IMG/VR virus record: IMGVR_UViG_3300042430_002005
Location: 1-44,217 of that record
From: a virus
Length of the DNA: 44,217 nucleotides
Reading direction: 5' to 3' (one strand)
This document shows, in pieces, positions 1 through 44,217 of this stretch. The position numbers were made by a program, and so were the translations under genes. The notes beneath the pieces were generated by a model that searched no databases, was not told where the DNA came from, and saw only the letters and a list, made by a program, of their open reading frames with translations. The first letter of the stretch is position 1. Each line of letters opens with the position of its first letter.

Positions 1-109
1 TCTATTATAAGCGATACAATGGCGAATAGACACGCTACCTGAATACAGAGATAGCAAGTCGTACGGTATCAGTCGGGTTATTTCGATAAATTAGTAATTA
101 TGGAATAAG
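1..109. other. Unassigned left end
   Basis: No gene with a start codon is visible. Reading frame 2 is open from about 11 to a TAG near 94 and could be the tail end of a gene cut off by the window edge or a remnant, but I cannot assign it. I tried to fold a tRNA here because of the GC-richer patch around 30-90 and could not close acceptor and T arms. Confidence 0.4.
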
Positions 110-310
110 ATGAGCAAACAATCCAAACGATATTCCGCATTAGAAGCACTAGCCAATATAGTTATTGGTTCATTTACGTTGCAATTAGGCTTATACCCTA
201 TCTTGGGAATACCAGTAACAATCAATCAAAATATTATAATCACTTTGGTGTTTTTCCTTGCATCTTTCATTCGGGGTTATCTTATAAGAAGATTTTTTAA
301 TAATTTTTAA
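110..310 (+). CDS. small phage membrane protein (DUF7220-like)
   Basis: A 66-residue protein with a basic N-terminus, two predicted membrane spans (about residues 14-33 and 40-58) and a basic RRFF tail. This layout (SALEALANIVIG near the start, SFIRGYLIRR at the end) is what I recall of the small DUF7220 phage membrane proteins found near terminase genes. Its function is unknown. It is the first gene of the run that leads into the packaging genes. The start has an A-rich leader. The family match is from memory, not from a search. Confidence 0.6.
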   Translation: MSKQSKRYSALEALANIVIGSFTLQLGLYPILGIPVTINQNIIITLVFFLASFIRGYLIRRFFNNF

Positions 311-321
311 ACAAAAAAAAT

Positions 322-555
322 ATGAGTTTATTTTTAGCATTCGGATTGTTTATATTCGCAGTAGTACTAGCTTCTTTGGTTAGAGTTAGACAAATAGATG
401 AAATATTCTGTGAAATTGATAATTTAAAAAAAGAGATAGAGGAATTAAAAAAAGGTAAATATGAAATTTGTATAAAAGGCAAATATTTAGGTAAGTTTGA
501 AAAAGAAGTTGAAGCAATTGAATTTATAAAAAATTACAAAAATGATAAAGATTAA
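322..555 (+). CDS. single-span membrane protein with coiled coil
   Basis: A 77-residue protein. Residues 1-20 are a hydrophobic segment, which could be a membrane anchor or uncleaved signal. Residues about 26-50 are rich in Glu, Lys and Leu and look like a short coiled coil. The C-terminal part (KGKYLGKFEKEVEAIEFI) looks like a small folded unit. It follows the previous gene by 11 bases behind the usual A-run leader and its end overlaps the next reading frame. I do not recognise the family. A role at the membrane is inferred from the anchor only. Confidence 0.55.
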   Translation: MSLFLAFGLFIFAVVLASLVRVRQIDEIFCEIDNLKKEIEELKKGKYEICIKGKYLGKFEKEVEAIEFIKNYKNDKD

Positions 556-637
556 TCCTAGCAAAAGAAATGTTAATTTGCACACCGAACAAGGTATGCA
601 ATTACTTGAAACCTCTATTGATAAAGTCGGGGCATGA
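542..637 (+). pseudogene. ParB-like N-terminal remnant
   Basis: A 31-codon frame. Its text NVNLHTEQGMQLLETSIDKVGA matches, in my memory, the start of phage ParB/sulfiredoxin-like domains, where the sequence goes on as GRSI(L) and more. Here it stops at a TGA directly after the GA. The frame overlaps the preceding gene by 14 bases and the following fragment by four. It therefore looks like the first 30 residues of a longer DNA-modification protein cut short by deletion. It could still be expressed as a short peptide, but there is no sign of purpose. Confidence 0.5.
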
Positions 638-708
638 GTGTACCTCCAGTAATGACTGCACAAATAGCAAATCAAATAAAAATACAATGGTTAGATAAAA
701 TTAAGTAA
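634..708 (+). pseudogene. DNA methyltransferase C-terminal remnant
   Basis: A 24-codon frame beginning in an ATGA overlap with the ParB-like remnant. Its sequence SVPPVMTAQIANQIKIQWL resembles the last helix of DNA cytosine methyltransferases and related phage methylases, where a (N/R)SVPPxM motif starts the final helix. The two remnants together look like the two ends of a ParB-methyltransferase fusion, or of two neighbours, after an internal deletion and frame change. It ends one base before the small terminase gene. The identification rests on a short motif only. Confidence 0.45.
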
Positions 709-709
709 T

Positions 710-1186
710 ATGAAACCAAAAGACCGTCAGGATTGGATATTTAAAGAACTTGTAAAAGATAAAAACAAAACGTTTGGTGAAATGTTTAGCGATTATTTGG
801 TAACGTTTGGTAAACTTTCAGAGGTTACTTTTACTATTGACTGGAAAAAAGCCAACACAGCACATTTGGAGTACCGTGATGGAATTAAAAACAAAGTAAT
901 AGAAGCAAGTGCTAAAGAAGAAATAAAAGCCGTTAAAAAGGCTATTTTAAATAAACACGAAGCAATGGAAATTTTAACTGAAATTGCAATCGGCAAACCA
1001 AAAAAAGTTGAGGGAACAATCGTAATGCCAACGGCAAGCGAAAGGCGTGGCGCAATTGAAACGATGGCAAAGATTGAGGGCTGGAACGCTCCGACCAAAT
1101 CGGAAAACATAAATACAAACTTAAACCAAGATTTCAAAGGTTTTAATTTTTTGCCAGACGACCCAGACGATGCCGAAGCCGAATAA
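710..1186 (+). CDS. terS: terminase small subunit
   Basis: A 158-residue acidic-tailed protein directly upstream of, and overlapping by 17 bases, the large terminase gene. Position, size and overlap are those of a small terminase, the DNA-recognition part of the packaging motor. Residues about 60-125 contain helical basic segments (KKAILNKHEAMEIL and ASERRGAIETMAKIEG) as in other Bacteroidota phage small terminases that recognise the packaging site. The last residues (PDDPDDAEAE) are acidic and may contact the large subunit. I do not see a classical N-terminal HTH with confidence. Confidence 0.75.
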   Translation: MKPKDRQDWIFKELVKDKNKTFGEMFSDYLVTFGKLSEVTFTIDWKKANTAHLEYRDGIKNKVIEASAKEEIKAVKKAILNKHEAMEILTEIAIGKPKKVEGTIVMPTASERRGAIETMAKIEGWNAPTKSENINTNLNQDFKGFNFLPDDPDDAEAE

Positions 1187-2480
1187 AAAACAATACAAAG
1201 CCTATAAATTTCTAAAAGATAAAACTACCAAAATTATATTTTACGGTGGTGCAGCTGGTGGTGGTAAGTCGTGGCTAGGTGCAGAATGGTTAATGCAATG
1301 TTGTTTTAATTTGCCAAACTCTCGGTGGTTTATTGGTAGAAATAATTTAACCGATACAAGGGAATCGGTATTGGTTACTTTTAGAAAGGTAGCAAAAGCT
1401 CACAATTTTAGTGCTTATAAATATGCAGACAACAAAATTATATTTGAAAACGGTTCCGAAATATTATTTTTAGATTTGACTTTTTACCCACAAAAAGACC
1501 CTTTATTTGAACGTTTAGGCTCAAAGGAATATACAGGCGGCTGGATTGAAGAAGCTGGAGAAGTGCATCCTTTAGCGTTTGAAGTTTTAAAATCGAGAGT
1601 AGGTAGGCACTTGAATAAAGAGTTTGGAATAATTGGTAAAATATTAATTACAGCAAATCCAAAAAAAGGGTGGTTGTACAATCAATTTTACGAACCGAAT
1701 AAAAACGGAACTTTAAACGAAAATATAAAATTCATTCAGGCACTTGTTACAGATAACTTTGATGTAACGGAAGATTATATTGATAATCTAAAATCATTAA
1801 ACGATAGAGCTTTAAAAGAGCGGTTGTTGTTTGGTAATTGGGATTATGACGACAACCCAAATAGCTTAATTGATTATGATGCAGCAAATAACATATTTTC
1901 AAATACTTTTGTTATTGATGGAGAAAAATATATAACTGCAGATATTGCACGATTTGGCTCAGACCTTTGTGTTATTTATGTTTGGAGTGGATTGAAAATA
2001 ATTGAACGTACTACATTTGCAAAGTCGGACTTATTAACCGTACAACAAGCTATTATCGGTTTAAAAAATAAACATTCAGTTAAGAACTCAAATATAATTG
2101 TAGATGAAGACGGAGTAGGCGGTGGCGTTGTTGATAATTTAAAAGTCAAAGGATTTGTAAACAATTCAAGAGCAACCGAGGGAAACTATTATAATTTAAA
2201 AACTCAATGCGCTTATATTTTATCGGAACAAATAAGTAATATTTATTTTGATTGTGAAATTTCTGAAAATGATAAAAAGAAAATAGTTGATGAGTTAACC
2301 GTTTTGGAAACAAAAGGAATTGACGTTGACCAAAAATTAAGGATTAACGCTAAAGACGATATGAAAGTAAAAATAGGACGTTCGCCCGATGACTTGGATA
2401 ATTTTATAATGCGTATGTTTTTTCAAATTAAAAGAATAACAACAATTTCGGGTAGCTCTTCAAGCTCTTACATACGATGA
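1170..2480 (+). CDS. terL: terminase large subunit
   Basis: A 436-residue packaging ATPase-nuclease of the PBSX/Terminase_3-6 type. The Walker A motif GGAAGGGKS is at residues 26-34 and the likely Walker B with catalytic Glu is in GGWIEEAGEV near residue 125. The RNase H-like nuclease domain has its acidic residues in ITADIARFGSD (about 251-262), IIVDEDGVGGG (about 307) and DDLDNFIMR (about 406). The motor cuts genome units and drives them into the procapsid through the portal, whose gene lies some 14 kb downstream in this genome. Length is normal for the family. It overlaps the next gene by four bases (ATGA). Confidence 0.93.
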   Translation: MPKPNKKQYKAYKFLKDKTTKIIFYGGAAGGGKSWLGAEWLMQCCFNLPNSRWFIGRNNLTDTRESVLVTFRKVAKAHNFSAYKYADNKIIFENGSEILFLDLTFYPQKDPLFERLGSKEYTGGWIEEAGEVHPLAFEVLKSRVGRHLNKEFGIIGKILITANPKKGWLYNQFYEPNKNGTLNENIKFIQALVTDNFDVTEDYIDNLKSLNDRALKERLLFGNWDYDDNPNSLIDYDAANNIFSNTFVIDGEKYITADIARFGSDLCVIYVWSGLKIIERTTFAKSDLLTVQQAIIGLKNKHSVKNSNIIVDEDGVGGGVVDNLKVKGFVNNSRATEGNYYNLKTQCAYILSEQISNIYFDCEISENDKKKIVDELTVLETKGIDVDQKLRINAKDDMKVKIGRSPDDLDNFIMRMFFQIKRITTISGSSSSSYIR

Positions 2481-3007
2481 TAACAAACAAAACAACTTTA
2501 TCCGAGTTCCTGCAAAGCGATGCCGATATTGAAATACTTTTCGATTTGCTTATCGCTAATAACACCTACAAGTCAAAAGATTTAGTTCTACAGCCTTTTC
2601 AGAACGTTATGGATATAGTGGCGAGCCTAAACAGTAATGATATTGTAAATGCGGTCGTAATGGCTTCGGGAATTAAACGAAAGAAACTATTAAAATCAAA
2701 CTCAAATGATTTCCTGCAATACCTAAAATGGCTCGTCGAACAATCGAAAATCATAAACAACTTATTCAGTTCATTGTCCGTTGATTCTTTTGATGAAGAT
2801 TCAATGATGTTGCAAGCCTCAGGGGTTGACAAGCTTAACAGGTACAACGAAATAATGATTTATTACAACATTGATAAAAACCCAACCGCTTGGGATTCAA
2901 TAGGCAAAATGAGTTTTTCTACTATCTTTACAAAACTTTCAATTGATAAGGATATTTCGGAAATTCAAAAAAACTATAATCAAATGGTTAAAAGAAAAAA
3001 TAAATAA
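2477..3007 (+). CDS. unknown phage protein after terminase
   Basis: A 176-residue, largely helical protein with no Cys and no visible membrane span. It starts in a four-base overlap with the terminase gene, so it is probably translated with it. Position between terminase and tail genes, and its acidic helical character, would fit a tail assembly chaperone or another morphogenesis factor, but I see no slippery frameshift signal and no family motif. I treat it as an uncharacterised member of the late operon. Confidence 0.7.
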   Translation: MITNKTTLSEFLQSDADIEILFDLLIANNTYKSKDLVLQPFQNVMDIVASLNSNDIVNAVVMASGIKRKKLLKSNSNDFLQYLKWLVEQSKIINNLFSSLSVDSFDEDSMMLQASGVDKLNRYNEIMIYYNIDKNPTAWDSIGKMSFSTIFTKLSIDKDISEIQKNYNQMVKRKNK

Positions 3008-3034
3008 GTAAATTTGTAAAAAATAATACAAGCT

Positions 3035-3244
3035 ATGCTAGATATTGGTAGAGGCGCAACTAAAGAAGAAATTCACACAATAAAAAGACTAGGACCAACA
3101 AGAGCTTTTAGTAAAATTGTAACCGTTAAAGGTGTGCCTAGAGATGAGTTTTGGATGGGCTTTTTAGAAACTGTTACGGATGAAGAAATTTATTTGGCAG
3201 TTGAGAAAAAAGGCGGCAAAAGAGAAGATATAATAATACACTAA
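3035..3244 (+). CDS. small unknown protein
   Basis: A 69-residue protein of mixed charge with a Lys/Glu-rich C-terminal half (LAVEKKGGKREDIIIH). The opening LDIGRGATKEEI is hydrophilic, so there is no signal peptide. It has an A-rich leader (AAAATAATACAAGCT before ATG) and sits 27 bases after the previous gene. No family recognised. The run of the same-strand late genes is the only functional context. Confidence 0.55.
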   Translation: MLDIGRGATKEEIHTIKRLGPTRAFSKIVTVKGVPRDEFWMGFLETVTDEEIYLAVEKKGGKREDIIIH

Positions 3245-3246
3245 AT

Positions 3247-3720
3247 ATGATAGACTTTTTTGAAAATTTAGTAACCGATTGGAACGACGAAGAAAAATGC
3301 GGGTTATGCTGGAAGTTCTTTGGAGCGGGCAGGAAAGACTACGCTAATTTAATCCAGCACGACACTTGTTGTGTAGCGGTTATCTTAACAGGGTTCGGCA
3401 GCCGATACGGTTACACCCGTAATCAATTCGATTTGCCTACAAAGGAATATTGCGAAGATTGGTTTGAGTTGGTTGTCGGAGTTCCTTCAAGTTTAGATTT
3501 ATCGTTCTACAATGAAGTATCAGACGATTTTAAAGAAACGTCTAAGTACAAGCAATACATACAGCCTATCATTGATTGTTTAGGTTGCGGAATTGAAATT
3601 GAATGTAATGAACAAGGGTATGAAATAATGGAGTGGTCTTGGGAATTGGTGTTGAATTACCAAGATTATAATATTGACGGGATTAGGGTAAGAGGTAAAC
3701 TAAAAAAATATAAAAATTAG
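3247..3720 (+). CDS. unknown late protein, Cys-containing
   Basis: A 157-residue protein with paired cysteines (CGLCWKFFG near residue 18, CLGCGIEIEC near 115) that could bind a metal. It has many aromatic residues. The local base composition is a little richer in G and C than its neighbours. In Bacteroidota phages such proteins often lie among neck and tail genes, but I cannot name a family. The two-base gap to the upstream gene and two-base gap to the downstream gene place it within one transcript. Confidence 0.65.
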   Translation: MIDFFENLVTDWNDEEKCGLCWKFFGAGRKDYANLIQHDTCCVAVILTGFGSRYGYTRNQFDLPTKEYCEDWFELVVGVPSSLDLSFYNEVSDDFKETSKYKQYIQPIIDCLGCGIEIECNEQGYEIMEWSWELVLNYQDYNIDGIRVRGKLKKYKN

Positions 3721-3722
3721 CC

Positions 3723-3947
3723 ATGGAATATTTAACAAAAGATGAGTTTTTAAAATTAAACGAAACAGAACAATTTGAATATATTGAAGCACAACAAAAA
3801 AGAGTAAAATATATTTTGGTAAAACATAAAGAGAAATTACAAAAGTCTTTATTAAAAGAAAAAAAATATATAAAATATATTTTATTTAAAATTTTATGTT
3901 TTTTTGACAAAGATTTTTACAATAAAGTTCTTTTTGCTCAATATTAA
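3723..3947 (+). CDS. small basic protein
   Basis: A 74-residue protein with an acidic first half (KDEFLKLNETEQFEYIEAQ) and a very Lys-rich second half ending in hydrophobic and aromatic residues. The C-terminus (FKILCFFDKDFYNKVLFAQY) may be amphipathic. The leader TTAGCC before its ATG is repeated before the next small gene (AAAAATTAGCCATGGAA at both sites), which suggests a shared initiation signal or a duplication. No family recognised. Confidence 0.5.
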   Translation: MEYLTKDEFLKLNETEQFEYIEAQQKRVKYILVKHKEKLQKSLLKEKKYIKYILFKILCFFDKDFYNKVLFAQY

Positions 3948-3961
3948 AATAAAAATTAGCC

Positions 3962-4138
3962 ATGGAAAAAAATTGTGAAAATTGCAAGCATTGGGGACAA
4001 TTAATTGCTAAAGAATTTAGACGTTGTTTAAAAAGTAAAATGGCAGATAGCCCTATGTACAGCGGTTGCGGACTGAACACAAAAAAAGATTTCGGATGCA
4101 AATTGTTTGAAGAAAAAATAAAAGATGCAAATTCCTGA
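3962..4138 (+). CDS. small zinc-ribbon-like protein
   Basis: A 58-residue frame starting MEKNCENCKHWG with an AAAATTAGCC leader identical to that of the gene before it. Cysteines occur as C-x2-C near residues 5-8 and singly near 23, 39 and 48 (RRC, SGCGL, GCKLF). Small proteins with this pattern (CxxCxxW, then SPMYSGCGL) are common in Bacteroidota phages and look like zinc-binding domains. It overlaps the next gene by 14 bases. Function unknown. Confidence 0.65.
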   Translation: MEKNCENCKHWGQLIAKEFRRCLKSKMADSPMYSGCGLNTKKDFGCKLFEEKIKDANS

Positions 4139-4568
4139 TGCGAAATTTGAAGAAATACTAAACGAGGTTATTCGTTTGTTCTTAATTCCAAAACATAAAG
4201 AGTTAGGAATGGAAGCTACAGGCGAGTGGATTAATAGTTTAGAAAGCAAAGGGAACGTTATCCGAGGGCGAAAATACACGGAGCAGTTGGTTTATGGAAG
4301 GGAAGCAGGAAAAGCCCCTCCGATTGCACCATTAGAAAATTGGGTTAATGCAAAGTTTGGAATAACAGGAAAACAAGCTACATCCTTTGCTTTTGCAATT
4401 TCTAAAAAAATAGCCAAGGAAGGTACTAGCTGGCATCAAAAAGGAGGCTCGGATTTATTAGAGGTTTTGGAAACAAGACAGGTTTTGGAATTTATAAACT
4501 CAAAATTATCAAGGTATTTTCAAACTGAAATTAGCCTACAAATTATTAGAAACTTGCAGGAGTTATGA
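4125..4568 (+). CDS. neck/tail-completion protein, HK97 gp10-like
   Basis: A 147-residue protein whose pattern (ATGEWINSLE, then GREAGKAPPIAPLENWV, then FAFAISKKIAKEG and WHQKGG) resembles the HK97 gp10 family of head-tail joining or tail completion proteins, in which an Ile-Arg-rich loop and the KxGT element are typical. The APP-IAPLENWV segment is the most recognisable part. It overlaps the following gene by four bases. If correct, it caps the tail end that docks on the head. The match is from memory. Confidence 0.6.
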   Translation: MQIPDAKFEEILNEVIRLFLIPKHKELGMEATGEWINSLESKGNVIRGRKYTEQLVYGREAGKAPPIAPLENWVNAKFGITGKQATSFAFAISKKIAKEGTSWHQKGGSDLLEVLETRQVLEFINSKLSRYFQTEISLQIIRNLQEL

Positions 4569-4768
4569 ATATAAAGATTTTCAAATATGTAAACGGTAGG
4601 TTTGTTTGGTGGTGGACAAAGCACCCAGTTAAAACTGAAAAGTTTTTTGGCTACAAGAAAAGAAAATACGCCATTGATTCAGATAATTTCGGAGTAGATG
4701 CAACTATTGAAAATTTTTTAAGTGGCAAAATTTCTTTAATGGCGCTAATTCAAAAGAATACTATATGA
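4565..4768 (+). CDS. small unknown tail-module protein
   Basis: A 67-residue basic protein rich in aromatic residues (RFVWWWTKHP near the start, then FFGYKKRKYAI). Four-base overlaps with both neighbours show tight translational coupling within the tail module. No signal peptide. No family recognised. A structural or assembly role is inferred from context only. Confidence 0.55.
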   Translation: MNIKIFKYVNGRFVWWWTKHPVKTEKFFGYKKRKYAIDSDNFGVDATIENFLSGKISLMALIQKNTI

Positions 4769-5679
4769 CAATTACAGGATTAGAAAATAATTACTACCTA
4801 ATAAACAATTCTATTAATTTATTGATTAATGGATTTGCTTCGACAGTATCTTATTTAGAAATTAAGGTAACAAATACCAATACTCTAAAAATTGCAAACA
4901 TTCGAATTTACCCTATTTTAGATGTTTTTAAAATAGATATTTCAAAGATTATAAAGTCAACTTTTGATGCTCCATCCTATCCGGATGTTAGTAAAAATAT
5001 GAACACTATTTCTATTGATTTTAAAACTTATTTTGCAAATAATACAAATTCGACAACTACAATAACTAAACAATATATTCGTGGGGGTAACTTTCTTGGA
5101 GTTTACCCCGACTGCTTAAGAACTAAACAGAATTATCTTAGCCAAGGAGATATTATAAGCACATTGATTACAAACACTATGCCTTGCTGGAGATGTGATT
5201 TAGAAAGTTCAGCAAATCTTTCCACTCAAAAAAGTCCAAAGATTAACGGTGCAGTATATGAACTTACCGACACTATTACAGAATGCTTTGACGTCCCGTG
5301 TAAAGGAATGAGGGTTATATTTCTAAACCAGTATGGCACTTATTCGGGCTGGTATTTTAACAATTACGAAATAAACGACAAGACCAAGCATACTGACTTT
5401 ATTGACAAATTCGATACGCTTTTTAATAACGATAATTTTAACGACTTAGGAAGCACTGTCACAACTAGTATCACGGTTAAGGATTCAGTCCCTATTATAT
5501 TTAATGAATTAATTAGGCATTTGATTTTATCTCAAGAAGTTTATATAATTGAAAATAATAATTATATAAAAGTAATTGCCAACGATTCAAAATGGAACTT
5601 CAATAGTAGAGAGAAGACATATAAACATTCAATTACTTTTGATTATTTGGACGTAATTAATCCTTCTGATTTATGTTAG
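4765..5679 (+). CDS. putative tail/baseplate protein
   Basis: A 304-residue protein rich in Asn, Thr, Ile and Tyr with alternating hydrophobic residues, the look of a beta-rich virion protein. Cys residues are clustered in its centre (CLRTKQ, PCWRCDL, ECFDVPCKG). It precedes, and overlaps by seven bases, a very large tail protein and the tape measure, the position of distal tail components in siphoviruses. I do not see a defined family motif. The Asn-rich N-terminal domain (residues 1-100) may be an attachment domain to the tail tube. Confidence 0.55.
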   Translation: MTITGLENNYYLINNSINLLINGFASTVSYLEIKVTNTNTLKIANIRIYPILDVFKIDISKIIKSTFDAPSYPDVSKNMNTISIDFKTYFANNTNSTTTITKQYIRGGNFLGVYPDCLRTKQNYLSQGDIISTLITNTMPCWRCDLESSANLSTQKSPKINGAVYELTDTITECFDVPCKGMRVIFLNQYGTYSGWYFNNYEINDKTKHTDFIDKFDTLFNNDNFNDLGSTVTTSITVKDSVPIIFNELIRHLILSQEVYIIENNNYIKVIANDSKWNFNSREKTYKHSITFDYLDVINPSDLC

Positions 5680-8078
5680 TAATTATTGTAAATAATAGTT
5701 TTGAGCTAGAAGTTCCTGATGAAACAATAACCTACAATTTACAGGTTAATGACATTTCAGAACTAAAAAGCAGGCAATGTAATTATACTAATTCATTTTC
5801 TATTCCAAAATCAAGAGCAAATGTAAATTTCTTTAACCAGTTAGGATTTGTTGGGGATATTTCTAACTTTCCGTACGAAAAGGTAAATGTTGATTTGCTT
5901 GAAGACGGTGTTTTATTGTGTAGAAATGGCTGGCTCGATATCCAAGAAACAGCCAAGGAATATAAATTGAATATTCGAGACGGTTCGATCGATATTTTTA
6001 AAGCTATTGAAAATAAAACATTTGGCGATGATGTTGATTTGTCTGAAATCAATCACCAAAGAAATGTAGCTACTGTAATTGGAAGCTTCACAAATGATAA
6101 TTACAGATACATAGTCAATGACTATGGAGGTAAAACGCATTTAGAAAACGAAACTAAAGTAAACATTGATTACTTAGTGCCGTCGGTAAGATATAAATAC
6201 CTTTGGAATAAGATATTTTCTACTTTTGGATTTAATTATATTGGGGATATTTTTGATAAAACTGATTTTGATGATTTATGGGTAACTTTTCCAAAAGGAA
6301 TAGGAAACTTAGACGATAATGTAGAGTTGTATGCCGAATTATCTAAGAATTTTGGTAGTGGTGTATTTTTTAACGAGCGTTTACCTTTTCCAACGATTAA
6401 TGTTTTGAAAGGAACAGTAGATTTAAACCGCACTTATATTATACCTGAAACAGAAAGATATAAAATTGAAGCTCAAATATTTTCAAAAGGTGTGGATTAT
6501 TTTGACAAATACGGCTTTTATATTTTTGTAAATGGTGTTATACAAGGATTTTGGGAATATGGAGAGCTAGCGACAAAATATCTATCACTAAACGAGGGAG
6601 ATAGTATATGGGTTTGCCCAGGAAAAGCTGGTGAATTTTTTGCTCGAGGTGGGGTTGGATTTTCCACTACAGAAACGGAATCAAATACAAAGTCTTTTTT
6701 AAGAATTTCAAAAATTAACGGATCAGTTCCTTTTTCAGAAGAGCTTAAAAATTTAAAAATAACAGATTTTTTTAAAGAAACTTTGATTTTATTCGGATTG
6801 ACAATTTTTTTGGATAAAGACAATAATTATATTTTTAAAACATTTGATGAGAGATTGAAGTCAGATGTAGTAGATTGGAGCGATAAATATATTGAAAGAA
6901 CTTCTGAAACATACACGCCAAAAACATACGGACAAAAAAATATTTTCAATCATAAATATTCTAAAGAAAACGAACAATACAATGATGGTTATTTTTATAT
7001 TTTAAATAAAAACATAGAAGAATCAAAATCAGCAAACTCTTCTATTTTTTATTCGTCTGAAAAAGATTTTGTAAACTTTAAATTGACGGCAACGCATAGC
7101 GAGGTAGTTTTACCAAATCTTTTATGGGAAAAACAAATAAGTGAAAACACAGGGAATCAAGAAATAAAATACAAAGAGCTTTCAAATAGATTTCAGTTAA
7201 TCCGAGATAAGAGAATTGACATTTCTACTGATTTTAAAAGCGAGTTGTTAAACCAAGAAAATAGGGCTGATTACATTCCAGTTGCATATCATTACTTTAC
7301 AACATACAAAGATTTTGTGCCAAAATATTACAACAATATTAAATTACTATTAGACAATTTCAGGCTTCACAAAATTAAATTAAATTTAAAATCAATAGAC
7401 ATTCACAATTTAGATTTTGATAAAATATACTATTTTGAGCAGGAGCAAAACTATTATTTTTTAAATAAATTAACGTACAAGTCGGGTAAAACAACAAATG
7501 CTGAATTCTACAGAGTTAGAAAAACAATCGCTCAGGATATCATTTGCACAGTTCCGTCTTTGACTTTGATAATTTTAATAAGTCCGACAAATTTTCAATT
7601 AAATGGCTCTTGGTCTTCCGATATATACTTAGAGTATTCAATAGATGGGGGTTTAAATTATGTTAGAACACCGACAGTTTACCCACAAGGAAGCACATTA
7701 AATACAAGCGAACTTCCTAGCGGATTAAATTTTAAGGTTAGACTTGTAGCGGTATGCGACGAGGCACTAATTAGCAGTTTTTTGAATTACGAAGCGGTAA
7801 TTGTCCCGACTGTTTATCAATTTGAATTTGGATATGGCAGTAGTTCAGGTCCAGGTGGTAGTATATACGTATGTGATTTACCTAATACTGGAAGTATTTT
7901 TTATTCCTTAGATTCAGTATTAGTAATTGGAAGTAAAGTGTATGTAGATTCCGCTTTGACTACTCCAGTATTTGGAGGAGTAATTGGATTCCCAGCTCCG
8001 TGGTATAAATCGGGCAATAAAGTATATAAATTCATGGGACCAATCGATGGAATAAACGAAATTAATGAATGCAGTTAA
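5673..8078 (+). CDS. large tail protein (hub/baseplate candidate)
   Basis: An 801-residue protein. Its N-terminal 150 residues (ELEVPDETITYNLQVND, then NYTNSFSIPKSRANV, then LLEDGVLLCRNGWLDI) match a large tail protein type that I know from many Bacteroidota phages, usually next to the tape measure. Residues about 640-730 look like a fibronectin-like beta sandwich (TNFQLNGSWSSDIYLEYSIDGG). The C-terminal 80 residues are Gly/Ser-rich and read like a variable surface domain. Role inferred: baseplate hub or receptor-proximal tail component at the tip. Confidence 0.65.
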   Translation: MLVIIVNNSFELEVPDETITYNLQVNDISELKSRQCNYTNSFSIPKSRANVNFFNQLGFVGDISNFPYEKVNVDLLEDGVLLCRNGWLDIQETAKEYKLNIRDGSIDIFKAIENKTFGDDVDLSEINHQRNVATVIGSFTNDNYRYIVNDYGGKTHLENETKVNIDYLVPSVRYKYLWNKIFSTFGFNYIGDIFDKTDFDDLWVTFPKGIGNLDDNVELYAELSKNFGSGVFFNERLPFPTINVLKGTVDLNRTYIIPETERYKIEAQIFSKGVDYFDKYGFYIFVNGVIQGFWEYGELATKYLSLNEGDSIWVCPGKAGEFFARGGVGFSTTETESNTKSFLRISKINGSVPFSEELKNLKITDFFKETLILFGLTIFLDKDNNYIFKTFDERLKSDVVDWSDKYIERTSETYTPKTYGQKNIFNHKYSKENEQYNDGYFYILNKNIEESKSANSSIFYSSEKDFVNFKLTATHSEVVLPNLLWEKQISENTGNQEIKYKELSNRFQLIRDKRIDISTDFKSELLNQENRADYIPVAYHYFTTYKDFVPKYYNNIKLLLDNFRLHKIKLNLKSIDIHNLDFDKIYYFEQEQNYYFLNKLTYKSGKTTNAEFYRVRKTIAQDIICTVPSLTLIILISPTNFQLNGSWSSDIYLEYSIDGGLNYVRTPTVYPQGSTLNTSELPSGLNFKVRLVAVCDEALISSFLNYEAVIVPTVYQFEFGYGSSSGPGGSIYVCDLPNTGSIFYSLDSVLVIGSKVYVDSALTTPVFGGVIGFPAPWYKSGNKVYKFMGPIDGINEINECS

Positions 8079-8088
8079 AAAATAAAAT

Positions 8089-11000
8089 ATGAATATAGAT
8101 TTAGCAAGCTTTAATATAAATACGGATCAATTGTTTCAAAAATTGGTACAAACCCGTACGGAAATTGACAGAGTAAAAGCAAGTCAAGCGCAATTACGAA
8201 CTGAATTTACAACGGCTAATAAATCCGTTACCGATAATCAAAAATCATTGGACAATCTTAATGTTAGGTTAAGAGGAATGACAGCAGGAACTCAGGCATA
8301 CAACGACACGTTAGCGCAACGAGACCAAGCGGAACAAAGGTTAAACGGTAGTTTGCTAGAGCAAACAAGAATTAACGCAACCTACCAAGAACAACTAACA
8401 CAAAATTCGCTTGAGCTTAATCGCTTGAACAATCAATCAAGAAGTTACCAATCTGTTTTGGACGCTCAAAACAGAGCGACAAACGAAAGTATTGATTTGT
8501 ATTCAAGACAAAGGGCTGAACTCAATTTATTGCAACGTGAACAAAGAGAGTTGGGTGTGCAATTGGCACAAGCAACAAGGGCTGGCGACACAGCAGAAAT
8601 AAATAGGTTGTCGGTTGCGTATAGAAATGCAAGCGAAAGCGCAGATGGTTTGGCTACTGAATTAAGAGGTATTGACACCGATGGCGGTAATTTTACCAGT
8701 AATATTGGTATCTATAAAAGTGCATTAGAAGATTTTAATACGGCTTTATTTTCTGGCGACACGCAAGGGCTTAAAGATTCTTTTAATCAAATTACAGGCT
8801 CAATAAAAGGAATGATTACGCAGTCATTAGCTTTTATTGCAACCCCAATTGGAGCAGCTATAACCGCACTTGCTGGAATTGGTTTGGCAGCCAAAGAGAT
8901 TTTTGATTTTAACGAAGGTGTAAAAGAAAGTAACCAACTTTTAAAAGGTTTAGGGGTTTCAAGTGGTGAAATTTCAAAGGTACGAACCGAACTTCAAGCG
9001 ACTGCTAAAACCTACGAAAAAAGTTTTGATGAAATTGCAAAGACCGCTGATAGTTTAGCTACTTCTTACGGTATTTCGATTAGTGAGGCAAATGATATTA
9101 TCGCAAAAGGATTAGTTCAGGGTGGTGCAGCAAACGAAGATTTTTTAAATCAAATTAGCGAGTACGATGTACAATTTCAACAATTAGGATTTACAGCTGA
9201 AGAAAGTTTAGCAGCTATTAATGCAGGATTTGCTGAGGGTGTTTATAATGATAAGTTACCAGACGCTTTAAAAGAATTGGGTTTATCATTAGCAGAAGGA
9301 ACTAAATCGAGTGCCGATGCTTTGACAAACGCATTTGGTCAATCATTTTCAGATAATTTATTAAAAGGAGTTGCAAGCGGAACTATTACGGTTAAAGATG
9401 CGCTTCAACAAATTGGCGACAAATCAAAAGAAGTCGGTTTAAATTTACAACAGCAACAACAATTAACAGCCGATGTATTTCGTGGGGCTGGCGAGGATGC
9501 GGGTGGTGCATTGAGAATTATTGAAATTTTAAATACAGCTCAAAATAGAAGTTATACAGAAGCCGAAAAATCAGTTGAAAATTTAAGACTTGCAAATGAA
9601 AGGTTAAATCAAACTTTAGCAAAAGCTGAAATAGCTAATTTTGGTAGTCTTTGGGCAGATATTCAAGCTTTTGCAGTTAATTTCTTTGTTGATGTTTTAG
9701 ATTATATTGCTGAATTAAAAAATGATTTACAGCCATTAATTGATATTATTTCTTATGTTTTGGTAGTTGCATTCCAAAGCGCAAAAGAATCATTTAGCTT
9801 ATTTTTTAACGTTGTTTCAGGCGGGTTTAAAGTAATTGCCAATACAATAGGCACATTTGTTAAAGTAGCTAAGGCTTTATTAACTGGCGACTTTGCTGGT
9901 GCATTTACAGCTATTCAAAAAGGTATTCAAAATTTTGGTAACATTATTGAAAATACTTTTGGCAGAATTAAAAATAGTATCATTTCATCTATTCAAAATA
10001 TAATTGGTGGCGTTAAACCTTTGCTATCTGCATTAGGCGTAGATGTTGATAAGCTACAAAAACGTTTAGACGGTTTTAAAAATCAAAAAGTTTTAATTGC
10101 GGACGCTAAAAAAGAAAGCGAAAACCAAAGTAAAGCCGTTAAAAAAAATGAAATAAAACAACCTGTTAAATTAGAATCACAAAAAGCAAATGACAAAGCT
10201 TTAAAGGATTCGCAAAAAGCAAAAGAAGAAGCTCAGAAGAAAATTGATGATGCTATAAAAAAAGAAATTGAATCCGCTCAAAAATTAGCAGATGAAAAAG
10301 TAAAATTTGCCAATGTAGAACTGAACTCTTACATAGAAAAAAATAAATCAATATTAGAAAATGAAAAATATTTAACGTCCGAACTTTTAAAGCAAGAACA
10401 GGAGCGACTACGAAATTTAGAAAAAGCAAAACTAGACCAAGAGAAATTAGAGTTTGATACCTCTAATAAAATCCTGAATGATAAAATTTTGAGTATTGAA
10501 AAAGATAAAACCTTAAACCAAACTCAAAAAAATGAATTAGAGACTTTAAAACTTCAACAAAAGGAACTTGAACTAACTTACAACTCCGATGTAGCAAAGA
10601 TTAAAGAAGAAACGCAAAAAGGAATAACCGCAAACGAAACACGTTATTCAAACGAACGCATCGAAGCCGAGAAAATGCGAAAAGCTATTCAGTATCAAAC
10701 TGAAATTTTAGACCTTGAAGCAAAGGGCGCAAGCGAAGCCGAAATTAAACTTGCACAATTGGACCAACAAAAAGAAATTGAAGTAACTAAATTAATAGAA
10801 ACAGCAGATGAAAAAACACAAGCTGGAGTAGAAAAACGTTTAGAAGAAGATGCACTTATAAGCGAAGAGCAAGCATTAAAAGATGAGTTGCAAGCTGAAT
10901 TGCTATTAGCAAAAGACGAGAATGAAAAAATAAGAGTTCAAAACCAACTCGATGCACTTACTAATTTAGAAAAAACAAACACTCAAAAGAAAATTGAAAT

Positions 11001-11658
11001 AACAAAAGCAGAAACCCAAGCTAGACTGTCATCTTACGGAAATATGTTTGGAAATATCGCCCAGCTTTTAGGAGAAGACACAGCAGCAGGTAAAGCAGCT
11101 GCAATTGCACAGATAGGAATTTCGCAAGGTTTAGCAATCGCAAGGATTTGGGAACAAAAATCTACATTGCCATCTCCGTTTGGAGTAATAGCAAAAGTAG
11201 CTGAAACTGGTGTGGCTGTTGCAAATGTAATAGGAGCTTTAAAAAAAGTTACATCAGTACAAACCCCAAAGGCTCAAAAAGGAATGATTACAAAAGGAGC
11301 ATCACACGCACAAGGTGGAATACCTGCAATTGTTAGCGGAAATACACCAATTGAATTAGAAGGTGGCGAAGCTATTATAAACAAAAATTCAACCGCACGT
11401 TTTGGAAACATTTTATCGCAAATAAACCAAGCGGGCGGTGGCGTAAAATTTGCAACTGGCGGGGTTGTCGGGTCTCCGATTTCGAGCCTTACAAATATTC
11501 AAAATCAATTTACAAATCAATTAAATAGCGAGGCTTTGACAGAATCAATAAGAATGGCAGTAATGGAAGGTTCGGCAGTTGGAACAGCTACGGGGTCTCA
11601 AAGAGGTATTTCAGATTTAAACAATAATGCTTACATTGCAAGCACTGCAAATTTTTAA
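8089..11658 (+). CDS. tape measure protein
   Basis: A 1189-residue protein, the longest in the window. Residues 1-190 form Gln/Arg-rich coiled coil. Hydrophobic segments lie near 245-275 (LAFIATPIGAAITALAGIG) and 545-610. A second, very Lys/Glu-rich coiled coil runs from about 680 to 985. The C-terminus is Gly/Ala-rich with the usual GGxAIINKNSTARFG motif. This is the layout of siphovirus tape measures, which set tail length during assembly and pass into the host envelope during injection. By the common rule of about 0.15 nm per residue the tail would be near 180 nm long. Confidence 0.9.
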   Translation: MNIDLASFNINTDQLFQKLVQTRTEIDRVKASQAQLRTEFTTANKSVTDNQKSLDNLNVRLRGMTAGTQAYNDTLAQRDQAEQRLNGSLLEQTRINATYQEQLTQNSLELNRLNNQSRSYQSVLDAQNRATNESIDLYSRQRAELNLLQREQRELGVQLAQATRAGDTAEINRLSVAYRNASESADGLATELRGIDTDGGNFTSNIGIYKSALEDFNTALFSGDTQGLKDSFNQITGSIKGMITQSLAFIATPIGAAITALAGIGLAAKEIFDFNEGVKESNQLLKGLGVSSGEISKVRTELQATAKTYEKSFDEIAKTADSLATSYGISISEANDIIAKGLVQGGAANEDFLNQISEYDVQFQQLGFTAEESLAAINAGFAEGVYNDKLPDALKELGLSLAEGTKSSADALTNAFGQSFSDNLLKGVASGTITVKDALQQIGDKSKEVGLNLQQQQQLTADVFRGAGEDAGGALRIIEILNTAQNRSYTEAEKSVENLRLANERLNQTLAKAEIANFGSLWADIQAFAVNFFVDVLDYIAELKNDLQPLIDIISYVLVVAFQSAKESFSLFFNVVSGGFKVIANTIGTFVKVAKALLTGDFAGAFTAIQKGIQNFGNIIENTFGRIKNSIISSIQNIIGGVKPLLSALGVDVDKLQKRLDGFKNQKVLIADAKKESENQSKAVKKNEIKQPVKLESQKANDKALKDSQKAKEEAQKKIDDAIKKEIESAQKLADEKVKFANVELNSYIEKNKSILENEKYLTSELLKQEQERLRNLEKAKLDQEKLEFDTSNKILNDKILSIEKDKTLNQTQKNELETLKLQQKELELTYNSDVAKIKEETQKGITANETRYSNERIEAEKMRKAIQYQTEILDLEAKGASEAEIKLAQLDQQKEIEVTKLIETADEKTQAGVEKRLEEDALISEEQALKDELQAELLLAKDENEKIRVQNQLDALTNLEKTNTQKKIEITKAETQARLSSYGNMFGNIAQLLGEDTAAGKAAAIAQIGISQGLAIARIWEQKSTLPSPFGVIAKVAETGVAVANVIGALKKVTSVQTPKAQKGMITKGASHAQGGIPAIVSGNTPIELEGGEAIINKNSTARFGNILSQINQAGGGVKFATGGVVGSPISSLTNIQNQFTNQLNSEALTESIRMAVMEGSAVGTATGSQRGISDLNNNAYIASTANF

Positions 11659-11661
11659 AAC

Positions 11662-11943
11662 ATGAAACGAATAATAGAAGGAATTAAACACATTGACGAG
11701 GTGGCCGAGGGGGTTTATAATTTTAAATTCCCTAAAGATTGCATCGAAAAAAAGGCTTTGGAAAGGTCAAAGATTTGCGAAGGGTGCCCTAATTTTGCCA
11801 TCGACCCCATTGAGGAGCTGCACGTGAAAGATACAATAGACATATTATCGAATAAAATGTGCAAGTTATGCGGTTGCGTGTTGTCTTATAAGCTCAGAAT
11901 TAATAAAATAAAAACTAAAAATTGTCCGTTAAATGATGAATAA
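11662..11943 (+). CDS. Cys-rich zinc-ribbon protein
   Basis: A 93-residue protein with a CxxC pair in KICEGCPNF and a second CKLCGC cluster, followed by NCPL at the end. It matches a small zinc-ribbon-like protein that often lies near tail genes in Bacteroidota phages. It starts three bases after the tape measure stop and overlaps the next gene by 11 bases. It probably binds one or two zinc ions. Its role in the tail module is unknown. Confidence 0.65.
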   Translation: MKRIIEGIKHIDEVAEGVYNFKFPKDCIEKKALERSKICEGCPNFAIDPIEELHVKDTIDILSNKMCKLCGCVLSYKLRINKIKTKNCPLNDE

Positions 11944-12160
11944 ATTCGAATTTCTTGAAAGAAATAAAGATTTGGTTCAATTATTGGTACACATAAATAC
12001 GATACCAGTAAGACAGGTAAGGCATATCGAAATTTACAGATTTTATAAGTCATTAAAAGGCAAAGAGAAAATGGTAAATTACAGCGAAACAGCCGAAAAG
12101 TTTGGAATTGAAATAAGACAGGTAAGGTGTATAATCAAAGATTTAGACCAAAATATATAA
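11933..12160 (+). CDS. small HTH-like protein
   Basis: A 75-residue protein with an alpha-helical C-terminal half that reads like a winged or simple helix-turn-helix (YSETAEKFGIEIRQVRCIIKDL). Such domains bind DNA. The preceding RQVRHIEIYRFYKSLKG is basic. The gene overlaps the zinc-ribbon gene, so both probably ride on the tail transcript. It might regulate the following promoter at 12170, but that is conjecture. Start could be either of the two adjacent ATG codons at 11933 and 11936. Confidence 0.55.
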   Translation: MMNKFEFLERNKDLVQLLVHINTIPVRQVRHIEIYRFYKSLKGKEKMVNYSETAEKFGIEIRQVRCIIKDLDQNI

Positions 12161-12169
12161 AAAAAACGT

Positions 12170-12177
12170 TATATTTG
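12170..12177 (+). promoter_or_regulatory. Bacteroidota-type promoter (TATATTTG)
   Basis: TATATTTG fits the TAnnTTTG -7 element of Bacteroidota. It lies 25 bases before the ATG at 12202, so the transcript would have a short leader. The -33 element is poorly conserved (a TTTA about 25 bases upstream). Confidence 0.55.
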
Positions 12178-12201
12178 CGCAAACATATAAAAAAACTTAT
12201 T

Positions 12202-12492
12202 ATGACAAACGAGCCAACAGTAACAATTACTTTAAAAGAGTATGAAGATTTAAGAAAGTTTAAAGATAATTTTCTTAAATCATTTATCGCAACAATTCCA
12301 GAGAATGATTTTCATGATGAGATAGATTTTCATTTTTACTCTAATGATGAAATGAATAAGGTGTTGATTCAAAAAATTGAGAAAGAAAAAGAAAAATTAG
12401 ACAAATTTTGTAAATTTTTTGAAATGATGAAAAGCTTTAATGTATTTGATTTTATAAAATTCAAAAAAGGCTTAAAAAATGGAAAGTTATAA
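12202..12492 (+). CDS. unknown small acidic/basic protein
   Basis: A 96-residue protein. A longer frame opens with GTG at 12127, but the promoter-like TATATTTG lies inside that extension, so the ATG at 12202 after an A-rich leader is the better start. The sequence has a Lys/Glu-rich helical region (LIQKIEKEKEKLDKF) and ends with a basic FKKGLKNGKL. The opening TVTITLKEYEDLRKFKD is reminiscent of small phage proteins of unknown role. It is the first gene of a short unit with the lipoprotein gene. Confidence 0.55.
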   Translation: MTNEPTVTITLKEYEDLRKFKDNFLKSFIATIPENDFHDEIDFHFYSNDEMNKVLIQKIEKEKEKLDKFCKFFEMMKSFNVFDFIKFKKGLKNGKL

Positions 12493-12504
12493 CCAAATAA
12501 AATT

Positions 12505-12789
12505 ATGAAAGGAACAGTTTTACTAATATTAGCTATATTTATTGTAGCGTGTTCAAAAGATGAAGTAACGACTAAAGAATGTAATTGCGTTAAATTAATG
12601 CAAAGCAGAACGACAACAATAAACAGTCTCGGACAAACTATTAGTGTAACGTCTTGGAGTGCTTTTGGAGTTGGCCAAGTTTCTACCGATATTAAAGACT
12701 GTTCACAAGATGGGAAGGTAGTCTATAAAGGCTTGCAAAGCGGACAAAATAAGCTAGTAGAGTACAGGCATATTTTGAAATGTAATTAA
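12505..12789 (+). CDS. small lipoprotein (moron candidate)
   Basis: A 94-residue protein with a classic lipoprotein signal: basic start (MKG), hydrophobic stretch, then the lipobox IVAC with Cys at about residue 16. The mature part has three further Cys (CNC, DC, KC) and a beta-rich look (SVTSWSAFGVGQVSTDIKDC). Lipoproteins carried by phages between structural modules often alter the host surface or block superinfection. Here it has its own promoter upstream and two hairpins downstream, which fits a gene expressed independently of the late genes. That function is an inference. Confidence 0.7.
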   Translation: MKGTVLLILAIFIVACSKDEVTTKECNCVKLMQSRTTTINSLGQTISVTSWSAFGVGQVSTDIKDCSQDGKVVYKGLQSGQNKLVEYRHILKCN

Positions 12790-12812
12790 AACAAAACCTT
12801 ACTAATTTTTAT

Positions 12813-12843
12813 AACCCACTGATTGATTTCAGTGGGTTTTTTT
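12813..12843 (+). terminator. intrinsic terminator
   Basis: A perfect 10-bp stem, AACCCACTGA with TCAGTGGGTT, with a six-base loop, followed by a run of T. It closes the lipoprotein unit and, with it, the tail transcript. Confidence 0.85.
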
Positions 12844-12866
12844 ATTGGCATTTTTTTTTGCCAATA
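12844..12866 (+). terminator. second hairpin, T-rich loop
   Basis: ATTGGCA and TGCCAAT form a 7-bp stem with a T-rich loop, directly after the first terminator. It has an A/T context on both sides, so it may terminate transcription from the left or act as an extra barrier before the head promoter. Confidence 0.5.
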
Positions 12867-12884
12867 GGTAATTATTTTTAAAAA

Positions 12885-12892
12885 TACCTTTG
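12885..12892 (+). promoter_or_regulatory. head-module promoter (TACCTTTG)
   Basis: TACCTTTG fits the TAnnTTTG consensus and lies 19 bases before the ATG of the protease gene, just after the double hairpin. The head genes thus seem to be transcribed as a separate unit. Confidence 0.6.
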
Positions 12893-12911
12893 TTTAAAAT
12901 AAAATTCAAAA

Positions 12912-14012
12912 ATGAACACAGTTTTTATAAATGGTGATATTGTTGCGTTCAATGACGGATGGGGAGAAACATACGACATTGCACAACTAAACAATGATTT
13001 AAACGCAATTGACAAAACCGAACTTAAGTATCTGACAATTGACATTAATACATTTGGTGGCGATGTTACCGCTGGATTTGCAATGGCGAATATCATTAGA
13101 AGATACGCTAGTGAAAATTCTGTAGAAATTACTACACGTATATCGGGTTATTGCTCCTCAATTGGAACGGTTATATTTTTAGCTGGCGACAAAAGAATTG
13201 GTAACGAATATGCAGACTTCTTCGTTCATAACGCTTGGACTTTTGCCGTTGGAGACAAAAACGAAATGAAAAAGCAATACGAGAATTTAGAAGAGGTTTC
13301 TAATAAAATTGCGAAATACTATTCAGAAAAAACCACAATACCATTTGAAGAAGCAATTAGATTAATGGACGAATCTACAAATATTGATTCAGACACGGCT
13401 TTAAAATATGGTTTTTTTACAGAAGTTGAAAACAGCGTAAAAGCTTACAACTCTATTTCTATTCGGAATTTATTAATTCAAAATAATTCAAAATTAAATA
13501 TTAACAAAAATGAAAAAGAAATGACTACCAAAAAACAAAGCATTTTCAATAAGCTTGTAAAGCTTATATCAGATGCTAAAAATTTGATTGTTTTTACCGA
13601 TACTCAGGAAGAACTAGACTTCTACGAATTAGAAGAAGGCGATACCGTGAATATTGGCGACAAAGCAGATTTTGGCGGAAAAGCGGCTAATGGTGTTTTT
13701 AAGTTAGCCGACGGGGTTACGCTTTACACTTTTGAGGCATCAGTTTTAACCAATATTGAAACGCCAAGCGAAGAAGGTGACGATAATCTTGCCCAAAAAG
13801 ACGCAGAGATTGCGCAGCTAAAAGCTAGAATTGCAGAGTTAGAATCTGCATCGAACGCAAAGACGGTTGAATTTGAAGCTTTAAACAAAAAAATTGAAGC
13901 CTTTAAATCTTTAGAATCCGAGTTTAGAGCTGAATTAGGCAACGATGACAAAGCACCAAAACAAAAAAACAAAATCGATTTCAACGAAAAAATTAAAAAC
14001 CATAAATTTTAA
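12912..14012 (+). CDS. ClpP-like prohead protease with scaffold-like tail
   Basis: A 366-residue fusion-type protein. Residues 1-180 are a ClpP/S14-like protease: the nucleophile Ser lies in GYCSSIGTVIFLAG (about residue 81), the His in DFFVHNAW (about 106) and an acidic residue in DESTNIDSDTALKYGF (near 157). Residues about 290-345 are Ala/Glu/Lys-rich coiled coil (AQKDAEIAQLKARIAELE), as in scaffolding regions. Such proteins act inside the procapsid, shape it and cut capsid precursors, including themselves. The gene is directly upstream of the capsid gene, as expected. Confidence 0.85.
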   Translation: MNTVFINGDIVAFNDGWGETYDIAQLNNDLNAIDKTELKYLTIDINTFGGDVTAGFAMANIIRRYASENSVEITTRISGYCSSIGTVIFLAGDKRIGNEYADFFVHNAWTFAVGDKNEMKKQYENLEEVSNKIAKYYSEKTTIPFEEAIRLMDESTNIDSDTALKYGFFTEVENSVKAYNSISIRNLLIQNNSKLNINKNEKEMTTKKQSIFNKLVKLISDAKNLIVFTDTQEELDFYELEEGDTVNIGDKADFGGKAANGVFKLADGVTLYTFEASVLTNIETPSEEGDDNLAQKDAEIAQLKARIAELESASNAKTVEFEALNKKIEAFKSLESEFRAELGNDDKAPKQKNKIDFNEKIKNHKF

Positions 14013-14017
14013 AAAAA

Positions 14018-15139
14018 ATGGAAGATACTCCCGGATTAGAAATAATTGGATTAGACGCACTTTTTGCGGAGTTTGGAACTTCGCTTAATGCTAGTTCAAA
14101 GTTTAGATTGTCAAACGCAATTTTCAAGGAAGTCATACAGACTTCGGATTTTGCACGATTACACACCATTCAGACAGGCGTTGAACACAACGACAGCCTT
14201 TTGATTATGGAAAAAACCAAGCAATGGGGATTTTTGAAAAAGTCTTCTACTGTTGGTTGTGCTTACAACGAATGTTCAATCGTAGATGAGATTACAGGCA
14301 AAACTTGGAATCCTCACAAATACGATTGCGAAATTAAATTTTGCCCTACCGATGCAAAATTTACGGCAGATTGGAGAACTTTCTGGGGGATTAGTTGCGC
14401 ACAATTCGACAATGATATTGAAAATGGTTTCATAGCCTACTTAAAGACAAGAGTTGCTGAAGCCATAAACGATTCTCACTGGCGTATTGGTTATTTTGAC
14501 TACAAGACAAATCCTGCAACAGCATACGCTGGTATTGATGGTTTCTTTGTGCAATGGCAGGCTATCGCAACACCAACGAACACGGCTCAAAGAACTGTAA
14601 TTACAGAAAATGCAGCGACAACAATTGCAGCACAATTGAATTTGCCAGCGGATGCAGCTTACAATTACTACAAATCAATGTATGATAAAATGATGCTTAA
14701 TAGAAGCATTATGACGTCAAAAGCGGGTTTAAGAATTGAAACAACTAGAGCTTTAGCGACAAACTATTTGCATTTCTTGCAAAATACTCGAGAAATTAAC
14801 TGTTGCTACAATATGATGCACGACGGTACGACATCAAGCGGTTATTCTTTCGAGAATTTAAACTACATGGGAATTCCTATCATCATTATGAACGAGTGGG
14901 ATGAGATTATTAAAAATTTCTTGCCAAAGATTAACACTGGAGGTGTATTGTCTTACGACAAGCCACACAGAGCAGTATTGACGTATGATGCAAACAGAGT
15001 AATTGGAACTTGTGATTTGAACGCATTGAATGACTTTAAAGTTATCTACGACCCTATCAGCGAGAATTTGCATATTAGAGTAAAATCTTCTTTAGATGCT
15101 CAAGTGCCAATCGATTCTGATTTTATTTTAGCAATTTAA
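14018..15139 (+). CDS. putative major capsid protein
   Basis: A 373-residue protein placed directly after the protease-scaffold gene, the usual slot of the HK97-fold major capsid protein, and of the right length. The middle part carries the hydrophobic, aromatic-rich text expected (DGFFVQWQAIATPTNTAQ). The C-terminal third (NYMGIPIIIMNEWDEI, then PHRAVLTYDANRVIGT) is typical of the P-domain and A-domain of major capsid proteins in Bacteroidota phages. I infer the fold from context and general look, not from a defined motif. Confidence 0.7.
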   Translation: MEDTPGLEIIGLDALFAEFGTSLNASSKFRLSNAIFKEVIQTSDFARLHTIQTGVEHNDSLLIMEKTKQWGFLKKSSTVGCAYNECSIVDEITGKTWNPHKYDCEIKFCPTDAKFTADWRTFWGISCAQFDNDIENGFIAYLKTRVAEAINDSHWRIGYFDYKTNPATAYAGIDGFFVQWQAIATPTNTAQRTVITENAATTIAAQLNLPADAAYNYYKSMYDKMMLNRSIMTSKAGLRIETTRALATNYLHFLQNTREINCCYNMMHDGTTSSGYSFENLNYMGIPIIIMNEWDEIIKNFLPKINTGGVLSYDKPHRAVLTYDANRVIGTCDLNALNDFKVIYDPISENLHIRVKSSLDAQVPIDSDFILAI

Positions 15140-15164
15140 TATTAACTTTTAAAAACATAAAATT

Positions 15165-15779
15165 ATGGCAGCATGCGACAATGTTTGTGCTAAGTTAGTA
15201 TCCGATATGACTTACGATTGCAACAATAAGAGTACAGGCGGTATTTACCAAACTATCAAGTTGGTAAATATGTGCGATATTTTGGATAATTTGGCGGATT
15301 TTACTGTAAATACGGCTACAAGTGGCTCAACTTGTGCGCACTCAATTACGGCTTATACAGGTACTGCAAGCGAATTGAACGCAGTTACGGCTAATGCAAT
15401 ACCTAATAAGCAGTTGATGACAGCAGGTTTTTCAAGTTCTAACACGGATTACGGCACTTATTTTACGCACTCAATCCAATTATTCTCACAAGGAATGACT
15501 GAAAAAAGCGTTTGCAACATCAAGGCTTTAGGGAATGGTGCTGAAGTAGTAGCGTTTGTTCATCAAAAAAATATGGGTGTTGACAACAAAGAAGCTTATT
15601 GGGTTTACGGTTTTAAAAACGGCTTGAAACTTGGGGAAGTTACTTTTTCCACGGCAGAAAACAACGGTAATATTTTAATTCCTTTGACTTCTACAGAGCC
15701 TGATTTAGAAACTCAACCACCGTTGAGACTGTTGCTTACCGATTACGCAACAACTAAAGTTTTCTTTGATTCATTATAA
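15165..15779 (+). CDS. virion structural protein (tube or decoration candidate)
   Basis: A 204-residue protein rich in Thr, Asn, Ala and Ser, with six Cys in the first 70 residues (CDNVCAKL, YDCNN, MCDI, STCAH). It lies between the capsid and portal genes. Its beta-rich look and position fit a capsid decoration protein or a tail tube protein, which is otherwise missing from the tail module. I cannot decide between these. It ends in TAATG, so the next gene is translationally coupled. Confidence 0.5.
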   Translation: MAACDNVCAKLVSDMTYDCNNKSTGGIYQTIKLVNMCDILDNLADFTVNTATSGSTCAHSITAYTGTASELNAVTANAIPNKQLMTAGFSSSNTDYGTYFTHSIQLFSQGMTEKSVCNIKALGNGAEVVAFVHQKNMGVDNKEAYWVYGFKNGLKLGEVTFSTAENNGNILIPLTSTEPDLETQPPLRLLLTDYATTKVFFDSL

Positions 15780-16249
15780 TGACTAGAGAAGAATTAATAA
15801 ACAAAGGGAGTAGCGGCGTTCGGAACAACGCTACTCTTTTTGCTTTATTTAAAGAATTTTTAATCGAAGATTGGGGCGGAATTCCAGAGGGATGCTTCGG
15901 ATGCCAATTTTCCACAACTTTTGAAAGATGGCAAAGGCAGGTGTTATCTGGAACAACAAAAGAAACAATTTTACAAAAAAAAGACACAGACATGAATACT
16001 TACATTTTAAAAGATAAACATTTCAAAACCTATTTTAAAGGCGAGGTTTTGAGCGCAAACAGTTCAGATGCTGAATGGAAAGAGTTTTTAGAAAAGAGTG
16101 AAGAAAACAAGGCTAGATTTTTAGTATTGCCTTCGGAGTTTTCCACACCAAAAGAAAAAGCTGAAGAAGCTATTGTTATTGAAGGGATTGAAAAAAAAAA
16201 CGTGAAATCTACGAAAAAAGCATCTGTAGAAGTTGCTAAATCTAAATAA
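15779..16249 (+). CDS. unknown head-module protein
   Basis: A 156-residue protein. The N-terminal 60 residues contain a Cys pair (GCFGCQFS) and Trp-rich text (LIEDWGGIPEGC). The C-terminal 50 residues are very Lys/Glu/Ala-rich and probably disordered. It overlaps both neighbours by one base (TAATG at each end), so it is tightly coupled to the portal gene. No family recognised. Likely virion or head assembly role from context. Confidence 0.55.
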   Translation: MTREELINKGSSGVRNNATLFALFKEFLIEDWGGIPEGCFGCQFSTTFERWQRQVLSGTTKETILQKKDTDMNTYILKDKHFKTYFKGEVLSANSSDAEWKEFLEKSEENKARFLVLPSEFSTPKEKAEEAIVIEGIEKKNVKSTKKASVEVAKSK

Positions 16250-17412
16250 TGGAAAAGGATAATTCAAATAAATTTTTAATAAAAATTGTCGAACTATTTG
16301 ATAGGGTAATTCCCTTTTCAAAAGAAGAAGGCATTTATAAAAATGATGTTGATAATCTATATCCAAACAGAATAGAAATCACTGAAAAAGATTCGACAAC
16401 CGCTAACAGCTGTTCAAACAAATTAGCTCAGTACATTTACGGAAAAGGATTTGCAAATAAAGAGATAACTTTTTCAAGCAAAAAAGGAGAAAAAATAAAC
16501 CTTAACGATGCTTTGCAAATGGTTGTAAATTCTGTAAAAACGCACAGAGGAGCATTTATACATTTGAATTACGATGTTGAAGGTAAAGTAAACTACTTTG
16601 ATGTTTTAGACTATAAAAAGTGTAGAATATCAAAAGAGGATATGAACGGTTATAGTGGTAATATCATTTACAAAGACTGGAATCAAAAGAAATCCGTTTT
16701 TGATGTAACTAAGAAAAAATACATATTTTTTTATCCGTACAATCCTTTGAATATTAACGCACAAAGAAAAAATGATACCCCAAAGTCTGAACAGATTGAA
16801 GAATTAATCCGTAATTATCGTGGGCAAGTTTTATTTTTATCGTTAGACAATTCAAATGTTTACCCTTATGCGTGGTTGAGCGGACAAAGTGTTTATGATG
16901 CAGATTCAGAATTTCGTTTGTCACTGTACCGTAATAGTTCTATTCGAAAAGGATTTCAAGATAAAACAATGTTTATATTGAATGGATTTGATAAAGAGAC
17001 CTGGAAAGATTTTGACGAAGAAGCTCAAAAATGGTTAGGCTCTGAAAATGCTGGATCAATTTTCACTTTTAAAACTCCAGTATTTTTAGAAAATCCTGAA
17101 AAAGTAATAGTTCCAATTCAATTAAAATCAAGCTACGATTCAAAGAAATTTGAACTGGACGAAAAAGCTTTTGAAAATTCAATCAGAAAATCATATTTGC
17201 AGATACCAAAGATTTTAATTAACGATAATGATGGTGGGATTTTTGGAACATCAGGCGAGGCATTAAAAGACGCTCAAAGAATATACTCAAATGAAACGGC
17301 TTTTATCCGTGAAAAAATAGCTGATACTTTTCAAACTATTTTTGGAATTGAAAATACTATTTTACCGTTGGTAGAAAACGAAACTGTAACACCAATTAAA
17401 AATGAGCTGTAG
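16249..17412 (+). CDS. putative portal protein
   Basis: A 387-residue protein. The text NLYPNRIEITEKDSTTANSC, then LAQYIYGKGF, then HRGAFIHLNYDVEGKVNY and DVLDYKKCRISKED is what portal proteins of Bacteroidota phages show, with the aromatic-rich stem region and a long C-terminal helix with SLYRNSSIRKGFQ. The portal is the dodecameric DNA gate where the terminase docks. Length is normal for the small HK97-like portal class. Its position after the capsid gene is unusual, since portals mostly precede protease and capsid. Confidence 0.68.
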   Translation: MEKDNSNKFLIKIVELFDRVIPFSKEEGIYKNDVDNLYPNRIEITEKDSTTANSCSNKLAQYIYGKGFANKEITFSSKKGEKINLNDALQMVVNSVKTHRGAFIHLNYDVEGKVNYFDVLDYKKCRISKEDMNGYSGNIIYKDWNQKKSVFDVTKKKYIFFYPYNPLNINAQRKNDTPKSEQIEELIRNYRGQVLFLSLDNSNVYPYAWLSGQSVYDADSEFRLSLYRNSSIRKGFQDKTMFILNGFDKETWKDFDEEAQKWLGSENAGSIFTFKTPVFLENPEKVIVPIQLKSSYDSKKFELDEKAFENSIRKSYLQIPKILINDNDGGIFGTSGEALKDAQRIYSNETAFIREKIADTFQTIFGIENTILPLVENETVTPIKNEL

Positions 17413-18016
17413 TTTAGAAACTTTACTAATTGATAAAACGGATTTTGATTGCATTGGTCAAGTGGCAAAACATTGCAGTTGGGAACAATTGTGTATTTAC
17501 ATTCGAGAGCAACAAAATTTATACCTTTTACCAAAGATAGGGTATTGCTTGTTTTCAAAATTAATGGCAAACCCAACCAATGCAGTAGTTCAAAAACTAT
17601 TATGCGGTGGCGAGTACACAGGTTGTAATGGTATTGTAAAATATCAATTCGGTTTAAAAAGAGTTTTGGTACACGCGAGTTATGCAGCTTACATTTATAG
17701 ACACGGATTTATAGATACTCCATTCGGGGTTGTTCAAAAATTAAACCAAGATAGTTTGCCTACACCAATTATCGAGCTTAAATCAATTAAAAATGAGCAT
17801 TACAACAATGCTGAACTTTACTTTGAAGGTTTGAAAGATTATTTATGTACCGTTAAGGACAACGAACTTTTTAAAGATTGTTTTTGCGAAAATTCATTTT
17901 CAAATTTAATCGATTACGGCAGATTTATAGATTCAATTCACTGCAATAGTTGTTGCGGTAGTGGCGAGATTCAGACACAAAGAAGACAATATTCATTTTC
18001 AAACATCGAAAAATAA
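17402..18016 (+). CDS. putative head-tail connector protein
   Basis: A 204-residue protein with helical N-terminal half (TDFDCIGQVAKHCSWEQLCIYIRE) and ten or more Cys, including a CNSCCG cluster near the end. It overlaps the portal gene by 11 bases and the next gene by one. Proteins of about 200 residues in this place in Bacteroidota phages are usually annotated as connector or adaptor-like. I accept that as a likely role without a specific motif. The Cys-rich C-terminus could bind metal. Confidence 0.45.
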   Translation: MSCSLETLLIDKTDFDCIGQVAKHCSWEQLCIYIREQQNLYLLPKIGYCLFSKLMANPTNAVVQKLLCGGEYTGCNGIVKYQFGLKRVLVHASYAAYIYRHGFIDTPFGVVQKLNQDSLPTPIIELKSIKNEHYNNAELYFEGLKDYLCTVKDNELFKDCFCENSFSNLIDYGRFIDSIHCNSCCGSGEIQTQRRQYSFSNIEK

Positions 18017-18981
18017 TGACAAATTTTGTTATAAAAAACGAATTATTCTTTACGCTTCAAAAAAGCGAAGGAAACACAGATTTCCCGAGAAAATTCTTCG
18101 CTAGAAAAGTCTCAGGAAATCAAATAAAAATTAGAACATTAGGCTCAAATGAAGCCTTGCTTGTTGATGTTTGGAGTTTAGAAAACTTCACTATCAACGG
18201 AGTTGCCTATACAGACGTTCATTCGGCAATTACAGCCTTGCAACCGATTCTATGGAATGAATCTTCAGGTAACGCAAACACACCCGTTGATGTTTTACCA
18301 ATTCTAACCGAAATAAGAGACGAGTTGTTGAACGATGATTCCTACCAACTCTTTGAAGATACGGATGGAAACGTGTTATTTGGAAAAATTGGCAACAATG
18401 GAATGATGAACTATTATAAGTCGGATGGAACTCTATACACTGGAGTTGTCAAGCCCTACTCCAGAGATGTTATCGTAAGCACAACAGACTATTGTGCTAA
18501 TTCAGTACCATACACATTGATTCAATTCAGAGATGCCGACACTAAGCAAGTCGTTGAAACGATTTGGAGAAATGATAACACGCTGACAGAAAGTACAACA
18601 GCTCCCGGCTCCTTGACAAAGGGAGCGTTACAAGTAGCTAGATTACACGACATTTTGCAAACACCTCCAATGGCGATAGGAGCTACAGTAACTATTCCAG
18701 CAAACAAGTTTTCTACAGTTAGTCTTTTAGCTATAAAAGGCGAGTTTACCGTTTCAAACAGCGCAAATGATTTCTCTTCCGATGTAGTTTTGTCTGTCGG
18801 AACAATTCAAAGCTATATTGAAATATCGGAAGATGGAATTGGTACAGCTTCGGGAGCAACAAATCTTTCGCAAGGATTTGAAACACGTTCTAACGCTTAT
18901 GACATAAGTAAATCAGGAAACTCCTATACAATTACAGCAGTAAGAGCAAATTCAATTTTACAACTAGATTTATACAAATAA
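18016..18981 (+). CDS. virion surface protein, beta-rich
   Basis: A 321-residue protein rich in Asn, Thr, Ser and Val. The N-terminal 80 residues form a compact unit (FFARKVSGNQIKIRTLGSNE). The centre, about 120-150, has repeated Asp/Gly turns (LFEDTDGNVLFGKIGNNGMM), and the C-terminal 100 residues look like a beta sandwich. It begins the block of surface proteins that continues to 24.5 kb. I propose a capsid or tail decoration protein. No named family is evident. Confidence 0.5.
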   Translation: MTNFVIKNELFFTLQKSEGNTDFPRKFFARKVSGNQIKIRTLGSNEALLVDVWSLENFTINGVAYTDVHSAITALQPILWNESSGNANTPVDVLPILTEIRDELLNDDSYQLFEDTDGNVLFGKIGNNGMMNYYKSDGTLYTGVVKPYSRDVIVSTTDYCANSVPYTLIQFRDADTKQVVETIWRNDNTLTESTTAPGSLTKGALQVARLHDILQTPPMAIGATVTIPANKFSTVSLLAIKGEFTVSNSANDFSSDVVLSVGTIQSYIEISEDGIGTASGATNLSQGFETRSNAYDISKSGNSYTITAVRANSILQLDLYK

Positions 18982-18983
18982 AA

Positions 18984-19250
18984 ATGGAGGTAAATATACA
19001 AAATTACTTAAATAGCTTATGTTGTATTAATAGCAATTGTACAAGTTCTTTTGCAACAAAAGAAATAATTAGTTTAGCTAATTATATTTTGATAAAAGTT
19101 TTCGATAGCTTAGGCACTTGCGTTGATGCAACAAAAAGGATAGAAACAATCGGAAGTAGTACAATAGGTTACGCTTACCCTACCTCGATTAATGGAGCGA
19201 CAATAGAGTTATTGTCGTTAGGAAATGTTTCTTTAGGATTTGGATATTAA
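18984..19250 (+). CDS. small unknown structural-region protein
   Basis: An 88-residue protein with four Cys in two short groups (CCINSNC and TCVDATK) and a Gly/Ser/Thr-rich C-terminus (TIGSSTIGYAYPTSINGAT) like the shaft of a fibre. It lies two bases after the previous gene and 11 before the fibre gene. It may be an adaptor for the following fibre, an inference from position. Confidence 0.5.
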   Translation: MEVNIQNYLNSLCCINSNCTSSFATKEIISLANYILIKVFDSLGTCVDATKRIETIGSSTIGYAYPTSINGATIELLSLGNVSLGFGY

Positions 19251-19261
19251 AAAATAATAAA

Positions 19262-20458
19262 ATGGCAAAAGTAGTAACAGATTCAGATATAGGCACAGGA
19301 CTAGAAATAGTTGCTGGAAAATTAAAAACAAATATTACAAAATCCGATTTAGGACTTAATAATGTTGATAACACAAGCGATGTAAATAAACCAATAAGTA
19401 CCGCTACTGCTAGCGCAATATCTACAGCGGTAAGTGGATTAGTTGAAAATCAAATAGTTGATGGTGTGACATCAAAAGCTCCAAGCCAAAATGCGGTATT
19501 TGATGCTTTGGCTTTAAAAGCACCATTAGATTCTCCAGCTTTAACAGGAAATCCAACCGCACCAACAGCCACAGCAGGAACGAATACTACTCAGGTGGCG
19601 ACCACGGCATTTGTTACAAATGGATTATCAGGAAAACAAAATAGCTTAGGTTTTACTCCAGCAAACGACTCAAATGTAGTTCATAAGACCTTAAATGAAA
19701 TAATTGAGGGTCAAAAAACTTTTACAGATAGTGTTTTGGTAGATTTTGCTCTTTTACTAAAACAACCTGGTCTTCCAGCATACAATGGAATAAGCGCAGT
19801 AAGTGGAGGTCTTGATTTTTCCACCAACACTGGATCTAATTTTAATTTTAAAATGCGTCCAGAGGTTTTTACATTCGGAAACGCTGGAAAAGTGGCAAAC
19901 ATAAGTAATTCTAATTTGACTTCAGAAAGAACTTATAGCTTGCCTAATGCTAACGGGACTATTGCTTTGGCTTCCACTCTTACGGAAAACTACTTACCAA
20001 AATCAACAGGACCTTCTACAATAGGCAACTCTTTGATTTACGATAATGGTACAAATGTAGGAATCGGAAATACAAGTCCAATTGCAAAATTAGATATAGT
20101 AGGTGGTGACGGAAATGGTATATTCTATAAAGGAATATCGGCTGCGCAGTCTTTTTTTGGTGTAGGTGTAAATATTTGTCAAGTAGGTAGTATAACAAAT
20201 TCTGACTTTGCAATTTTAACCAATTCAAATGAAAAAATGCGTATCACTTCAGGTGGTAATGTTGGAATCAATACAATCAACCCAGAAGGAATTTTAGATG
20301 TATCATCAACTACAACTGGTAGCTTACCATTCCCGAGAATGACTTCGGCACAGAGAGGTTTAATTAATAGCCCTGCAATAGGTACACACGTGTATCAAAC
20401 CGATGGTATAGAAGGGGTCTATGTCAAGAAATCAACTGGATGGCAATTCGCTTATTAA
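19262..20458 (+). CDS. tail fibre protein
   Basis: A 398-residue protein with the typical phage fibre repeat TSPALTGNPTAPTATAG-like text near residues 85-115 (SPALTGNPTAP, then NTTQVATTAFV). The C-terminal 120 residues contain the repeat VGIGNTSPIAKLDI and VGINTINPEGILDVSS, common in Bacteroidota tail fibres and surface proteins, ending in a compact tip (GVYVKKSTGWQFAY). It probably trimerises and binds the host surface. The start has an AAAATAATAAA leader. Confidence 0.82.
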   Translation: MAKVVTDSDIGTGLEIVAGKLKTNITKSDLGLNNVDNTSDVNKPISTATASAISTAVSGLVENQIVDGVTSKAPSQNAVFDALALKAPLDSPALTGNPTAPTATAGTNTTQVATTAFVTNGLSGKQNSLGFTPANDSNVVHKTLNEIIEGQKTFTDSVLVDFALLLKQPGLPAYNGISAVSGGLDFSTNTGSNFNFKMRPEVFTFGNAGKVANISNSNLTSERTYSLPNANGTIALASTLTENYLPKSTGPSTIGNSLIYDNGTNVGIGNTSPIAKLDIVGGDGNGIFYKGISAAQSFFGVGVNICQVGSITNSDFAILTNSNEKMRITSGGNVGINTINPEGILDVSSTTTGSLPFPRMTSAQRGLINSPAIGTHVYQTDGIEGVYVKKSTGWQFAY

Positions 20459-20487
20459 TAATTAATTAAAAATAAAAAATAAATAAA

Positions 20488-20931
20488 ATGGCAAAAATTA
20501 TCGAAATAGATTTAGAAAAAAACATCGTTATTCCAATTAACGAACCGTTTTGCAAAGAGCAATTAATAAACACTTTGGCTGATTATTGGGAGTATGAAAA
20601 AGGAGAAGAAAAAGTATGTAGAAAAGAATTTAAAGGGTCTTTTGAGGACTTTAAAAAAGAATTTGATGGTAAAAAATATTCAGTAATTTTTTCTGACGAC
20701 GAAGTTGTAGTTTATGATATTTTAGAAAAAGTGGCTTATGAACTATCTAAAACAGAATGGGTAATTCAGAAGTATCTTAAACCATCAACGGATATGGCGA
20801 AAAATATTTTAGTAGAAATGCAAATAAAAAATCAGGAATCAGATTTACAAAATTTGCAAGAAATAATTAAAACGACAAAAGAGGCGGTTTTAAAATCACT
20901 TGAGGCCTTAGACTGCGTAAAACTTTCTTAG
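20488..20931 (+). CDS. unknown protein, fibre-associated
   Basis: A 147-residue acidic/basic protein with a helical C-terminal third (SDLQNLQEIIKTTKEAVLKS) that could form a coiled coil. It directly follows the tail fibre gene, the usual position of a fibre assembly chaperone, and the N-terminal part is a small alpha-beta-type unit. I do not recognise a family; the chaperone role is inferred from position and size. Confidence 0.5.
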   Translation: MAKIIEIDLEKNIVIPINEPFCKEQLINTLADYWEYEKGEEKVCRKEFKGSFEDFKKEFDGKKYSVIFSDDEVVVYDILEKVAYELSKTEWVIQKYLKPSTDMAKNILVEMQIKNQESDLQNLQEIIKTTKEAVLKSLEALDCVKLS

Positions 20932-20933
20932 AA

Positions 20934-21347
20934 ATGATTATAAATCTTAAAAATTGCCTTGACTATTTAGATAGTCAAGGCATAGAAAAGACAAGAGTTA
21001 GAGGTAACAACACTATCAACTCATATAAGTTGCTGGTTGATTTGTCAATTGAACTATCTGACGGTAGATTAATCACAATTCCAAAAGGATATATTTGGGA
21101 TTTGGCAAGCGTTCCAAGATTGCTTTGGTCAATTTGTCCGCCTGATTCAGATGCTGAACTAGCATTTTTGATACACGATTTTTTGTACGAAAACCAAATA
21201 AACAATCGAAAATGGGCGGACAACGAAATGTTGAAATGGTCTATTTTGACAAATGGAACAAAAAATATCTCGATCAAAAACATCGATAATTACGTTAGGT
21301 ATTACGCAGTTAGAATTCGAGGTCAAAAAGCGTGGGACGATAAATAA
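20934..21347 (+). CDS. DUF1353 family protein
   Basis: A 137-residue protein with the DUF1353 hallmark: IPKGYIWDLASVPRLLWSI, then the histidine-aspartate motif AFLIHDFLYENQ and later NRKWADNEML. DUF1353 proteins are common in phages among tail and lysis genes. Their activity is not established, though the conserved His and Asp suggest a hydrolase-like site. It lies two bases after the preceding gene. The start of the gene contains a small inverted repeat (GACTATTTAGATAGTC at 20959-20974). Confidence 0.85.
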   Translation: MIINLKNCLDYLDSQGIEKTRVRGNNTINSYKLLVDLSIELSDGRLITIPKGYIWDLASVPRLLWSICPPDSDAELAFLIHDFLYENQINNRKWADNEMLKWSILTNGTKNISIKNIDNYVRYYAVRIRGQKAWDDK

Positions 21348-21366
21348 ATTTTAAAAATAAAAAAAT

Positions 21367-22689
21367 ATGGGATTCAAAACTGGTTCTTCAAATCAAAGTT
21401 TACAAAAACAAGAAAATGCTTCACTAGACAATATTGAAGCACAAACAACGGATTTACCAAACGTAATAGCTACAGAAGGCGGAACACAGCCAACAAAAGG
21501 AGTTGTTGTTATGGGACATAATGGTGCTGGAGTAGTAAGGCATATATTGGTAGATAATAATGGAATACAATCAGTCAAAGTAAACAGCTCAGCATTGCCA
21601 ACAGGTGCGGCTACAGAAGCTAAACAAGACTTAGCCAATTCGTCTTTGTCGAATATAGACTTAGATTTAGGCACAACAGCAGATACTGCTTGGTCGGGAA
21701 CTGGTAATGCTTCATTAATTTCAGTTGAAAAGGGTATTTTTGGAAAATTAAACACTGATGCAAATGGTAATCTAAAAATAAATCAAACTGCTACTACTTT
21801 CACTTATTCTCCTAACAATAGCACGAACGGAGCGAGTACACTTTTTGCATTAGCAAACGGTGCAACTTGGAATGGAACAATTGAAAACGCTATTAATCAG
21901 CCTTATTTGATTTTTGGCGTAATGTCTGACAGGAATGTCACTATTACTCTTAGTCAATTTTTAAATGCTTCGGGAACAATACAAGATGTACCACCAAAAA
22001 CATTTACAGTGACAGCAGGAGTACCATTTTCAACTTCTGTTGCAATATTAGGTAATTATGTAAGACTATCTGTGAATAATGCTTCAGGAGCATCTGCAAG
22101 CTTATATGTAGATAGTTATTATGGCTTACTTCCTGTGCAAGCGGATAGTTTGACACAATTTGGTAATTTCAAATCAGCTATTTCAGAGGTTGGAGGTGTA
22201 GCAGTTCCTGCAACAGGTATTTTAGTTACGGGAAGAACAGGACAGCCAACAGCAACACCAATAGTAACAGCTTCAAGCCCCTACAACGCTGGTAATTTAG
22301 TCGGTGGATTAATGACGTTCACAAACTGTTTTGCTTCAGGACTTACAAGCGGAGTTTTACAATCCATTGTAATCAGAGCTAAATCCGTACAGACTGCAAC
22401 TTTTAAATTGTATATTTTTTCTCAACAACCTACAAACACAACATGGACGAATAAGACAGTGCCAAATATTAACGTCTTGGATTTGCCATTTTTAATTGAT
22501 GTTTTCTTGTTTGCAGCACCCGACTCAGGACTAGGTACTATGACTATCTATACGCAAGATGGACTTGGTAAGTCAATTGCTAATACAGCAAATGGGCAAG
22601 ACCTTTGGGGATTGTTGGTTACAACTGGAACACCGACTTTTGCGAGTTTTTCGGATATTTCTGTAACTTTAGGAATTTTACAGGACTAA
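21367..22689 (+). CDS. large beta-rich virion protein
   Basis: A 440-residue protein very rich in Thr, Ser, Asn, Gly and Ala with few charged residues after residue 120. The N-terminal 120 residues contain text known from Bacteroidota phage virion proteins (NASLDNIEAQTTDLPNVIA, then VVVMGHNGAGVVRHILVDNNG). The remainder is probably beta-sandwich or beta-helix. It overlaps the following adhesin gene by one base (TAATG), so both may be made in fixed proportion. Likely tail tip or side fibre. Confidence 0.6.
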   Translation: MGFKTGSSNQSLQKQENASLDNIEAQTTDLPNVIATEGGTQPTKGVVVMGHNGAGVVRHILVDNNGIQSVKVNSSALPTGAATEAKQDLANSSLSNIDLDLGTTADTAWSGTGNASLISVEKGIFGKLNTDANGNLKINQTATTFTYSPNNSTNGASTLFALANGATWNGTIENAINQPYLIFGVMSDRNVTITLSQFLNASGTIQDVPPKTFTVTAGVPFSTSVAILGNYVRLSVNNASGASASLYVDSYYGLLPVQADSLTQFGNFKSAISEVGGVAVPATGILVTGRTGQPTATPIVTASSPYNAGNLVGGLMTFTNCFASGLTSGVLQSIVIRAKSVQTATFKLYIFSQQPTNTTWTNKTVPNINVLDLPFLIDVFLFAAPDSGLGTMTIYTQDGLGKSIANTANGQDLWGLLVTTGTPTFASFSDISVTLGILQD

Positions 22690-24479
22690 TGAAGACAAAT
22701 GTAAGAACTAGAAGAACATTGTTAGGACAAGGAATAAATTCCTTTGTATGGACTTTGTTCAATGGAGTTACTAAGTTTTATCATCAGCAAAATAATGTTG
22801 TTGATACAAATAATCGTACACTAACAGCGACAGGACAACTTTATACCGAGCCGAAATATAGTGGCTATCAACAAGGCATTATTAGTGGTGGGTTTGGTAT
22901 TAACATTATTGGGCTTGGCACAATGGTTTTAACGGGAAACAACACTTATACAGGACCAACCACGGTAACGCAAGGAGCAACGCTATCAATTGGCGATGGC
23001 GGGGTAAACGGTTCTATCGCTGGAAATTTAGTATTAAATTCGGGTTCAAGGGTTATATTCAATAGAAATGCGACGTCACTAACTTATTCGGGTGTTATAT
23101 CTGGAGCGGGGGTATTAATTCTAACCAATTCAGCACAAGTAAGTGAAAAAGGAGGATATTCTCTTACTGGAGTAAATACTAATACAGGAGGAATTATAAT
23201 TGATAGAGGTGCAAGGCTAGGTATAGGCACAGGGCAAGGGACAGTTGCTTCTCTTTCCTCTAATGCAATTATTGTTAATTCAGGTGGGCAAATTTATTTA
23301 GCAAGTGTGAGTGAAACTATTACTAATAATTTAACAATTTCAGGTAGCGGTTGGCAAGAATCAGTAGGAATACTAGGGGCAATTAGGTATCAGTCTATAT
23401 GTGCGTTGTCAGGAGTAATACAAGTTGTATCTCCTGCTATGATACGAAATTACAATGACCCATCTGATAGACTAAGTATGACTGGAAACATATTAGGTTC
23501 TTCTCCTTTAACTTTTGCAGGCGCTGGAACTGTAACAATAACAAGAAACACTACATCATTTACCGGACAAGTTAATGTCGTTGGAGGAATATTAATAGGA
23601 GTAGGAGCAGGTGGAAACGGCTATGTATTCAATACTTTTGGTAGTGGGCCAATTAACATATCTGCTGGCGCAATAGTAGAAGTTAATAACGCTAGTGGTT
23701 CAGGGTTTAATGATTTTAACCAAGTTGTCACTGGCGGAGGAATCTTAAGAGTAAGAGGTTCGGCTGTAAATAGAATTACTTTATTATCTAATTTTACAGG
23801 TTTTTCAGGAATAATTAGACTTTTACAAAACAGCACGCAAATAACAGGACAAACTGTTACAACGGCTTCAGTAGATGTAGTCTCTCCTGCATTTTTTCTA
23901 TTGTGGGATAATGGAGCTGGATTTCCCACATTCGGAGCATTAACGGGCAACGGAAGCGTTACTAATTTAGTTAGTACTGGCGGGATAATATGCGGTAATG
24001 GTAATGGTAGCGGAACTTTTACGGGTGTAATATCAGGATTAGTAAGCGTGACAAAAATTGGCACAGGTGTTCAAACATTTACAGGCGCAAATACCGCAAC
24101 AAGTAATGCCACTATTAATGCTGGTATTTTAGCTTTTCAAAACACTAATCAATTCACAACAACAACAGTAGGTGCTAGTGGAATAGTTTCAGCAGGAACT
24201 TCTACAACAGGTTCAGTTAGAGCTTTAACATTTAATGCTTTAACTTCTGCTTTAAATGTGTATGCTATTCTACCTACAAGTGCATCAAAATTAACCTGCA
24301 CGACCTTAACGGCATCGCTCGGATTTACTGTAAACGTATTAGGTAGTATGAATATTGGGGTCTATCAAATATTAGTATCAACAAGCGGAACACCTACACC
24401 AACATTAGGCACGAATACTACAGGAAAAAATGTTACATTTGCGTGGTCTGGACAAACACTAAATTTATTAATAAACTAA
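22689..24479 (+). CDS. beta-helix adhesin with autotransporter-type repeats
   Basis: A 596-residue protein. An in-frame ATG exists 84 bases upstream, but it lies inside the previous gene, whereas 22689 is coupled to that gene's stop. Residues about 74-102 match the autotransporter-associated beta-strand repeat (GLGTMVLTGNNTYTG, then TTVTQGATLSIG). Similar units recur, for example TGANTATSNATINAG near 470. It should fold into a long parallel beta-helix. No membrane barrel or signal is present, so it is a virion fibre rather than an autotransporter. It probably binds a host surface glycan. Confidence 0.75.
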   Translation: MKTNVRTRRTLLGQGINSFVWTLFNGVTKFYHQQNNVVDTNNRTLTATGQLYTEPKYSGYQQGIISGGFGINIIGLGTMVLTGNNTYTGPTTVTQGATLSIGDGGVNGSIAGNLVLNSGSRVIFNRNATSLTYSGVISGAGVLILTNSAQVSEKGGYSLTGVNTNTGGIIIDRGARLGIGTGQGTVASLSSNAIIVNSGGQIYLASVSETITNNLTISGSGWQESVGILGAIRYQSICALSGVIQVVSPAMIRNYNDPSDRLSMTGNILGSSPLTFAGAGTVTITRNTTSFTGQVNVVGGILIGVGAGGNGYVFNTFGSGPINISAGAIVEVNNASGSGFNDFNQVVTGGGILRVRGSAVNRITLLSNFTGFSGIIRLLQNSTQITGQTVTTASVDVVSPAFFLLWDNGAGFPTFGALTGNGSVTNLVSTGGIICGNGNGSGTFTGVISGLVSVTKIGTGVQTFTGANTATSNATINAGILAFQNTNQFTTTTVGASGIVSAGTSTTGSVRALTFNALTSALNVYAILPTSASKLTCTTLTASLGFTVNVLGSMNIGVYQILVSTSGTPTPTLGTNTTGKNVTFAWSGQTLNLLIN

Positions 24480-24488
24480 AAAAAAATT

Positions 24489-24770
24489 ATGGATTTTAAA
24501 AACTACCTTATTTTTGGAATATTGAGTGTAGTCGGCTCAACTCTTGGATGGCTTATTAGCACAGAGGAACTATCCCCAAAAAAAATAGCAGCCAAGGGAG
24601 TGGCTGGATTAATGATTGGAATGATTATCGTTCCTGCATTTATGCCTTATTTTGCATTGCCTACCGAGGTATGGTATGGAATAATTGCAATCTCTTCTGT
24701 AACTGGAGTAGAGATTATTATTTTGCTTACAAAAAAATTAGATGAATTTATAAAAAATAAAATTAATTAA
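24489..24770 (+). CDS. holin candidate
   Basis: A 93-residue protein with three hydrophobic spans (about residues 5-22, 36-57 and 62-82) and a charged, Lys-rich C-terminal tail (TKKLDEFIKNKIN). Size, topology and a place two genes upstream of the lysozyme gene fit a class I holin, which opens the inner membrane at the set time. The sequence itself is not diagnostic. The leader is A-rich. Confidence 0.6.
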   Translation: MDFKNYLIFGILSVVGSTLGWLISTEELSPKKIAAKGVAGLMIGMIIVPAFMPYFALPTEVWYGIIAISSVTGVEIIILLTKKLDEFIKNKIN

Positions 24771-24771
24771 T

Positions 24772-25056
24772 ATGAATGGTATTATTTTGAACATAATTGC
24801 ATACGCACTTATGAGTATTGGAGCTTATTTCGCCTTTGATTTTTCTGCACGAAGGGGAACAAAAATTATGAAAGTGATTAATTATTTGATTTTTATGTGG
24901 AATGTTTTTATGTTTTCATATCTTGTGGTCGATTACGACAACATTATTTCACAACCAATTAATGTACGCCTAAATTTTTTTGAAACTATTACAAATTATT
25001 TATTGGCTTTTTGGTTAATTTCGTTTAAATTAGCGACAAAATTTAATTTAAAATAA
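24772..25056 (+). CDS. membrane protein in lysis block
   Basis: A 94-residue protein with three likely membrane spans (about 1-22, 37-55 and 68-88) and little soluble sequence. It starts one base after the holin candidate and could be an antiholin or second holin. The basic loop FSARRGTKIMKVIN between spans one and two suggests that this loop lies in the cytoplasm. No family recognised. Confidence 0.55.
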   Translation: MNGIILNIIAYALMSIGAYFAFDFSARRGTKIMKVINYLIFMWNVFMFSYLVVDYDNIISQPINVRLNFFETITNYLLAFWLISFKLATKFNLK

Positions 25057-25062
25057 AATAAA

Positions 25063-25248
25063 ATGACAGAATTAGAAGCAATCAGCATATTAGCACAAGT
25101 GGCTAATATTGCGCAAGAAAAGGGAATTTTAAAATTGCAAGATGCGGTAATAGTATCACAAGCTATTTCGGTGTTGATGCCAAAGCAAAATGAGCCTGCA
25201 GAGCCTATTAATGAAATGAAATTAATAAAAGATGAAACCGTCAATTAA
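25063..25248 (+). CDS. small protein upstream of lysozyme
   Basis: A 61-residue, mildly acidic helical protein (ISILAQVANIAQEKGILKLQ) without membrane span. It overlaps the lysozyme gene by 17 bases and sits six bases after the previous gene, so it belongs to the lysis transcript. Function unknown. Confidence 0.5.
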   Translation: MTELEAISILAQVANIAQEKGILKLQDAVIVSQAISVLMPKQNEPAEPINEMKLIKDETVN

Positions 25249-25678
25249 TTGCTTAGAAATAATTAAGGAGTTTGAGGGTTTTTCTGCAGCTCCTTATTTA
25301 TGCCCTGCTAATGTACCCACCATTGGCTACGGTTCTACGTTTTATAAAAACGGAAAAAAAGTAAAAATTTCAGACCCAAAAATTACAATTGGAGAAGCAA
25401 CTGAAATTTTAGAGGCGGTTGTTGATAGTTTTGCTTTGCAAATTTATAAAATAATTACAGCAAAAATAAATCAAAATCAATTTGACGCATTAGTTTCATT
25501 TTCTTACAACATAGGTGTTTCGGCTTTTAAAAACAGCACTTTATTACGTAAATTAAACTTAGGCGAAAACAATTCTGTAATTGTTTCTGAACTAAACAAA
25601 TGGAATCGAGCAAATGGCAATGTTTTAGCTGGTTTAACACGCAGAAGACAAGCGGAATCAAAACTATTTACAAAATGA
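25232..25678 (+). CDS. GH24 lysozyme (endolysin)
   Basis: A 148-residue muramidase of the T4/P21 lysozyme family (glycoside hydrolase 24). The catalytic Glu is in KEFEGF (about residue 14), and the motif VPTIGYGST gives the conserved Thr. The Asp of the Glu-8x-Asp-5x-Thr triad is replaced by Cys (PYLCPANVPT). FDALVSFSYNIG and GLTRRRQAE complete the family pattern. There is no signal peptide, so export would depend on the holin. It cuts peptidoglycan at the end of infection. Length normal. Confidence 0.92.
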   Translation: MKPSINCLEIIKEFEGFSAAPYLCPANVPTIGYGSTFYKNGKKVKISDPKITIGEATEILEAVVDSFALQIYKIITAKINQNQFDALVSFSYNIGVSAFKNSTLLRKLNLGENNSVIVSELNKWNRANGNVLAGLTRRRQAESKLFTK

Positions 25679-25797
25679 AAATAAAAAAATTAATAACGGT
25701 TGTTTTTTTTCAGATTGGAGTTAATGTTGTTGGAATACCCGAGATAATTAGCCACAATATTAAAAGTACGATTATTTCTAAATCAATTTTTTTTTAA
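25675..25797 (+). CDS. short hydrophobic peptide gene
   Basis: A 40-residue frame starting in an ATGA overlap with the lysozyme stop. The N-terminus MKIKKLITVVFFQIGVNVV is a basic residue cluster followed by a hydrophobic stretch, as in a signal peptide or single membrane span. It is placed between lysozyme and the spanin candidate. It might be an inner part of a spanin pair, but the sequence is too short to show this. An in-frame longer version beginning at 25600 inside the lysozyme gene is less likely. Confidence 0.4.
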   Translation: MKIKKLITVVFFQIGVNVVGIPEIISHNIKSTIISKSIFF

Positions 25798-25798
25798 A

Positions 25799-26482
25799 AT
25801 GGAAAACAGAAAAATAGACTGGCTAAAATGCTTTTTTTTATTCTTAGCTATTACTTTTGCTTTTCTATGGCTTAGGGGTTGTGGTGCGCCAAAAACACCC
25901 CAAATAGTAACGGTAACAGTTCCCGAAGTTCATGGGACTTTCAAATCACAAAAGCCTATCAATCATCCTATGGCAATTGGACCTATTTTACCATATTCCC
26001 GAGGTCAGGAAAATGGTAAAATAAACATAGTGGACACCTCGGATATCTTAGTGGACACCTACACTATGTTGTTAGCTCAAAATGATTCCTTAAAATCGGC
26101 TTTTGCTAAAGAAACGGATTCATTGAAAAGGCAATTAATTTTTGAGAAAGCGGTGCAGCTCAACAAATTTTCGACAAAATTCGAAGACGAAAATATAGAA
26201 TTGAATATTAGTGGAATAGTTCAGGGGGAAGTGAAAGAGGTTACCCCTAATTATAGGATCAAGCAACGAGAAATAAAAGCAGAAGTAAAATGCAGGGAAA
26301 CGGCATTAAGGGTATTGATTGGAGCGAAAGCTGGAATACCAACGTCAAACACTCTTAGTTTGCCAGTACAGGCAAACTTAATGTTTCAAAATCGAAAAGG
26401 GAATATTATTTCGGTTGGGTATGATAATAGTAGTACTATTTGGCTAGGGTATCATTTATCAATAGTTAATATCAAAAGATAA
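25799..26482 (+). CDS. spanin-like envelope protein
   Basis: A 227-residue protein. A short cytoplasmic start is followed by a membrane span at about residues 11-29 with a Cys right after it (WLRGCGAP). Residues about 85-125 look helical or coiled (LLAQNDSLKSAFAKETDSL). The C-terminal 60 residues alternate polar and hydrophobic residues (GNIISVGYDNSSTIWLG), like beta strands of an outer membrane-related domain. With its place at the end of the lysis block, it could bridge inner and outer membrane as a unimolecular spanin. This is inferred. Confidence 0.5.
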   Translation: MENRKIDWLKCFFLFLAITFAFLWLRGCGAPKTPQIVTVTVPEVHGTFKSQKPINHPMAIGPILPYSRGQENGKINIVDTSDILVDTYTMLLAQNDSLKSAFAKETDSLKRQLIFEKAVQLNKFSTKFEDENIELNISGIVQGEVKEVTPNYRIKQREIKAEVKCRETALRVLIGAKAGIPTSNTLSLPVQANLMFQNRKGNIISVGYDNSSTIWLGYHLSIVNIKR

Positions 26483-26485
26483 TAC

Positions 26486-26493
26486 TATATTTG
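26486..26493 (+). promoter_or_regulatory. promoter-like TATATTTG
   Basis: A perfect TAnnTTTG element four bases after the stop of the last lysis gene and about 45 bases before a strong terminator. Any transcript starting here would be only about 75 bases long. No convincing -33 element. Confidence 0.35.
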
Positions 26494-26536
26494 TAGTTCT
26501 TTAGGTTTTTTAAATTCATATTTTTTCGTGTTTGCC

Positions 26537-26572
26537 CCCAGTTAGTTTCAAACTAACTGGGTTTTTTTTTTT
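26537..26572 (+). terminator. strong intrinsic terminator of the late genes
   Basis: A perfect 11-bp stem (CCCAGTTAGTT with AACTAACTGGG), loop TCA, followed by a run of 12 T. It ends the late transcript that carries fibre and lysis genes. Confidence 0.92.
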
Positions 26573-26589
26573 GCAATAAAAAATAATTT

Positions 26590-26645
26590 AAAAAAAAGTT
26601 TAAAATTATTTTTTTAATTAAAAACTTTAAATTACATTTGCTTAA
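26590..26645 (+). promoter_or_regulatory. early promoter block A
   Basis: TACATTTG at 26633-26640 fits the Bacteroidota -7 element. Upstream lies an imperfect inverted repeat, AAGTTTAAAATTA with TAATTAAAAACTT, in the place of an operator. The whole block is repeated with few changes at 28252-28306. It precedes the gene at 26657 by 17 bases. Confidence 0.7.
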
Positions 26646-26656
26646 AACAAATCAAA

Positions 26657-26878
26657 ATGACAACAGTTGAACAATTCAGAGTAATATTTAAAGAAGAAAC
26701 AATTAAAGGTTTAAGAGATTTCGGTACAATATGGTACGATGTTAATTTTTTTGATGCTGAAAACATTATAAAAAAATACGAAAATAGAAATGGTTTTGAA
26801 ATCTTAACAAGAACAATAACAATAACAAAAGATAATAATTCTTTAAGAAATGCCATCAAAGCAAAATTTAATAACTAA
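26657..26878 (+). CDS. unknown early protein
   Basis: A 73-residue protein with mixed alpha-beta character (IWYDVNFFDAENIIKKYENR). It is the first gene behind promoter block A and overlaps the next gene by 29 bases in another frame. No family recognised. Early expression is inferred from the promoter and from its place after the late terminator. Confidence 0.6.
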   Translation: MTTVEQFRVIFKEETIKGLRDFGTIWYDVNFFDAENIIKKYENRNGFEILTRTITITKDNNSLRNAIKAKFNN

Positions 26879-27089
26879 AAGAAATGAAATACTACAATTA
26901 GCACCGAAAGAAATTGAGGTGCTAATTATTGATAGTTTAGGATTGAAAGTTGAAGTTTTTAAAAACGATAATAGCATTTTTATTTTATTACAAAGTTATC
27001 AAAGTTGTTTTAAATTAATGGAGCGGTTGCATTGGGATTTTGATTTTAGTGTTCACAAAAAAAACAATAAATACATAATTGAATTATGA
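26850..27089 (+). CDS. unknown early protein
   Basis: A 79-residue protein, helical at the N-terminus (KRNEILQLAPKEIEVLIIDS) and beta-like at the C-terminus (LHWDFDFSVHKKNNKYIIEL). It overlaps the upstream gene by 29 bases, which is longer than usual in this window, so the start could also lie further in, but no later ATG near the overlap end is evident. It runs into the next small frame with ATGA. Confidence 0.55.
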   Translation: MPSKQNLITKRNEILQLAPKEIEVLIIDSLGLKVEVFKNDNSIFILLQSYQSCFKLMERLHWDFDFSVHKKNNKYIIEL

Positions 27090-27199
27090 GAAAAATAACG
27101 CTTGAAGAAGAAATAAATATTTGGTTATTATTTTGGGGTGGAACTGCATTAGTATTTGTAGTTTTTTGGTGTATTGCTAATTTAAAAAATAAAAAATAA
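27086..27199 (+). CDS. small membrane peptide
   Basis: A 37-residue frame with acidic start (ITLEEEINIW), one hydrophobic span of about 20 residues (FWGGTALVFVVFWCIAN) and a Lys-rich end. It starts inside an ATGA overlap with the previous gene. Such short membrane peptides are frequent in phage early regions and often alter the host membrane or its proteins, but nothing specific can be said. Confidence 0.5.
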   Translation: MRKITLEEEINIWLLFWGGTALVFVVFWCIANLKNKK

Positions 27200-27242
27200 T
27201 GAAAAAACTAATAACTAATTCAAAATTAAAGAAAAAAAAATT

Positions 27243-27794
27243 ATGAAAGCAATAGAATTAAGAATTGGCAACTATGTTAATTATACAATTGATGACGATT
27301 TAGATTTAAGAAAAAAGTGGAAAGAACCAATACAAATAGATGCAGAAGACTTAGTTTGGCTGGAGCAAAATACTCAAGATAATGATTATGAGTATATCGT
27401 TCTAACTGAAGAATGGTTTTTTAAATTTGGCAACTTTTCTCGTTTAAAAACAGGGGTTTTTTCAATTTTTGAAAGTTTTATTTTCATTTATAAAAAAGCA
27501 TACGATTGCTGGTATGTCGTTTCTTCTTCAAATGAATATTTGACTAAAATTAAATACGTTCACGAATTACAAAATCTCATTTTTGCATTAAGAGAACAAG
27601 AATTAAATGTTTTGAGTGATTCTACACAAGAAATTGAAAAAATTGATCAATCATTGAGCTTGATTTATTTTGACTGTAATCACAAAACTGATTTAAAAAA
27701 ACTTGCAGAGATTGAAAGAGACTTCAATACATTCGGTTCGATAACTTATGAGCAACAACAAGAAAAAACAGCAATCTTAAATAAATACGAATGA
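27243..27794 (+). CDS. conserved Bacteroidota phage protein (ELRIGN type)
   Basis: A 183-residue protein. Its opening MKAIELRIGNYVN, followed by an acidic stretch, LTEEWFFKFG, and near residue 105 KYVHELQNLIFALREQELN, is a pattern I know from many Bacteroidota phages and prophages (typically VHQLQNLYFALTGEEL). The C-terminal 60 residues, Glu/Gln-rich, appear added. The function of this family is unknown. The leader AAAAAAAATT before ATG is typical. It overlaps the next small frame by four bases. Confidence 0.75.
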   Translation: MKAIELRIGNYVNYTIDDDLDLRKKWKEPIQIDAEDLVWLEQNTQDNDYEYIVLTEEWFFKFGNFSRLKTGVFSIFESFIFIYKKAYDCWYVVSSSNEYLTKIKYVHELQNLIFALREQELNVLSDSTQEIEKIDQSLSLIYFDCNHKTDLKKLAEIERDFNTFGSITYEQQQEKTAILNKYE

Positions 27795-27883
27795 AAAATT
27801 TTTTACAAAAGAAAAGTCCACAGATTTTATTTGCAAAATTAGCAGCAATTTATTTTCTTACTCAATTAATATTTAGATATTAA
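27791..27883 (+). CDS. 30-residue peptide
   Basis: A short frame that begins in an ATGA overlap with the preceding gene and encodes a basic N-terminus (MKNFLQKKSPQ) and a hydrophobic C-terminal half (LFAKLAAIYFLTQLIFRY). It may be a small membrane peptide. It is accepted because of the coupled start; its size makes it uncertain. Confidence 0.4.
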   Translation: MKNFLQKKSPQILFAKLAAIYFLTQLIFRY

Positions 27884-27925
27884 TAAGAGATAAAAAAACC
27901 ATTATTAACTTAAAAAAAAATAAAA

Positions 27926-28135
27926 ATGATTAAAAACCCAAAAAACGCAGGACGAAAAAAAAAGTTTAAAAAAGGAATCAAAGGATTTCTAATTAAAGAT
28001 TTACTTCCTGAACCAGTAGAACAAGAAATAAGAAATTTTATTGAAAATATTTCAAAACAATTTCTAAACACCGAAACCAAAAAATCTAAAACAAATGAAA
28101 TACTCAGAGGACCAAAAACAAAAAATAAAAAATAA
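27926..28135 (+). CDS. small basic protein, GRKK start
   Basis: A 69-residue strongly basic protein. Its start NPKNAGRKKKFKKGIKGF recalls the GRPxK/GRKK tails of small phage DNA-binding proteins, followed by a helix (LLPEPVEQEIRNFIENIS) and a basic tail. It resembles the RGGKRxFSGRKK peptides at 35978 and 36476 in spirit, though not closely. Likely nucleic acid binding. It overlaps the next frame by 41 bases. Confidence 0.5.
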   Translation: MIKNPKNAGRKKKFKKGIKGFLIKDLLPEPVEQEIRNFIENISKQFLNTETKKSKTNEILRGPKTKNKK

Positions 28136-28253
28136 AGTACCGATAAAAAAACAATTTTTTGAAACAAACAAAAATTTAAAAAAACATTATCCAGTTACGG
28201 TAAATATTGAAAACGGGTTTTATATTATAGAAAGCAAGATGAATAAAAAATAA
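28095..28253 (+). CDS. small unknown protein
   Basis: A 52-residue Lys-rich frame in a different phase from the gene it overlaps. The C-terminal half (HYPVTVNIENGFYIIESK) alternates like beta strands and is less biased than the Lys-rich N-terminal half. It ends right before promoter block B. The long overlap with its neighbour means one of the two could be spurious. Confidence 0.4.
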   Translation: MKYSEDQKQKIKNKVPIKKQFFETNKNLKKHYPVTVNIENGFYIIESKMNKK

Positions 28254-28306
28254 AAAAAAGTTTATAATTACTTTTTTAATTAAAAACTTTTAATTACATT
28301 TGCTTA
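28252..28306 (+). promoter_or_regulatory. early promoter block B (copy of block A)
   Basis: TACATTTG at 28295-28302 with upstream inverted repeat AAGTTTATAATTA and TAATTAAAAACTT (one mismatch). It is nearly the same as block A 1.66 kb upstream, including the downstream TGCTTAA. It precedes the gene at 28330. Confidence 0.7.
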
Positions 28307-28329
28307 ACAAAATTAAAAACACGAAAACT

Positions 28330-28602
28330 ATGAAATCATTACTATTTAAGTCAGCTTGGGCAATTTTCAAAATGCAAGGAATTAGCTTTTCAGAAGCTTT
28401 AAAAAAAGCTTGGGAAGTTACAAAAGATGGTCAAAAAGCCACAATTTTAAAATGCAACAAGTTAGTAAAATCTGCTGGTATAGGATTTGATACTGTTTAT
28501 TTTTTTGAATTAGTTTTCAGTTCAATTGAATTGCAAAAAATCAAAATTAGTAACTCAGGAGTGGCAAAATATTATGACCGAAAAACATTTAATAACGACT
28601 AA
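28330..28602 (+). CDS. unknown early protein, helical
   Basis: A 90-residue protein. A TTG at 28300 in the same frame would add ten residues, but it lies within the -7 promoter element, so the ATG at 28330 is preferred. Its start (LFKSAWAIFKMQGISFSEALKKAWEVTK) is very like a short domain found in many Bacteroidota phages and mobile elements, in which KxAWxxxK motifs recur in helices (for instance FSEALKKAW). Function unknown. Confidence 0.65.
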   Translation: MKSLLFKSAWAIFKMQGISFSEALKKAWEVTKDGQKATILKCNKLVKSAGIGFDTVYFFELVFSSIELQKIKISNSGVAKYYDRKTFNND

Positions 28603-28613
28603 AAGAAAAAAAA

Positions 28614-28793
28614 ATGAATTTACAAAAACAATATTATCGAAAAAAAGAACATATTTTGAAAAATGAAAAAAATCCTCTTGAAAAAGAGAATAAGCTCTTC
28701 AATATTTGGATTAATTATATCAACGAACAGAGTCAAAAAAGAGAAAAAGAAAATTTGAAATATTGTTCTGAAAAAATAAATATCAACAATTAA
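28614..28793 (+). CDS. small Lys/Glu-rich protein
   Basis: A 59-residue hydrophilic frame, probably one or two long helices (EKENKLFNIWINYINEQ). It sits between two better-supported early genes with an A-rich leader, so it is accepted. There is nothing in the sequence that points to a function. Confidence 0.45.
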   Translation: MNLQKQYYRKKEHILKNEKNPLEKENKLFNIWINYINEQSQKREKENLKYCSEKININN

Positions 28794-28806
28794 AAATTTA
28801 CAAATT

Positions 28807-29247
28807 ATGAGCAAAGATTTATTTTTACAACTTCGAGAAGAGCAAATATCTCAACTATACCCTTCGACTTTTACAAAAAAAGAAGCGCTTGTTACTGGTA
28901 GTAAATTAGCTTATACAATAATTGAAAACGGAAACGTAAGTAAACATACTGCACTTAGCAATTTGCTTCGTTTAGAAGCCGTTATTTCGTCCGCAATCGA
29001 TAATTTAAAGGAAAGTGTATCCGATCAAAAAACTACAGAAATGGGAATTGATTTTACACCGATAAACGGTAGAAAAATTGTTCAATATTCGGAAGACCCA
29101 ATATGGGTTGAACTTCAAAAAAATGTAAAAGATAGAGAAGCCTTACTAAACCTCGCTCAAAGCCAAGAAACTGCCGACTTATACGGAAATATAGTACCAA
29201 AGGTTTCAATTAAATACGGAAAAAATTCCTTAAATATTAAATTTTAA
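28807..29247 (+). CDS. unknown protein paired with annealing protein
   Basis: A 146-residue protein, helical in the first 75 residues, with the more variable C-terminus VSIKYGKNSLNIKF. It directly precedes the annealing protein gene, with two bases between. In phages such neighbours often form the recombination cassette (annealing protein plus helper). This pairing is the only hint; no nuclease motif (for example the YqaJ motif) is visible. Confidence 0.6.
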   Translation: MSKDLFLQLREEQISQLYPSTFTKKEALVTGSKLAYTIIENGNVSKHTALSNLLRLEAVISSAIDNLKESVSDQKTTEMGIDFTPINGRKIVQYSEDPIWVELQKNVKDREALLNLAQSQETADLYGNIVPKVSIKYGKNSLNIKF

Positions 29248-29249
29248 GT

Positions 29250-29813
29250 ATGATAGATAATTTAGAACTTTGGAATAAAGTCGAAAAGACTAACCCAAAA
29301 TACACGAAAAAAGCAAATGTAGGGGGTAATAATATTACTTCAATTGCTCCACAATATCAAATCAAAAATGTAACCGAGCAATTTGGAACGTATGGTAAAA
29401 CTTGGGGATTTAAAAAATTAGATTTTGATTACACTTTAGCCTCTGAATTTGGATTAGTTGTATTAGATGCAATTTTCTTTTTTCCTGATGGCGAGTTCCC
29501 AATAAAAAACGCTCAAAAGTTGTTTATGGACAACGCTAAAACAAAAATAGACGACAATTTTGCAAAGAAATTAGAAACCGATACTTTGACGAAAGCAATT
29601 TCAAAACTTGGTTTTAATGCTGATATATTTTTAGGTTTATTTGACGATGTAAAGTATTTAGCTGAGGTAACAAAAGAATTTGCAAATGCAGACAAAGAAT
29701 GGGCTACAACCGAAAATTTAAGAGGCGCAAAAGAAAAAGGATTTAGTTTTGACGACGTAAAAAAGAAATACAAAGTAAGACCAGAACAGGAGAAAGAGTT
29801 TGAGTTATTATAA
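29250..29813 (+). CDS. Rad52-like single-strand annealing protein candidate
   Basis: A 187-residue protein. Its opening LWNKVEKTNPKYTKKA, then SIAPQYQIKNVTEQFG and GKTWGFKKLDFDYTL follow the pattern of phage Sak/Rad52-like proteins (LWxxVxxTDPxYTK, then AxYxIxxATExFGPxGxGWG). These promote annealing of complementary single strands in recombination and repair of phage DNA. The C-terminal 40 residues (AKEKGFSFDDVKKKYKV) are variable as in the family. Identification is from memory of the family pattern. Confidence 0.65.
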   Translation: MIDNLELWNKVEKTNPKYTKKANVGGNNITSIAPQYQIKNVTEQFGTYGKTWGFKKLDFDYTLASEFGLVVLDAIFFFPDGEFPIKNAQKLFMDNAKTKIDDNFAKKLETDTLTKAISKLGFNADIFLGLFDDVKYLAEVTKEFANADKEWATTENLRGAKEKGFSFDDVKKKYKVRPEQEKEFELL

Positions 29814-29865
29814 TACAATAGAAGAAGCATACAAAAAAGAATTTTTAACACTTTAATTTTATACT

Positions 29866-30234
29866 ATGAATACAAACGAATTTTATTCAACAAGTTTTGC
29901 ATTGACAAGACTAAAACACGCTATTACAACCACTAAAAGTGGGCAAAAATGCCTTGTTATTCCAATTGAAGACAACTATTTGGAATTGGTTACAAACGAT
30001 AAAGGCACAGCCGTTTATATGCAAACTGATATTTGCGTTAAATCTGAAAAAGATACCAACGATAATTGGGGTTTTGTTAAGCAAAAATTGCCGTCAAAAA
30101 TTTGGAAAGAATTTGGAGCTGAAAAATCTAAAACAATTGAATTGCCATTTTTGGCTAATTTAAAAGTTTTTGGAAAAGCAGAAGAAATAAACGTTGTTGA
30201 TGCTGAAATAGTTGACGACGGATTAGATTTCTAA
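29866..30234 (+). CDS. unknown protein in recombination/replication block
   Basis: A 122-residue protein with a beta-rich middle (KCLVIPIEDNYLELVTND) and an acidic C-terminal tail ending DAEIVDDGLDF. An acidic C-terminus with terminal Phe is typical for single-strand DNA-binding proteins, which recruit partners with it. However, the body does not show a clear OB-fold signature that I recognise. It follows the annealing protein gene by 52 bases. SSB-like role is possible but unproven. Confidence 0.5.
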   Translation: MNTNEFYSTSFALTRLKHAITTTKSGQKCLVIPIEDNYLELVTNDKGTAVYMQTDICVKSEKDTNDNWGFVKQKLPSKIWKEFGAEKSKTIELPFLANLKVFGKAEEINVVDAEIVDDGLDF

Positions 30235-30245
30235 AAATTAACAAC

Positions 30246-30302
30246 AACCCACCAAAATAAACTAACAAATAACTAGGCTAGAATTTTTTTTGGTGGGTTT
30301 TA
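30246..30302 (+). terminator. hairpin with long loop, possible attenuator
   Basis: AACCCACCAAAA and TTTTGGTGGGTT form a perfect 12-bp stem around a 30-base loop, followed by a short T run and the dut gene. It could stop or reduce transcription before dut. Confidence 0.5.
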
Positions 30303-30313
30303 AAATAAAAATT

Positions 30314-30754
30314 ATGCAAGTAAAATTCATAAAAACACACCCAAATGCAGTCATACCAAAATACGCTAAAGATGGCGATGCTGGACTTGATTTAACAGCC
30401 GTTTCTTGTAAAATAATAGACACCGAACATATTAAATATAATTTTGGGATAGCCGTTGAAATCCCTACTGGTTATGTTGGGTTGATTTTTCCTAGGTCAA
30501 GCTGCTACAAAAAAAGACAACTTATGAGTAATTGCGTCGGGGTTATTGATAGCGGTTATAGAGGAGAAATTTCTACTATAATGTTAGGCACTTCGCAAGA
30601 AAGTTATGATGTAGGCGATAGAGTAGCTCAGTTGATTATAATGCCTTATCCTAACATTGAATTTGTTGAGGTTGCTAAATTATCGGAAAGCGAGCGAGGC
30701 GATAGAGGTTATGGATCAACAGGAAATAAAAACCCTTTCTTCGAACTATCTTAA
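30314..30754 (+). CDS. dut: dUTP diphosphatase
   Basis: A 146-residue trimeric dUTPase, cleaving dUTP to dUMP to keep uracil out of DNA. All five motifs are visible: DAGLDLTA (I, about residue 21), PRSSCYKK (II, about 61), GVIDSGYRGEI (III, about 78), GDRVAQLII (IV, about 104) and RGDRGYGSTG (V, about 130). A GTG eight codons upstream lies in the hairpin stem, so ATG at 30314 with an AAAATAAAAATT leader is the better start. Motif II has Cys-Tyr instead of the usual Leu-Ala. Length normal. Confidence 0.93.
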   Translation: MQVKFIKTHPNAVIPKYAKDGDAGLDLTAVSCKIIDTEHIKYNFGIAVEIPTGYVGLIFPRSSCYKKRQLMSNCVGVIDSGYRGEISTIMLGTSQESYDVGDRVAQLIIMPYPNIEFVEVAKLSESERGDRGYGSTGNKNPFFELS

Positions 30755-30766
30755 ATAAAAAATTTG

Positions 30767-30774
30767 TATATTTG
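30767..30774 (+). promoter_or_regulatory. replication operon promoter (TATATTTG)
   Basis: A perfect TAnnTTTG element 12 bases after the dut stop and about 120 bases before the next start codon. A transcript would begin near 30781, immediately before the structured leader. Confidence 0.6.
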
Positions 30775-30787
30775 CTAAAGTAATGAA

Positions 30788-30872
30788 GTGAGAAGCATTG
30801 CATATATCGAAAATATTACATAAACCCTATAAGGAAAGCGCTTCTCACAATACCGCTGACTTTATAGGGTTT
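30788..30872 (+). ncRNA. structured leader with interleaved inverted repeats (pseudoknot-like)
   Basis: Two perfect inverted repeats interlock. Arm A (GTGAGAAGC, 30788-30796) pairs with A' (GCTTCTCAC, 30840-30848). Arm B (AAACCCTATAA, 30822-30832) pairs with B' (TTATAGGGTTT, 30862-30872). The order is A, B, A', B', as in an H-type pseudoknot, or as in two alternative hairpins of which only one can form at a time. It lies in the 5' leader of the replication genes. It may be a cis-acting regulatory RNA. No known riboswitch class is recognised. Confidence 0.6.
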
Positions 30873-30894
30873 AATCGTTTAATAATTTTATCTT

Positions 30895-31137
30895 ATGGAA
30901 GAAAAAACCATTTCAATTGAAACACTCGAAAGAGTAAAAACTTTACCAAGGTTAGATTATATTGCATTTCAATTACTTGTAACTCAAAATCAAGTTAGAT
31001 GCAATATAAAATTTACAAAGCCAAGAACTATATTTTTTGATGAAGAAAAATCAGAGTTTTTGTATTTAAACCCATTCCACAAATATCTTCAAAAGTGCGG
31101 TGAATTTATTACAGAAAGTGAGGTTCAAAATGGCTAA
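30895..31137 (+). CDS. small protein, first gene of replication operon
   Basis: An 80-residue protein with a helical start (SIETLERVKTLPRLDYIAFQ) and a beta-like centre. It follows the structured leader and overlaps the initiator-like gene by eight bases. It might be a regulator of the operon or of replication. No family recognised. Confidence 0.55.
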   Translation: MEEKTISIETLERVKTLPRLDYIAFQLLVTQNQVRCNIKFTKPRTIFFDEEKSEFLYLNPFHKYLQKCGEFITESEVQNG

Positions 31138-31807
31138 AGAATTACCATATTTTAAATTCGAGCCAAACCAATGGGAAAACGGTAATATCCAAATGCTTTC
31201 AAGAGAAGATAAGGGACTGTTTATTGATTTGTGTTCTATGTATTGGTCAAGAACTGGAGATGTGCCTTTTAAACTAGCAATTCAAAAGTTATGCGCTGGC
31301 AATGCGACCGCATTAAATCCGCTTTGCGAAGATAAAATAATTGAAATAATAGATAGCAATATTTATATAAAATTTCTAAGCGAACAGCTTAATGAATTTG
31401 AAGATACGAGCAAACAAAATTCAAAAAATGCCAAAGAAGGTTGGGTAAAACGTCGTAAACAAAGGGAGGAAAGCGAGCGCAATGCGACCGCATTAAATCC
31501 GCAATGCGAAAACGATGCCATAAGAGAAGAGAAGAGAAGAGAAGAGAAGATAAAAGAAGAGAAAATAAAAGAAGAGAAAAGAGTAAATAAATTTACTCCT
31601 CCCACAATTTTAGAAGTTGAGGTTTATTTTGTCGAAAATGGATATAGCAAACAATCAGGGGCAAAAGCCTTTAATTATTATAACGTTGCGGATTGGAAAG
31701 ATAGCAACGGCAAACAGGTTAGGAATTGGAAGCAGAAAATGCAGTCTGTTTGGTTTAAAGACGAAAATAAAATAAATGTCAAACCTTTCTTTGATTCACC
31801 AGCATAA
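31130..31807 (+). CDS. replication initiator-like protein (DUF1376/Lin1244 type)
   Basis: A 225-residue protein. A start 30 bases upstream is possible, but MAKELPYFKFEPNQW is the typical opening. Residues 1-110 match the DUF1376/Lin1244-like N-terminal winged helix of phage replication proteins (QMLSREDKGLFIDLCSMYW). Residues 125-160 are a low-complexity Arg/Glu/Lys linker. The C-terminal 65 residues (VEVYFVENGYSKQSGAKAF, then WKDSNGKQVRNWKQKM) match the domain known from such proteins near helicase loaders. It carries two copies of the repeat NATALNPxCE, encoded by a near-perfect 30-base DNA repeat. Confidence 0.75.
   Translation: MAKELPYFKFEPNQWENGNIQMLSREDKGLFIDLCSMYWSRTGDVPFKLAIQKLCAGNATALNPLCEDKIIEIIDSNIYIKFLSEQLNEFEDTSKQNSKNAKEGWVKRRKQREESERNATALNPQCENDAIREEKRREEKIKEEKIKEEKRVNKFTPPTILEVEVYFVENGYSKQSGAKAFNYYNVADWKDSNGKQVRNWKQKMQSVWFKDENKINVKPFFDSPA
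31301..31330 (+). repeat. iteron-like repeat, copy 1
   Basis: Begins with AATGCGACCGCATT, a 6+2+6 palindrome, followed by AAATCCGC and TTTGCGAA. It recurs at 31481 with two changes in 30 bases. Both copies are exactly 180 bases apart and inside the initiator-like gene. Confidence 0.6.
31481..31510 (+). repeat. iteron-like repeat, copy 2
   Basis: The same palindrome AATGCGACCGCATT and AAATCCGC, then AATGCGAA. Immediately downstream (31518-31590) lies a purine-only or nearly purine-only tract made of AAGAG units, then an AT-rich stretch. This is the layout of phage origins that lie inside the initiator gene. Confidence 0.6.
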
Positions 31808-33597
31808 TGAAAAATATACACAATTGGTCATTAATTGAGACAACAAAGGTTTCAGGAACTGCAAAAATAAAATGTCCTATTTGCACACCAACAAGAAAAA
31901 ACAAAACCGATAAATCATTAATGGTTTGGTTTAACAATGGTACAGCAAAATGTTTTAATGATTCGTGTAACGCTTTATTTTTTCGTGATAGTATTGAAAA
32001 ATCGGTAAAAGAAAACAATTATACTTTGCCAGTTCAAAATTGGAAAAATTATACCTCGCTGTCCGATGCACTTATAAAATATTGCGAAATAGAACGCAAA
32101 ATAAATCAATTCACTTTAAAGCATTTTGAGGTAACAGAAGAGAAATTTTATCAACCTGCATTGCAAAAAGAAGTTAACAATATTGTTTTTAATTATTTTG
32201 AAAGTGAAACTTTGGTTAATAAAAAATACCGTTCAGGTAACAAAAAATTCACACAATCAAAAAATGGTAAACCAATTTTCTACAATATAAATTCAATTAT
32301 TGGCGAAAAAAGTTGCTACATTGTGGAGGGAGAATTTGATGTTTTGGCACTTTATGAAATTGGAATAAAAAATGTGATTTCAATTCCGAACGGTGCAAAT
32401 GATAATGACAATTATTGGGTTAATTCTGAAAAATACCTTTCCGAAATTGAAAAATTTTATATTGCTACTGATAACGACGAAAGCGGAAACAATGTAGCGG
32501 AAAAGATAGCGCAAAGGCTTGGACGTTACCGATGCGTTCGTATTTTATTTGAAAACAAAGATGCAAACGGAGATTTAATTGCAGGAATTTTAAACGAAAG
32601 TATTTACAAAATTAAAAAATACCCAATTTCAGGAACTTTCACATCTGTAGATTTACAGGATAAAATGATTACTCTTTACGAAAATGGTTTACCAAGTTGT
32701 TTGGAGGTTAAAAATAAATCATTTGGGGACTTTAATAAGATTTTCAAATTAATGCTTGGTCACCTTTGTGTTGGTACTGGAATACCATCACACGGAAAAT
32801 CAAATTTTACTGAATGGTTAGTTTTGAATTATCTTTTAGAAAACGATTTAAAAGCAAGTTTTTTCAGTCCGGAACATCAACCGATGGAATTGCATATGAG
32901 TAGTTTTTGCCAAAAAATTATAGGTAAAAATTATTTTTATGGTACAAATGAAAACCCAAAATGTTCTAAAGATGAGGTTTTGCAGTTTATTAATTGGTCC
33001 AACGAAAAATTATATTTGACTTCGCCAGATGCAGGTGATTTTGCAAATTGGGACTGGTTAATGGATAAATTTAAAGAGCAACTTTTTAATTTCGGAATAA
33101 ATATTTTCGTAATTGATGCTTATAATAAAGTGGAACATACAGGAAACAGAACCGAAAGGGAAAATATATCAAAAGTACTTTCACGTTTGGCATCGTTTGC
33201 TCAACAAAATAACGTTTTGATTATTTTGGTAGCGCACCCGACCAAAATGAAAAAAGAAAACGGAATTTACGAAAAACCTACCTTATACGATGTATCTGGT
33301 AGTGCTGACTTCAGAAACCAAACGCACGATGGTTTTTGTGTCTATCGATATTTCGGAGACGATGGTTATACCACTTTTACGAATTTAAAAATAAAATATA
33401 TCTTTCAGGGAGAAATAGGAAAAACAGTAGATTTCAATTATCATATACAATCTGGAAGATACTACGTGAATCAACCACAAACAAATAATTTGCTAGAAAA
33501 TAGCGAAATTTTAGAACTTAAAGAACGTTTAGTTTATGGGAGTTTGACTGATGCTTTTGGCGATATTTACAGCGATTCCGACGAAATTTTATTTTAA
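31807..33597 (+). CDS. DNA primase-helicase (Toprim + DnaB-like)
   Basis: A 596-residue bifunctional protein like T7 gp4 and Twinkle. Zinc ribbon at about 18-60 (IKCPICTPTRK, then KCFNDSCNALF). Toprim at about 170-270 with CYIVEGEFDVLAL and YIATDNDESGN. Helicase domain with Walker A GIPSHGKSNF at about 327 and Walker B FVIDAYNKVE at about 433; VAHPTKM near 476 is the sensor-type motif. It makes primers and unwinds DNA at the phage fork. The start overlaps the stop of the initiator gene (TAATG). No DNA polymerase follows, so host polymerase is probably used. Confidence 0.9.
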   Translation: MKNIHNWSLIETTKVSGTAKIKCPICTPTRKNKTDKSLMVWFNNGTAKCFNDSCNALFFRDSIEKSVKENNYTLPVQNWKNYTSLSDALIKYCEIERKINQFTLKHFEVTEEKFYQPALQKEVNNIVFNYFESETLVNKKYRSGNKKFTQSKNGKPIFYNINSIIGEKSCYIVEGEFDVLALYEIGIKNVISIPNGANDNDNYWVNSEKYLSEIEKFYIATDNDESGNNVAEKIAQRLGRYRCVRILFENKDANGDLIAGILNESIYKIKKYPISGTFTSVDLQDKMITLYENGLPSCLEVKNKSFGDFNKIFKLMLGHLCVGTGIPSHGKSNFTEWLVLNYLLENDLKASFFSPEHQPMELHMSSFCQKIIGKNYFYGTNENPKCSKDEVLQFINWSNEKLYLTSPDAGDFANWDWLMDKFKEQLFNFGINIFVIDAYNKVEHTGNRTERENISKVLSRLASFAQQNNVLIILVAHPTKMKKENGIYEKPTLYDVSGSADFRNQTHDGFCVYRYFGDDGYTTFTNLKIKYIFQGEIGKTVDFNYHIQSGRYYVNQPQTNNLLENSEILELKERLVYGSLTDAFGDIYSDSDEILF

Positions 33598-33606
33598 AAA
33601 AAAACC

Positions 33607-34047
33607 ATGAAAAAAATAACAATTACAACAGACGTACACAACGGACAAATAAAAAGAAACCGTAATTTAGTAAGCGAAGCAATACAAAGCTTTGAGGGAA
33701 AAACAATTAATATCACAATTGAAAGGCAAACTAAAAAAAGGAGTAACAGTCAAAACGCATATTATCACGGGGTTTTAATTCCAATTTTGAAAAACTGCAT
33801 AAAAGACAGTTGGGGAGAGGTATGGAGTTCAGAAAGATGCCACGAATTTTGCAAAATGCAGTTTAATTTTTACGAAAAAATCAACGAAGACACGGGCGAA
33901 ATAATACGTTTGCCAAAATCAACAACCGAAAATACAACAACGGCTCAGGAGGAGTTTCACCACGAAATTAGAAGTTTTATAAAAGAATGGTTTAACGTGG
34001 ATTGTCCTCTTCCAAATCAAGAAATTTTATTAAACTTTAACGAATAA
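33607..34047 (+). CDS. NinB-like recombination protein
   Basis: A 146-residue protein. KRSNSQNAYYHGVLIPIL near residue 48 and later LPKSTTENTTTAQEEFHHEI and CPLPNQE match the NinB/Orf-type phage family (pattern RSNxQNAYYWGV, KSTTxLxT, xPxPxE), which binds single-strand DNA and helps recombination. Position between helicase and RuvC-like genes supports this. The similarity is a recalled pattern; direct evidence for activity is lacking in the Bacteroidota versions. Confidence 0.7.
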   Translation: MKKITITTDVHNGQIKRNRNLVSEAIQSFEGKTINITIERQTKKRSNSQNAYYHGVLIPILKNCIKDSWGEVWSSERCHEFCKMQFNFYEKINEDTGEIIRLPKSTTENTTTAQEEFHHEIRSFIKEWFNVDCPLPNQEILLNFNE

Positions 34048-34059
34048 TCTTAAAAAAAT

Positions 34060-34236
34060 ATGAATTACGAAAAACAAATCGACATCCAACAAAAAGCAAA
34101 TAAAATAATAAAACTTTTCATTGATAATAAAATACCGCTATTCCAACAGCTTGAAATTTTAAAATTAGCAAGGAAAAAAATTGAATTTTGCAGAAAAACT
34201 GGAGCAGAAATTAAACAAAAAACACTTGATTTATGA
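34060..34236 (+). CDS. small helical protein upstream of resolvase
   Basis: A 58-residue Lys/Ile/Gln-rich frame of mostly helical look (IIKLFIDNKIPLFQQLEIL), starting behind an A-rich leader and overlapping the RuvC-like gene by four bases (ATGA). Translational coupling supports expression. Function unknown. Confidence 0.5.
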   Translation: MNYEKQIDIQQKANKIIKLFIDNKIPLFQQLEILKLARKKIEFCRKTGAEIKQKTLDL

Positions 34237-34661
34237 AGAAATTATACATAGGAATCGATCCAGATACAGAAAAAAACGGTGTTGCATATTGGTACACCGA
34301 AACAAAAAAATTAGAACTTGAAAACCTTACTTTTTTTGAGTTGTTCGATGCCCTGAAGAATTTGAAAATAAGAAATCAAATAACAGTAATTATAGACGCA
34401 GGATGGCTGAACAAAACAAACTTTCACGTTTTAGGCACAAATAAGCGTGTTAATGGAAAGATAGGAGAGCGGGTCGGAGCAAATCACGAAACAGGAAAAA
34501 AGATAGCTGAAATGTGCGTTTATTTAGGAATTGAATTTAGGCTAAATAAACCAAACTATAAAAAAGTAGATAAAGAAACATTTGCAAAATTAACAAGATA
34601 TACAGGACGAACAAATCAAGACACCCGAGATGCTGGAATGTTGGTTTATTTGTTAACTTAA
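34233..34661 (+). CDS. RuvC-like Holliday junction resolvase
   Basis: A 142-residue nuclease of the RNase H fold. YIGIDPDTEKNGVAYW at the N-terminus holds the first catalytic Asp, VIIDAGW near residue 68 the second acidic position, and TNQDTRDAGMLVYLL at the C-terminus the last ones. The pattern is that of phage RuvC-like proteins. It would cut branched recombination and replication intermediates before packaging. Length normal for phage versions. It ends the replication operon; a promoter follows. Confidence 0.75.
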   Translation: MKKLYIGIDPDTEKNGVAYWYTETKKLELENLTFFELFDALKNLKIRNQITVIIDAGWLNKTNFHVLGTNKRVNGKIGERVGANHETGKKIAEMCVYLGIEFRLNKPNYKKVDKETFAKLTRYTGRTNQDTRDAGMLVYLLT

Positions 34662-34735
34662 AAAATATTTAAAATATTTTTGATAAATGTTTGCAGGAAT
34701 CAAAGTAATTTTATATATTTGCTATCGGAAATTAA
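34662..34735 (+). promoter_or_regulatory. promoter block C (TTTG-N20-TATATTTG)
   Basis: TTTG at 34690-34693 and TATATTTG at 34714-34721, separated by 20 bases, a good match to the Bacteroidota -33/-7 pair. The upstream text AAATATTTTTGATAAA followed by GTTTGCAG recurs in block D at 35688-35765. It precedes the gene at 34748. Confidence 0.75.
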
Positions 34736-34747
34736 AACAACAGCAAA

Positions 34748-35167
34748 ATGGAATACACAGCAAAACAAATCGAAAACGCAAAAGCAAACTACAACGCAAT
34801 GTTAGTAATCAGAACCGTTGAAAGCTACGAACCACAATATATTGGTTGGAATACTGCTGAACAACGTTGCGAATTTCACAACAACATTGTTACTTCTATT
34901 TTGGCAGGAAACAAAGAATTAGAAAAAGAATGGAAATTATTTTTTTTAAAAGAAGAAGCGAAAGCAGACCAAAAACAAGCTGAAAGCAAAGCAAAATTAG
35001 CAGCCAACAAAGAAGCATCTGCTGTCATTTTAGCTCCAATAAAATCAGCTAAGAAATTGGTTGAATTTGGTAAGTGGTTAAATACTTCTGGCAACCAATT
35101 TCGTAAAGAACATTTTTCAAAAAAATACACACAAGCATCAGTTCAAGCATTTTTACAAACAATTTAA
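34748..35167 (+). CDS. unknown phage protein, Ala/Lys-rich
   Basis: A 139-residue protein. The opening EYTAKQIENAKANYNAMLVI is helical. The middle is a Lys/Ala/Glu helix (EEAKADQKQAESKAKLAANK). The end (FRKEHFSKKYTQASVQAFLQ) is basic. It has its own promoter block C, 27 bases upstream. No family recognised. Its base composition, richer in C and G than the neighbours, suggests strong expression or other origin. Confidence 0.6.
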   Translation: MEYTAKQIENAKANYNAMLVIRTVESYEPQYIGWNTAEQRCEFHNNIVTSILAGNKELEKEWKLFFLKEEAKADQKQAESKAKLAANKEASAVILAPIKSAKKLVEFGKWLNTSGNQFRKEHFSKKYTQASVQAFLQTI

Positions 35168-35177
35168 AATAAACAAT

Positions 35178-35585
35178 ATGACAACGCAAATCTCAAATCT
35201 TAGAAGCGGCACAAAAAACCAAATTTTAAACCCGCAAGTTGATTATTCAAAATTACCCCCTGCAAGTTCACACGTTGGGCATAGTGGCTCAAATCATAAC
35301 GATGTTGAATATATATGGAAGCAGGTAACATCTGAACATCCTGAACAAATGAAAGTGCGTGTAAACGGCATTGAAATTGATTTAAAAGCTAATTGGAGCT
35401 CGACTAGAAAATCAGTTACTTATAACGGTTATCTTTCAAAGGAAGATTTAGAAGCTAAATTTTTTTTGAAAGCAACGAAAAACAAAAGCCTATCAATTTC
35501 TATTCAATTTGGGAACATCATTGTAGTTTCCAATGGAAAGAATAGCTTTACTCACATTTGCCCATCTTTAATTGAAATTTTATGA
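35178..35585 (+). CDS. unknown protein
   Basis: A 135-residue protein with beta-rich centre (MKVRVNGIEIDLKANWSSTRKSVTYNGYLS). The N-terminal 35 residues are polar, with His residues (SSHVGHSGSNHNDVEY). It overlaps the next gene by four bases. It forms a unit with the genes at 34748 and 35582 behind promoter C. No family recognised. Confidence 0.55.
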   Translation: MTTQISNLRSGTKNQILNPQVDYSKLPPASSHVGHSGSNHNDVEYIWKQVTSEHPEQMKVRVNGIEIDLKANWSSTRKSVTYNGYLSKEDLEAKFFLKATKNKSLSISIQFGNIIVVSNGKNSFTHICPSLIEIL

Positions 35586-35833
35586 TAAAAAATATAGACT
35601 TATCCAATGAAGCCGTTAAGGCTCTTTCAATTCAAGCGATTGAACACGGAACGAATTTTAAAAATTATGTCGAATCTAAACTCGAAAAAATATCTAAAAT
35701 ATTTTTGATAAAAGTTTGCAGTTATCAAAAAAAGACTTATATTTGTACTCAGATAACAACAACGAAGTTTTTATCACTAAAAAAAAGAAATTATGACAAC
35801 ATCAACATTTTACATCTGGAACACAAAAACTGA
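35582..35833 (+). CDS. small RHH/Arc-like protein with odd tail
   Basis: An 83-residue frame. Residues 1-38 read like a ribbon-helix-helix unit (IDLSNEAVKALSIQAIEHGTNFKNYV). The last 35 residues have a different, Cys/Thr/Tyr-rich look and are encoded by the promoter D region, so the gene seems to run into, and perhaps was extended through, the regulatory block of the next gene. The first half is likely a DNA-binding antitoxin or regulator-like domain; the tail may be fortuitous. Confidence 0.5.
   Translation: MIKNIDLSNEAVKALSIQAIEHGTNFKNYVESKLEKISKIFLIKVCSYQKKTYICTQITTTKFLSLKKRNYDNINILHLEHKN
35688..35765 (+). promoter_or_regulatory. promoter block D (TTTG-N19-TATATTTG)
   Basis: TTTG at 35715-35718 and TATATTTG at 35738-35745, 19 bases apart. 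The upstream text is a near copy of block C (AAATATTTTTGATAAA then GTTTGCAG). It overlaps the 3' part of the gene at 35582 and serves the gene at 35793. Confidence 0.75.
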
Positions 35834-35978
35834 CGAATCATTTGACACTAACGAAATGAGATTTTATTCTGCAAGTTGGGAAATTGAGTTAGAAGAAAAA
35901 AGTTATTTGGAAACGGTTATGGCTAACCATCCTGAAAAATTTGAAAATTGCATTATAGTTGACAAAAACGCTGAATAA
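35793..35978 (+). CDS. small acidic protein
   Basis: A 61-residue acidic protein (FYIWNTKTDESFDTNEMRFY, then SYLETVMANHPEKFENCIIV), probably alpha-beta. It is driven by promoter D, 48 bases upstream, and overlaps the next short gene by one base (TAATG). Small acidic early proteins of phages often inhibit host enzymes, but there is no specific evidence here. Confidence 0.6.
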   Translation: MTTSTFYIWNTKTDESFDTNEMRFYSASWEIELEEKSYLETVMANHPEKFENCIIVDKNAE

Positions 35979-36067
35979 TGCCCTATTTCATTATTGACAA
36001 AGAATCGAGAGGGGGCAAACGTCCCTTCTCTGGTCGTAAAAAAGCAAAAAACAATTTAAAAAATTAA
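35978..36067 (+). CDS. short basic peptide with RGGKRPFSGRKKA
   Basis: A 29-residue frame, coupled by TAATG to the previous gene. Its core RGGKRPFSGRKKA is closely matched by the start of the protein at 36476 (RGGKRAFSGRKKA). Such GGKRPGAGRKK-like segments are usual at the N-termini of small phage DNA-binding proteins. The gene here ends where the other continues into a helical domain, so it looks like a truncated paralogue. Confidence 0.5.
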   Translation: MPYFIIDKESRGGKRPFSGRKKAKNNLKN

Positions 36068-36071
36068 AAAA

Positions 36072-36464
36072 ATGAATAGACAAATAAAATTTAGAGGATT
36101 CCATAAAAATTGGATTTTTGGAGGAATAAGAATATTTGAAGGAATAGCAATTATTTTTGATGAAAATTCTTCTGCAAATTCTTCTAATAAAGTTGAATTA
36201 AATTCTGTTGGACAGTTTACAGGTTATAAAGATAAAAACGGAATTGAAATATATGAAGATGACTTATGTCAATATCATCACAATTCAAGTAATTTTTTGA
36301 TTTCTTATTATTTTAGAGTGGTTTTTCATAAAGGATCGTTTTACGCTTATTGGGAAGAAGAAATGATGAGTACATATAGAAATCATTGGGATTTACTTTC
36401 AAAAATTGATTTATCAAAAGTAAAAGTAGTCTCTAATGTTTTTCACGAATCACAGTTGTTTTAA
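36072..36464 (+). CDS. YopX-like protein
   Basis: A 130-residue protein. MNRQIKFRGFHKN at the start, VGQFTGYKDKNGIEIYEDDL in the middle and the following FRVVFHKGSFYAYW are the hallmark of the YopX domain (IKFRxW, QYTGLKDKNGKEIYEGDI). YopX proteins are common in phages of many hosts and of unknown function. Length normal. It lies between the two RGGKRxFSGRKKA peptides. Confidence 0.85.
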   Translation: MNRQIKFRGFHKNWIFGGIRIFEGIAIIFDENSSANSSNKVELNSVGQFTGYKDKNGIEIYEDDLCQYHHNSSNFLISYYFRVVFHKGSFYAYWEEEMMSTYRNHWDLLSKIDLSKVKVVSNVFHESQLF

Positions 36465-36475
36465 ATAAATAAAAA

Positions 36476-36646
36476 ATGTCAAATTTTAAAAAAGAAACGA
36501 GAGGAGGAAAACGTGCTTTCTCAGGCCGCAAAAAAGCAGATTATCAAACTAAAACTATTGCATTTCGTGTTCGTCTCGAATTTGTCGAACCGATTAAAAA
36601 AATGGTAAAGGATTATGTTTCGGAGCGTTTGCAGGGTGACGCATAA
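36476..36646 (+). CDS. small RHH-like DNA-binding protein at array edge
   Basis: A 56-residue frame. Residues 9-21 are RGGKRAFSGRKKA, a basic tail. Residues 26-52 (TKTIAFRVRLEFVEPIKKMV) look like a ribbon-helix-helix strand and helix. Its stop codon TAA at 36644-36646 overlaps the left core GCATAAC of the first attC site. So it is either the last phage backbone gene or the cargo of the first cassette. The related peptide at 35978 favours phage origin. Confidence 0.6.
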   Translation: MSNFKKETRGGKRAFSGRKKADYQTKTIAFRVRLEFVEPIKKMVKDYVSERLQGDA

Positions 36647-36771
36647 CGTTCCCTCGCTTGGCGAGGTTGCTGACTTCGGAAAAATAAATATCAATTTTAA
36701 ACAAAATATTATGCGAAACGTAAATGTGAATGAACCACAAAGTCAGCAATCTTGCCAAACGAGTGTTAGTA
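36641..36771 (+). repeat. attC site 1
   Basis: Left core GCATAAC, right core GTTAGTA. Arms CTCGCTTGGCGAGG and TTGCTGACTT pair with AAGTCAGCAA and TCTTGCCAAACGAG. It contains the ATG (36711) of the following cassette gene. No GTTATGC partner for its left core was found upstream, so the array's left border is not a simple cassette junction. Confidence 0.8.
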
Positions 36772-36857
36772 ATAGTTCTTTGGATAAATTGATTTCTAAA
36801 CTTCCAGTAGTTTATGATTGGGTAAAAGAAAAATATGATTGGTTAAGATATTCGTAA
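36711..36857 (+). CDS. cassette 1 protein, start inside attC 1
   Basis: A 48-residue protein. The only ATG lies in the attC 1 loop, so about the first 19 residues (up to SCQTSV) are encoded by attC. The cassette part (LDKLISKLPVVYDWVKEKYDWL) is one helix pair with Trp and Tyr. GTT of the crossover is read as Val. A longer in-frame opening at 36615 starts inside the preceding gene and is less likely. Function unknown. Confidence 0.5.
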   Translation: MRNVNVNEPQSQQSCQTSVSNSSLDKLISKLPVVYDWVKEKYDWLRYS

Positions 36858-36993
36858 CAATCTCACGGCGTATTATTGTCGTCAGGTGGCGATAAAATAA
36901 AGACTAATTTTTAAATTTAAGACAGAACAATGAAAAAAGAAACAGACAATTCAGTTAAAAAACAAAACGACACTTGCGACAATAATGTTTTAG
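36852..36993 (+). repeat. attC site 2 (divergent)
   Basis: Left core TCGTAAC, right core GTTTTAG, less regular than the others. Arm ATTATTGTCGTCAGGTG pairs with CACTTGCGACAATAAT. It contains the ATG of the next gene at 36930. Confidence 0.6.
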
Positions 36994-37304
36994 TAGGTGG
37001 CTTTTCCGAAGAAGATGAATTACAGGCAGTTTTTTTAATTCAGGCATTTTCAGAAATCACTTTTAATAAAAGAAGAAGAAAACTTCAAGAAATTACAGGT
37101 TTTATTGATGGAGGTTGTGGCTCTTACGAAGAATACAATGAATGTGGTGTTTGGAGAATAATTGTTACAGGATATTTCAATGATTTGGAAGAATTGAAAT
37201 TAGTAATAAAAAAAATGGAAAAATACAATTGGGCATATCTTTCGGACTCACATATTCTTTTTGAAGATAATTATTTATTTTCTTCAGGAGAATGGCTTGT
37301 GTAA
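36930..37304 (+). CDS. cassette 2 protein, start inside attC 2
   Basis: A 124-residue protein. The first 20 residues (through DTCDNNV) are attC-encoded; the cassette part begins LVGGFSEEDELQAVF. It is alpha-beta with a Gly/Cys turn (GFIDGGCGSYEEYNECG) and LEELKLVIKKMEKYNW. The crossover triplet is again read as Val. The leader before ATG is A-rich (AAGACAGAACA). No family recognised. Confidence 0.6.
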   Translation: MKKETDNSVKKQNDTCDNNVLVGGFSEEDELQAVFLIQAFSEITFNKRRRKLQEITGFIDGGCGSYEEYNECGVWRIIVTGYFNDLEELKLVIKKMEKYNWAYLSDSHILFEDNYLFSSGEWLV

Positions 37305-37362
37305 CAAAACCATTTAAAAATTAACCCAACTATTGTATAGCGAATATTAGCAGTAGTTATAA
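37304..37362 (+). repeat. degenerate attC site 3
   Basis: A left core-like ACAAAAC and a right core-like GTTATAA, 59 bases end to end. The internal arms do not pair, so it seems decayed. What follows up to attC 4 holds no gene. Confidence 0.3.
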
Positions 37363-37386
37363 TACTAATACGTTTGGTAAGCTGGA

Positions 37387-37520
37387 AGATAACGTTCGAG
37401 TGCTTGCCGTTCGGTGGCAATTTCAATACCGAAGCTAACAAAATAGTAACAAACATTAAATAAGCCGAAATATTTCGGACACAACCCAAGCCTGCCACTG
37501 ACGGCAAACACTTGTTAGCG
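37387..37520 (+). repeat. attC site 4
   Basis: Left core AGATAAC, right core GTTAGCG. Arm GAGTGCTTGCCGTTCGGTGG pairs with CCACTGACGGCAAACACTT, with unpaired bases as is normal for attC. Confidence 0.8.
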
Positions 37521-37585
37521 GTTCGGTTTTTACACGGTTTAACTTCTTCGCCGTTTCAAATTGGAAGTAATAAAAATTAAATATT

Positions 37586-37876
37586 ATGTCAGAAATTAAA
37601 GAATCAAAAGATTTTATTAGAGGTGTTTTTCAAAAAGCAAAAAATCAATCTAATAAAAAGTTAGTTGTAATTTATGTTACAAAAGAGCAAAAAGAAATTC
37701 ACAGAGATTGGAATCCTGTTTATATTCCTGTTGAAACAAATCTAATTACGTTTAAAAATATTGACGCTTCTAATATTTTTGGAGATTTAAAAGAAACATT
37801 ATTCTATGTTGCCAATGTAGAGTATCAAGTTCCTTCCGTTGTTATTATTACGTTGCTTGGTCAAACTGACCGCTAA
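37586..37876 (+). CDS. cassette 4 protein, unknown
   Basis: A 96-residue protein with its own start and A-rich leader (AAATTAAATATT) 65 bases after the crossover. It is alpha-beta (KLVVIYVTKEQKEIHRDW, then FKNIDASNIFGDLKETLFYV). Its stop codon overlaps the left core of attC 5. No family recognised. Own start, unlike the attC-started genes. Confidence 0.65.
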   Translation: MSEIKESKDFIRGVFQKAKNQSNKKLVVIYVTKEQKEIHRDWNPVYIPVETNLITFKNIDASNIFGDLKETLFYVANVEYQVPSVVIITLLGQTDR

Positions 37877-38002
37877 CGTTTCTCGGCTTGAAGCAGTGGC
37901 AAACTTCGGAAACGTAAATTTTCCGTTACTACTGAATTTCTTTCGAAAGATAAACGTGATTAAACCACATATTTTGCCATTGCTTTCAAACCGATGTTAG
38001 CG
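37871..38002 (+). repeat. attC site 5
   Basis: Left core CGCTAAC is perfectly complementary to the cassette start GTTAGCG at 37514. Right core GTTAGCG. Arm CGGCTTGAAGCAGTGGCAAA pairs with TTTGCCATTGCTTTCAAACCG-like text. Confidence 0.85.
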
Positions 38003-38095
38003 CTAGTTGTGGGTTGTTAAAAATAATTCACTTTTTATTTGTTTATTACGTCTATTATACGTTACTTTGTCGTATAATATTAAAACATAGAAATT

Positions 38096-38371
38096 ATGTA
38101 TAAAGTACAATTGTTAGCAAAAGGAGATTATGAAATCAAAAGTCTTGAAGATAAAAGTATGCTTCAAGCCGTTAATGTTTTTGATGTTTGGTTAAAAGAA
38201 GACGCTTTTGATGGGGAAGTATTGTTATTGTGGGATAACGATAATTTGATTAAAGAGATTAATGTTAGAAAAAAATCAGATTGGAGGCACGGAGAAACAT
38301 ATAAAGACATTGATGAAGAGTTTTTTAAAAAAGATATAAGAAAATGGAAAAAGAAAATAGCAAGTTGTTAA
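38096..38371 (+). CDS. cassette 5 protein A, unknown
   Basis: A 91-residue protein with Asp/Lys-rich beta-like text (DVWLKEDAFDGEVLLLWDND) and a basic helical end (FFKKDIRKWKKKIASC). Upstream, at 38036-38080, ATTTG and TTACTTTG spaced about 20 bases look like a weak Bacteroidota promoter, so this cassette may bring its own. It overlaps the following small gene by 28 bases. Confidence 0.6.
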   Translation: MYKVQLLAKGDYEIKSLEDKSMLQAVNVFDVWLKEDAFDGEVLLLWDNDNLIKEINVRKKSDWRHGETYKDIDEEFFKKDIRKWKKKIASC

Positions 38372-38511
38372 GGATAGAAATGCAATTAACGGAAGAGGAA
38401 GTCGCAATTATAGAACAGATTGCAAAGGAAGAAAGCCGTTCCCGTAAAAAACAATGTGAGGTTTACATTCGTAAGATGATTTCCGATTATAAACGTAAAC
38501 GTAGCAATTAG
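38344..38511 (+). CDS. cassette 5 protein B, RHH-like
   Basis: A 55-residue protein. MQLTEEEVAIIEQIAKEESR followed by SRKKQCEVYIRKMISDYKRK has the strand-helix-helix rhythm and basic residues of small Arc/RHH or mobilisation-type DNA-binding proteins. It overlaps the gene before it by 28 bases in another frame, making this the only clear two-gene cassette. A toxin-antitoxin or regulator pair is possible. Its stop lies at the left core of attC 6. Confidence 0.6.
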   Translation: MEKENSKLLRIEMQLTEEEVAIIEQIAKEESRSRKKQCEVYIRKMISDYKRKRSN

Positions 38512-38642
38512 TGCTAACGTTCAAGCATTGCCGAAGTTGGGGATTTTGAAAACCAAATGTTCAATTTAGCAATAAAGTTTAATAGTAGTATAAAAGTTCA
38601 ATTAACCACATCTGCCCCAATTTTGGCAATGCAATGTTAGCA
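38512..38642 (+). repeat. attC site 6
   Basis: Left core TGCTAAC matches the cassette start GTTAGCG at 6 of 7; outside the core the complementarity goes on (TTAGTGCTAAC with GTTAGCGCTAG). Right core GTTAGCA. Arm AGCATTGCCGAAGTTGGGG pairs with CCCCAATTTTGGCAATGC. Confidence 0.85.
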
Positions 38643-38681
38643 GTAGCCTTTTTTCGGTCGGCGTATAAAACAAATAATAAA

Positions 38682-39086
38682 ATGAAAAATGTAGATTTTC
38701 TAAAAGAAGTTTTAATGTCAGATGCAGAATACTGGATTGTGGCAAAAGAAGTAAAGGTAAATAGAGGATTTCGTCCAGAAAGAGAAAAAGACCATATAAT
38801 GTTTATTGCAATACCTAAAGATATAAAAAGAGGTTTGAAATACGAAGAAATTACTTTACAAGAACTTGAAAAACTTAATAGAAGTTATTGCGAACAAAAC
38901 ATTTATATAAATACTGATTATCCTCCATTTCAGCTTTATGGTAAATTTTCAGATATTTATACAGGATTTCCAGTAACTCACAAAATAAGGCAATTTATGT
39001 TAGATGCTTTGGCTTTAGGGTCAGATGAAATTTGGAAATATAAAGAGTTAATTCAAGTTCCTGATGCTGTCGAGGTGTCTGCATAA
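38682..39086 (+). CDS. cassette 6 protein, unknown
   Basis: A 134-residue protein. An in-frame ATG exists at the crossover (38634), but the ATG at 38682 after AAATAATAAA is preferred. It contains MSDAEYWIVAKEVKVNRGFRP, FIAIPKDIKRGLKYEEITLQ and INTDYPPFQLYGKFSD, an alpha-beta protein with conserved-looking Pro/Tyr patches. No family recognised. A typical integron cassette protein of unknown role. Confidence 0.65.
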   Translation: MKNVDFLKEVLMSDAEYWIVAKEVKVNRGFRPEREKDHIMFIAIPKDIKRGLKYEEITLQELEKLNRSYCEQNIYINTDYPPFQLYGKFSDIYTGFPVTHKIRQFMLDALALGSDEIWKYKELIQVPDAVEVSA

Positions 39087-39092
39087 GGTTAC

Positions 39093-39227
39093 TGCTAACG
39101 TTAAAGCATATACGCAGTTACGGATTAAGTAAATCCTAATCATCTAATTAAACAACAATAAAACCAAGTACAAACAAATACTATAAATCAAGACTATTGC
39201 CGTAATTGCTTATATGCAGTGTTAGCA
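39093..39227 (+). repeat. attC site 7
   Basis: Left core TGCTAAC perfectly matches the cassette start GTTAGCA at 38636, and the match extends outward (AAGGTTACTGCTAAC with GTTAGCAGTAGCCTT). Right core GTTAGCA. Arm GCATATACGCAGTTACGG pairs with CCGTAATTGCTTATATGC. Confidence 0.88.
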
Positions 39228-39251
39228 GTAGTTATTTTAAACACAAACTAA

Positions 39252-39440
39252 ATGGAAAAGAAATTTATAATTTACAATTTTATGACAAAATCATTCTATT
39301 GTGGGAATTACGGAACTATACTTGAATGGAGTATAGATTTTTATAATGCAGAATTTTATTCTGATAAAGAAGATGCTGAAAGATACATTTCAACTCTTTC
39401 TGATGGATTGTATCAAATTATCGAGGTCTATCGCCCATAA
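39252..39440 (+). CDS. cassette 7 protein, unknown
   Basis: A 62-residue protein starting 30 bases after the crossover with a short leader (CACAAACTAA). Its text KKFIIYNFMTKSFYCGNYGT, then DKEDAERYISTLSDGLYQII resembles small proteins in which the Asp/Glu and aromatic residues alternate in an alpha-beta fold. Unknown function. The smallest fully self-started cassette here. Confidence 0.6.
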   Translation: MEKKFIIYNFMTKSFYCGNYGTILEWSIDFYNAEFYSDKEDAERYISTLSDGLYQIIEVYRP

Positions 39441-39444
39441 TTAC

Positions 39445-39576
39445 TGGTAACGGTTCTCGGCTTTGCGATGGTGGGGAAATCGAAGCCGAAATTTTCAGCC
39501 CACCACTAAACTTAAATAGAAGTACAAATGATTGATATAGCACTAAAGCCCCACTATTGCAAAACCGATGTTAGCG
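39445..39576 (+). repeat. attC site 8
   Basis: Left core TGGTAAC matches the cassette start GTTAGCA at 6 of 7, continuing outward (AATTACTGGTAAC). Right core GTTAGCG. Arm CGGCTTTGCGATGGTGGGG pairs with CCCCACTATTGCAAAACCG. Nearly the same as attC 16. It carries the ATG of the following methyltransferase at 39528. Confidence 0.88.
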
Positions 39577-40211
39577 GAAGTCCTTCATCGGAATTGTTCA
39601 ATATGGATTGTATTGCAGGAATGAAACATTATCCTGATAAATATTTTGATTTAGCAATAGTTGACCCTCCTTATGGATTAGGTTCAAAATTGGCTCACGC
39701 TGGCAATGGTAAAAATTCACAGTCTAAATTTACGGATGATTTTAAATTGAAAAATTGGGATAATCAAATACCACATTATGAATATTTTATTGAATTGTTT
39801 AGGGTATCTAAAAATCAAATCATTTGGGGCGGAAACTATTTTTTAGACCATTTACCATCAACTCGTGGATTTATAACTTGGGATAAAATGGTTTTCATTC
39901 CTACAATGTCAAGAATAGAGATGGCGTGGACTTCATTTGATAAACTACCATTGCTAGTTCAAATAAATAACAATGATGCAAATAGAATACATTTAACGCA
40001 GAAGCCGATTAAGTTATATGATAGATGTATTGATTACGCAAAATTAGAAGCAGGAAGCAAAATTTTAGATACTCATTTAGGTTCTGGTTCAAGTAGAATA
40101 TCGGCATATTTCAATAAAATGAATTTTGTCGGTTTTGAGGTAGATACTGAATATTGTGAAATGTCAAACAAAAGATTTAATAATGATGTCGCTCAGATGC
40201 GGTTGTTTTAG
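39528..40211 (+). CDS. DNA adenine/N4-cytosine methyltransferase, start inside attC 8
   Basis: A 227-residue AdoMet-dependent DNA methylase of the beta order: catalytic motif IV DPPYGLGSK at about residue 47, the target region in the middle, and the AdoMet-binding ILDTHLGSGSSRI near 182 at the end. The conserved family start (ELFNMDCIAGM) follows the crossover closely, and the only good upstream ATG lies in attC 8, which gives the leader MIDIALKPHYCKTDVSGS. Solitary methylase, no nuclease beside it, so probably a guard against host restriction. Length normal. Confidence 0.85.
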   Translation: MIDIALKPHYCKTDVSGSPSSELFNMDCIAGMKHYPDKYFDLAIVDPPYGLGSKLAHAGNGKNSQSKFTDDFKLKNWDNQIPHYEYFIELFRVSKNQIIWGGNYFLDHLPSTRGFITWDKMVFIPTMSRIEMAWTSFDKLPLLVQINNNDANRIHLTQKPIKLYDRCIDYAKLEAGSKILDTHLGSGSSRISAYFNKMNFVGFEVDTEYCEMSNKRFNNDVAQMRLF

Positions 40212-40217
40212 GATTAC

Positions 40218-40311
40218 CGCTAACGGTTTGCGGCTTGGCGAAGGCTGCCTAACGGAAAGTTCAAAGTTCACAGAATGTTTAATGGCAGCTTTTGCCAAAC
40301 CGCTGTTATGT
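40218..40311 (+). repeat. attC site 9 (short, 94 bp)
   Basis: Left core CGCTAAC is perfectly complementary to the cassette start GTTAGCG at 39570. Right core GTTATGT. Arm TTTGCGGCTTGGCGAAGGCT pairs with AGCTTTTGCCAAACCGCTG-like text. Shortest clear site. Confidence 0.88.
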
Positions 40312-40350
40312 GCTGGGCGGTTTATCAGCACTAAATTTAATTTAAGAAGA

Positions 40351-40515
40351 ATGTCAGTAGAAGAATTAATTAGAGCATTAGAAAAAATGCCAAAAGACAA
40401 AATAGTAGTTGTAACCGAACCTGATGGAATTGGTTGGGATAACATTGGACAAGTGATTGAAGATGGTAGCACGGTTAAAATCACAATGGATGGAAATCAT
40501 CCTTTTGAAGACTAA
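40351..40515 (+). CDS. cassette 9 protein, unknown small
   Basis: A 54-residue protein starting after AATTTAAGAAGA. Its text MSVEELIRALEKMPKDKIVV, then GIGWDNIGQVIEDGSTVKIT looks like a small alpha-beta fold known to occur in phages and plasmids (ELIxxLxxxPxDxxVxI). A longer in-frame opening starts in attC 9 (ATG at 40281) and would add 23 residues, the attC-derived ones again. Function unknown. Confidence 0.6.
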   Translation: MSVEELIRALEKMPKDKIVVVTEPDGIGWDNIGQVIEDGSTVKITMDGNHPFED

Positions 40516-40528
40516 TGTATAACCTTGC

Positions 40529-40654
40529 ACATAACGTTCCGCAGCTACACGAGGTGCAAGGCTTCGTGACTGCATATTTTCTATTTAAGATAAAAGTTCA
40601 ATGCGAAACGGCAATTCCACTAAATCCTTGCATCTTGTGTAACTGCTGTTGGCA
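40529..40654 (+). repeat. attC site 10
   Basis: Left core ACATAAC is perfectly complementary to the cassette start GTTATGT at 40305, an uncommon core shared by no other cassette here. Right core GTTGGCA. Arm GCAGCTACACGAGGTGCAAGG pairs with CCTTGCATCTTGTGTAACTGC-like text. Confidence 0.88.
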
Positions 40655-40722
40655 GACGGTTTTATTATTCGGTTTAACTTTCACACCGATTTTAAGTGAA
40701 AGTAAATTTAAAACTATTTATT

Positions 40723-40815
40723 ATGTCTTTTAAAAAACTTATTATTTTAGATTTTGTGTTTTCACTGGTATCTTTAGCGCTTGCTTTTTTAATTTTTTAT
40801 CTTTTTGATTTGTAA
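40723..40815 (+). CDS. 30-residue hydrophobic peptide
   Basis: A short frame with a basic start and one hydrophobic span (MSFKKLIILDFVFSLVSLAL). It overlaps, in antisense, the 3' end of the membrane protein gene at 40742-41221. It has an ATTTATT leader. It may be a cassette peptide or only a by-product of the antisense gene's membrane-coding sequence. Confidence 0.3.
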   Translation: MSFKKLIILDFVFSLVSLALAFLIFYLFDL

Positions 40816-41221
40816 AAAACAACATACCAGACCAAAAAAGTATTCTAAAAATTGTTGATATGATACCAATTCTAATTAATTCTTTAAAGCACAATTTTAA
40901 TTCATATGAAATATATGTTAGAAATGAAACCCAGAATAAAGCTATAATTCCTAATACCGCTATTAATTTTTCATATTGAAATCCTTTTATTTCATTTGGG
41001 TAGTTTGTCGTAAATATCATAAACAAAACTAAAGGTACTATATTTAGCAATAACCAGCAAACTGTTAAAGATAAACACACGCCTATTATTTCTAATGAAC
41101 TTTTTTTTAAAATATTTTCTTTAAATAAATATAATTGCAAAAAACATATGAATGTAATTCCTATAATTGATAATAATGCGTTTTTTTGTTTTGATTCTAT
41201 TTCAAATATATCTTTTATCAT
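40742..41221 (-). CDS. reverse-oriented cassette membrane protein
   Basis: A 159-residue protein with four likely membrane spans (about 15-33, 43-71, 84-106 and 115-137) and a basic C-terminal tail (NQKDKKLKKQALKIPVKTQN). It is the only minus-strand gene with good support. The cassette would be read against the array, so it needs its own promoter; I find no clear TAnnTTTG on that strand. The leader before its ATG is A/T-rich. Reverse-oriented cassettes are often toxin-antitoxin or stress genes, but nothing specific is seen. Confidence 0.65.
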   Translation of the reverse strand: MIKDIFEIESKQKNALLSIIGITFICFLQLYLFKENILKKSSLEIIGVCLSLTVCWLLLNIVPLVLFMIFTTNYPNEIKGFQYEKLIAVLGIIALFWVSFLTYISYELKLCFKELIRIGIISTIFRILFWSGMLFFTNQKDKKLKKQALKIPVKTQNLK

Positions 41222-41270
41222 AAAGTTAATATTTAATTTTTTTATTTACCACGTTTTTTTCTAAACTGTC

Positions 41271-41277
41271 TGCCAAC
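41271..41277 (+). repeat. attC site 11, left core only
   Basis: TGCCAAC is perfectly complementary to the cassette start GTTGGCA at 40648, and the match extends (GTCTGCCAACTAGCAG with CTGTTGGCAGAC). So the antisense gene is a true cassette. The right half of this attC was not found; the region 41278-41407 holds A/T-rich text and a run of 19 A instead. Confidence 0.6.
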
Positions 41278-41386
41278 TAGCAGATATACGCACCCTAAAA
41301 TCAACTATTTAAAAAACAGAACGTTAAGAAAAAAATAATGTTAACGAAATCTTAAAAAATAAAAATTTGAAAAATTACATCCAAAT

Positions 41387-41405
41387 AAAAAAAAAAAAAA
41401 AAAAA
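41387..41405 (+). repeat. poly-A run of 19
   Basis: Nineteen A directly before CAATGG, the start of the gene at 41408. It lies where the lost right half of attC 11 should be. It may aid initiation in this A-rich system, or mark a deletion or an unreliable stretch of sequence. Confidence 0.7.
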
Positions 41406-41407
41406 CA

Positions 41408-41767
41408 ATGGAACTTAAAGATTTTAAACAACACATTGAAAGTTTTCCAAACGGAACAAAATTTGAATTTGGTATCTCTCAACCTTTTTCTTGGAGAGGT
41501 GTATATGCCGAAGTAGCATTTGAAATGCTTGAAAAACCAATGACAAAAGAAGAAATTCTAGCAAATATCGAACTTGCTTACACAGAAACTTTTTACGGAT
41601 ATAAAGGTGGAGAATACAGATACAATGACCATACAGATATTCATTTTGAAACTGATTGCGGTAGTTGGACTGCCGGTGGTTATGTTTCTCGTTGGATTGC
41701 TAAAATTGAAGAAAAAGAAGAGTACCAAAGTCAAGAGGATAGACTTGTTAAGTTAGCGTTCGCCTAA
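41408..41767 (+). CDS. cassette 11 protein, unknown
   Basis: A 119-residue protein. NGTKFEFGISQPFSWRGVYAE is followed by KPMTKEEILANIELAYTETF, GYKGGEYRYNDHTDIHFETD and GSWTAGGYVSRWIAKIEEKE. I recall related proteins from phages and mobile elements with the same order (SWRGxYxEVAF, then GYKGGEYxYxDxTxVHFE). Function unknown. It starts directly after the poly-A run. Confidence 0.65.
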   Translation: MELKDFKQHIESFPNGTKFEFGISQPFSWRGVYAEVAFEMLEKPMTKEEILANIELAYTETFYGYKGGEYRYNDHTDIHFETDCGSWTAGGYVSRWIAKIEEKEEYQSQEDRLVKLAFA

Positions 41768-41773
41768 AATGGC

Positions 41774-41905
41774 TTATAACGTTTTCGGGCTTGGCGAAGG
41801 GCAGGAATTAGAAAACGAAATTATCAATTAAAAATAAAATTATGTTAGAAAACGAAAACATCAATAAACCACAGAACCCCGCCTTTTTGGTAGGTGCTGT
41901 TATAA
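41774..41905 (+). repeat. attC site 12
   Basis: Left core TTATAAC, right core GTTATAA. Left arm GGGCTTGGCGAAGGGCAGG is shared with sites 13 and 15; the right arm is more divergent (CCCCGCCTTTTTGGTAGG). It holds the start codon of the next gene at 41842. Confidence 0.75.
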
Positions 41906-42048
41906 GCCGTACTTATCATTTCATGGATTGGGTAGATGGGAAACACGTTGATGAAATGATAAAGGCAGTTAATAGAGAAACCGCTATTAAGCAAATGAAA
42001 GTTAAATACCCAAACCACGATTTTGCTTATGTGTGTGAGTTGTCTTAG
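41842..42048 (+). CDS. cassette 12 protein, start inside attC 12
   Basis: A 68-residue protein. The first 19 residues (MLENENINKPQNPAFLVGA) are attC-encoded, the crossover gives Val, and the cassette part begins ISRTYHFMDWVDGKHVDEMI. The latter reads like a small alpha-beta protein (AVNRETAIKQMKVKYPNHDF). No start is present in the cassette before ATG codons inside the conserved-looking part. Leader TAAAAATAAAATT. Function unknown. Confidence 0.6.
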   Translation: MLENENINKPQNPAFLVGAVISRTYHFMDWVDGKHVDEMIKAVNRETAIKQMKVKYPNHDFAYVCELS

Positions 42049-42054
42049 TATGGC

Positions 42055-42187
42055 TTATAACGTTTTCGGGCTTGGCGAAGTGGCGGATTAGAAAGCACAA
42101 AAGCTGAATAAACCACGAAAGTTTCAAAAAAGCACCAAAGTTCAAATATAGCACTATCGCCACCATTTTGGCAAACCCTTGTTAGCG
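42055..42187 (+). repeat. attC site 13
   Basis: Left core TTATAAC perfectly matches the cassette start GTTATAA at 41899. Right core GTTAGCG. Arm GGGCTTGGCGAAGTGGCG pairs with CGCCACCATTTTGGCAAACC. Confidence 0.88.
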
Positions 42188-42234
42188 GTAGTACTTTTTT
42201 AATCATAGGGTTTGTCAAACTAAATAATTTAAAA

Positions 42235-42579
42235 ATGGCAACAATAATTAATGCAGGTTCTGAAAATAAAGGAGGAACTTTTGAACAGGCAAAAATAAAT
42301 GCAGAAAAATGGTTAAACAATATTCACGAAGAAGGATTTTTAGAAGTAGAAATGACTTTTGTTCAACAACATAAAGATGGTGATTTCCAATTTGATTTTA
42401 AACATACGGTTACTCAAAAAACTGTTTCGTTGGAAATTCACGGATTTACGGAAGAAGAGTGTCAAAAGTTTAGATTTAATCCACGAGTATATTGGAATGG
42501 ATCGTCAACTGCTGACCCAAAAATAGAAGACTGGTTAAACGAAGGCTTTAAATATCGTGTCGAGTATTACAGGTCGTAG
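42235..42579 (+). CDS. cassette 13 protein, unknown
   Basis: A 114-residue protein with own start after TAATTTAAAA. Text NAGSENKGGTFEQAKINAEK, then EVEMTFVQQHKDGDFQFDFK and EIHGFTEEECQKFRFNPRVYW suggests an alpha-beta protein. The reading frame is open from the crossover (GTT) into the gene, in the valine phase, although the attC itself gives no start in that frame. Function unknown. Confidence 0.65.
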   Translation: MATIINAGSENKGGTFEQAKINAEKWLNNIHEEGFLEVEMTFVQQHKDGDFQFDFKHTVTQKTVSLEIHGFTEEECQKFRFNPRVYWNGSSTADPKIEDWLNEGFKYRVEYYRS

Positions 42580-42585
42580 TATTAC

Positions 42586-42718
42586 CGCTAACGTCCGCCC
42601 AGCTTTGCGAAGGCAGGGATTAGGATTCCAAATGTTGAATATTCGCACAATGCCAAATAGTAGTACTGGTGTTGAGTTTACCACTACTGCCCTGCTTTTG
42701 CAAAACTGGCTGTTATAT
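42586..42718 (+). repeat. attC site 14
   Basis: Left core CGCTAAC perfectly matches the cassette start GTTAGCG at 42181, extending outward (GTAGTATTACCGCTAAC with GTTAGCGGTAGTAC). Right core GTTATAT. Arm CAGCTTTGCGAAGGCAGGG pairs with CCCTGCTTTTGCAAAACTG. Confidence 0.88.
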
Positions 42719-42768
42719 GCCGTTTTTGTTTGCAGTCAAATTTTTAACTTTTAAATAATAAGAATAAA

Positions 42769-43017
42769 ATGAGTAAAGCAATTAAAGAACATTTAAAACA
42801 AATATCCGCACAAGAATTAAAAAAATTTAGGAGCGAAATATATACTGTTTATGCTTCAAGTTCAAGATTAGTAACTAAAATGGGTGTCGTAAAGTTAGGC
42901 ATAAACGGGGAAGGAAAATATGTAGTTATCCAAAGAGTAGAAGAAACCGATTTAATCCACGATTTTAAAAACCCATTGTACGCAATAAAATTTTATCAAA
43001 AGTTGGTGTCTTCTTAA
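42769..43017 (+). CDS. cassette 14 protein, unknown
   Basis: An 82-residue protein with own start after AATAAGAATAAA. First third is a Lys-rich helix (KEHLKQISAQELKKFRSEI); the remainder is beta-like (YTVYASSSRLVTKMGVVKLG, then KYVVIQRVEETDLIHDF). Unknown function. Stop codon close to attC 15. Confidence 0.65.
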   Translation: MSKAIKEHLKQISAQELKKFRSEIYTVYASSSRLVTKMGVVKLGINGEGKYVVIQRVEETDLIHDFKNPLYAIKFYQKLVSS

Positions 43018-43023
43018 AATGGC

Positions 43024-43149
43024 ATATAACGTTTTCGGGCTTGGCGAAGTGGCTGAACCCGAAGCTAAATAGAATTACTAAACTTTAAAATTAAAAACGA
43101 ATGATTGATAGAATTACTGAACAGCCATTTTGCCAAACACGTGTTACAG
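43024..43149 (+). repeat. attC site 15
   Basis: Left core ATATAAC perfectly matches the cassette start GTTATAT at 42712. Right core GTTACAG. Arm GGGCTTGGCGAAGTGGCTG pairs with CAGCCATTTTGCCAAACAC. It carries the ATG of the next methyltransferase at 43101. Confidence 0.88.
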
Positions 43150-44081
43150 GCAGTACGGGTTTAAATGTACTATCACTTTTCGACGGTATGTCTTGTGGTC
43201 AATTAGCCTTACAAAAGGCAGGAATAAAAGTTAATCAATACTTTGCAAGTGAAATAAAACCACACGCAATAAAAGTAACTCAACATAATTTTCCTAATAC
43301 AATACAATTAGGTAGCGTATTAGATGTAGAAGCAAGTGATTTGCCTAAAATTGATTTAATGATAGGTGGAAGCCCTTGTCAAGATTTTAGTTCAGCTAAT
43401 AAAGAAAAATTAGGATTACAAGGCGAAAAATCAGGATTGTTTTATGAGTATTTAAGACTTTTAAAAGAATGTCAGCCAAAATACTTTTTACTTGAAAATG
43501 TGGCAATGGATGATTATAGCTATGCAGCAATAAGTGAAATGCTTGGAACTTATCCAACAAACATAAATAGTGAGCTTGTATCAGGGCAATTAAGACAAAG
43601 AAGCTATTGGACTAATATAGGTCCAGAAAGTTTTGATTTATTTGGTAATAGATATTCAATGATACCACAACCGAGAAACAAAAAAATAAAGTTTCAAGAT
43701 TTATTAGAGAATGGATATACAGATAGATTAAAAGCAAGGTGCTTACTTGAAAGTGAAAGTAGAAATCCGGGTAGTACATTTTCATCATTAAGAAGATATA
43801 TGATACAAGGATTTATAAATGTAATTTTCAAGGATAAAGAAACTTACGAAAAGTATTCTAAAATGACCGAAGATGAAATGAAAGCAAATTTTGTTGATGG
43901 CGATATTAGAAAACTAAACCAAACAGAAATGGAACGATTACAAACAGTACCCAATGGATATACAAGTATTCTAAAAAGAAATGAAGCAGCTTGCTTATTG
44001 GGCGATGGTTGGACAGTTGATACTATTGCACATATTTTTTCATTCATAGAAGTAGAATGTTTAAATTATGCACATTCGTAG
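43101..44081 (+). CDS. DNA cytosine-5 methyltransferase, start inside attC 15
   Basis: A 326-residue C5-methylase. Motif I LSLFDGMSCGQLAL (about residue 24), motif IV GGSPCQDFS with catalytic Cys (about 92), motif VI LLENV (about 131), motif VIII LRQRSYW (about 164) and motif X LGDGWTVDTIAH near the end. The family start (NVLSLFDG) is only a few codons after the crossover; the leader MIDRITEQPFCQTRVTGS comes from attC 15. No start codon exists between crossover and motif I except by losing the motif. Probably protects DNA from host restriction. Confidence 0.88.
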   Translation: MIDRITEQPFCQTRVTGSTGLNVLSLFDGMSCGQLALQKAGIKVNQYFASEIKPHAIKVTQHNFPNTIQLGSVLDVEASDLPKIDLMIGGSPCQDFSSANKEKLGLQGEKSGLFYEYLRLLKECQPKYFLLENVAMDDYSYAAISEMLGTYPTNINSELVSGQLRQRSYWTNIGPESFDLFGNRYSMIPQPRNKKIKFQDLLENGYTDRLKARCLLESESRNPGSTFSSLRRYMIQGFINVIFKDKETYEKYSKMTEDEMKANFVDGDIRKLNQTEMERLQTVPNGYTSILKRNEAACLLGDGWTVDTIAHIFSFIEVECLNYAHS

Positions 44082-44087
44082 TATTGC

Positions 44088-44217
44088 CTGTAACGTTAAA
44101 CGGCTTTGCGATGGTGGGGAAATCGAAGCCGAAAAGTTTAATTTATTACTAATGTTTAATCAAGGTACAAATGTTTGTTTTAGCACTAAAGCCCCACTAT
44201 TGCAAAACCGATGTTAC
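44088..44217 (+). repeat. attC site 16, cut by window end
   Basis: Left core CTGTAAC perfectly matches the cassette start GTTACAG at 43143. Arm CGGCTTTGCGATGGTGGGG pairs with CCCCACTATTGCAAAACCG, the same arms as attC 8. The window ends inside the right core, GTTAC. Confidence 0.88.
44171..44217 (+). CDS. start of a next cassette gene inside attC 16 (partial)
   Basis: An ATG at the same place as the methylase start in attC 8 opens a frame MFVLALKPHYCKTDV, in the valine phase, that runs off the window. Twelve of the fifteen residues are shared with the attC 8 leader. If the next cassette is in frame, it would use this start. Confidence 0.45.
   Translation, partial: MFVLALKPHYCKTDV

What the first reader, a model, noticed from the sequence alone, without database searches (positions are those of the whole stretch)
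36711..44217. attC sites that supply the start codon: cassette genes without their own ATG
At 36711, 36930, 39528, 41842, 43101 and (cut) 44171 the ATG lies in the loop of the preceding attC, behind an A-rich leader, and translation crosses the recombination point into the cassette. All six use the same phase, reading the crossover triplet GTT as Val. For the two methylases the conserved family start lies a few codons after the crossover, so the attC start is practically required. This would make attC a portable, frame-compatible translation start, so that expression and N-terminus of a gene depend on which cassette precedes it.
Basis: partly seen in the sequence, partly recalled or inferred. 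Interest (0 to 1): 0.92.

Follow-up and report, generated by a model that had tools for sequence, protein, structure and literature searches.

The report
Phage gene cassettes starting inside recombination sites
In many viruses of Bacteroidota bacteria, swappable gene cassettes carry their gene back to front compared with bacterial integrons, so the DNA recombination site (attC) sits in front of its own gene and also serves as that gene's translation start and first 13-35 amino acids.

Summary
The window is a tailed-phage contig with about 14 attC sites and no recombinase. In 500 distinct viral attC/gene junctions, genes whose frame runs through the attC core and that lack an ATG of their own have an in-frame ATG inside the attC in 88 of 93 independent cases (permutation mean 53, maximum 71) and in 12 of 12 hold-out cases. 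These ATGs carry the A-rich -14 to -11 leader of Flavobacterium starts. Bacterial arrays do not show this. The attC is not the preceding cassette's, however. It co-varies with the downstream gene (109 to 0), array breakpoints lie at the attC's other end (TAA^CG), and relative to attC the phage genes run opposite to those in Bacteroidota chromosomes (453:25 against 31:182). Each phage cassette is therefore attC-first: start codon in its own attC, and often a stop codon in its own core. Phase is not universal (89 phase-0 and 89 phase-1 starts), but attC and gene stay frame-matched even when the same gene sits behind a different attC (46 of 47 pairs). Isolated Flavobacterium phages show the same layout around shuffled DNA methylases.

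The parts
36644..36767 (+). attC (first of the array) following a phage gene whose stop codon is the TAA (36644-36646) of the TAAC core
   Evidence: score 62
36711..36857 (+). small CDS starting inside its attC (MRNVNVNEPQSQQSCQTS|VSNSS...)
36850..36988 (+). attC-like hairpin with atypical cores (doubtful attC) containing the ATG at 36930
   Evidence: stem folds, detector does not call it
36930..37304 (+). CDS starting in the doubtful hairpin, no Pfam match
37391..37516 (+). attC; gene behind it (37586-37876) has its own leader and ATG
37875..37998 (+). attC; gene behind it (38096-38371) has its own start
38516..38638 (+). attC; gene behind it most likely starts at its own ATG 38682
   Evidence: sequence
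39097..39223 (+). attC; gene behind it (39252-39440) has its own start
39449..39572 (+). attC with start codon 39528 of the N6/N4 DNA methylase
   Evidence: score 71
39528..40211 (+). N6/N4 DNA methylase (PF01555) starting inside its own attC, phase 0
   Evidence: homologues
40222..40307 (+). attC; small gene 40351-40515 with own start
   Evidence: score 79
40533..40650 (+). attC preceding the only minus-strand cassette gene (40742-41221)
41778..41901 (+). attC with start codon 41842
   Evidence: score 63
41842..42048 (+). 68-aa CDS starting inside its attC, phase 0
42059..42183 (+). attC; gene 42235-42579 with own start
   Evidence: score 71
42590..42714 (+). weakly scoring but well-folding attC; gene 42769-43017 with own start
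   Evidence: score 11, MFE -41.5
43028..43145 (+). attC with start codon 43101; inferred crossover TAA^C between 43029 and 43030
   Evidence: score 77; crossover inferred
43101..44081 (+). C5 cytosine DNA methylase (PF00145), phase 0, family start codon replaced by TTA
43030..44093 (+). inferred complete attC-first cassette (attC body + C5 methylase + terminal TAA)
   Evidence: inference
44092..44215 (+). last attC, cut by the contig end, with ATG 44171 in phase 0
   Evidence: score 64

Best explanation
These are integron-type cassettes carried by Bacteroidota phages without a recombinase (a CALIN). In them the gene is inverted relative to attC compared with chromosomal integrons. One mobile unit runs from the base after TAA^ through the attC hairpin and the gene to the next TAA. 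The attC terminal loop doubles as 5' leader and start region: an A-rich, SD-less leader and an ATG lie in the loop, and translation runs through the attC 3' arm into the gene, adding about 13-35 residues. Because the crossover lies at the gene's 3' end, directly behind a TAA that often is the stop codon, an inserted cassette brings its own start, frame and stop and leaves its neighbours' frames intact. Host integron-type recombinase acting in trans probably moves the cassettes, mainly DNA methylases used against host restriction. Shown here: frame matching, leader signature, linkage, breakpoints, opposite polarity. Inferred: actual translation from these ATGs, the recombinase, the advantage.
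For: Frame matching: 88/93 independent attC-cassette pairs against a permutation mean of 53 and maximum of 71 in 20,000; 12/12 in hold-out loci found by methylase, not by attC. The cassette head GTTACAGGCAGTACGGGTTT precedes two different methylases, one needing phase 0 and one phase 1, and every junction read long enough to judge has the attC ATG in the phase that gene needs. Same gene behind other attCs keeps phase in 46/47 pairs; in the one exception (L098 against L387) the core phase shifted and each attC ATG still fits its gene. Leader: A at -14..-11 is 61/75/90/81% for attC starts, 61/74/72/68% for own-start genes and 39/52/50/34% for out-of-frame ATGs in the same attCs, matching the F. 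johnsoniae -14 to -11 A motif (PMC6847099). Unit boundaries: attC co-varies with the downstream gene 109:0; shared upstream sequence typically ends 4-7 nt past the start of AAC; three indels among phages mumin, filifjonk and tooticki sit at TAAC|GTT. Polarity: viral genes read out of attC 453:25, bacterial genes read into it 182:31; per locus 76 against 1 viral and 1 against 47 bacterial, rest mixed; attCs beside Bacteroidota recombinases have the same relative orientation in all 6 loci that show one. Isolates: GenBank CDS of methylases start inside attC.
Against: No proteomic or ribosome-profiling data were available. The start region is not less structured than the rest of the attC loop in silico (0.65 against 0.64 unpaired). 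The attC-coded peptide shows only weak codon-position bias (76/55/86) and no clear indel-by-three signal, so the peptide itself is at most weakly constrained. Five of 93 pairs lack an in-frame attC ATG. The one recombinase beside a bacterial array that I scanned fully, and all TIGR02249 matches in 45 genomes, fall below the integron-integrase cut-off, so the identity of the acting enzyme is open. Viral polarity is mixed in 36 loci, partly because the per-locus measure is noisy.
Confidence: 0.86

Rival explanations
1. One reading: attC belongs to the preceding cassette, crossover at G^TT, and any incoming gene in the right phase borrows the start codon of whichever attC stands before it.
For: The same gene is found behind different attCs with phase kept (46/47 pairs), and similar attC bodies stand before different genes ('--' pairs).
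Against: Left-only linkage of attC is 0 against 109 right-only. Same upstream gene with same attC but different downstream gene: 0. Breakpoints lie at TAAC|GTT. Polarity is opposite to bacterial integrons. Phase is not universal.
Confidence: 0.06
2. Chance open frames: attC happens to be open upstream of the genes and the real starts are internal or non-ATG codons.
For: Longest-ORF calling favours upstream ATGs; phase 1 could use a GTG or ATG at the core (CCC GTG TTA).
Against: 88/93 against a null of 34-53; 12/12 hold-out; all 88 ATGs lie at least 41 nt upstream of the core with a Flavobacterium-type leader that out-of-frame ATGs lack; the C5 methylase family start is TTA/TTT here.
Confidence: 0.03
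3. attC bodies are an independently exchangeable module: besides whole attC-first cassettes, recombination at the second core (GTT side) or within the conserved 3' arm swaps the start region of a gene, kept in frame by selection.
For: C5 methylase 92-98% identical over the compared stretch in window, L001, L002 and L266 but, in the pairs flagged as different, with attC bodies only 55-61% identical, and N-termini MIDRITEQPFCQTR, MHRSSIELQNLIEPQKPSFCQTR, MIIESTNVDLAQKPSFCQTP, MIESSQPPFCQTR.
Against: The exact breakpoint cannot be read because the 3' arm is conserved; fast divergence of an unconstrained leader could mimic a swap; much rarer than whole-unit movement.
Confidence: 0.35

Closest known systems
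CALIN gene-cassette arrays in phages (PMC9892861, incl. Polaribacter phage P12002L)
   Same: attC clusters without integrase in virulent phages, cassettes with DNA methylases; one P12002L attC recombined with attI1 through IntI1 in that paper; P12002L has the same attC-first polarity in my scan
   Different: That paper reports two arrays with typical orientation and 'divergent' attCs in P12002L; its main text never mentions start codons
ORF-11 / ORF-17 / ORF-18 in attI1 (Hanau-Bercot 2002, reviewed in PMC8876359)
   Same: A recombination site carries a translation start and the frame crosses the core
   Different: attI, not attC; a short leader peptide that stops and re-initiates (translational coupling), serving any first cassette; here the real gene is read in frame from its own attC
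Short ORFs in attC that help ribosomes through the hairpin (as described in PMC8876359; attC effect on translation: Jacquier 2009)
   Same: Translation inside an attC affects expression
   Different: attC of the upstream cassette, termination-reinitiation, no fusion
A-rich Kozak-like translation starts of Flavobacterium (PMC6847099)
   Same: A enrichment at -14 to -11 before the ATG
   Different: Here embedded in a recombination site
Baltic Flavobacterium phages (Muminvirus, PMC7077304)
   Same: Isolates that carry these cassettes; plating efficiency tracks methylase content
   Different: The paper does not mention integron or attC

Membership tests
Integron gene-cassette array (CALIN) | Two or more attC sites: paired R and L boxes, variable terminal loop, TAAC/GTTR cores | tested here: met
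   12 attCs in the window above threshold plus one weaker site; about 830 in all loci against about 10 expected from shuffles
Integron gene-cassette array (CALIN) | No integron integrase nearby | tested here: met
   No tyrosine recombinase in the window
Integron gene-cassette array (CALIN) | Units gained or lost with boundaries at one core of attC | tested here: met
   Breakpoints at TAAC|GTT in isolates and viral contigs
Integron gene-cassette array (CALIN) | Sites recombined by an integron integrase | not testable with these tools
   Reported for an attC of P12002L with IntI1 in PMC9892861; not for this window
Canonical integron cassette (gene followed by its attC) | Gene reads into its own attC | tested here: not met
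   Viral genes read out of attC 453:25, bacterial controls into it 182:31
Canonical integron cassette (gene followed by its attC) | attC lies 3' of its gene and outside the reading frame | tested here: not met
   181 of 243 frame-crossing viral and isolate junctions start in attC
Complete integron | intI + attI + Pc | tested here: not met
   No recombinase in the window; attI and Pc not searched

The most novel reading that the evidence does not exclude
Bacteroidota phages have evolved their own class of integron cassette, with the gene flipped relative to attC, in which the recombination site is at once mobility signal, translation start and N-terminal coding sequence in one of three frames. 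attC bodies can also be replaced independently, so phages shuffle not only which methylase they carry but also its N-terminus and translation level.
Probability: 0.35. Interest if true: 0.87.

Novelty: new variant of a known kind. Interest (0 to 1): 0.76.

Why it matters
Textbook cassettes are gene-then-attC, with attC as non-coding 3' DNA that hinders translation of the next gene. Here a whole phage population uses the reverse layout and turns the recombination hairpin into a start signal. That makes a cassette self-sufficient (own start, own stop, neutral to neighbours) where no integron promoter exists. It links integrons to the fast turnover of anti-restriction methylases in phages and gives testable N-terminal signatures (..FCQTR|V.., ..FAKPV|L..) for proteomics.

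Tried and rejected
A palindrome-only attC search was too noisy, and a PWM trained on a contaminated seed set drifted; replaced by a seeded arm PWM plus complementarity that gives almost no hits in shuffles. First reading of the statistics as 'portable start of the preceding attC' was dropped after the isolate breakpoints and the linkage test. Universal GTT phase: rejected. Start codon preferentially in unpaired loop: no signal beyond the loop as a whole. Coding constraint on the attC peptide: weak or inconclusive. L295, a MAG contig sharing a cassette with a phage, looked like bacteria-phage sharing but its array is attC-first throughout, so it is more likely a phage contig in a MAG. Open-access searches found no earlier report of attC-initiated cassette genes; subscription papers and preprints were not covered.
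Full report
WHAT THE WINDOW IS. The record is a 44,217-bp virus contig without a tyrosine recombinase. It has caudovirus genes: large terminase, portal, tape measure, tail fibre, primase/helicase, NinB. From 36.6 kb to the end lies an array of attC sites and small genes including an N6/N4 methylase (39528-40211, PF01555) and a C5 methylase (43101-44081, PF00145). Phage arrays of this kind, CALINs, are known (PMC9892861).

THE OBSERVATION. I built an attC detector from hand-picked window sites (two arm profiles plus arm complementarity). It gives about 830 sites in 384 loci against about 10 expected from shuffles at the same cut-off. It attCs in the window, plus a weaker one at 42590. The hairpin around 36930 folds well but has atypical cores and is not called. 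All six frames read the 3' core GTT as Val. The C5 methylase has TTA where its free-standing relatives have ATG (ATG AAT GTA TTA TCA.. against TTA AAT GTA CTA TCA..), so it has no start of its own before motif I.

IS THE attC ATG A REAL START? I collected viral loci by attC arm, by methylase and by cassette head, and bacterial loci by attC arm. Of 500 distinct viral junctions, 117 have a frame of at least 60 aa in phase 0 or 1 that crosses the core without an own ATG within 60 nt. In phase 0, 44/48 and in phase 1, 67/69 have an open in-frame ATG in the attC; the pool of viral attCs offers these phases in 31% and 42%. Collapsed to 93 independent attC-cluster x cassette-cluster pairs, 88 match; permuting attCs among the same set gives a mean of 53 and never more than 71 in 20,000 trials. 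In bacterial arrays there is no such effect of comparable size: 5/15 and 3/10, with a pool of 13-14%. A hold-out set found only by N6/N4-methylase similarity gives 12/12, in all three phases. All 88 ATGs lie 41-105 nt upstream of the core and carry A at -14..-11 in 61/75/90/81% of cases. The phages' own-start genes show 61/74/72/68%, while out-of-frame ATGs in the same attCs show 39/52/50/34%. Ribosome profiling of F. johnsoniae identified this A enrichment at -14 to -11 as a start feature (PMC6847099).

A NATURAL EXPERIMENT. The same 20-nt cassette head GTTACAGGCAGTACGGGTTT precedes two different methylases. One needs phase 0 (VTGSTGLNVLSLFDG), the other phase 1 (LQAVRVLNLYACLGG). Each stands behind several different attCs, and in every junction long enough to judge the attC ATG is in the phase that gene needs. 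More generally the same gene behind another attC keeps its phase in 46 of 47 pairs. In the exception (L098 against L387) the core phase differs and each attC ATG still fits its gene. So phase is not universal (89 phase-0, 89 phase-1 and 3 phase-2 starts) but is locked to the gene.

WHOSE attC IS IT? Four results contradict this. (1) For pairs of viral junctions with at least 85% identical attC bodies, the downstream gene alone matches in 109 pairs, the upstream gene alone in none; bacterial loci give 11 and 2. (2) For pairs with the same upstream gene, 'same attC, different downstream gene' never occurs; both differ in 14 viral and 3 isolate-viral pairs, and the shared sequence typically ends 4-7 nt after the start of AAC, that is at TAAC|G(TT). 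(3) In the isolated Flavobacterium phages mumin, filifjonk and tooticki, which are otherwise about 99.9% identical here, three cassette indels have boundaries at TAAC|GTT, and each unit consists of an attC plus the gene behind it. (4) Measured with the same detector, viral genes read out of attC (453:25) and bacterial genes read into it (182:31); per locus 76 viral loci are uniformly 'out' and 1 'in', against 1 and 47 for bacteria, the rest mixed. The canonical G^TT is therefore the TAA^CG at the other end of the site, and the GTT read as Val is the partner core. Phage cassettes carry their gene inverted relative to attC.

HOW IT MOST LIKELY WORKS. A phage cassette runs C-G..attC..gene..TAA. 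It brings leader, start, frame and stop; in 133 of 465 cases the upstream gene's stop codon is the TAA of the core itself. In the array each insertion puts a complete translation unit behind the previous stop codon without touching neighbouring frames, which suits an array that has no integron promoter. Arms pair well in the RNA (84%), but the start region is not more open than the rest of the loop, and the attC-coded peptide is only weakly constrained. So the frame and leader matter more than the residues. The recombinase is not in the phage and presumably comes from the host. P12002L, whose attC recombined with attI1 by the bottom strand and not the top strand in PMC9892861, has the same attC-first polarity in my scan, but I could not check which strand that paper called bottom.

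WHAT REMAINS OF THE PORTABLE START. Nearly identical C5 methylases in the window, L001, L002 and L266 have clearly different attC bodies and N-termini. So attC bodies are sometimes replaced, and the attC ATG stays in frame with the gene. Whether by recombination at the second core, by homologous recombination over the conserved arm, or by fast divergence cannot be decided here.

BIOLOGY. In Muminvirus the cassettes are largely DNA methylases, and Nilsson et al. (PMC7077304) reported that plating efficiency on LMO6 tracks methylase content. The paper does not mention integrons. The array is thus probably an anti-restriction shuffling site (inference).

NOVELTY. Phage CALINs, attI1 ORF-11 coupling and attC hairpin effects on translation are known (PMC9892861, PMC8876359). 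I found no report of systematically inverted, attC-first cassettes with the start codon in attC (open-access papers only). I rate it a new variant of a known kind.

Noticed in passing
L328:301-2043; loci L388-L417: Recombinases in Bacteroidota genomes with attC arrays (some directly beside an array) match TIGR02249 (integron integrase) only below its cut-off; where checked, only about 22 aa bridge model positions 177-239, roughly where the integron-specific extra region lies, so they look XerA-like. Could be an integron integrase without the usual patch.
   Followed up: partly
L295 (Bacteroidetes MAG WAS_Bin_9): attC-first array of phage type in a bacterial MAG, sharing attC and gene with viral contig L133; probably a phage contig binned with the host.
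   Followed up: partly
window 40742-41221 (-): One cassette gene on the minus strand; its cassette starts GTTGGCAGACGG and ends CTGTCTGCCAAC, followed by a degraded attC.
   Followed up: no
L098:1037 and L387:3864: Homologous methylase-like genes whose phase at the core differs (2 and 0), each with a fitting attC ATG: a frame change compensated across the site.
   Followed up: partly
L384, L385, L387 (Muminvirus isolates): Sibling phages differ by whole attC-first cassettes; the published plating-efficiency difference attributed to methylases may be a cassette polymorphism.
   Followed up: partly

Follow-up and report, generated by a model that had tools for sequence, protein, structure and literature searches.

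Gene cassettes with paired 15-nt arms in a Bacteroidota phage and their link to a XerA-like recombinase

Which enzyme moves the gene cassettes of a phage that carries no recombinase for them? The question is raised by a stretch of 44,217 nt (IMG/VR record IMGVR_UViG_3300042430_002005), analyzed at its full length and called the window here. It comes from a Bacteroidota phage, most likely one with a host in the genus Flavobacterium, and contains two arrays of mobile gene cassettes. The phage genes that we list span 1170–34661 on the plus strand and encode a terminase (1170–2480), tape measure (8089–11658), portal (16249–17412), dUTPase (30290–30754), primase/helicase (31807–33597) and Holliday junction resolvase (34233–34661). 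The arrays contain 13 attC-type sites, long hairpins with a core, an inverse core and a folding body in which 18 pairs covary. The window held no IntI-type integrase with the specific insertion, although one may lie outside this record fragment, and no recombinase for the cassettes, which is presumably supplied by the host. With 13 sites in a fragment of a record, the window is a CALIN by definition (at least two attC sites, no nearby integron integrase). A search of the window against Rfam at gathering thresholds gave no match.

The original prediction was that seven bases at the start of each cassette pair with the left core of its attC. Re-reading the cores bore this out: pairing is 7/7 in nine of 11 cassettes and 6/7 in the other two (cassettes 2 and 4). 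Within cassettes, 42 of the 44 bases at the four variable positions of the core match (shuffle mean 23.4, p = 7e-6), a score that is also the maximum among 300,000 shuffles. The two cores of an array site pair no better than chance (26 of 48 matches; shuffle mean 24.7, p = 0.41), and the comparison of cassette-wise, array-site and shuffled pairings proposed at the outset therefore comes out in favor of the cassettes. Beyond the core, 61 of 77 bases match at positions 8–14 (shuffle mean 30.8, shuffle maximum 54). Watson–Crick matches among the 11 cassettes number 11, 11, 11, 11, 10, 11, 10, 11, 10, 9, 0 and 11 at positions 1–12 and 10, 10, 8, 0, 3, 1, 0, 4, 5, 1, 2 and 1 at positions 13–24. This profile therefore describes an arm of constant length, 15 nt, in which position 11 is almost always G·T, and chance level beyond; an extension of 5–10 bases past the core had been anticipated, and the extension stands, but its length is fixed, not variable. 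Two intervals, both already absent from the cassettes originally listed, break the arm rule: that from site A to site B (4/7) and the stretch before site 8, whose own start was not found. Folding favors the own-arm site in nine of the 11 window cassettes and not in two.

The 15-nt rule extends to 90 other phage cassettes and to bacterial cassettes, examined as two sets (n = 80 each). The phage profile was drawn from 198 matches, leaving out other-strand echoes, end-cut rows and the weakest rows; about eight of 180 matches, cut or weak, were left out of the first bacterial profile, and later counts left out one of 115 rows in one set and one of 68 in another. Pairs joined over a missed site were kept in the profiles and lower the match counts. 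IntI-linked arrays resemble the window in pairing their own arms past the core, to about 11 nt, and the 15-nt form is absent from them. This test used Pseudomonadota arrays, with one orientation per locus, in place of class 1 integrons, which gave too few cassettes to serve as a control (six rows, both strands).

Comparison between phages provides stronger evidence for recombination than core pairing does. Phage isolates that are otherwise nearly identical differ by precisely one 506-bp unit cut at the left core, with an overlap of just 7 nt there and no spread over the attC homology, and homology blocks stop at the left core. These exact-unit differences and homology ends give good support to the earlier idea of site-specific recombination of independent units. 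To say that pairing "proves" it, with circles "inserted one by one", went too far, because pairing tells only that each unit keeps both of its own arms; the mode and time of insertion cannot be read from it. A phage unit consists of an attC body, a gene and a left core. The exact cut at the left core therefore means that in phages the attC comes ahead of its gene, opposite to the order in bacteria. The attC originally taken as each cassette's own was the wrong neighbor, since exchange at the left core puts the attC upstream of the gene. The ratio of attC-first to gene-first cassettes is 110:4 in phages, a count that includes near-identical contigs (e.g., L011/L012 and L019/L020/L023), and 10:73 and 5:71 in bacteria, where the order fits the classical one of gene, then attC. 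An ATG lies within the attC in 38 of 120 sites with seed sites left out (67 of 150 with them, a count inflated by the search seed).

Laid out in such units, array I has at its left edge attC-type site A (GCATAAC ... GTTAGTA; 36641–36771), followed by site B (AGATAAC ... GTTAGCG; 37387–37520), each with a left core that has no partner arm; all sites and units of both arrays are on the plus strand. Unit 1 (37394–37877) has an attC body, its right core at 37514, a gene at 37586–37876 and its left core at 37871–37877, and its arms pair 7/7 with a bulged extension. After their attC bodies, unit 2 (37878–38518) has its right core at 37996, gene at 38096–38371 and left core at 38512 (6/7); unit 3 (38519–39099) its right core at 38636, gene at 38682–39086 (or from 38634) and left core at 39093; and unit 4 (39100–39451) its right core at 39221, gene at 39252–39440 and left core at 39445 (6/7). 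The body of unit 5 (39452–40224; right core 39570, left core 40218) contains an in-frame ATG at 39528, the start of a gene for an N6/N4 adenine-type DNA methyltransferase (39528–40211, plus strand). Unit 6 (40225–40535) comprises a body, right core at 40305, gene at 40351–40515 and left core at 40529. Unit 7 (40536–41277), the last of array I, comprises a body, right core at 40648, a gene on the minus strand (40742–41221) and a left core (41271–41277) that no attC follows. Beyond this core lies an attI-like flank (41278–41320, plus strand; TAGCAGATATACGC...) with only a loose likeness to bacterial attI.

The left edge of array II is attC-type site 8 (TTATAAC ... GTTATAA; 41774–41905). Each of the units that follow again begins with its attC body: unit 9 (41781–42061; right core 41899, short gene 41842–42048, left core 42055), unit 10 (42062–42592; right core 42181, gene 42235–42579, left core 42586), whose product has weak similarity to YonK, and unit 11 (42593–43030; right core 42712, gene 42769–43017, left core 43024). 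Unit 12 (43031–44094; right core 43143, left core 44088–44094) has an in-frame ATG in its body at 43101, where a gene for a C5 cytosine DNA methyltransferase starts (43101–44081, plus strand). The record ends within attC-type site 12 (44088–44217), interrupting its right core.

Window-type attC sites are present in 150 of 395 genomes of the phylum Bacteroidota, and the recombinase linked to them is a XerA-like tyrosine recombinase with an alignment gap at the IntI-specific insertion. It scores 197–222 bits against TIGR02249, below the 265-bit cut-off, and 201–234 bits against the NCBIfam XerA model, around the cut-off of 220; among solved structures, XerA 5hxy is the closest to it (182 bits in one stretch). 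Genomes with both the recombinase and window-type attC number 86 of the 395 (40.6 expected, p = 3e-26), and 64 of the 150 attC-bearing genomes have no recombinase match at threshold. The original prediction had implied an ordinary integron, which does not agree with a different attC family and a linked recombinase that lacks the IntI insertion.

The recombinase gene lies upstream of the arrays. The sites near it all share its strand and, with one exception, lie downstream, both at 25 loci picked with sites in view and at 20 picked without. No sites were found near the recombinase in eight of the 20 unselected loci, three of which had 7.7–8 kb of room, and in the genomes G444, G602, G795 and G592 recombinase and sites lie on one contig, either oriented differently or at a long distance from each other. 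At 32 of 35 loci, cassette 1 as located by the 15-nt rule falls no more than 124 nt from the stop codon of the recombinase gene, and the conserved motif before it is the predicted attI (32 of 35 bacterial recombinase loci). The attI search left out L430, with its low-scoring recombinase; L346 and L408, array-edge recombinases that are more distant relatives, are in the geometry counts and not in alignment A3. The predicted attI belongs to bacterial loci, and the window has only the attI-like end.

Taking together the observed arm rule, site family, recombinase association and geometry, and exact gain or loss of units in isolates, we regard as probable a cassette system with unit-borne 15-nt arms, most likely recombined by a host XerA-like enzyme. 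Each unit brings two arms of its own, one of the form GTTRRRY + 3 nt + G + 4 nt, the other its complement, with a T facing the G. The arms are separated in the array, since the two arms at any array site come from different units; in an excised circle, a form that presumably exists, they would meet and lengthen the outer stem of the folded attC, and the enzyme may read the mismatch at position 11. That enzyme would most likely be a host member of the XerA-like family, which has an N-terminal extension but lacks the IntI-specific insertion, and we infer that it carries out the reaction and acts in trans on phage arrays. Many Bacteroidota have the recombinase gene, then within about 100 nt a predicted attI, then an array of the window attC family. 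In bacteria the genes point away from attI and are followed by their attC, whereas phages show the opposite polarity, with an attC ahead of the gene, often giving the start codon, and an array reading toward the attI-like end.

The window could instead be an ordinary integron fragment, in which a host IntI acts on standard attC sites and the XerA-like gene plays no part. The sites agree with attC in core, inverse core, length and folding, and IntI is frequent in Bacteroidota (105 of 395 genomes). Moreover, according to Qi et al. 2023 (PMC9892861), five of six attC sites from virulent phages work with IntI1 (two of the phages are not Bacteroidota phages), and IntI could therefore also act on window-like sites. 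We nevertheless think a role for IntI unlikely. Window-type attC and IntI occur together in 28 of the 395 genomes against 41.0 expected, and among genomes with at least seven window-type sites two have IntI against 6.6 expected. Search R1 for window-type attC matched nothing at 20 IntI-linked loci of Bacteroidota, and none of the nine genomes first traced via such sites has IntI above the cut-off. It is the XerA-like recombinase that is physically linked to the sites, with a fixed geometry and a predicted attI.

Two further readings have less to recommend them. That the 15-nt pairing serves RNA, as a panhandle around each gene, is very improbable: the fixed mismatch would be a G-U pair on the phage sense strand, which RNA tolerates, but polarity speaks against it, because the mismatch follows the attC and not the gene, and bacterial sense RNA would put A opposite C. 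The arms also coincide with recombination boundaries. Ordinary homologous recombination among repeats is hardly credible, as is an artifact of assembly that fused a bacterial array to a phage, even though the sites are repeats that resemble one another and the end of the record cuts one of them. Where the isolates differ, the overlap is just the 7 nt of the core and does not extend across the attC homology, the arms are unit-specific, the site family is also carried by Flavobacterium phage isolates whose records are given as complete genomes, and the polarity of phage cassettes is rare among bacterial ones.

The XerA-linked system that we favor resembles integrons in its cassette arrays, in attC sites whose cores read RYYYAAC and GTTRRRY and whose body folds and, at bacterial loci, in a tyrosine recombinase adjoining the insertion site. 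It differs in a recombinase without the IntI insertion, in 15-nt arms with a fixed mismatch, in an attI behind the recombinase stop codon, and in phage attC sites that lie ahead of the gene and exchange at the left core, where a classical cassette exchanges at the right core. From the XerA, XerC and XerD recombinases, this family is set apart by its N-terminal extension and by lying next to attC arrays that come with a predicted attI. Xer/dif modules, compared by description, have short two-armed dif-like sites at their ends, unlike the long hairpins of the window. Qi et al. 2023 (PMC9892861) report integrase-less attC clusters in temperate and virulent phages, one with a Polaribacter host, find methyltransferases among the cassettes and propose cassette transfer by phages; in the text available, those sites are tied to IntI and tested with IntI1, and 15-nt arms, another recombinase and attC-first units are not mentioned. 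Muminvirus phages of Flavobacterium, which are distinct from the window, carry the window attC family. In the accessible part of their report (PMC7077304), plating efficiency tracks a methyltransferase gene, with no mention there of cassettes or attC. We found no description of this XerA-like cassette system in the open-access literature searched, and the presence of window-type cassettes beside a non-IntI recombinase in many Bacteroidota points to an overlooked relative of integrons.

More broadly, we lean toward a second cassette-capture system apart from IntI integrons, common in Bacteroidota and using a XerA-like enzyme, with bacterial and phage pools of opposite polarity; integrase-less phage arrays with their own attI-like end would swap methyltransferase and other cassettes via the host enzyme, the attC serving as translation start. 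Integron integrases are thought to owe recombination of single-stranded, folded sites to the I2 helix (PMC7790495). If true, a widespread attC-type system with a recombinase lacking an I2-type insertion would call that idea into question or limit its reach. IntegronFinder 2.0 is reported to have identified one complete integron in a Bacteroidetes genome of RefSeq (PMC9024848), and the XerA-like system could account for integrase-less attC clusters in Bacteroidota. Phages would gain a way to exchange restriction-evasion genes, in agreement with the report that plating of Flavobacterium phages follows one methyltransferase gene (PMC7077304).

For class 1 cassettes, it has long been known that the two cores of a cassette pair more fully with each other than do the two cores of an array site. 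The original observation of core pairing within the window cassettes was confirmed and sharpened. Among the 11 cassettes with both arms (the 15-nt stretches at the two ends of one cassette), nine paired at 7/7 core positions and two at 6/7. Own pairing reached 42 of 44 variable core positions compared with 23.4 expected from shuffled pairings, and the two cores within an array site paired at chance (P = 0.41). The match noted beyond the core was present; rather than a variable 5–10 bases, it reaches 15 nt in nearly all cassettes, with chance-level matching from position 16 onward. Position 11 was unmatched in every window cassette, with G on the start arm in 10 of 11 and T opposite on the other arm. 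The deviation of cassette 1 from this pattern looks like a one-base bulge. Own-arm sites folded more favorably than array sites in nine of 11 units and less favorably in two, an advantage partly built in, as arms pair by definition. A degenerate-looking site (GTGTAAC ... ATTAGCA; 37298–37360) lies between the first two attC-type sites of array I, A and B, and may be the reason that the A–B interval departs from the arm rule.

The window is an entire IMG/VR virus record (44,217 bases) with phage genes for terminase, portal, tape measure, dUTPase, primase/helicase, and Holliday junction resolvase. Its 13 attC-like sites occupy the stretch from 36.6 kb onward to the end, and the kinds of tyrosine recombinase that were searched for were absent. 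Flavobacterium phages made up 51 of the 83 phage records with DNA resembling its array. A covariance model built on the 13 sites (R1) found the same family in related viral contigs, in Flavobacterium phage isolates, and in Bacteroidota contigs gathered via a DNA pattern. Matches at arm positions 1–16 were 90, 90, 90, 87, 82, 80, 77, 80, 77, 57, 2, 74, 69, 68, 53, and 17 in phages (n = 90); 80, 80, 80, 77, 75, 73, 68, 74, 68, 52, 3, 60, 63, 60, 49, and 9 in bacteria (n = 80); and 80, 80, 80, 78, 72, 73, 74, 74, 76, 53, 1, 65, 71, 63, 61, and 9 in clustered bacterial arrays (n = 80). IntI-linked arrays, with sites read by an independent site finder, also showed own-arm pairing beyond the core, but it fell near chance past about position 11 in both Pseudomonadota (76 cassettes, 10 of 20 loci) and Bacteroidota (63 cassettes, 14 of 20 loci). 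Own-arm pairing past the core is thus a general cassette property, and the 15-nt arm with its fixed mismatch is particular to the window-type attC family. The original interpretation is supported in part: site-specific recombination stands, an ordinary integron does not, and units are bounded at the opposite side of attC. A search by title and abstract of the open-access literature outside bioRxiv returned no description of 15-nt arms or of attC arrays accompanied by a recombinase other than IntI, weakly suggesting novelty.

Array regions of the Flavobacterium phage isolates mumin6-1 and mumin6-3 were 99.9% identical apart from one 506-bp unit, whose junctions shared only TAACGTT, the left-core end plus the first body bases. 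Two further isolates, tooticki and filifjonk, differed from mumin by additional units, and the blocks stopped at left cores or no more than about 30 nt away. Mumin, tooticki, and filifjonk all had a single version of the right flank past the last core. The window cytosine methyltransferase unit matched other phage contigs at 84%–96%. Of the seven closest contigs, five had a match that stopped exactly at 44094, the last left-core base, and the other two had matches that stopped at 44096 and 44115. These matches extended back into the upstream attC. Judged from these junctions and homology ends, the phage unit spans the interval between successive left cores, with attC ahead of its gene. This accounts for the lack of an attC behind cassette 7, the terminal unit of array I. 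A matched arm likewise ended 30 distinct arrays among 42 phage loci, window included, and the sequence past it loosely resembled bacterial attI.

Gene direction relative to attC was one way in phages (110 of 114) and the opposite way in bacteria (73 of 83 and 71 of 76), and the position-11 mismatch follows attC polarity. Bacterial contigs L107, L143, and L156 have cassettes with phage polarity and are possibly prophages. The cassette 7 gene (40742–41221), the sole window unit running against the others, has bacterial polarity and may derive from the bacterial cassette pool. The phage attC often provides a start codon: an ATG inside attC opened a frame of at least 60 codons past the core at 38 of 120 phage sites outside the search seeds, compared with four of 266 bacterial sites. 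Both window methyltransferase frames (units 5 and 12) start in this way, inside the preceding attC and through the core (39528–39576; 43101–43149).

At the edge of the array, DNA surrounding attC clusters encoded a tyrosine recombinase with Phage_integrase and SAM_4 domains, an N-terminal extension, and an alignment gap at the place of the IntI insertion. We surveyed 395 genomes from the phylum of a Flavobacterium, 150 of which had window-type attC. IntI (TIGR02249) was over cut-off in 105 and at E ≤ 1e-45 or better in 108, of which 28 had window-type attC, below the 41.0 expected. The recombinase profile hit 107 genomes at E ≤ 1e-75, of which 86 had window-type attC (40.6 expected), and 38 at E ≤ 1e-120, of which 35 did. 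Shared ancestry can inflate such co-occurrence, and physical linkage therefore weighs more. Across 25 loci chosen with sites in view and 20 chosen without, every attC site was on the recombinase strand and all but one were downstream; sites were present at 12 of the latter 20. The 105 genomes with true IntI (within G407–G799) were far above expectation from the IntegronFinder 2.0 survey, which covered complete RefSeq genomes (PMC9024848). In G781, stop codons break the recombinase gene (L353, 15945–16870) ahead of a large array; arrays can thus outlast their recombinase. One genome has a reverse transcriptase gene between recombinase and array (L346, 9145–10674), similar to antiviral Drt4 (114 bits, below the Drt4 cut-off).

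Behind each recombinase, we used the arm rule to seek the partner arm that the first attC lacks. The predicted attI partner arm lay 13–124 nt past the recombinase stop codon in 32 of 35 loci (67–124 nt in 30 of these), preceded by conserved bases (TATAAAC.A|GTT). An inverted repeat was often found there, with an exact arm of six or more in 10 of 32 compared with 7% in shuffles. That a freely placed prediction lands on one conserved spot is our best evidence for arm rule, enzyme, and array belonging together.
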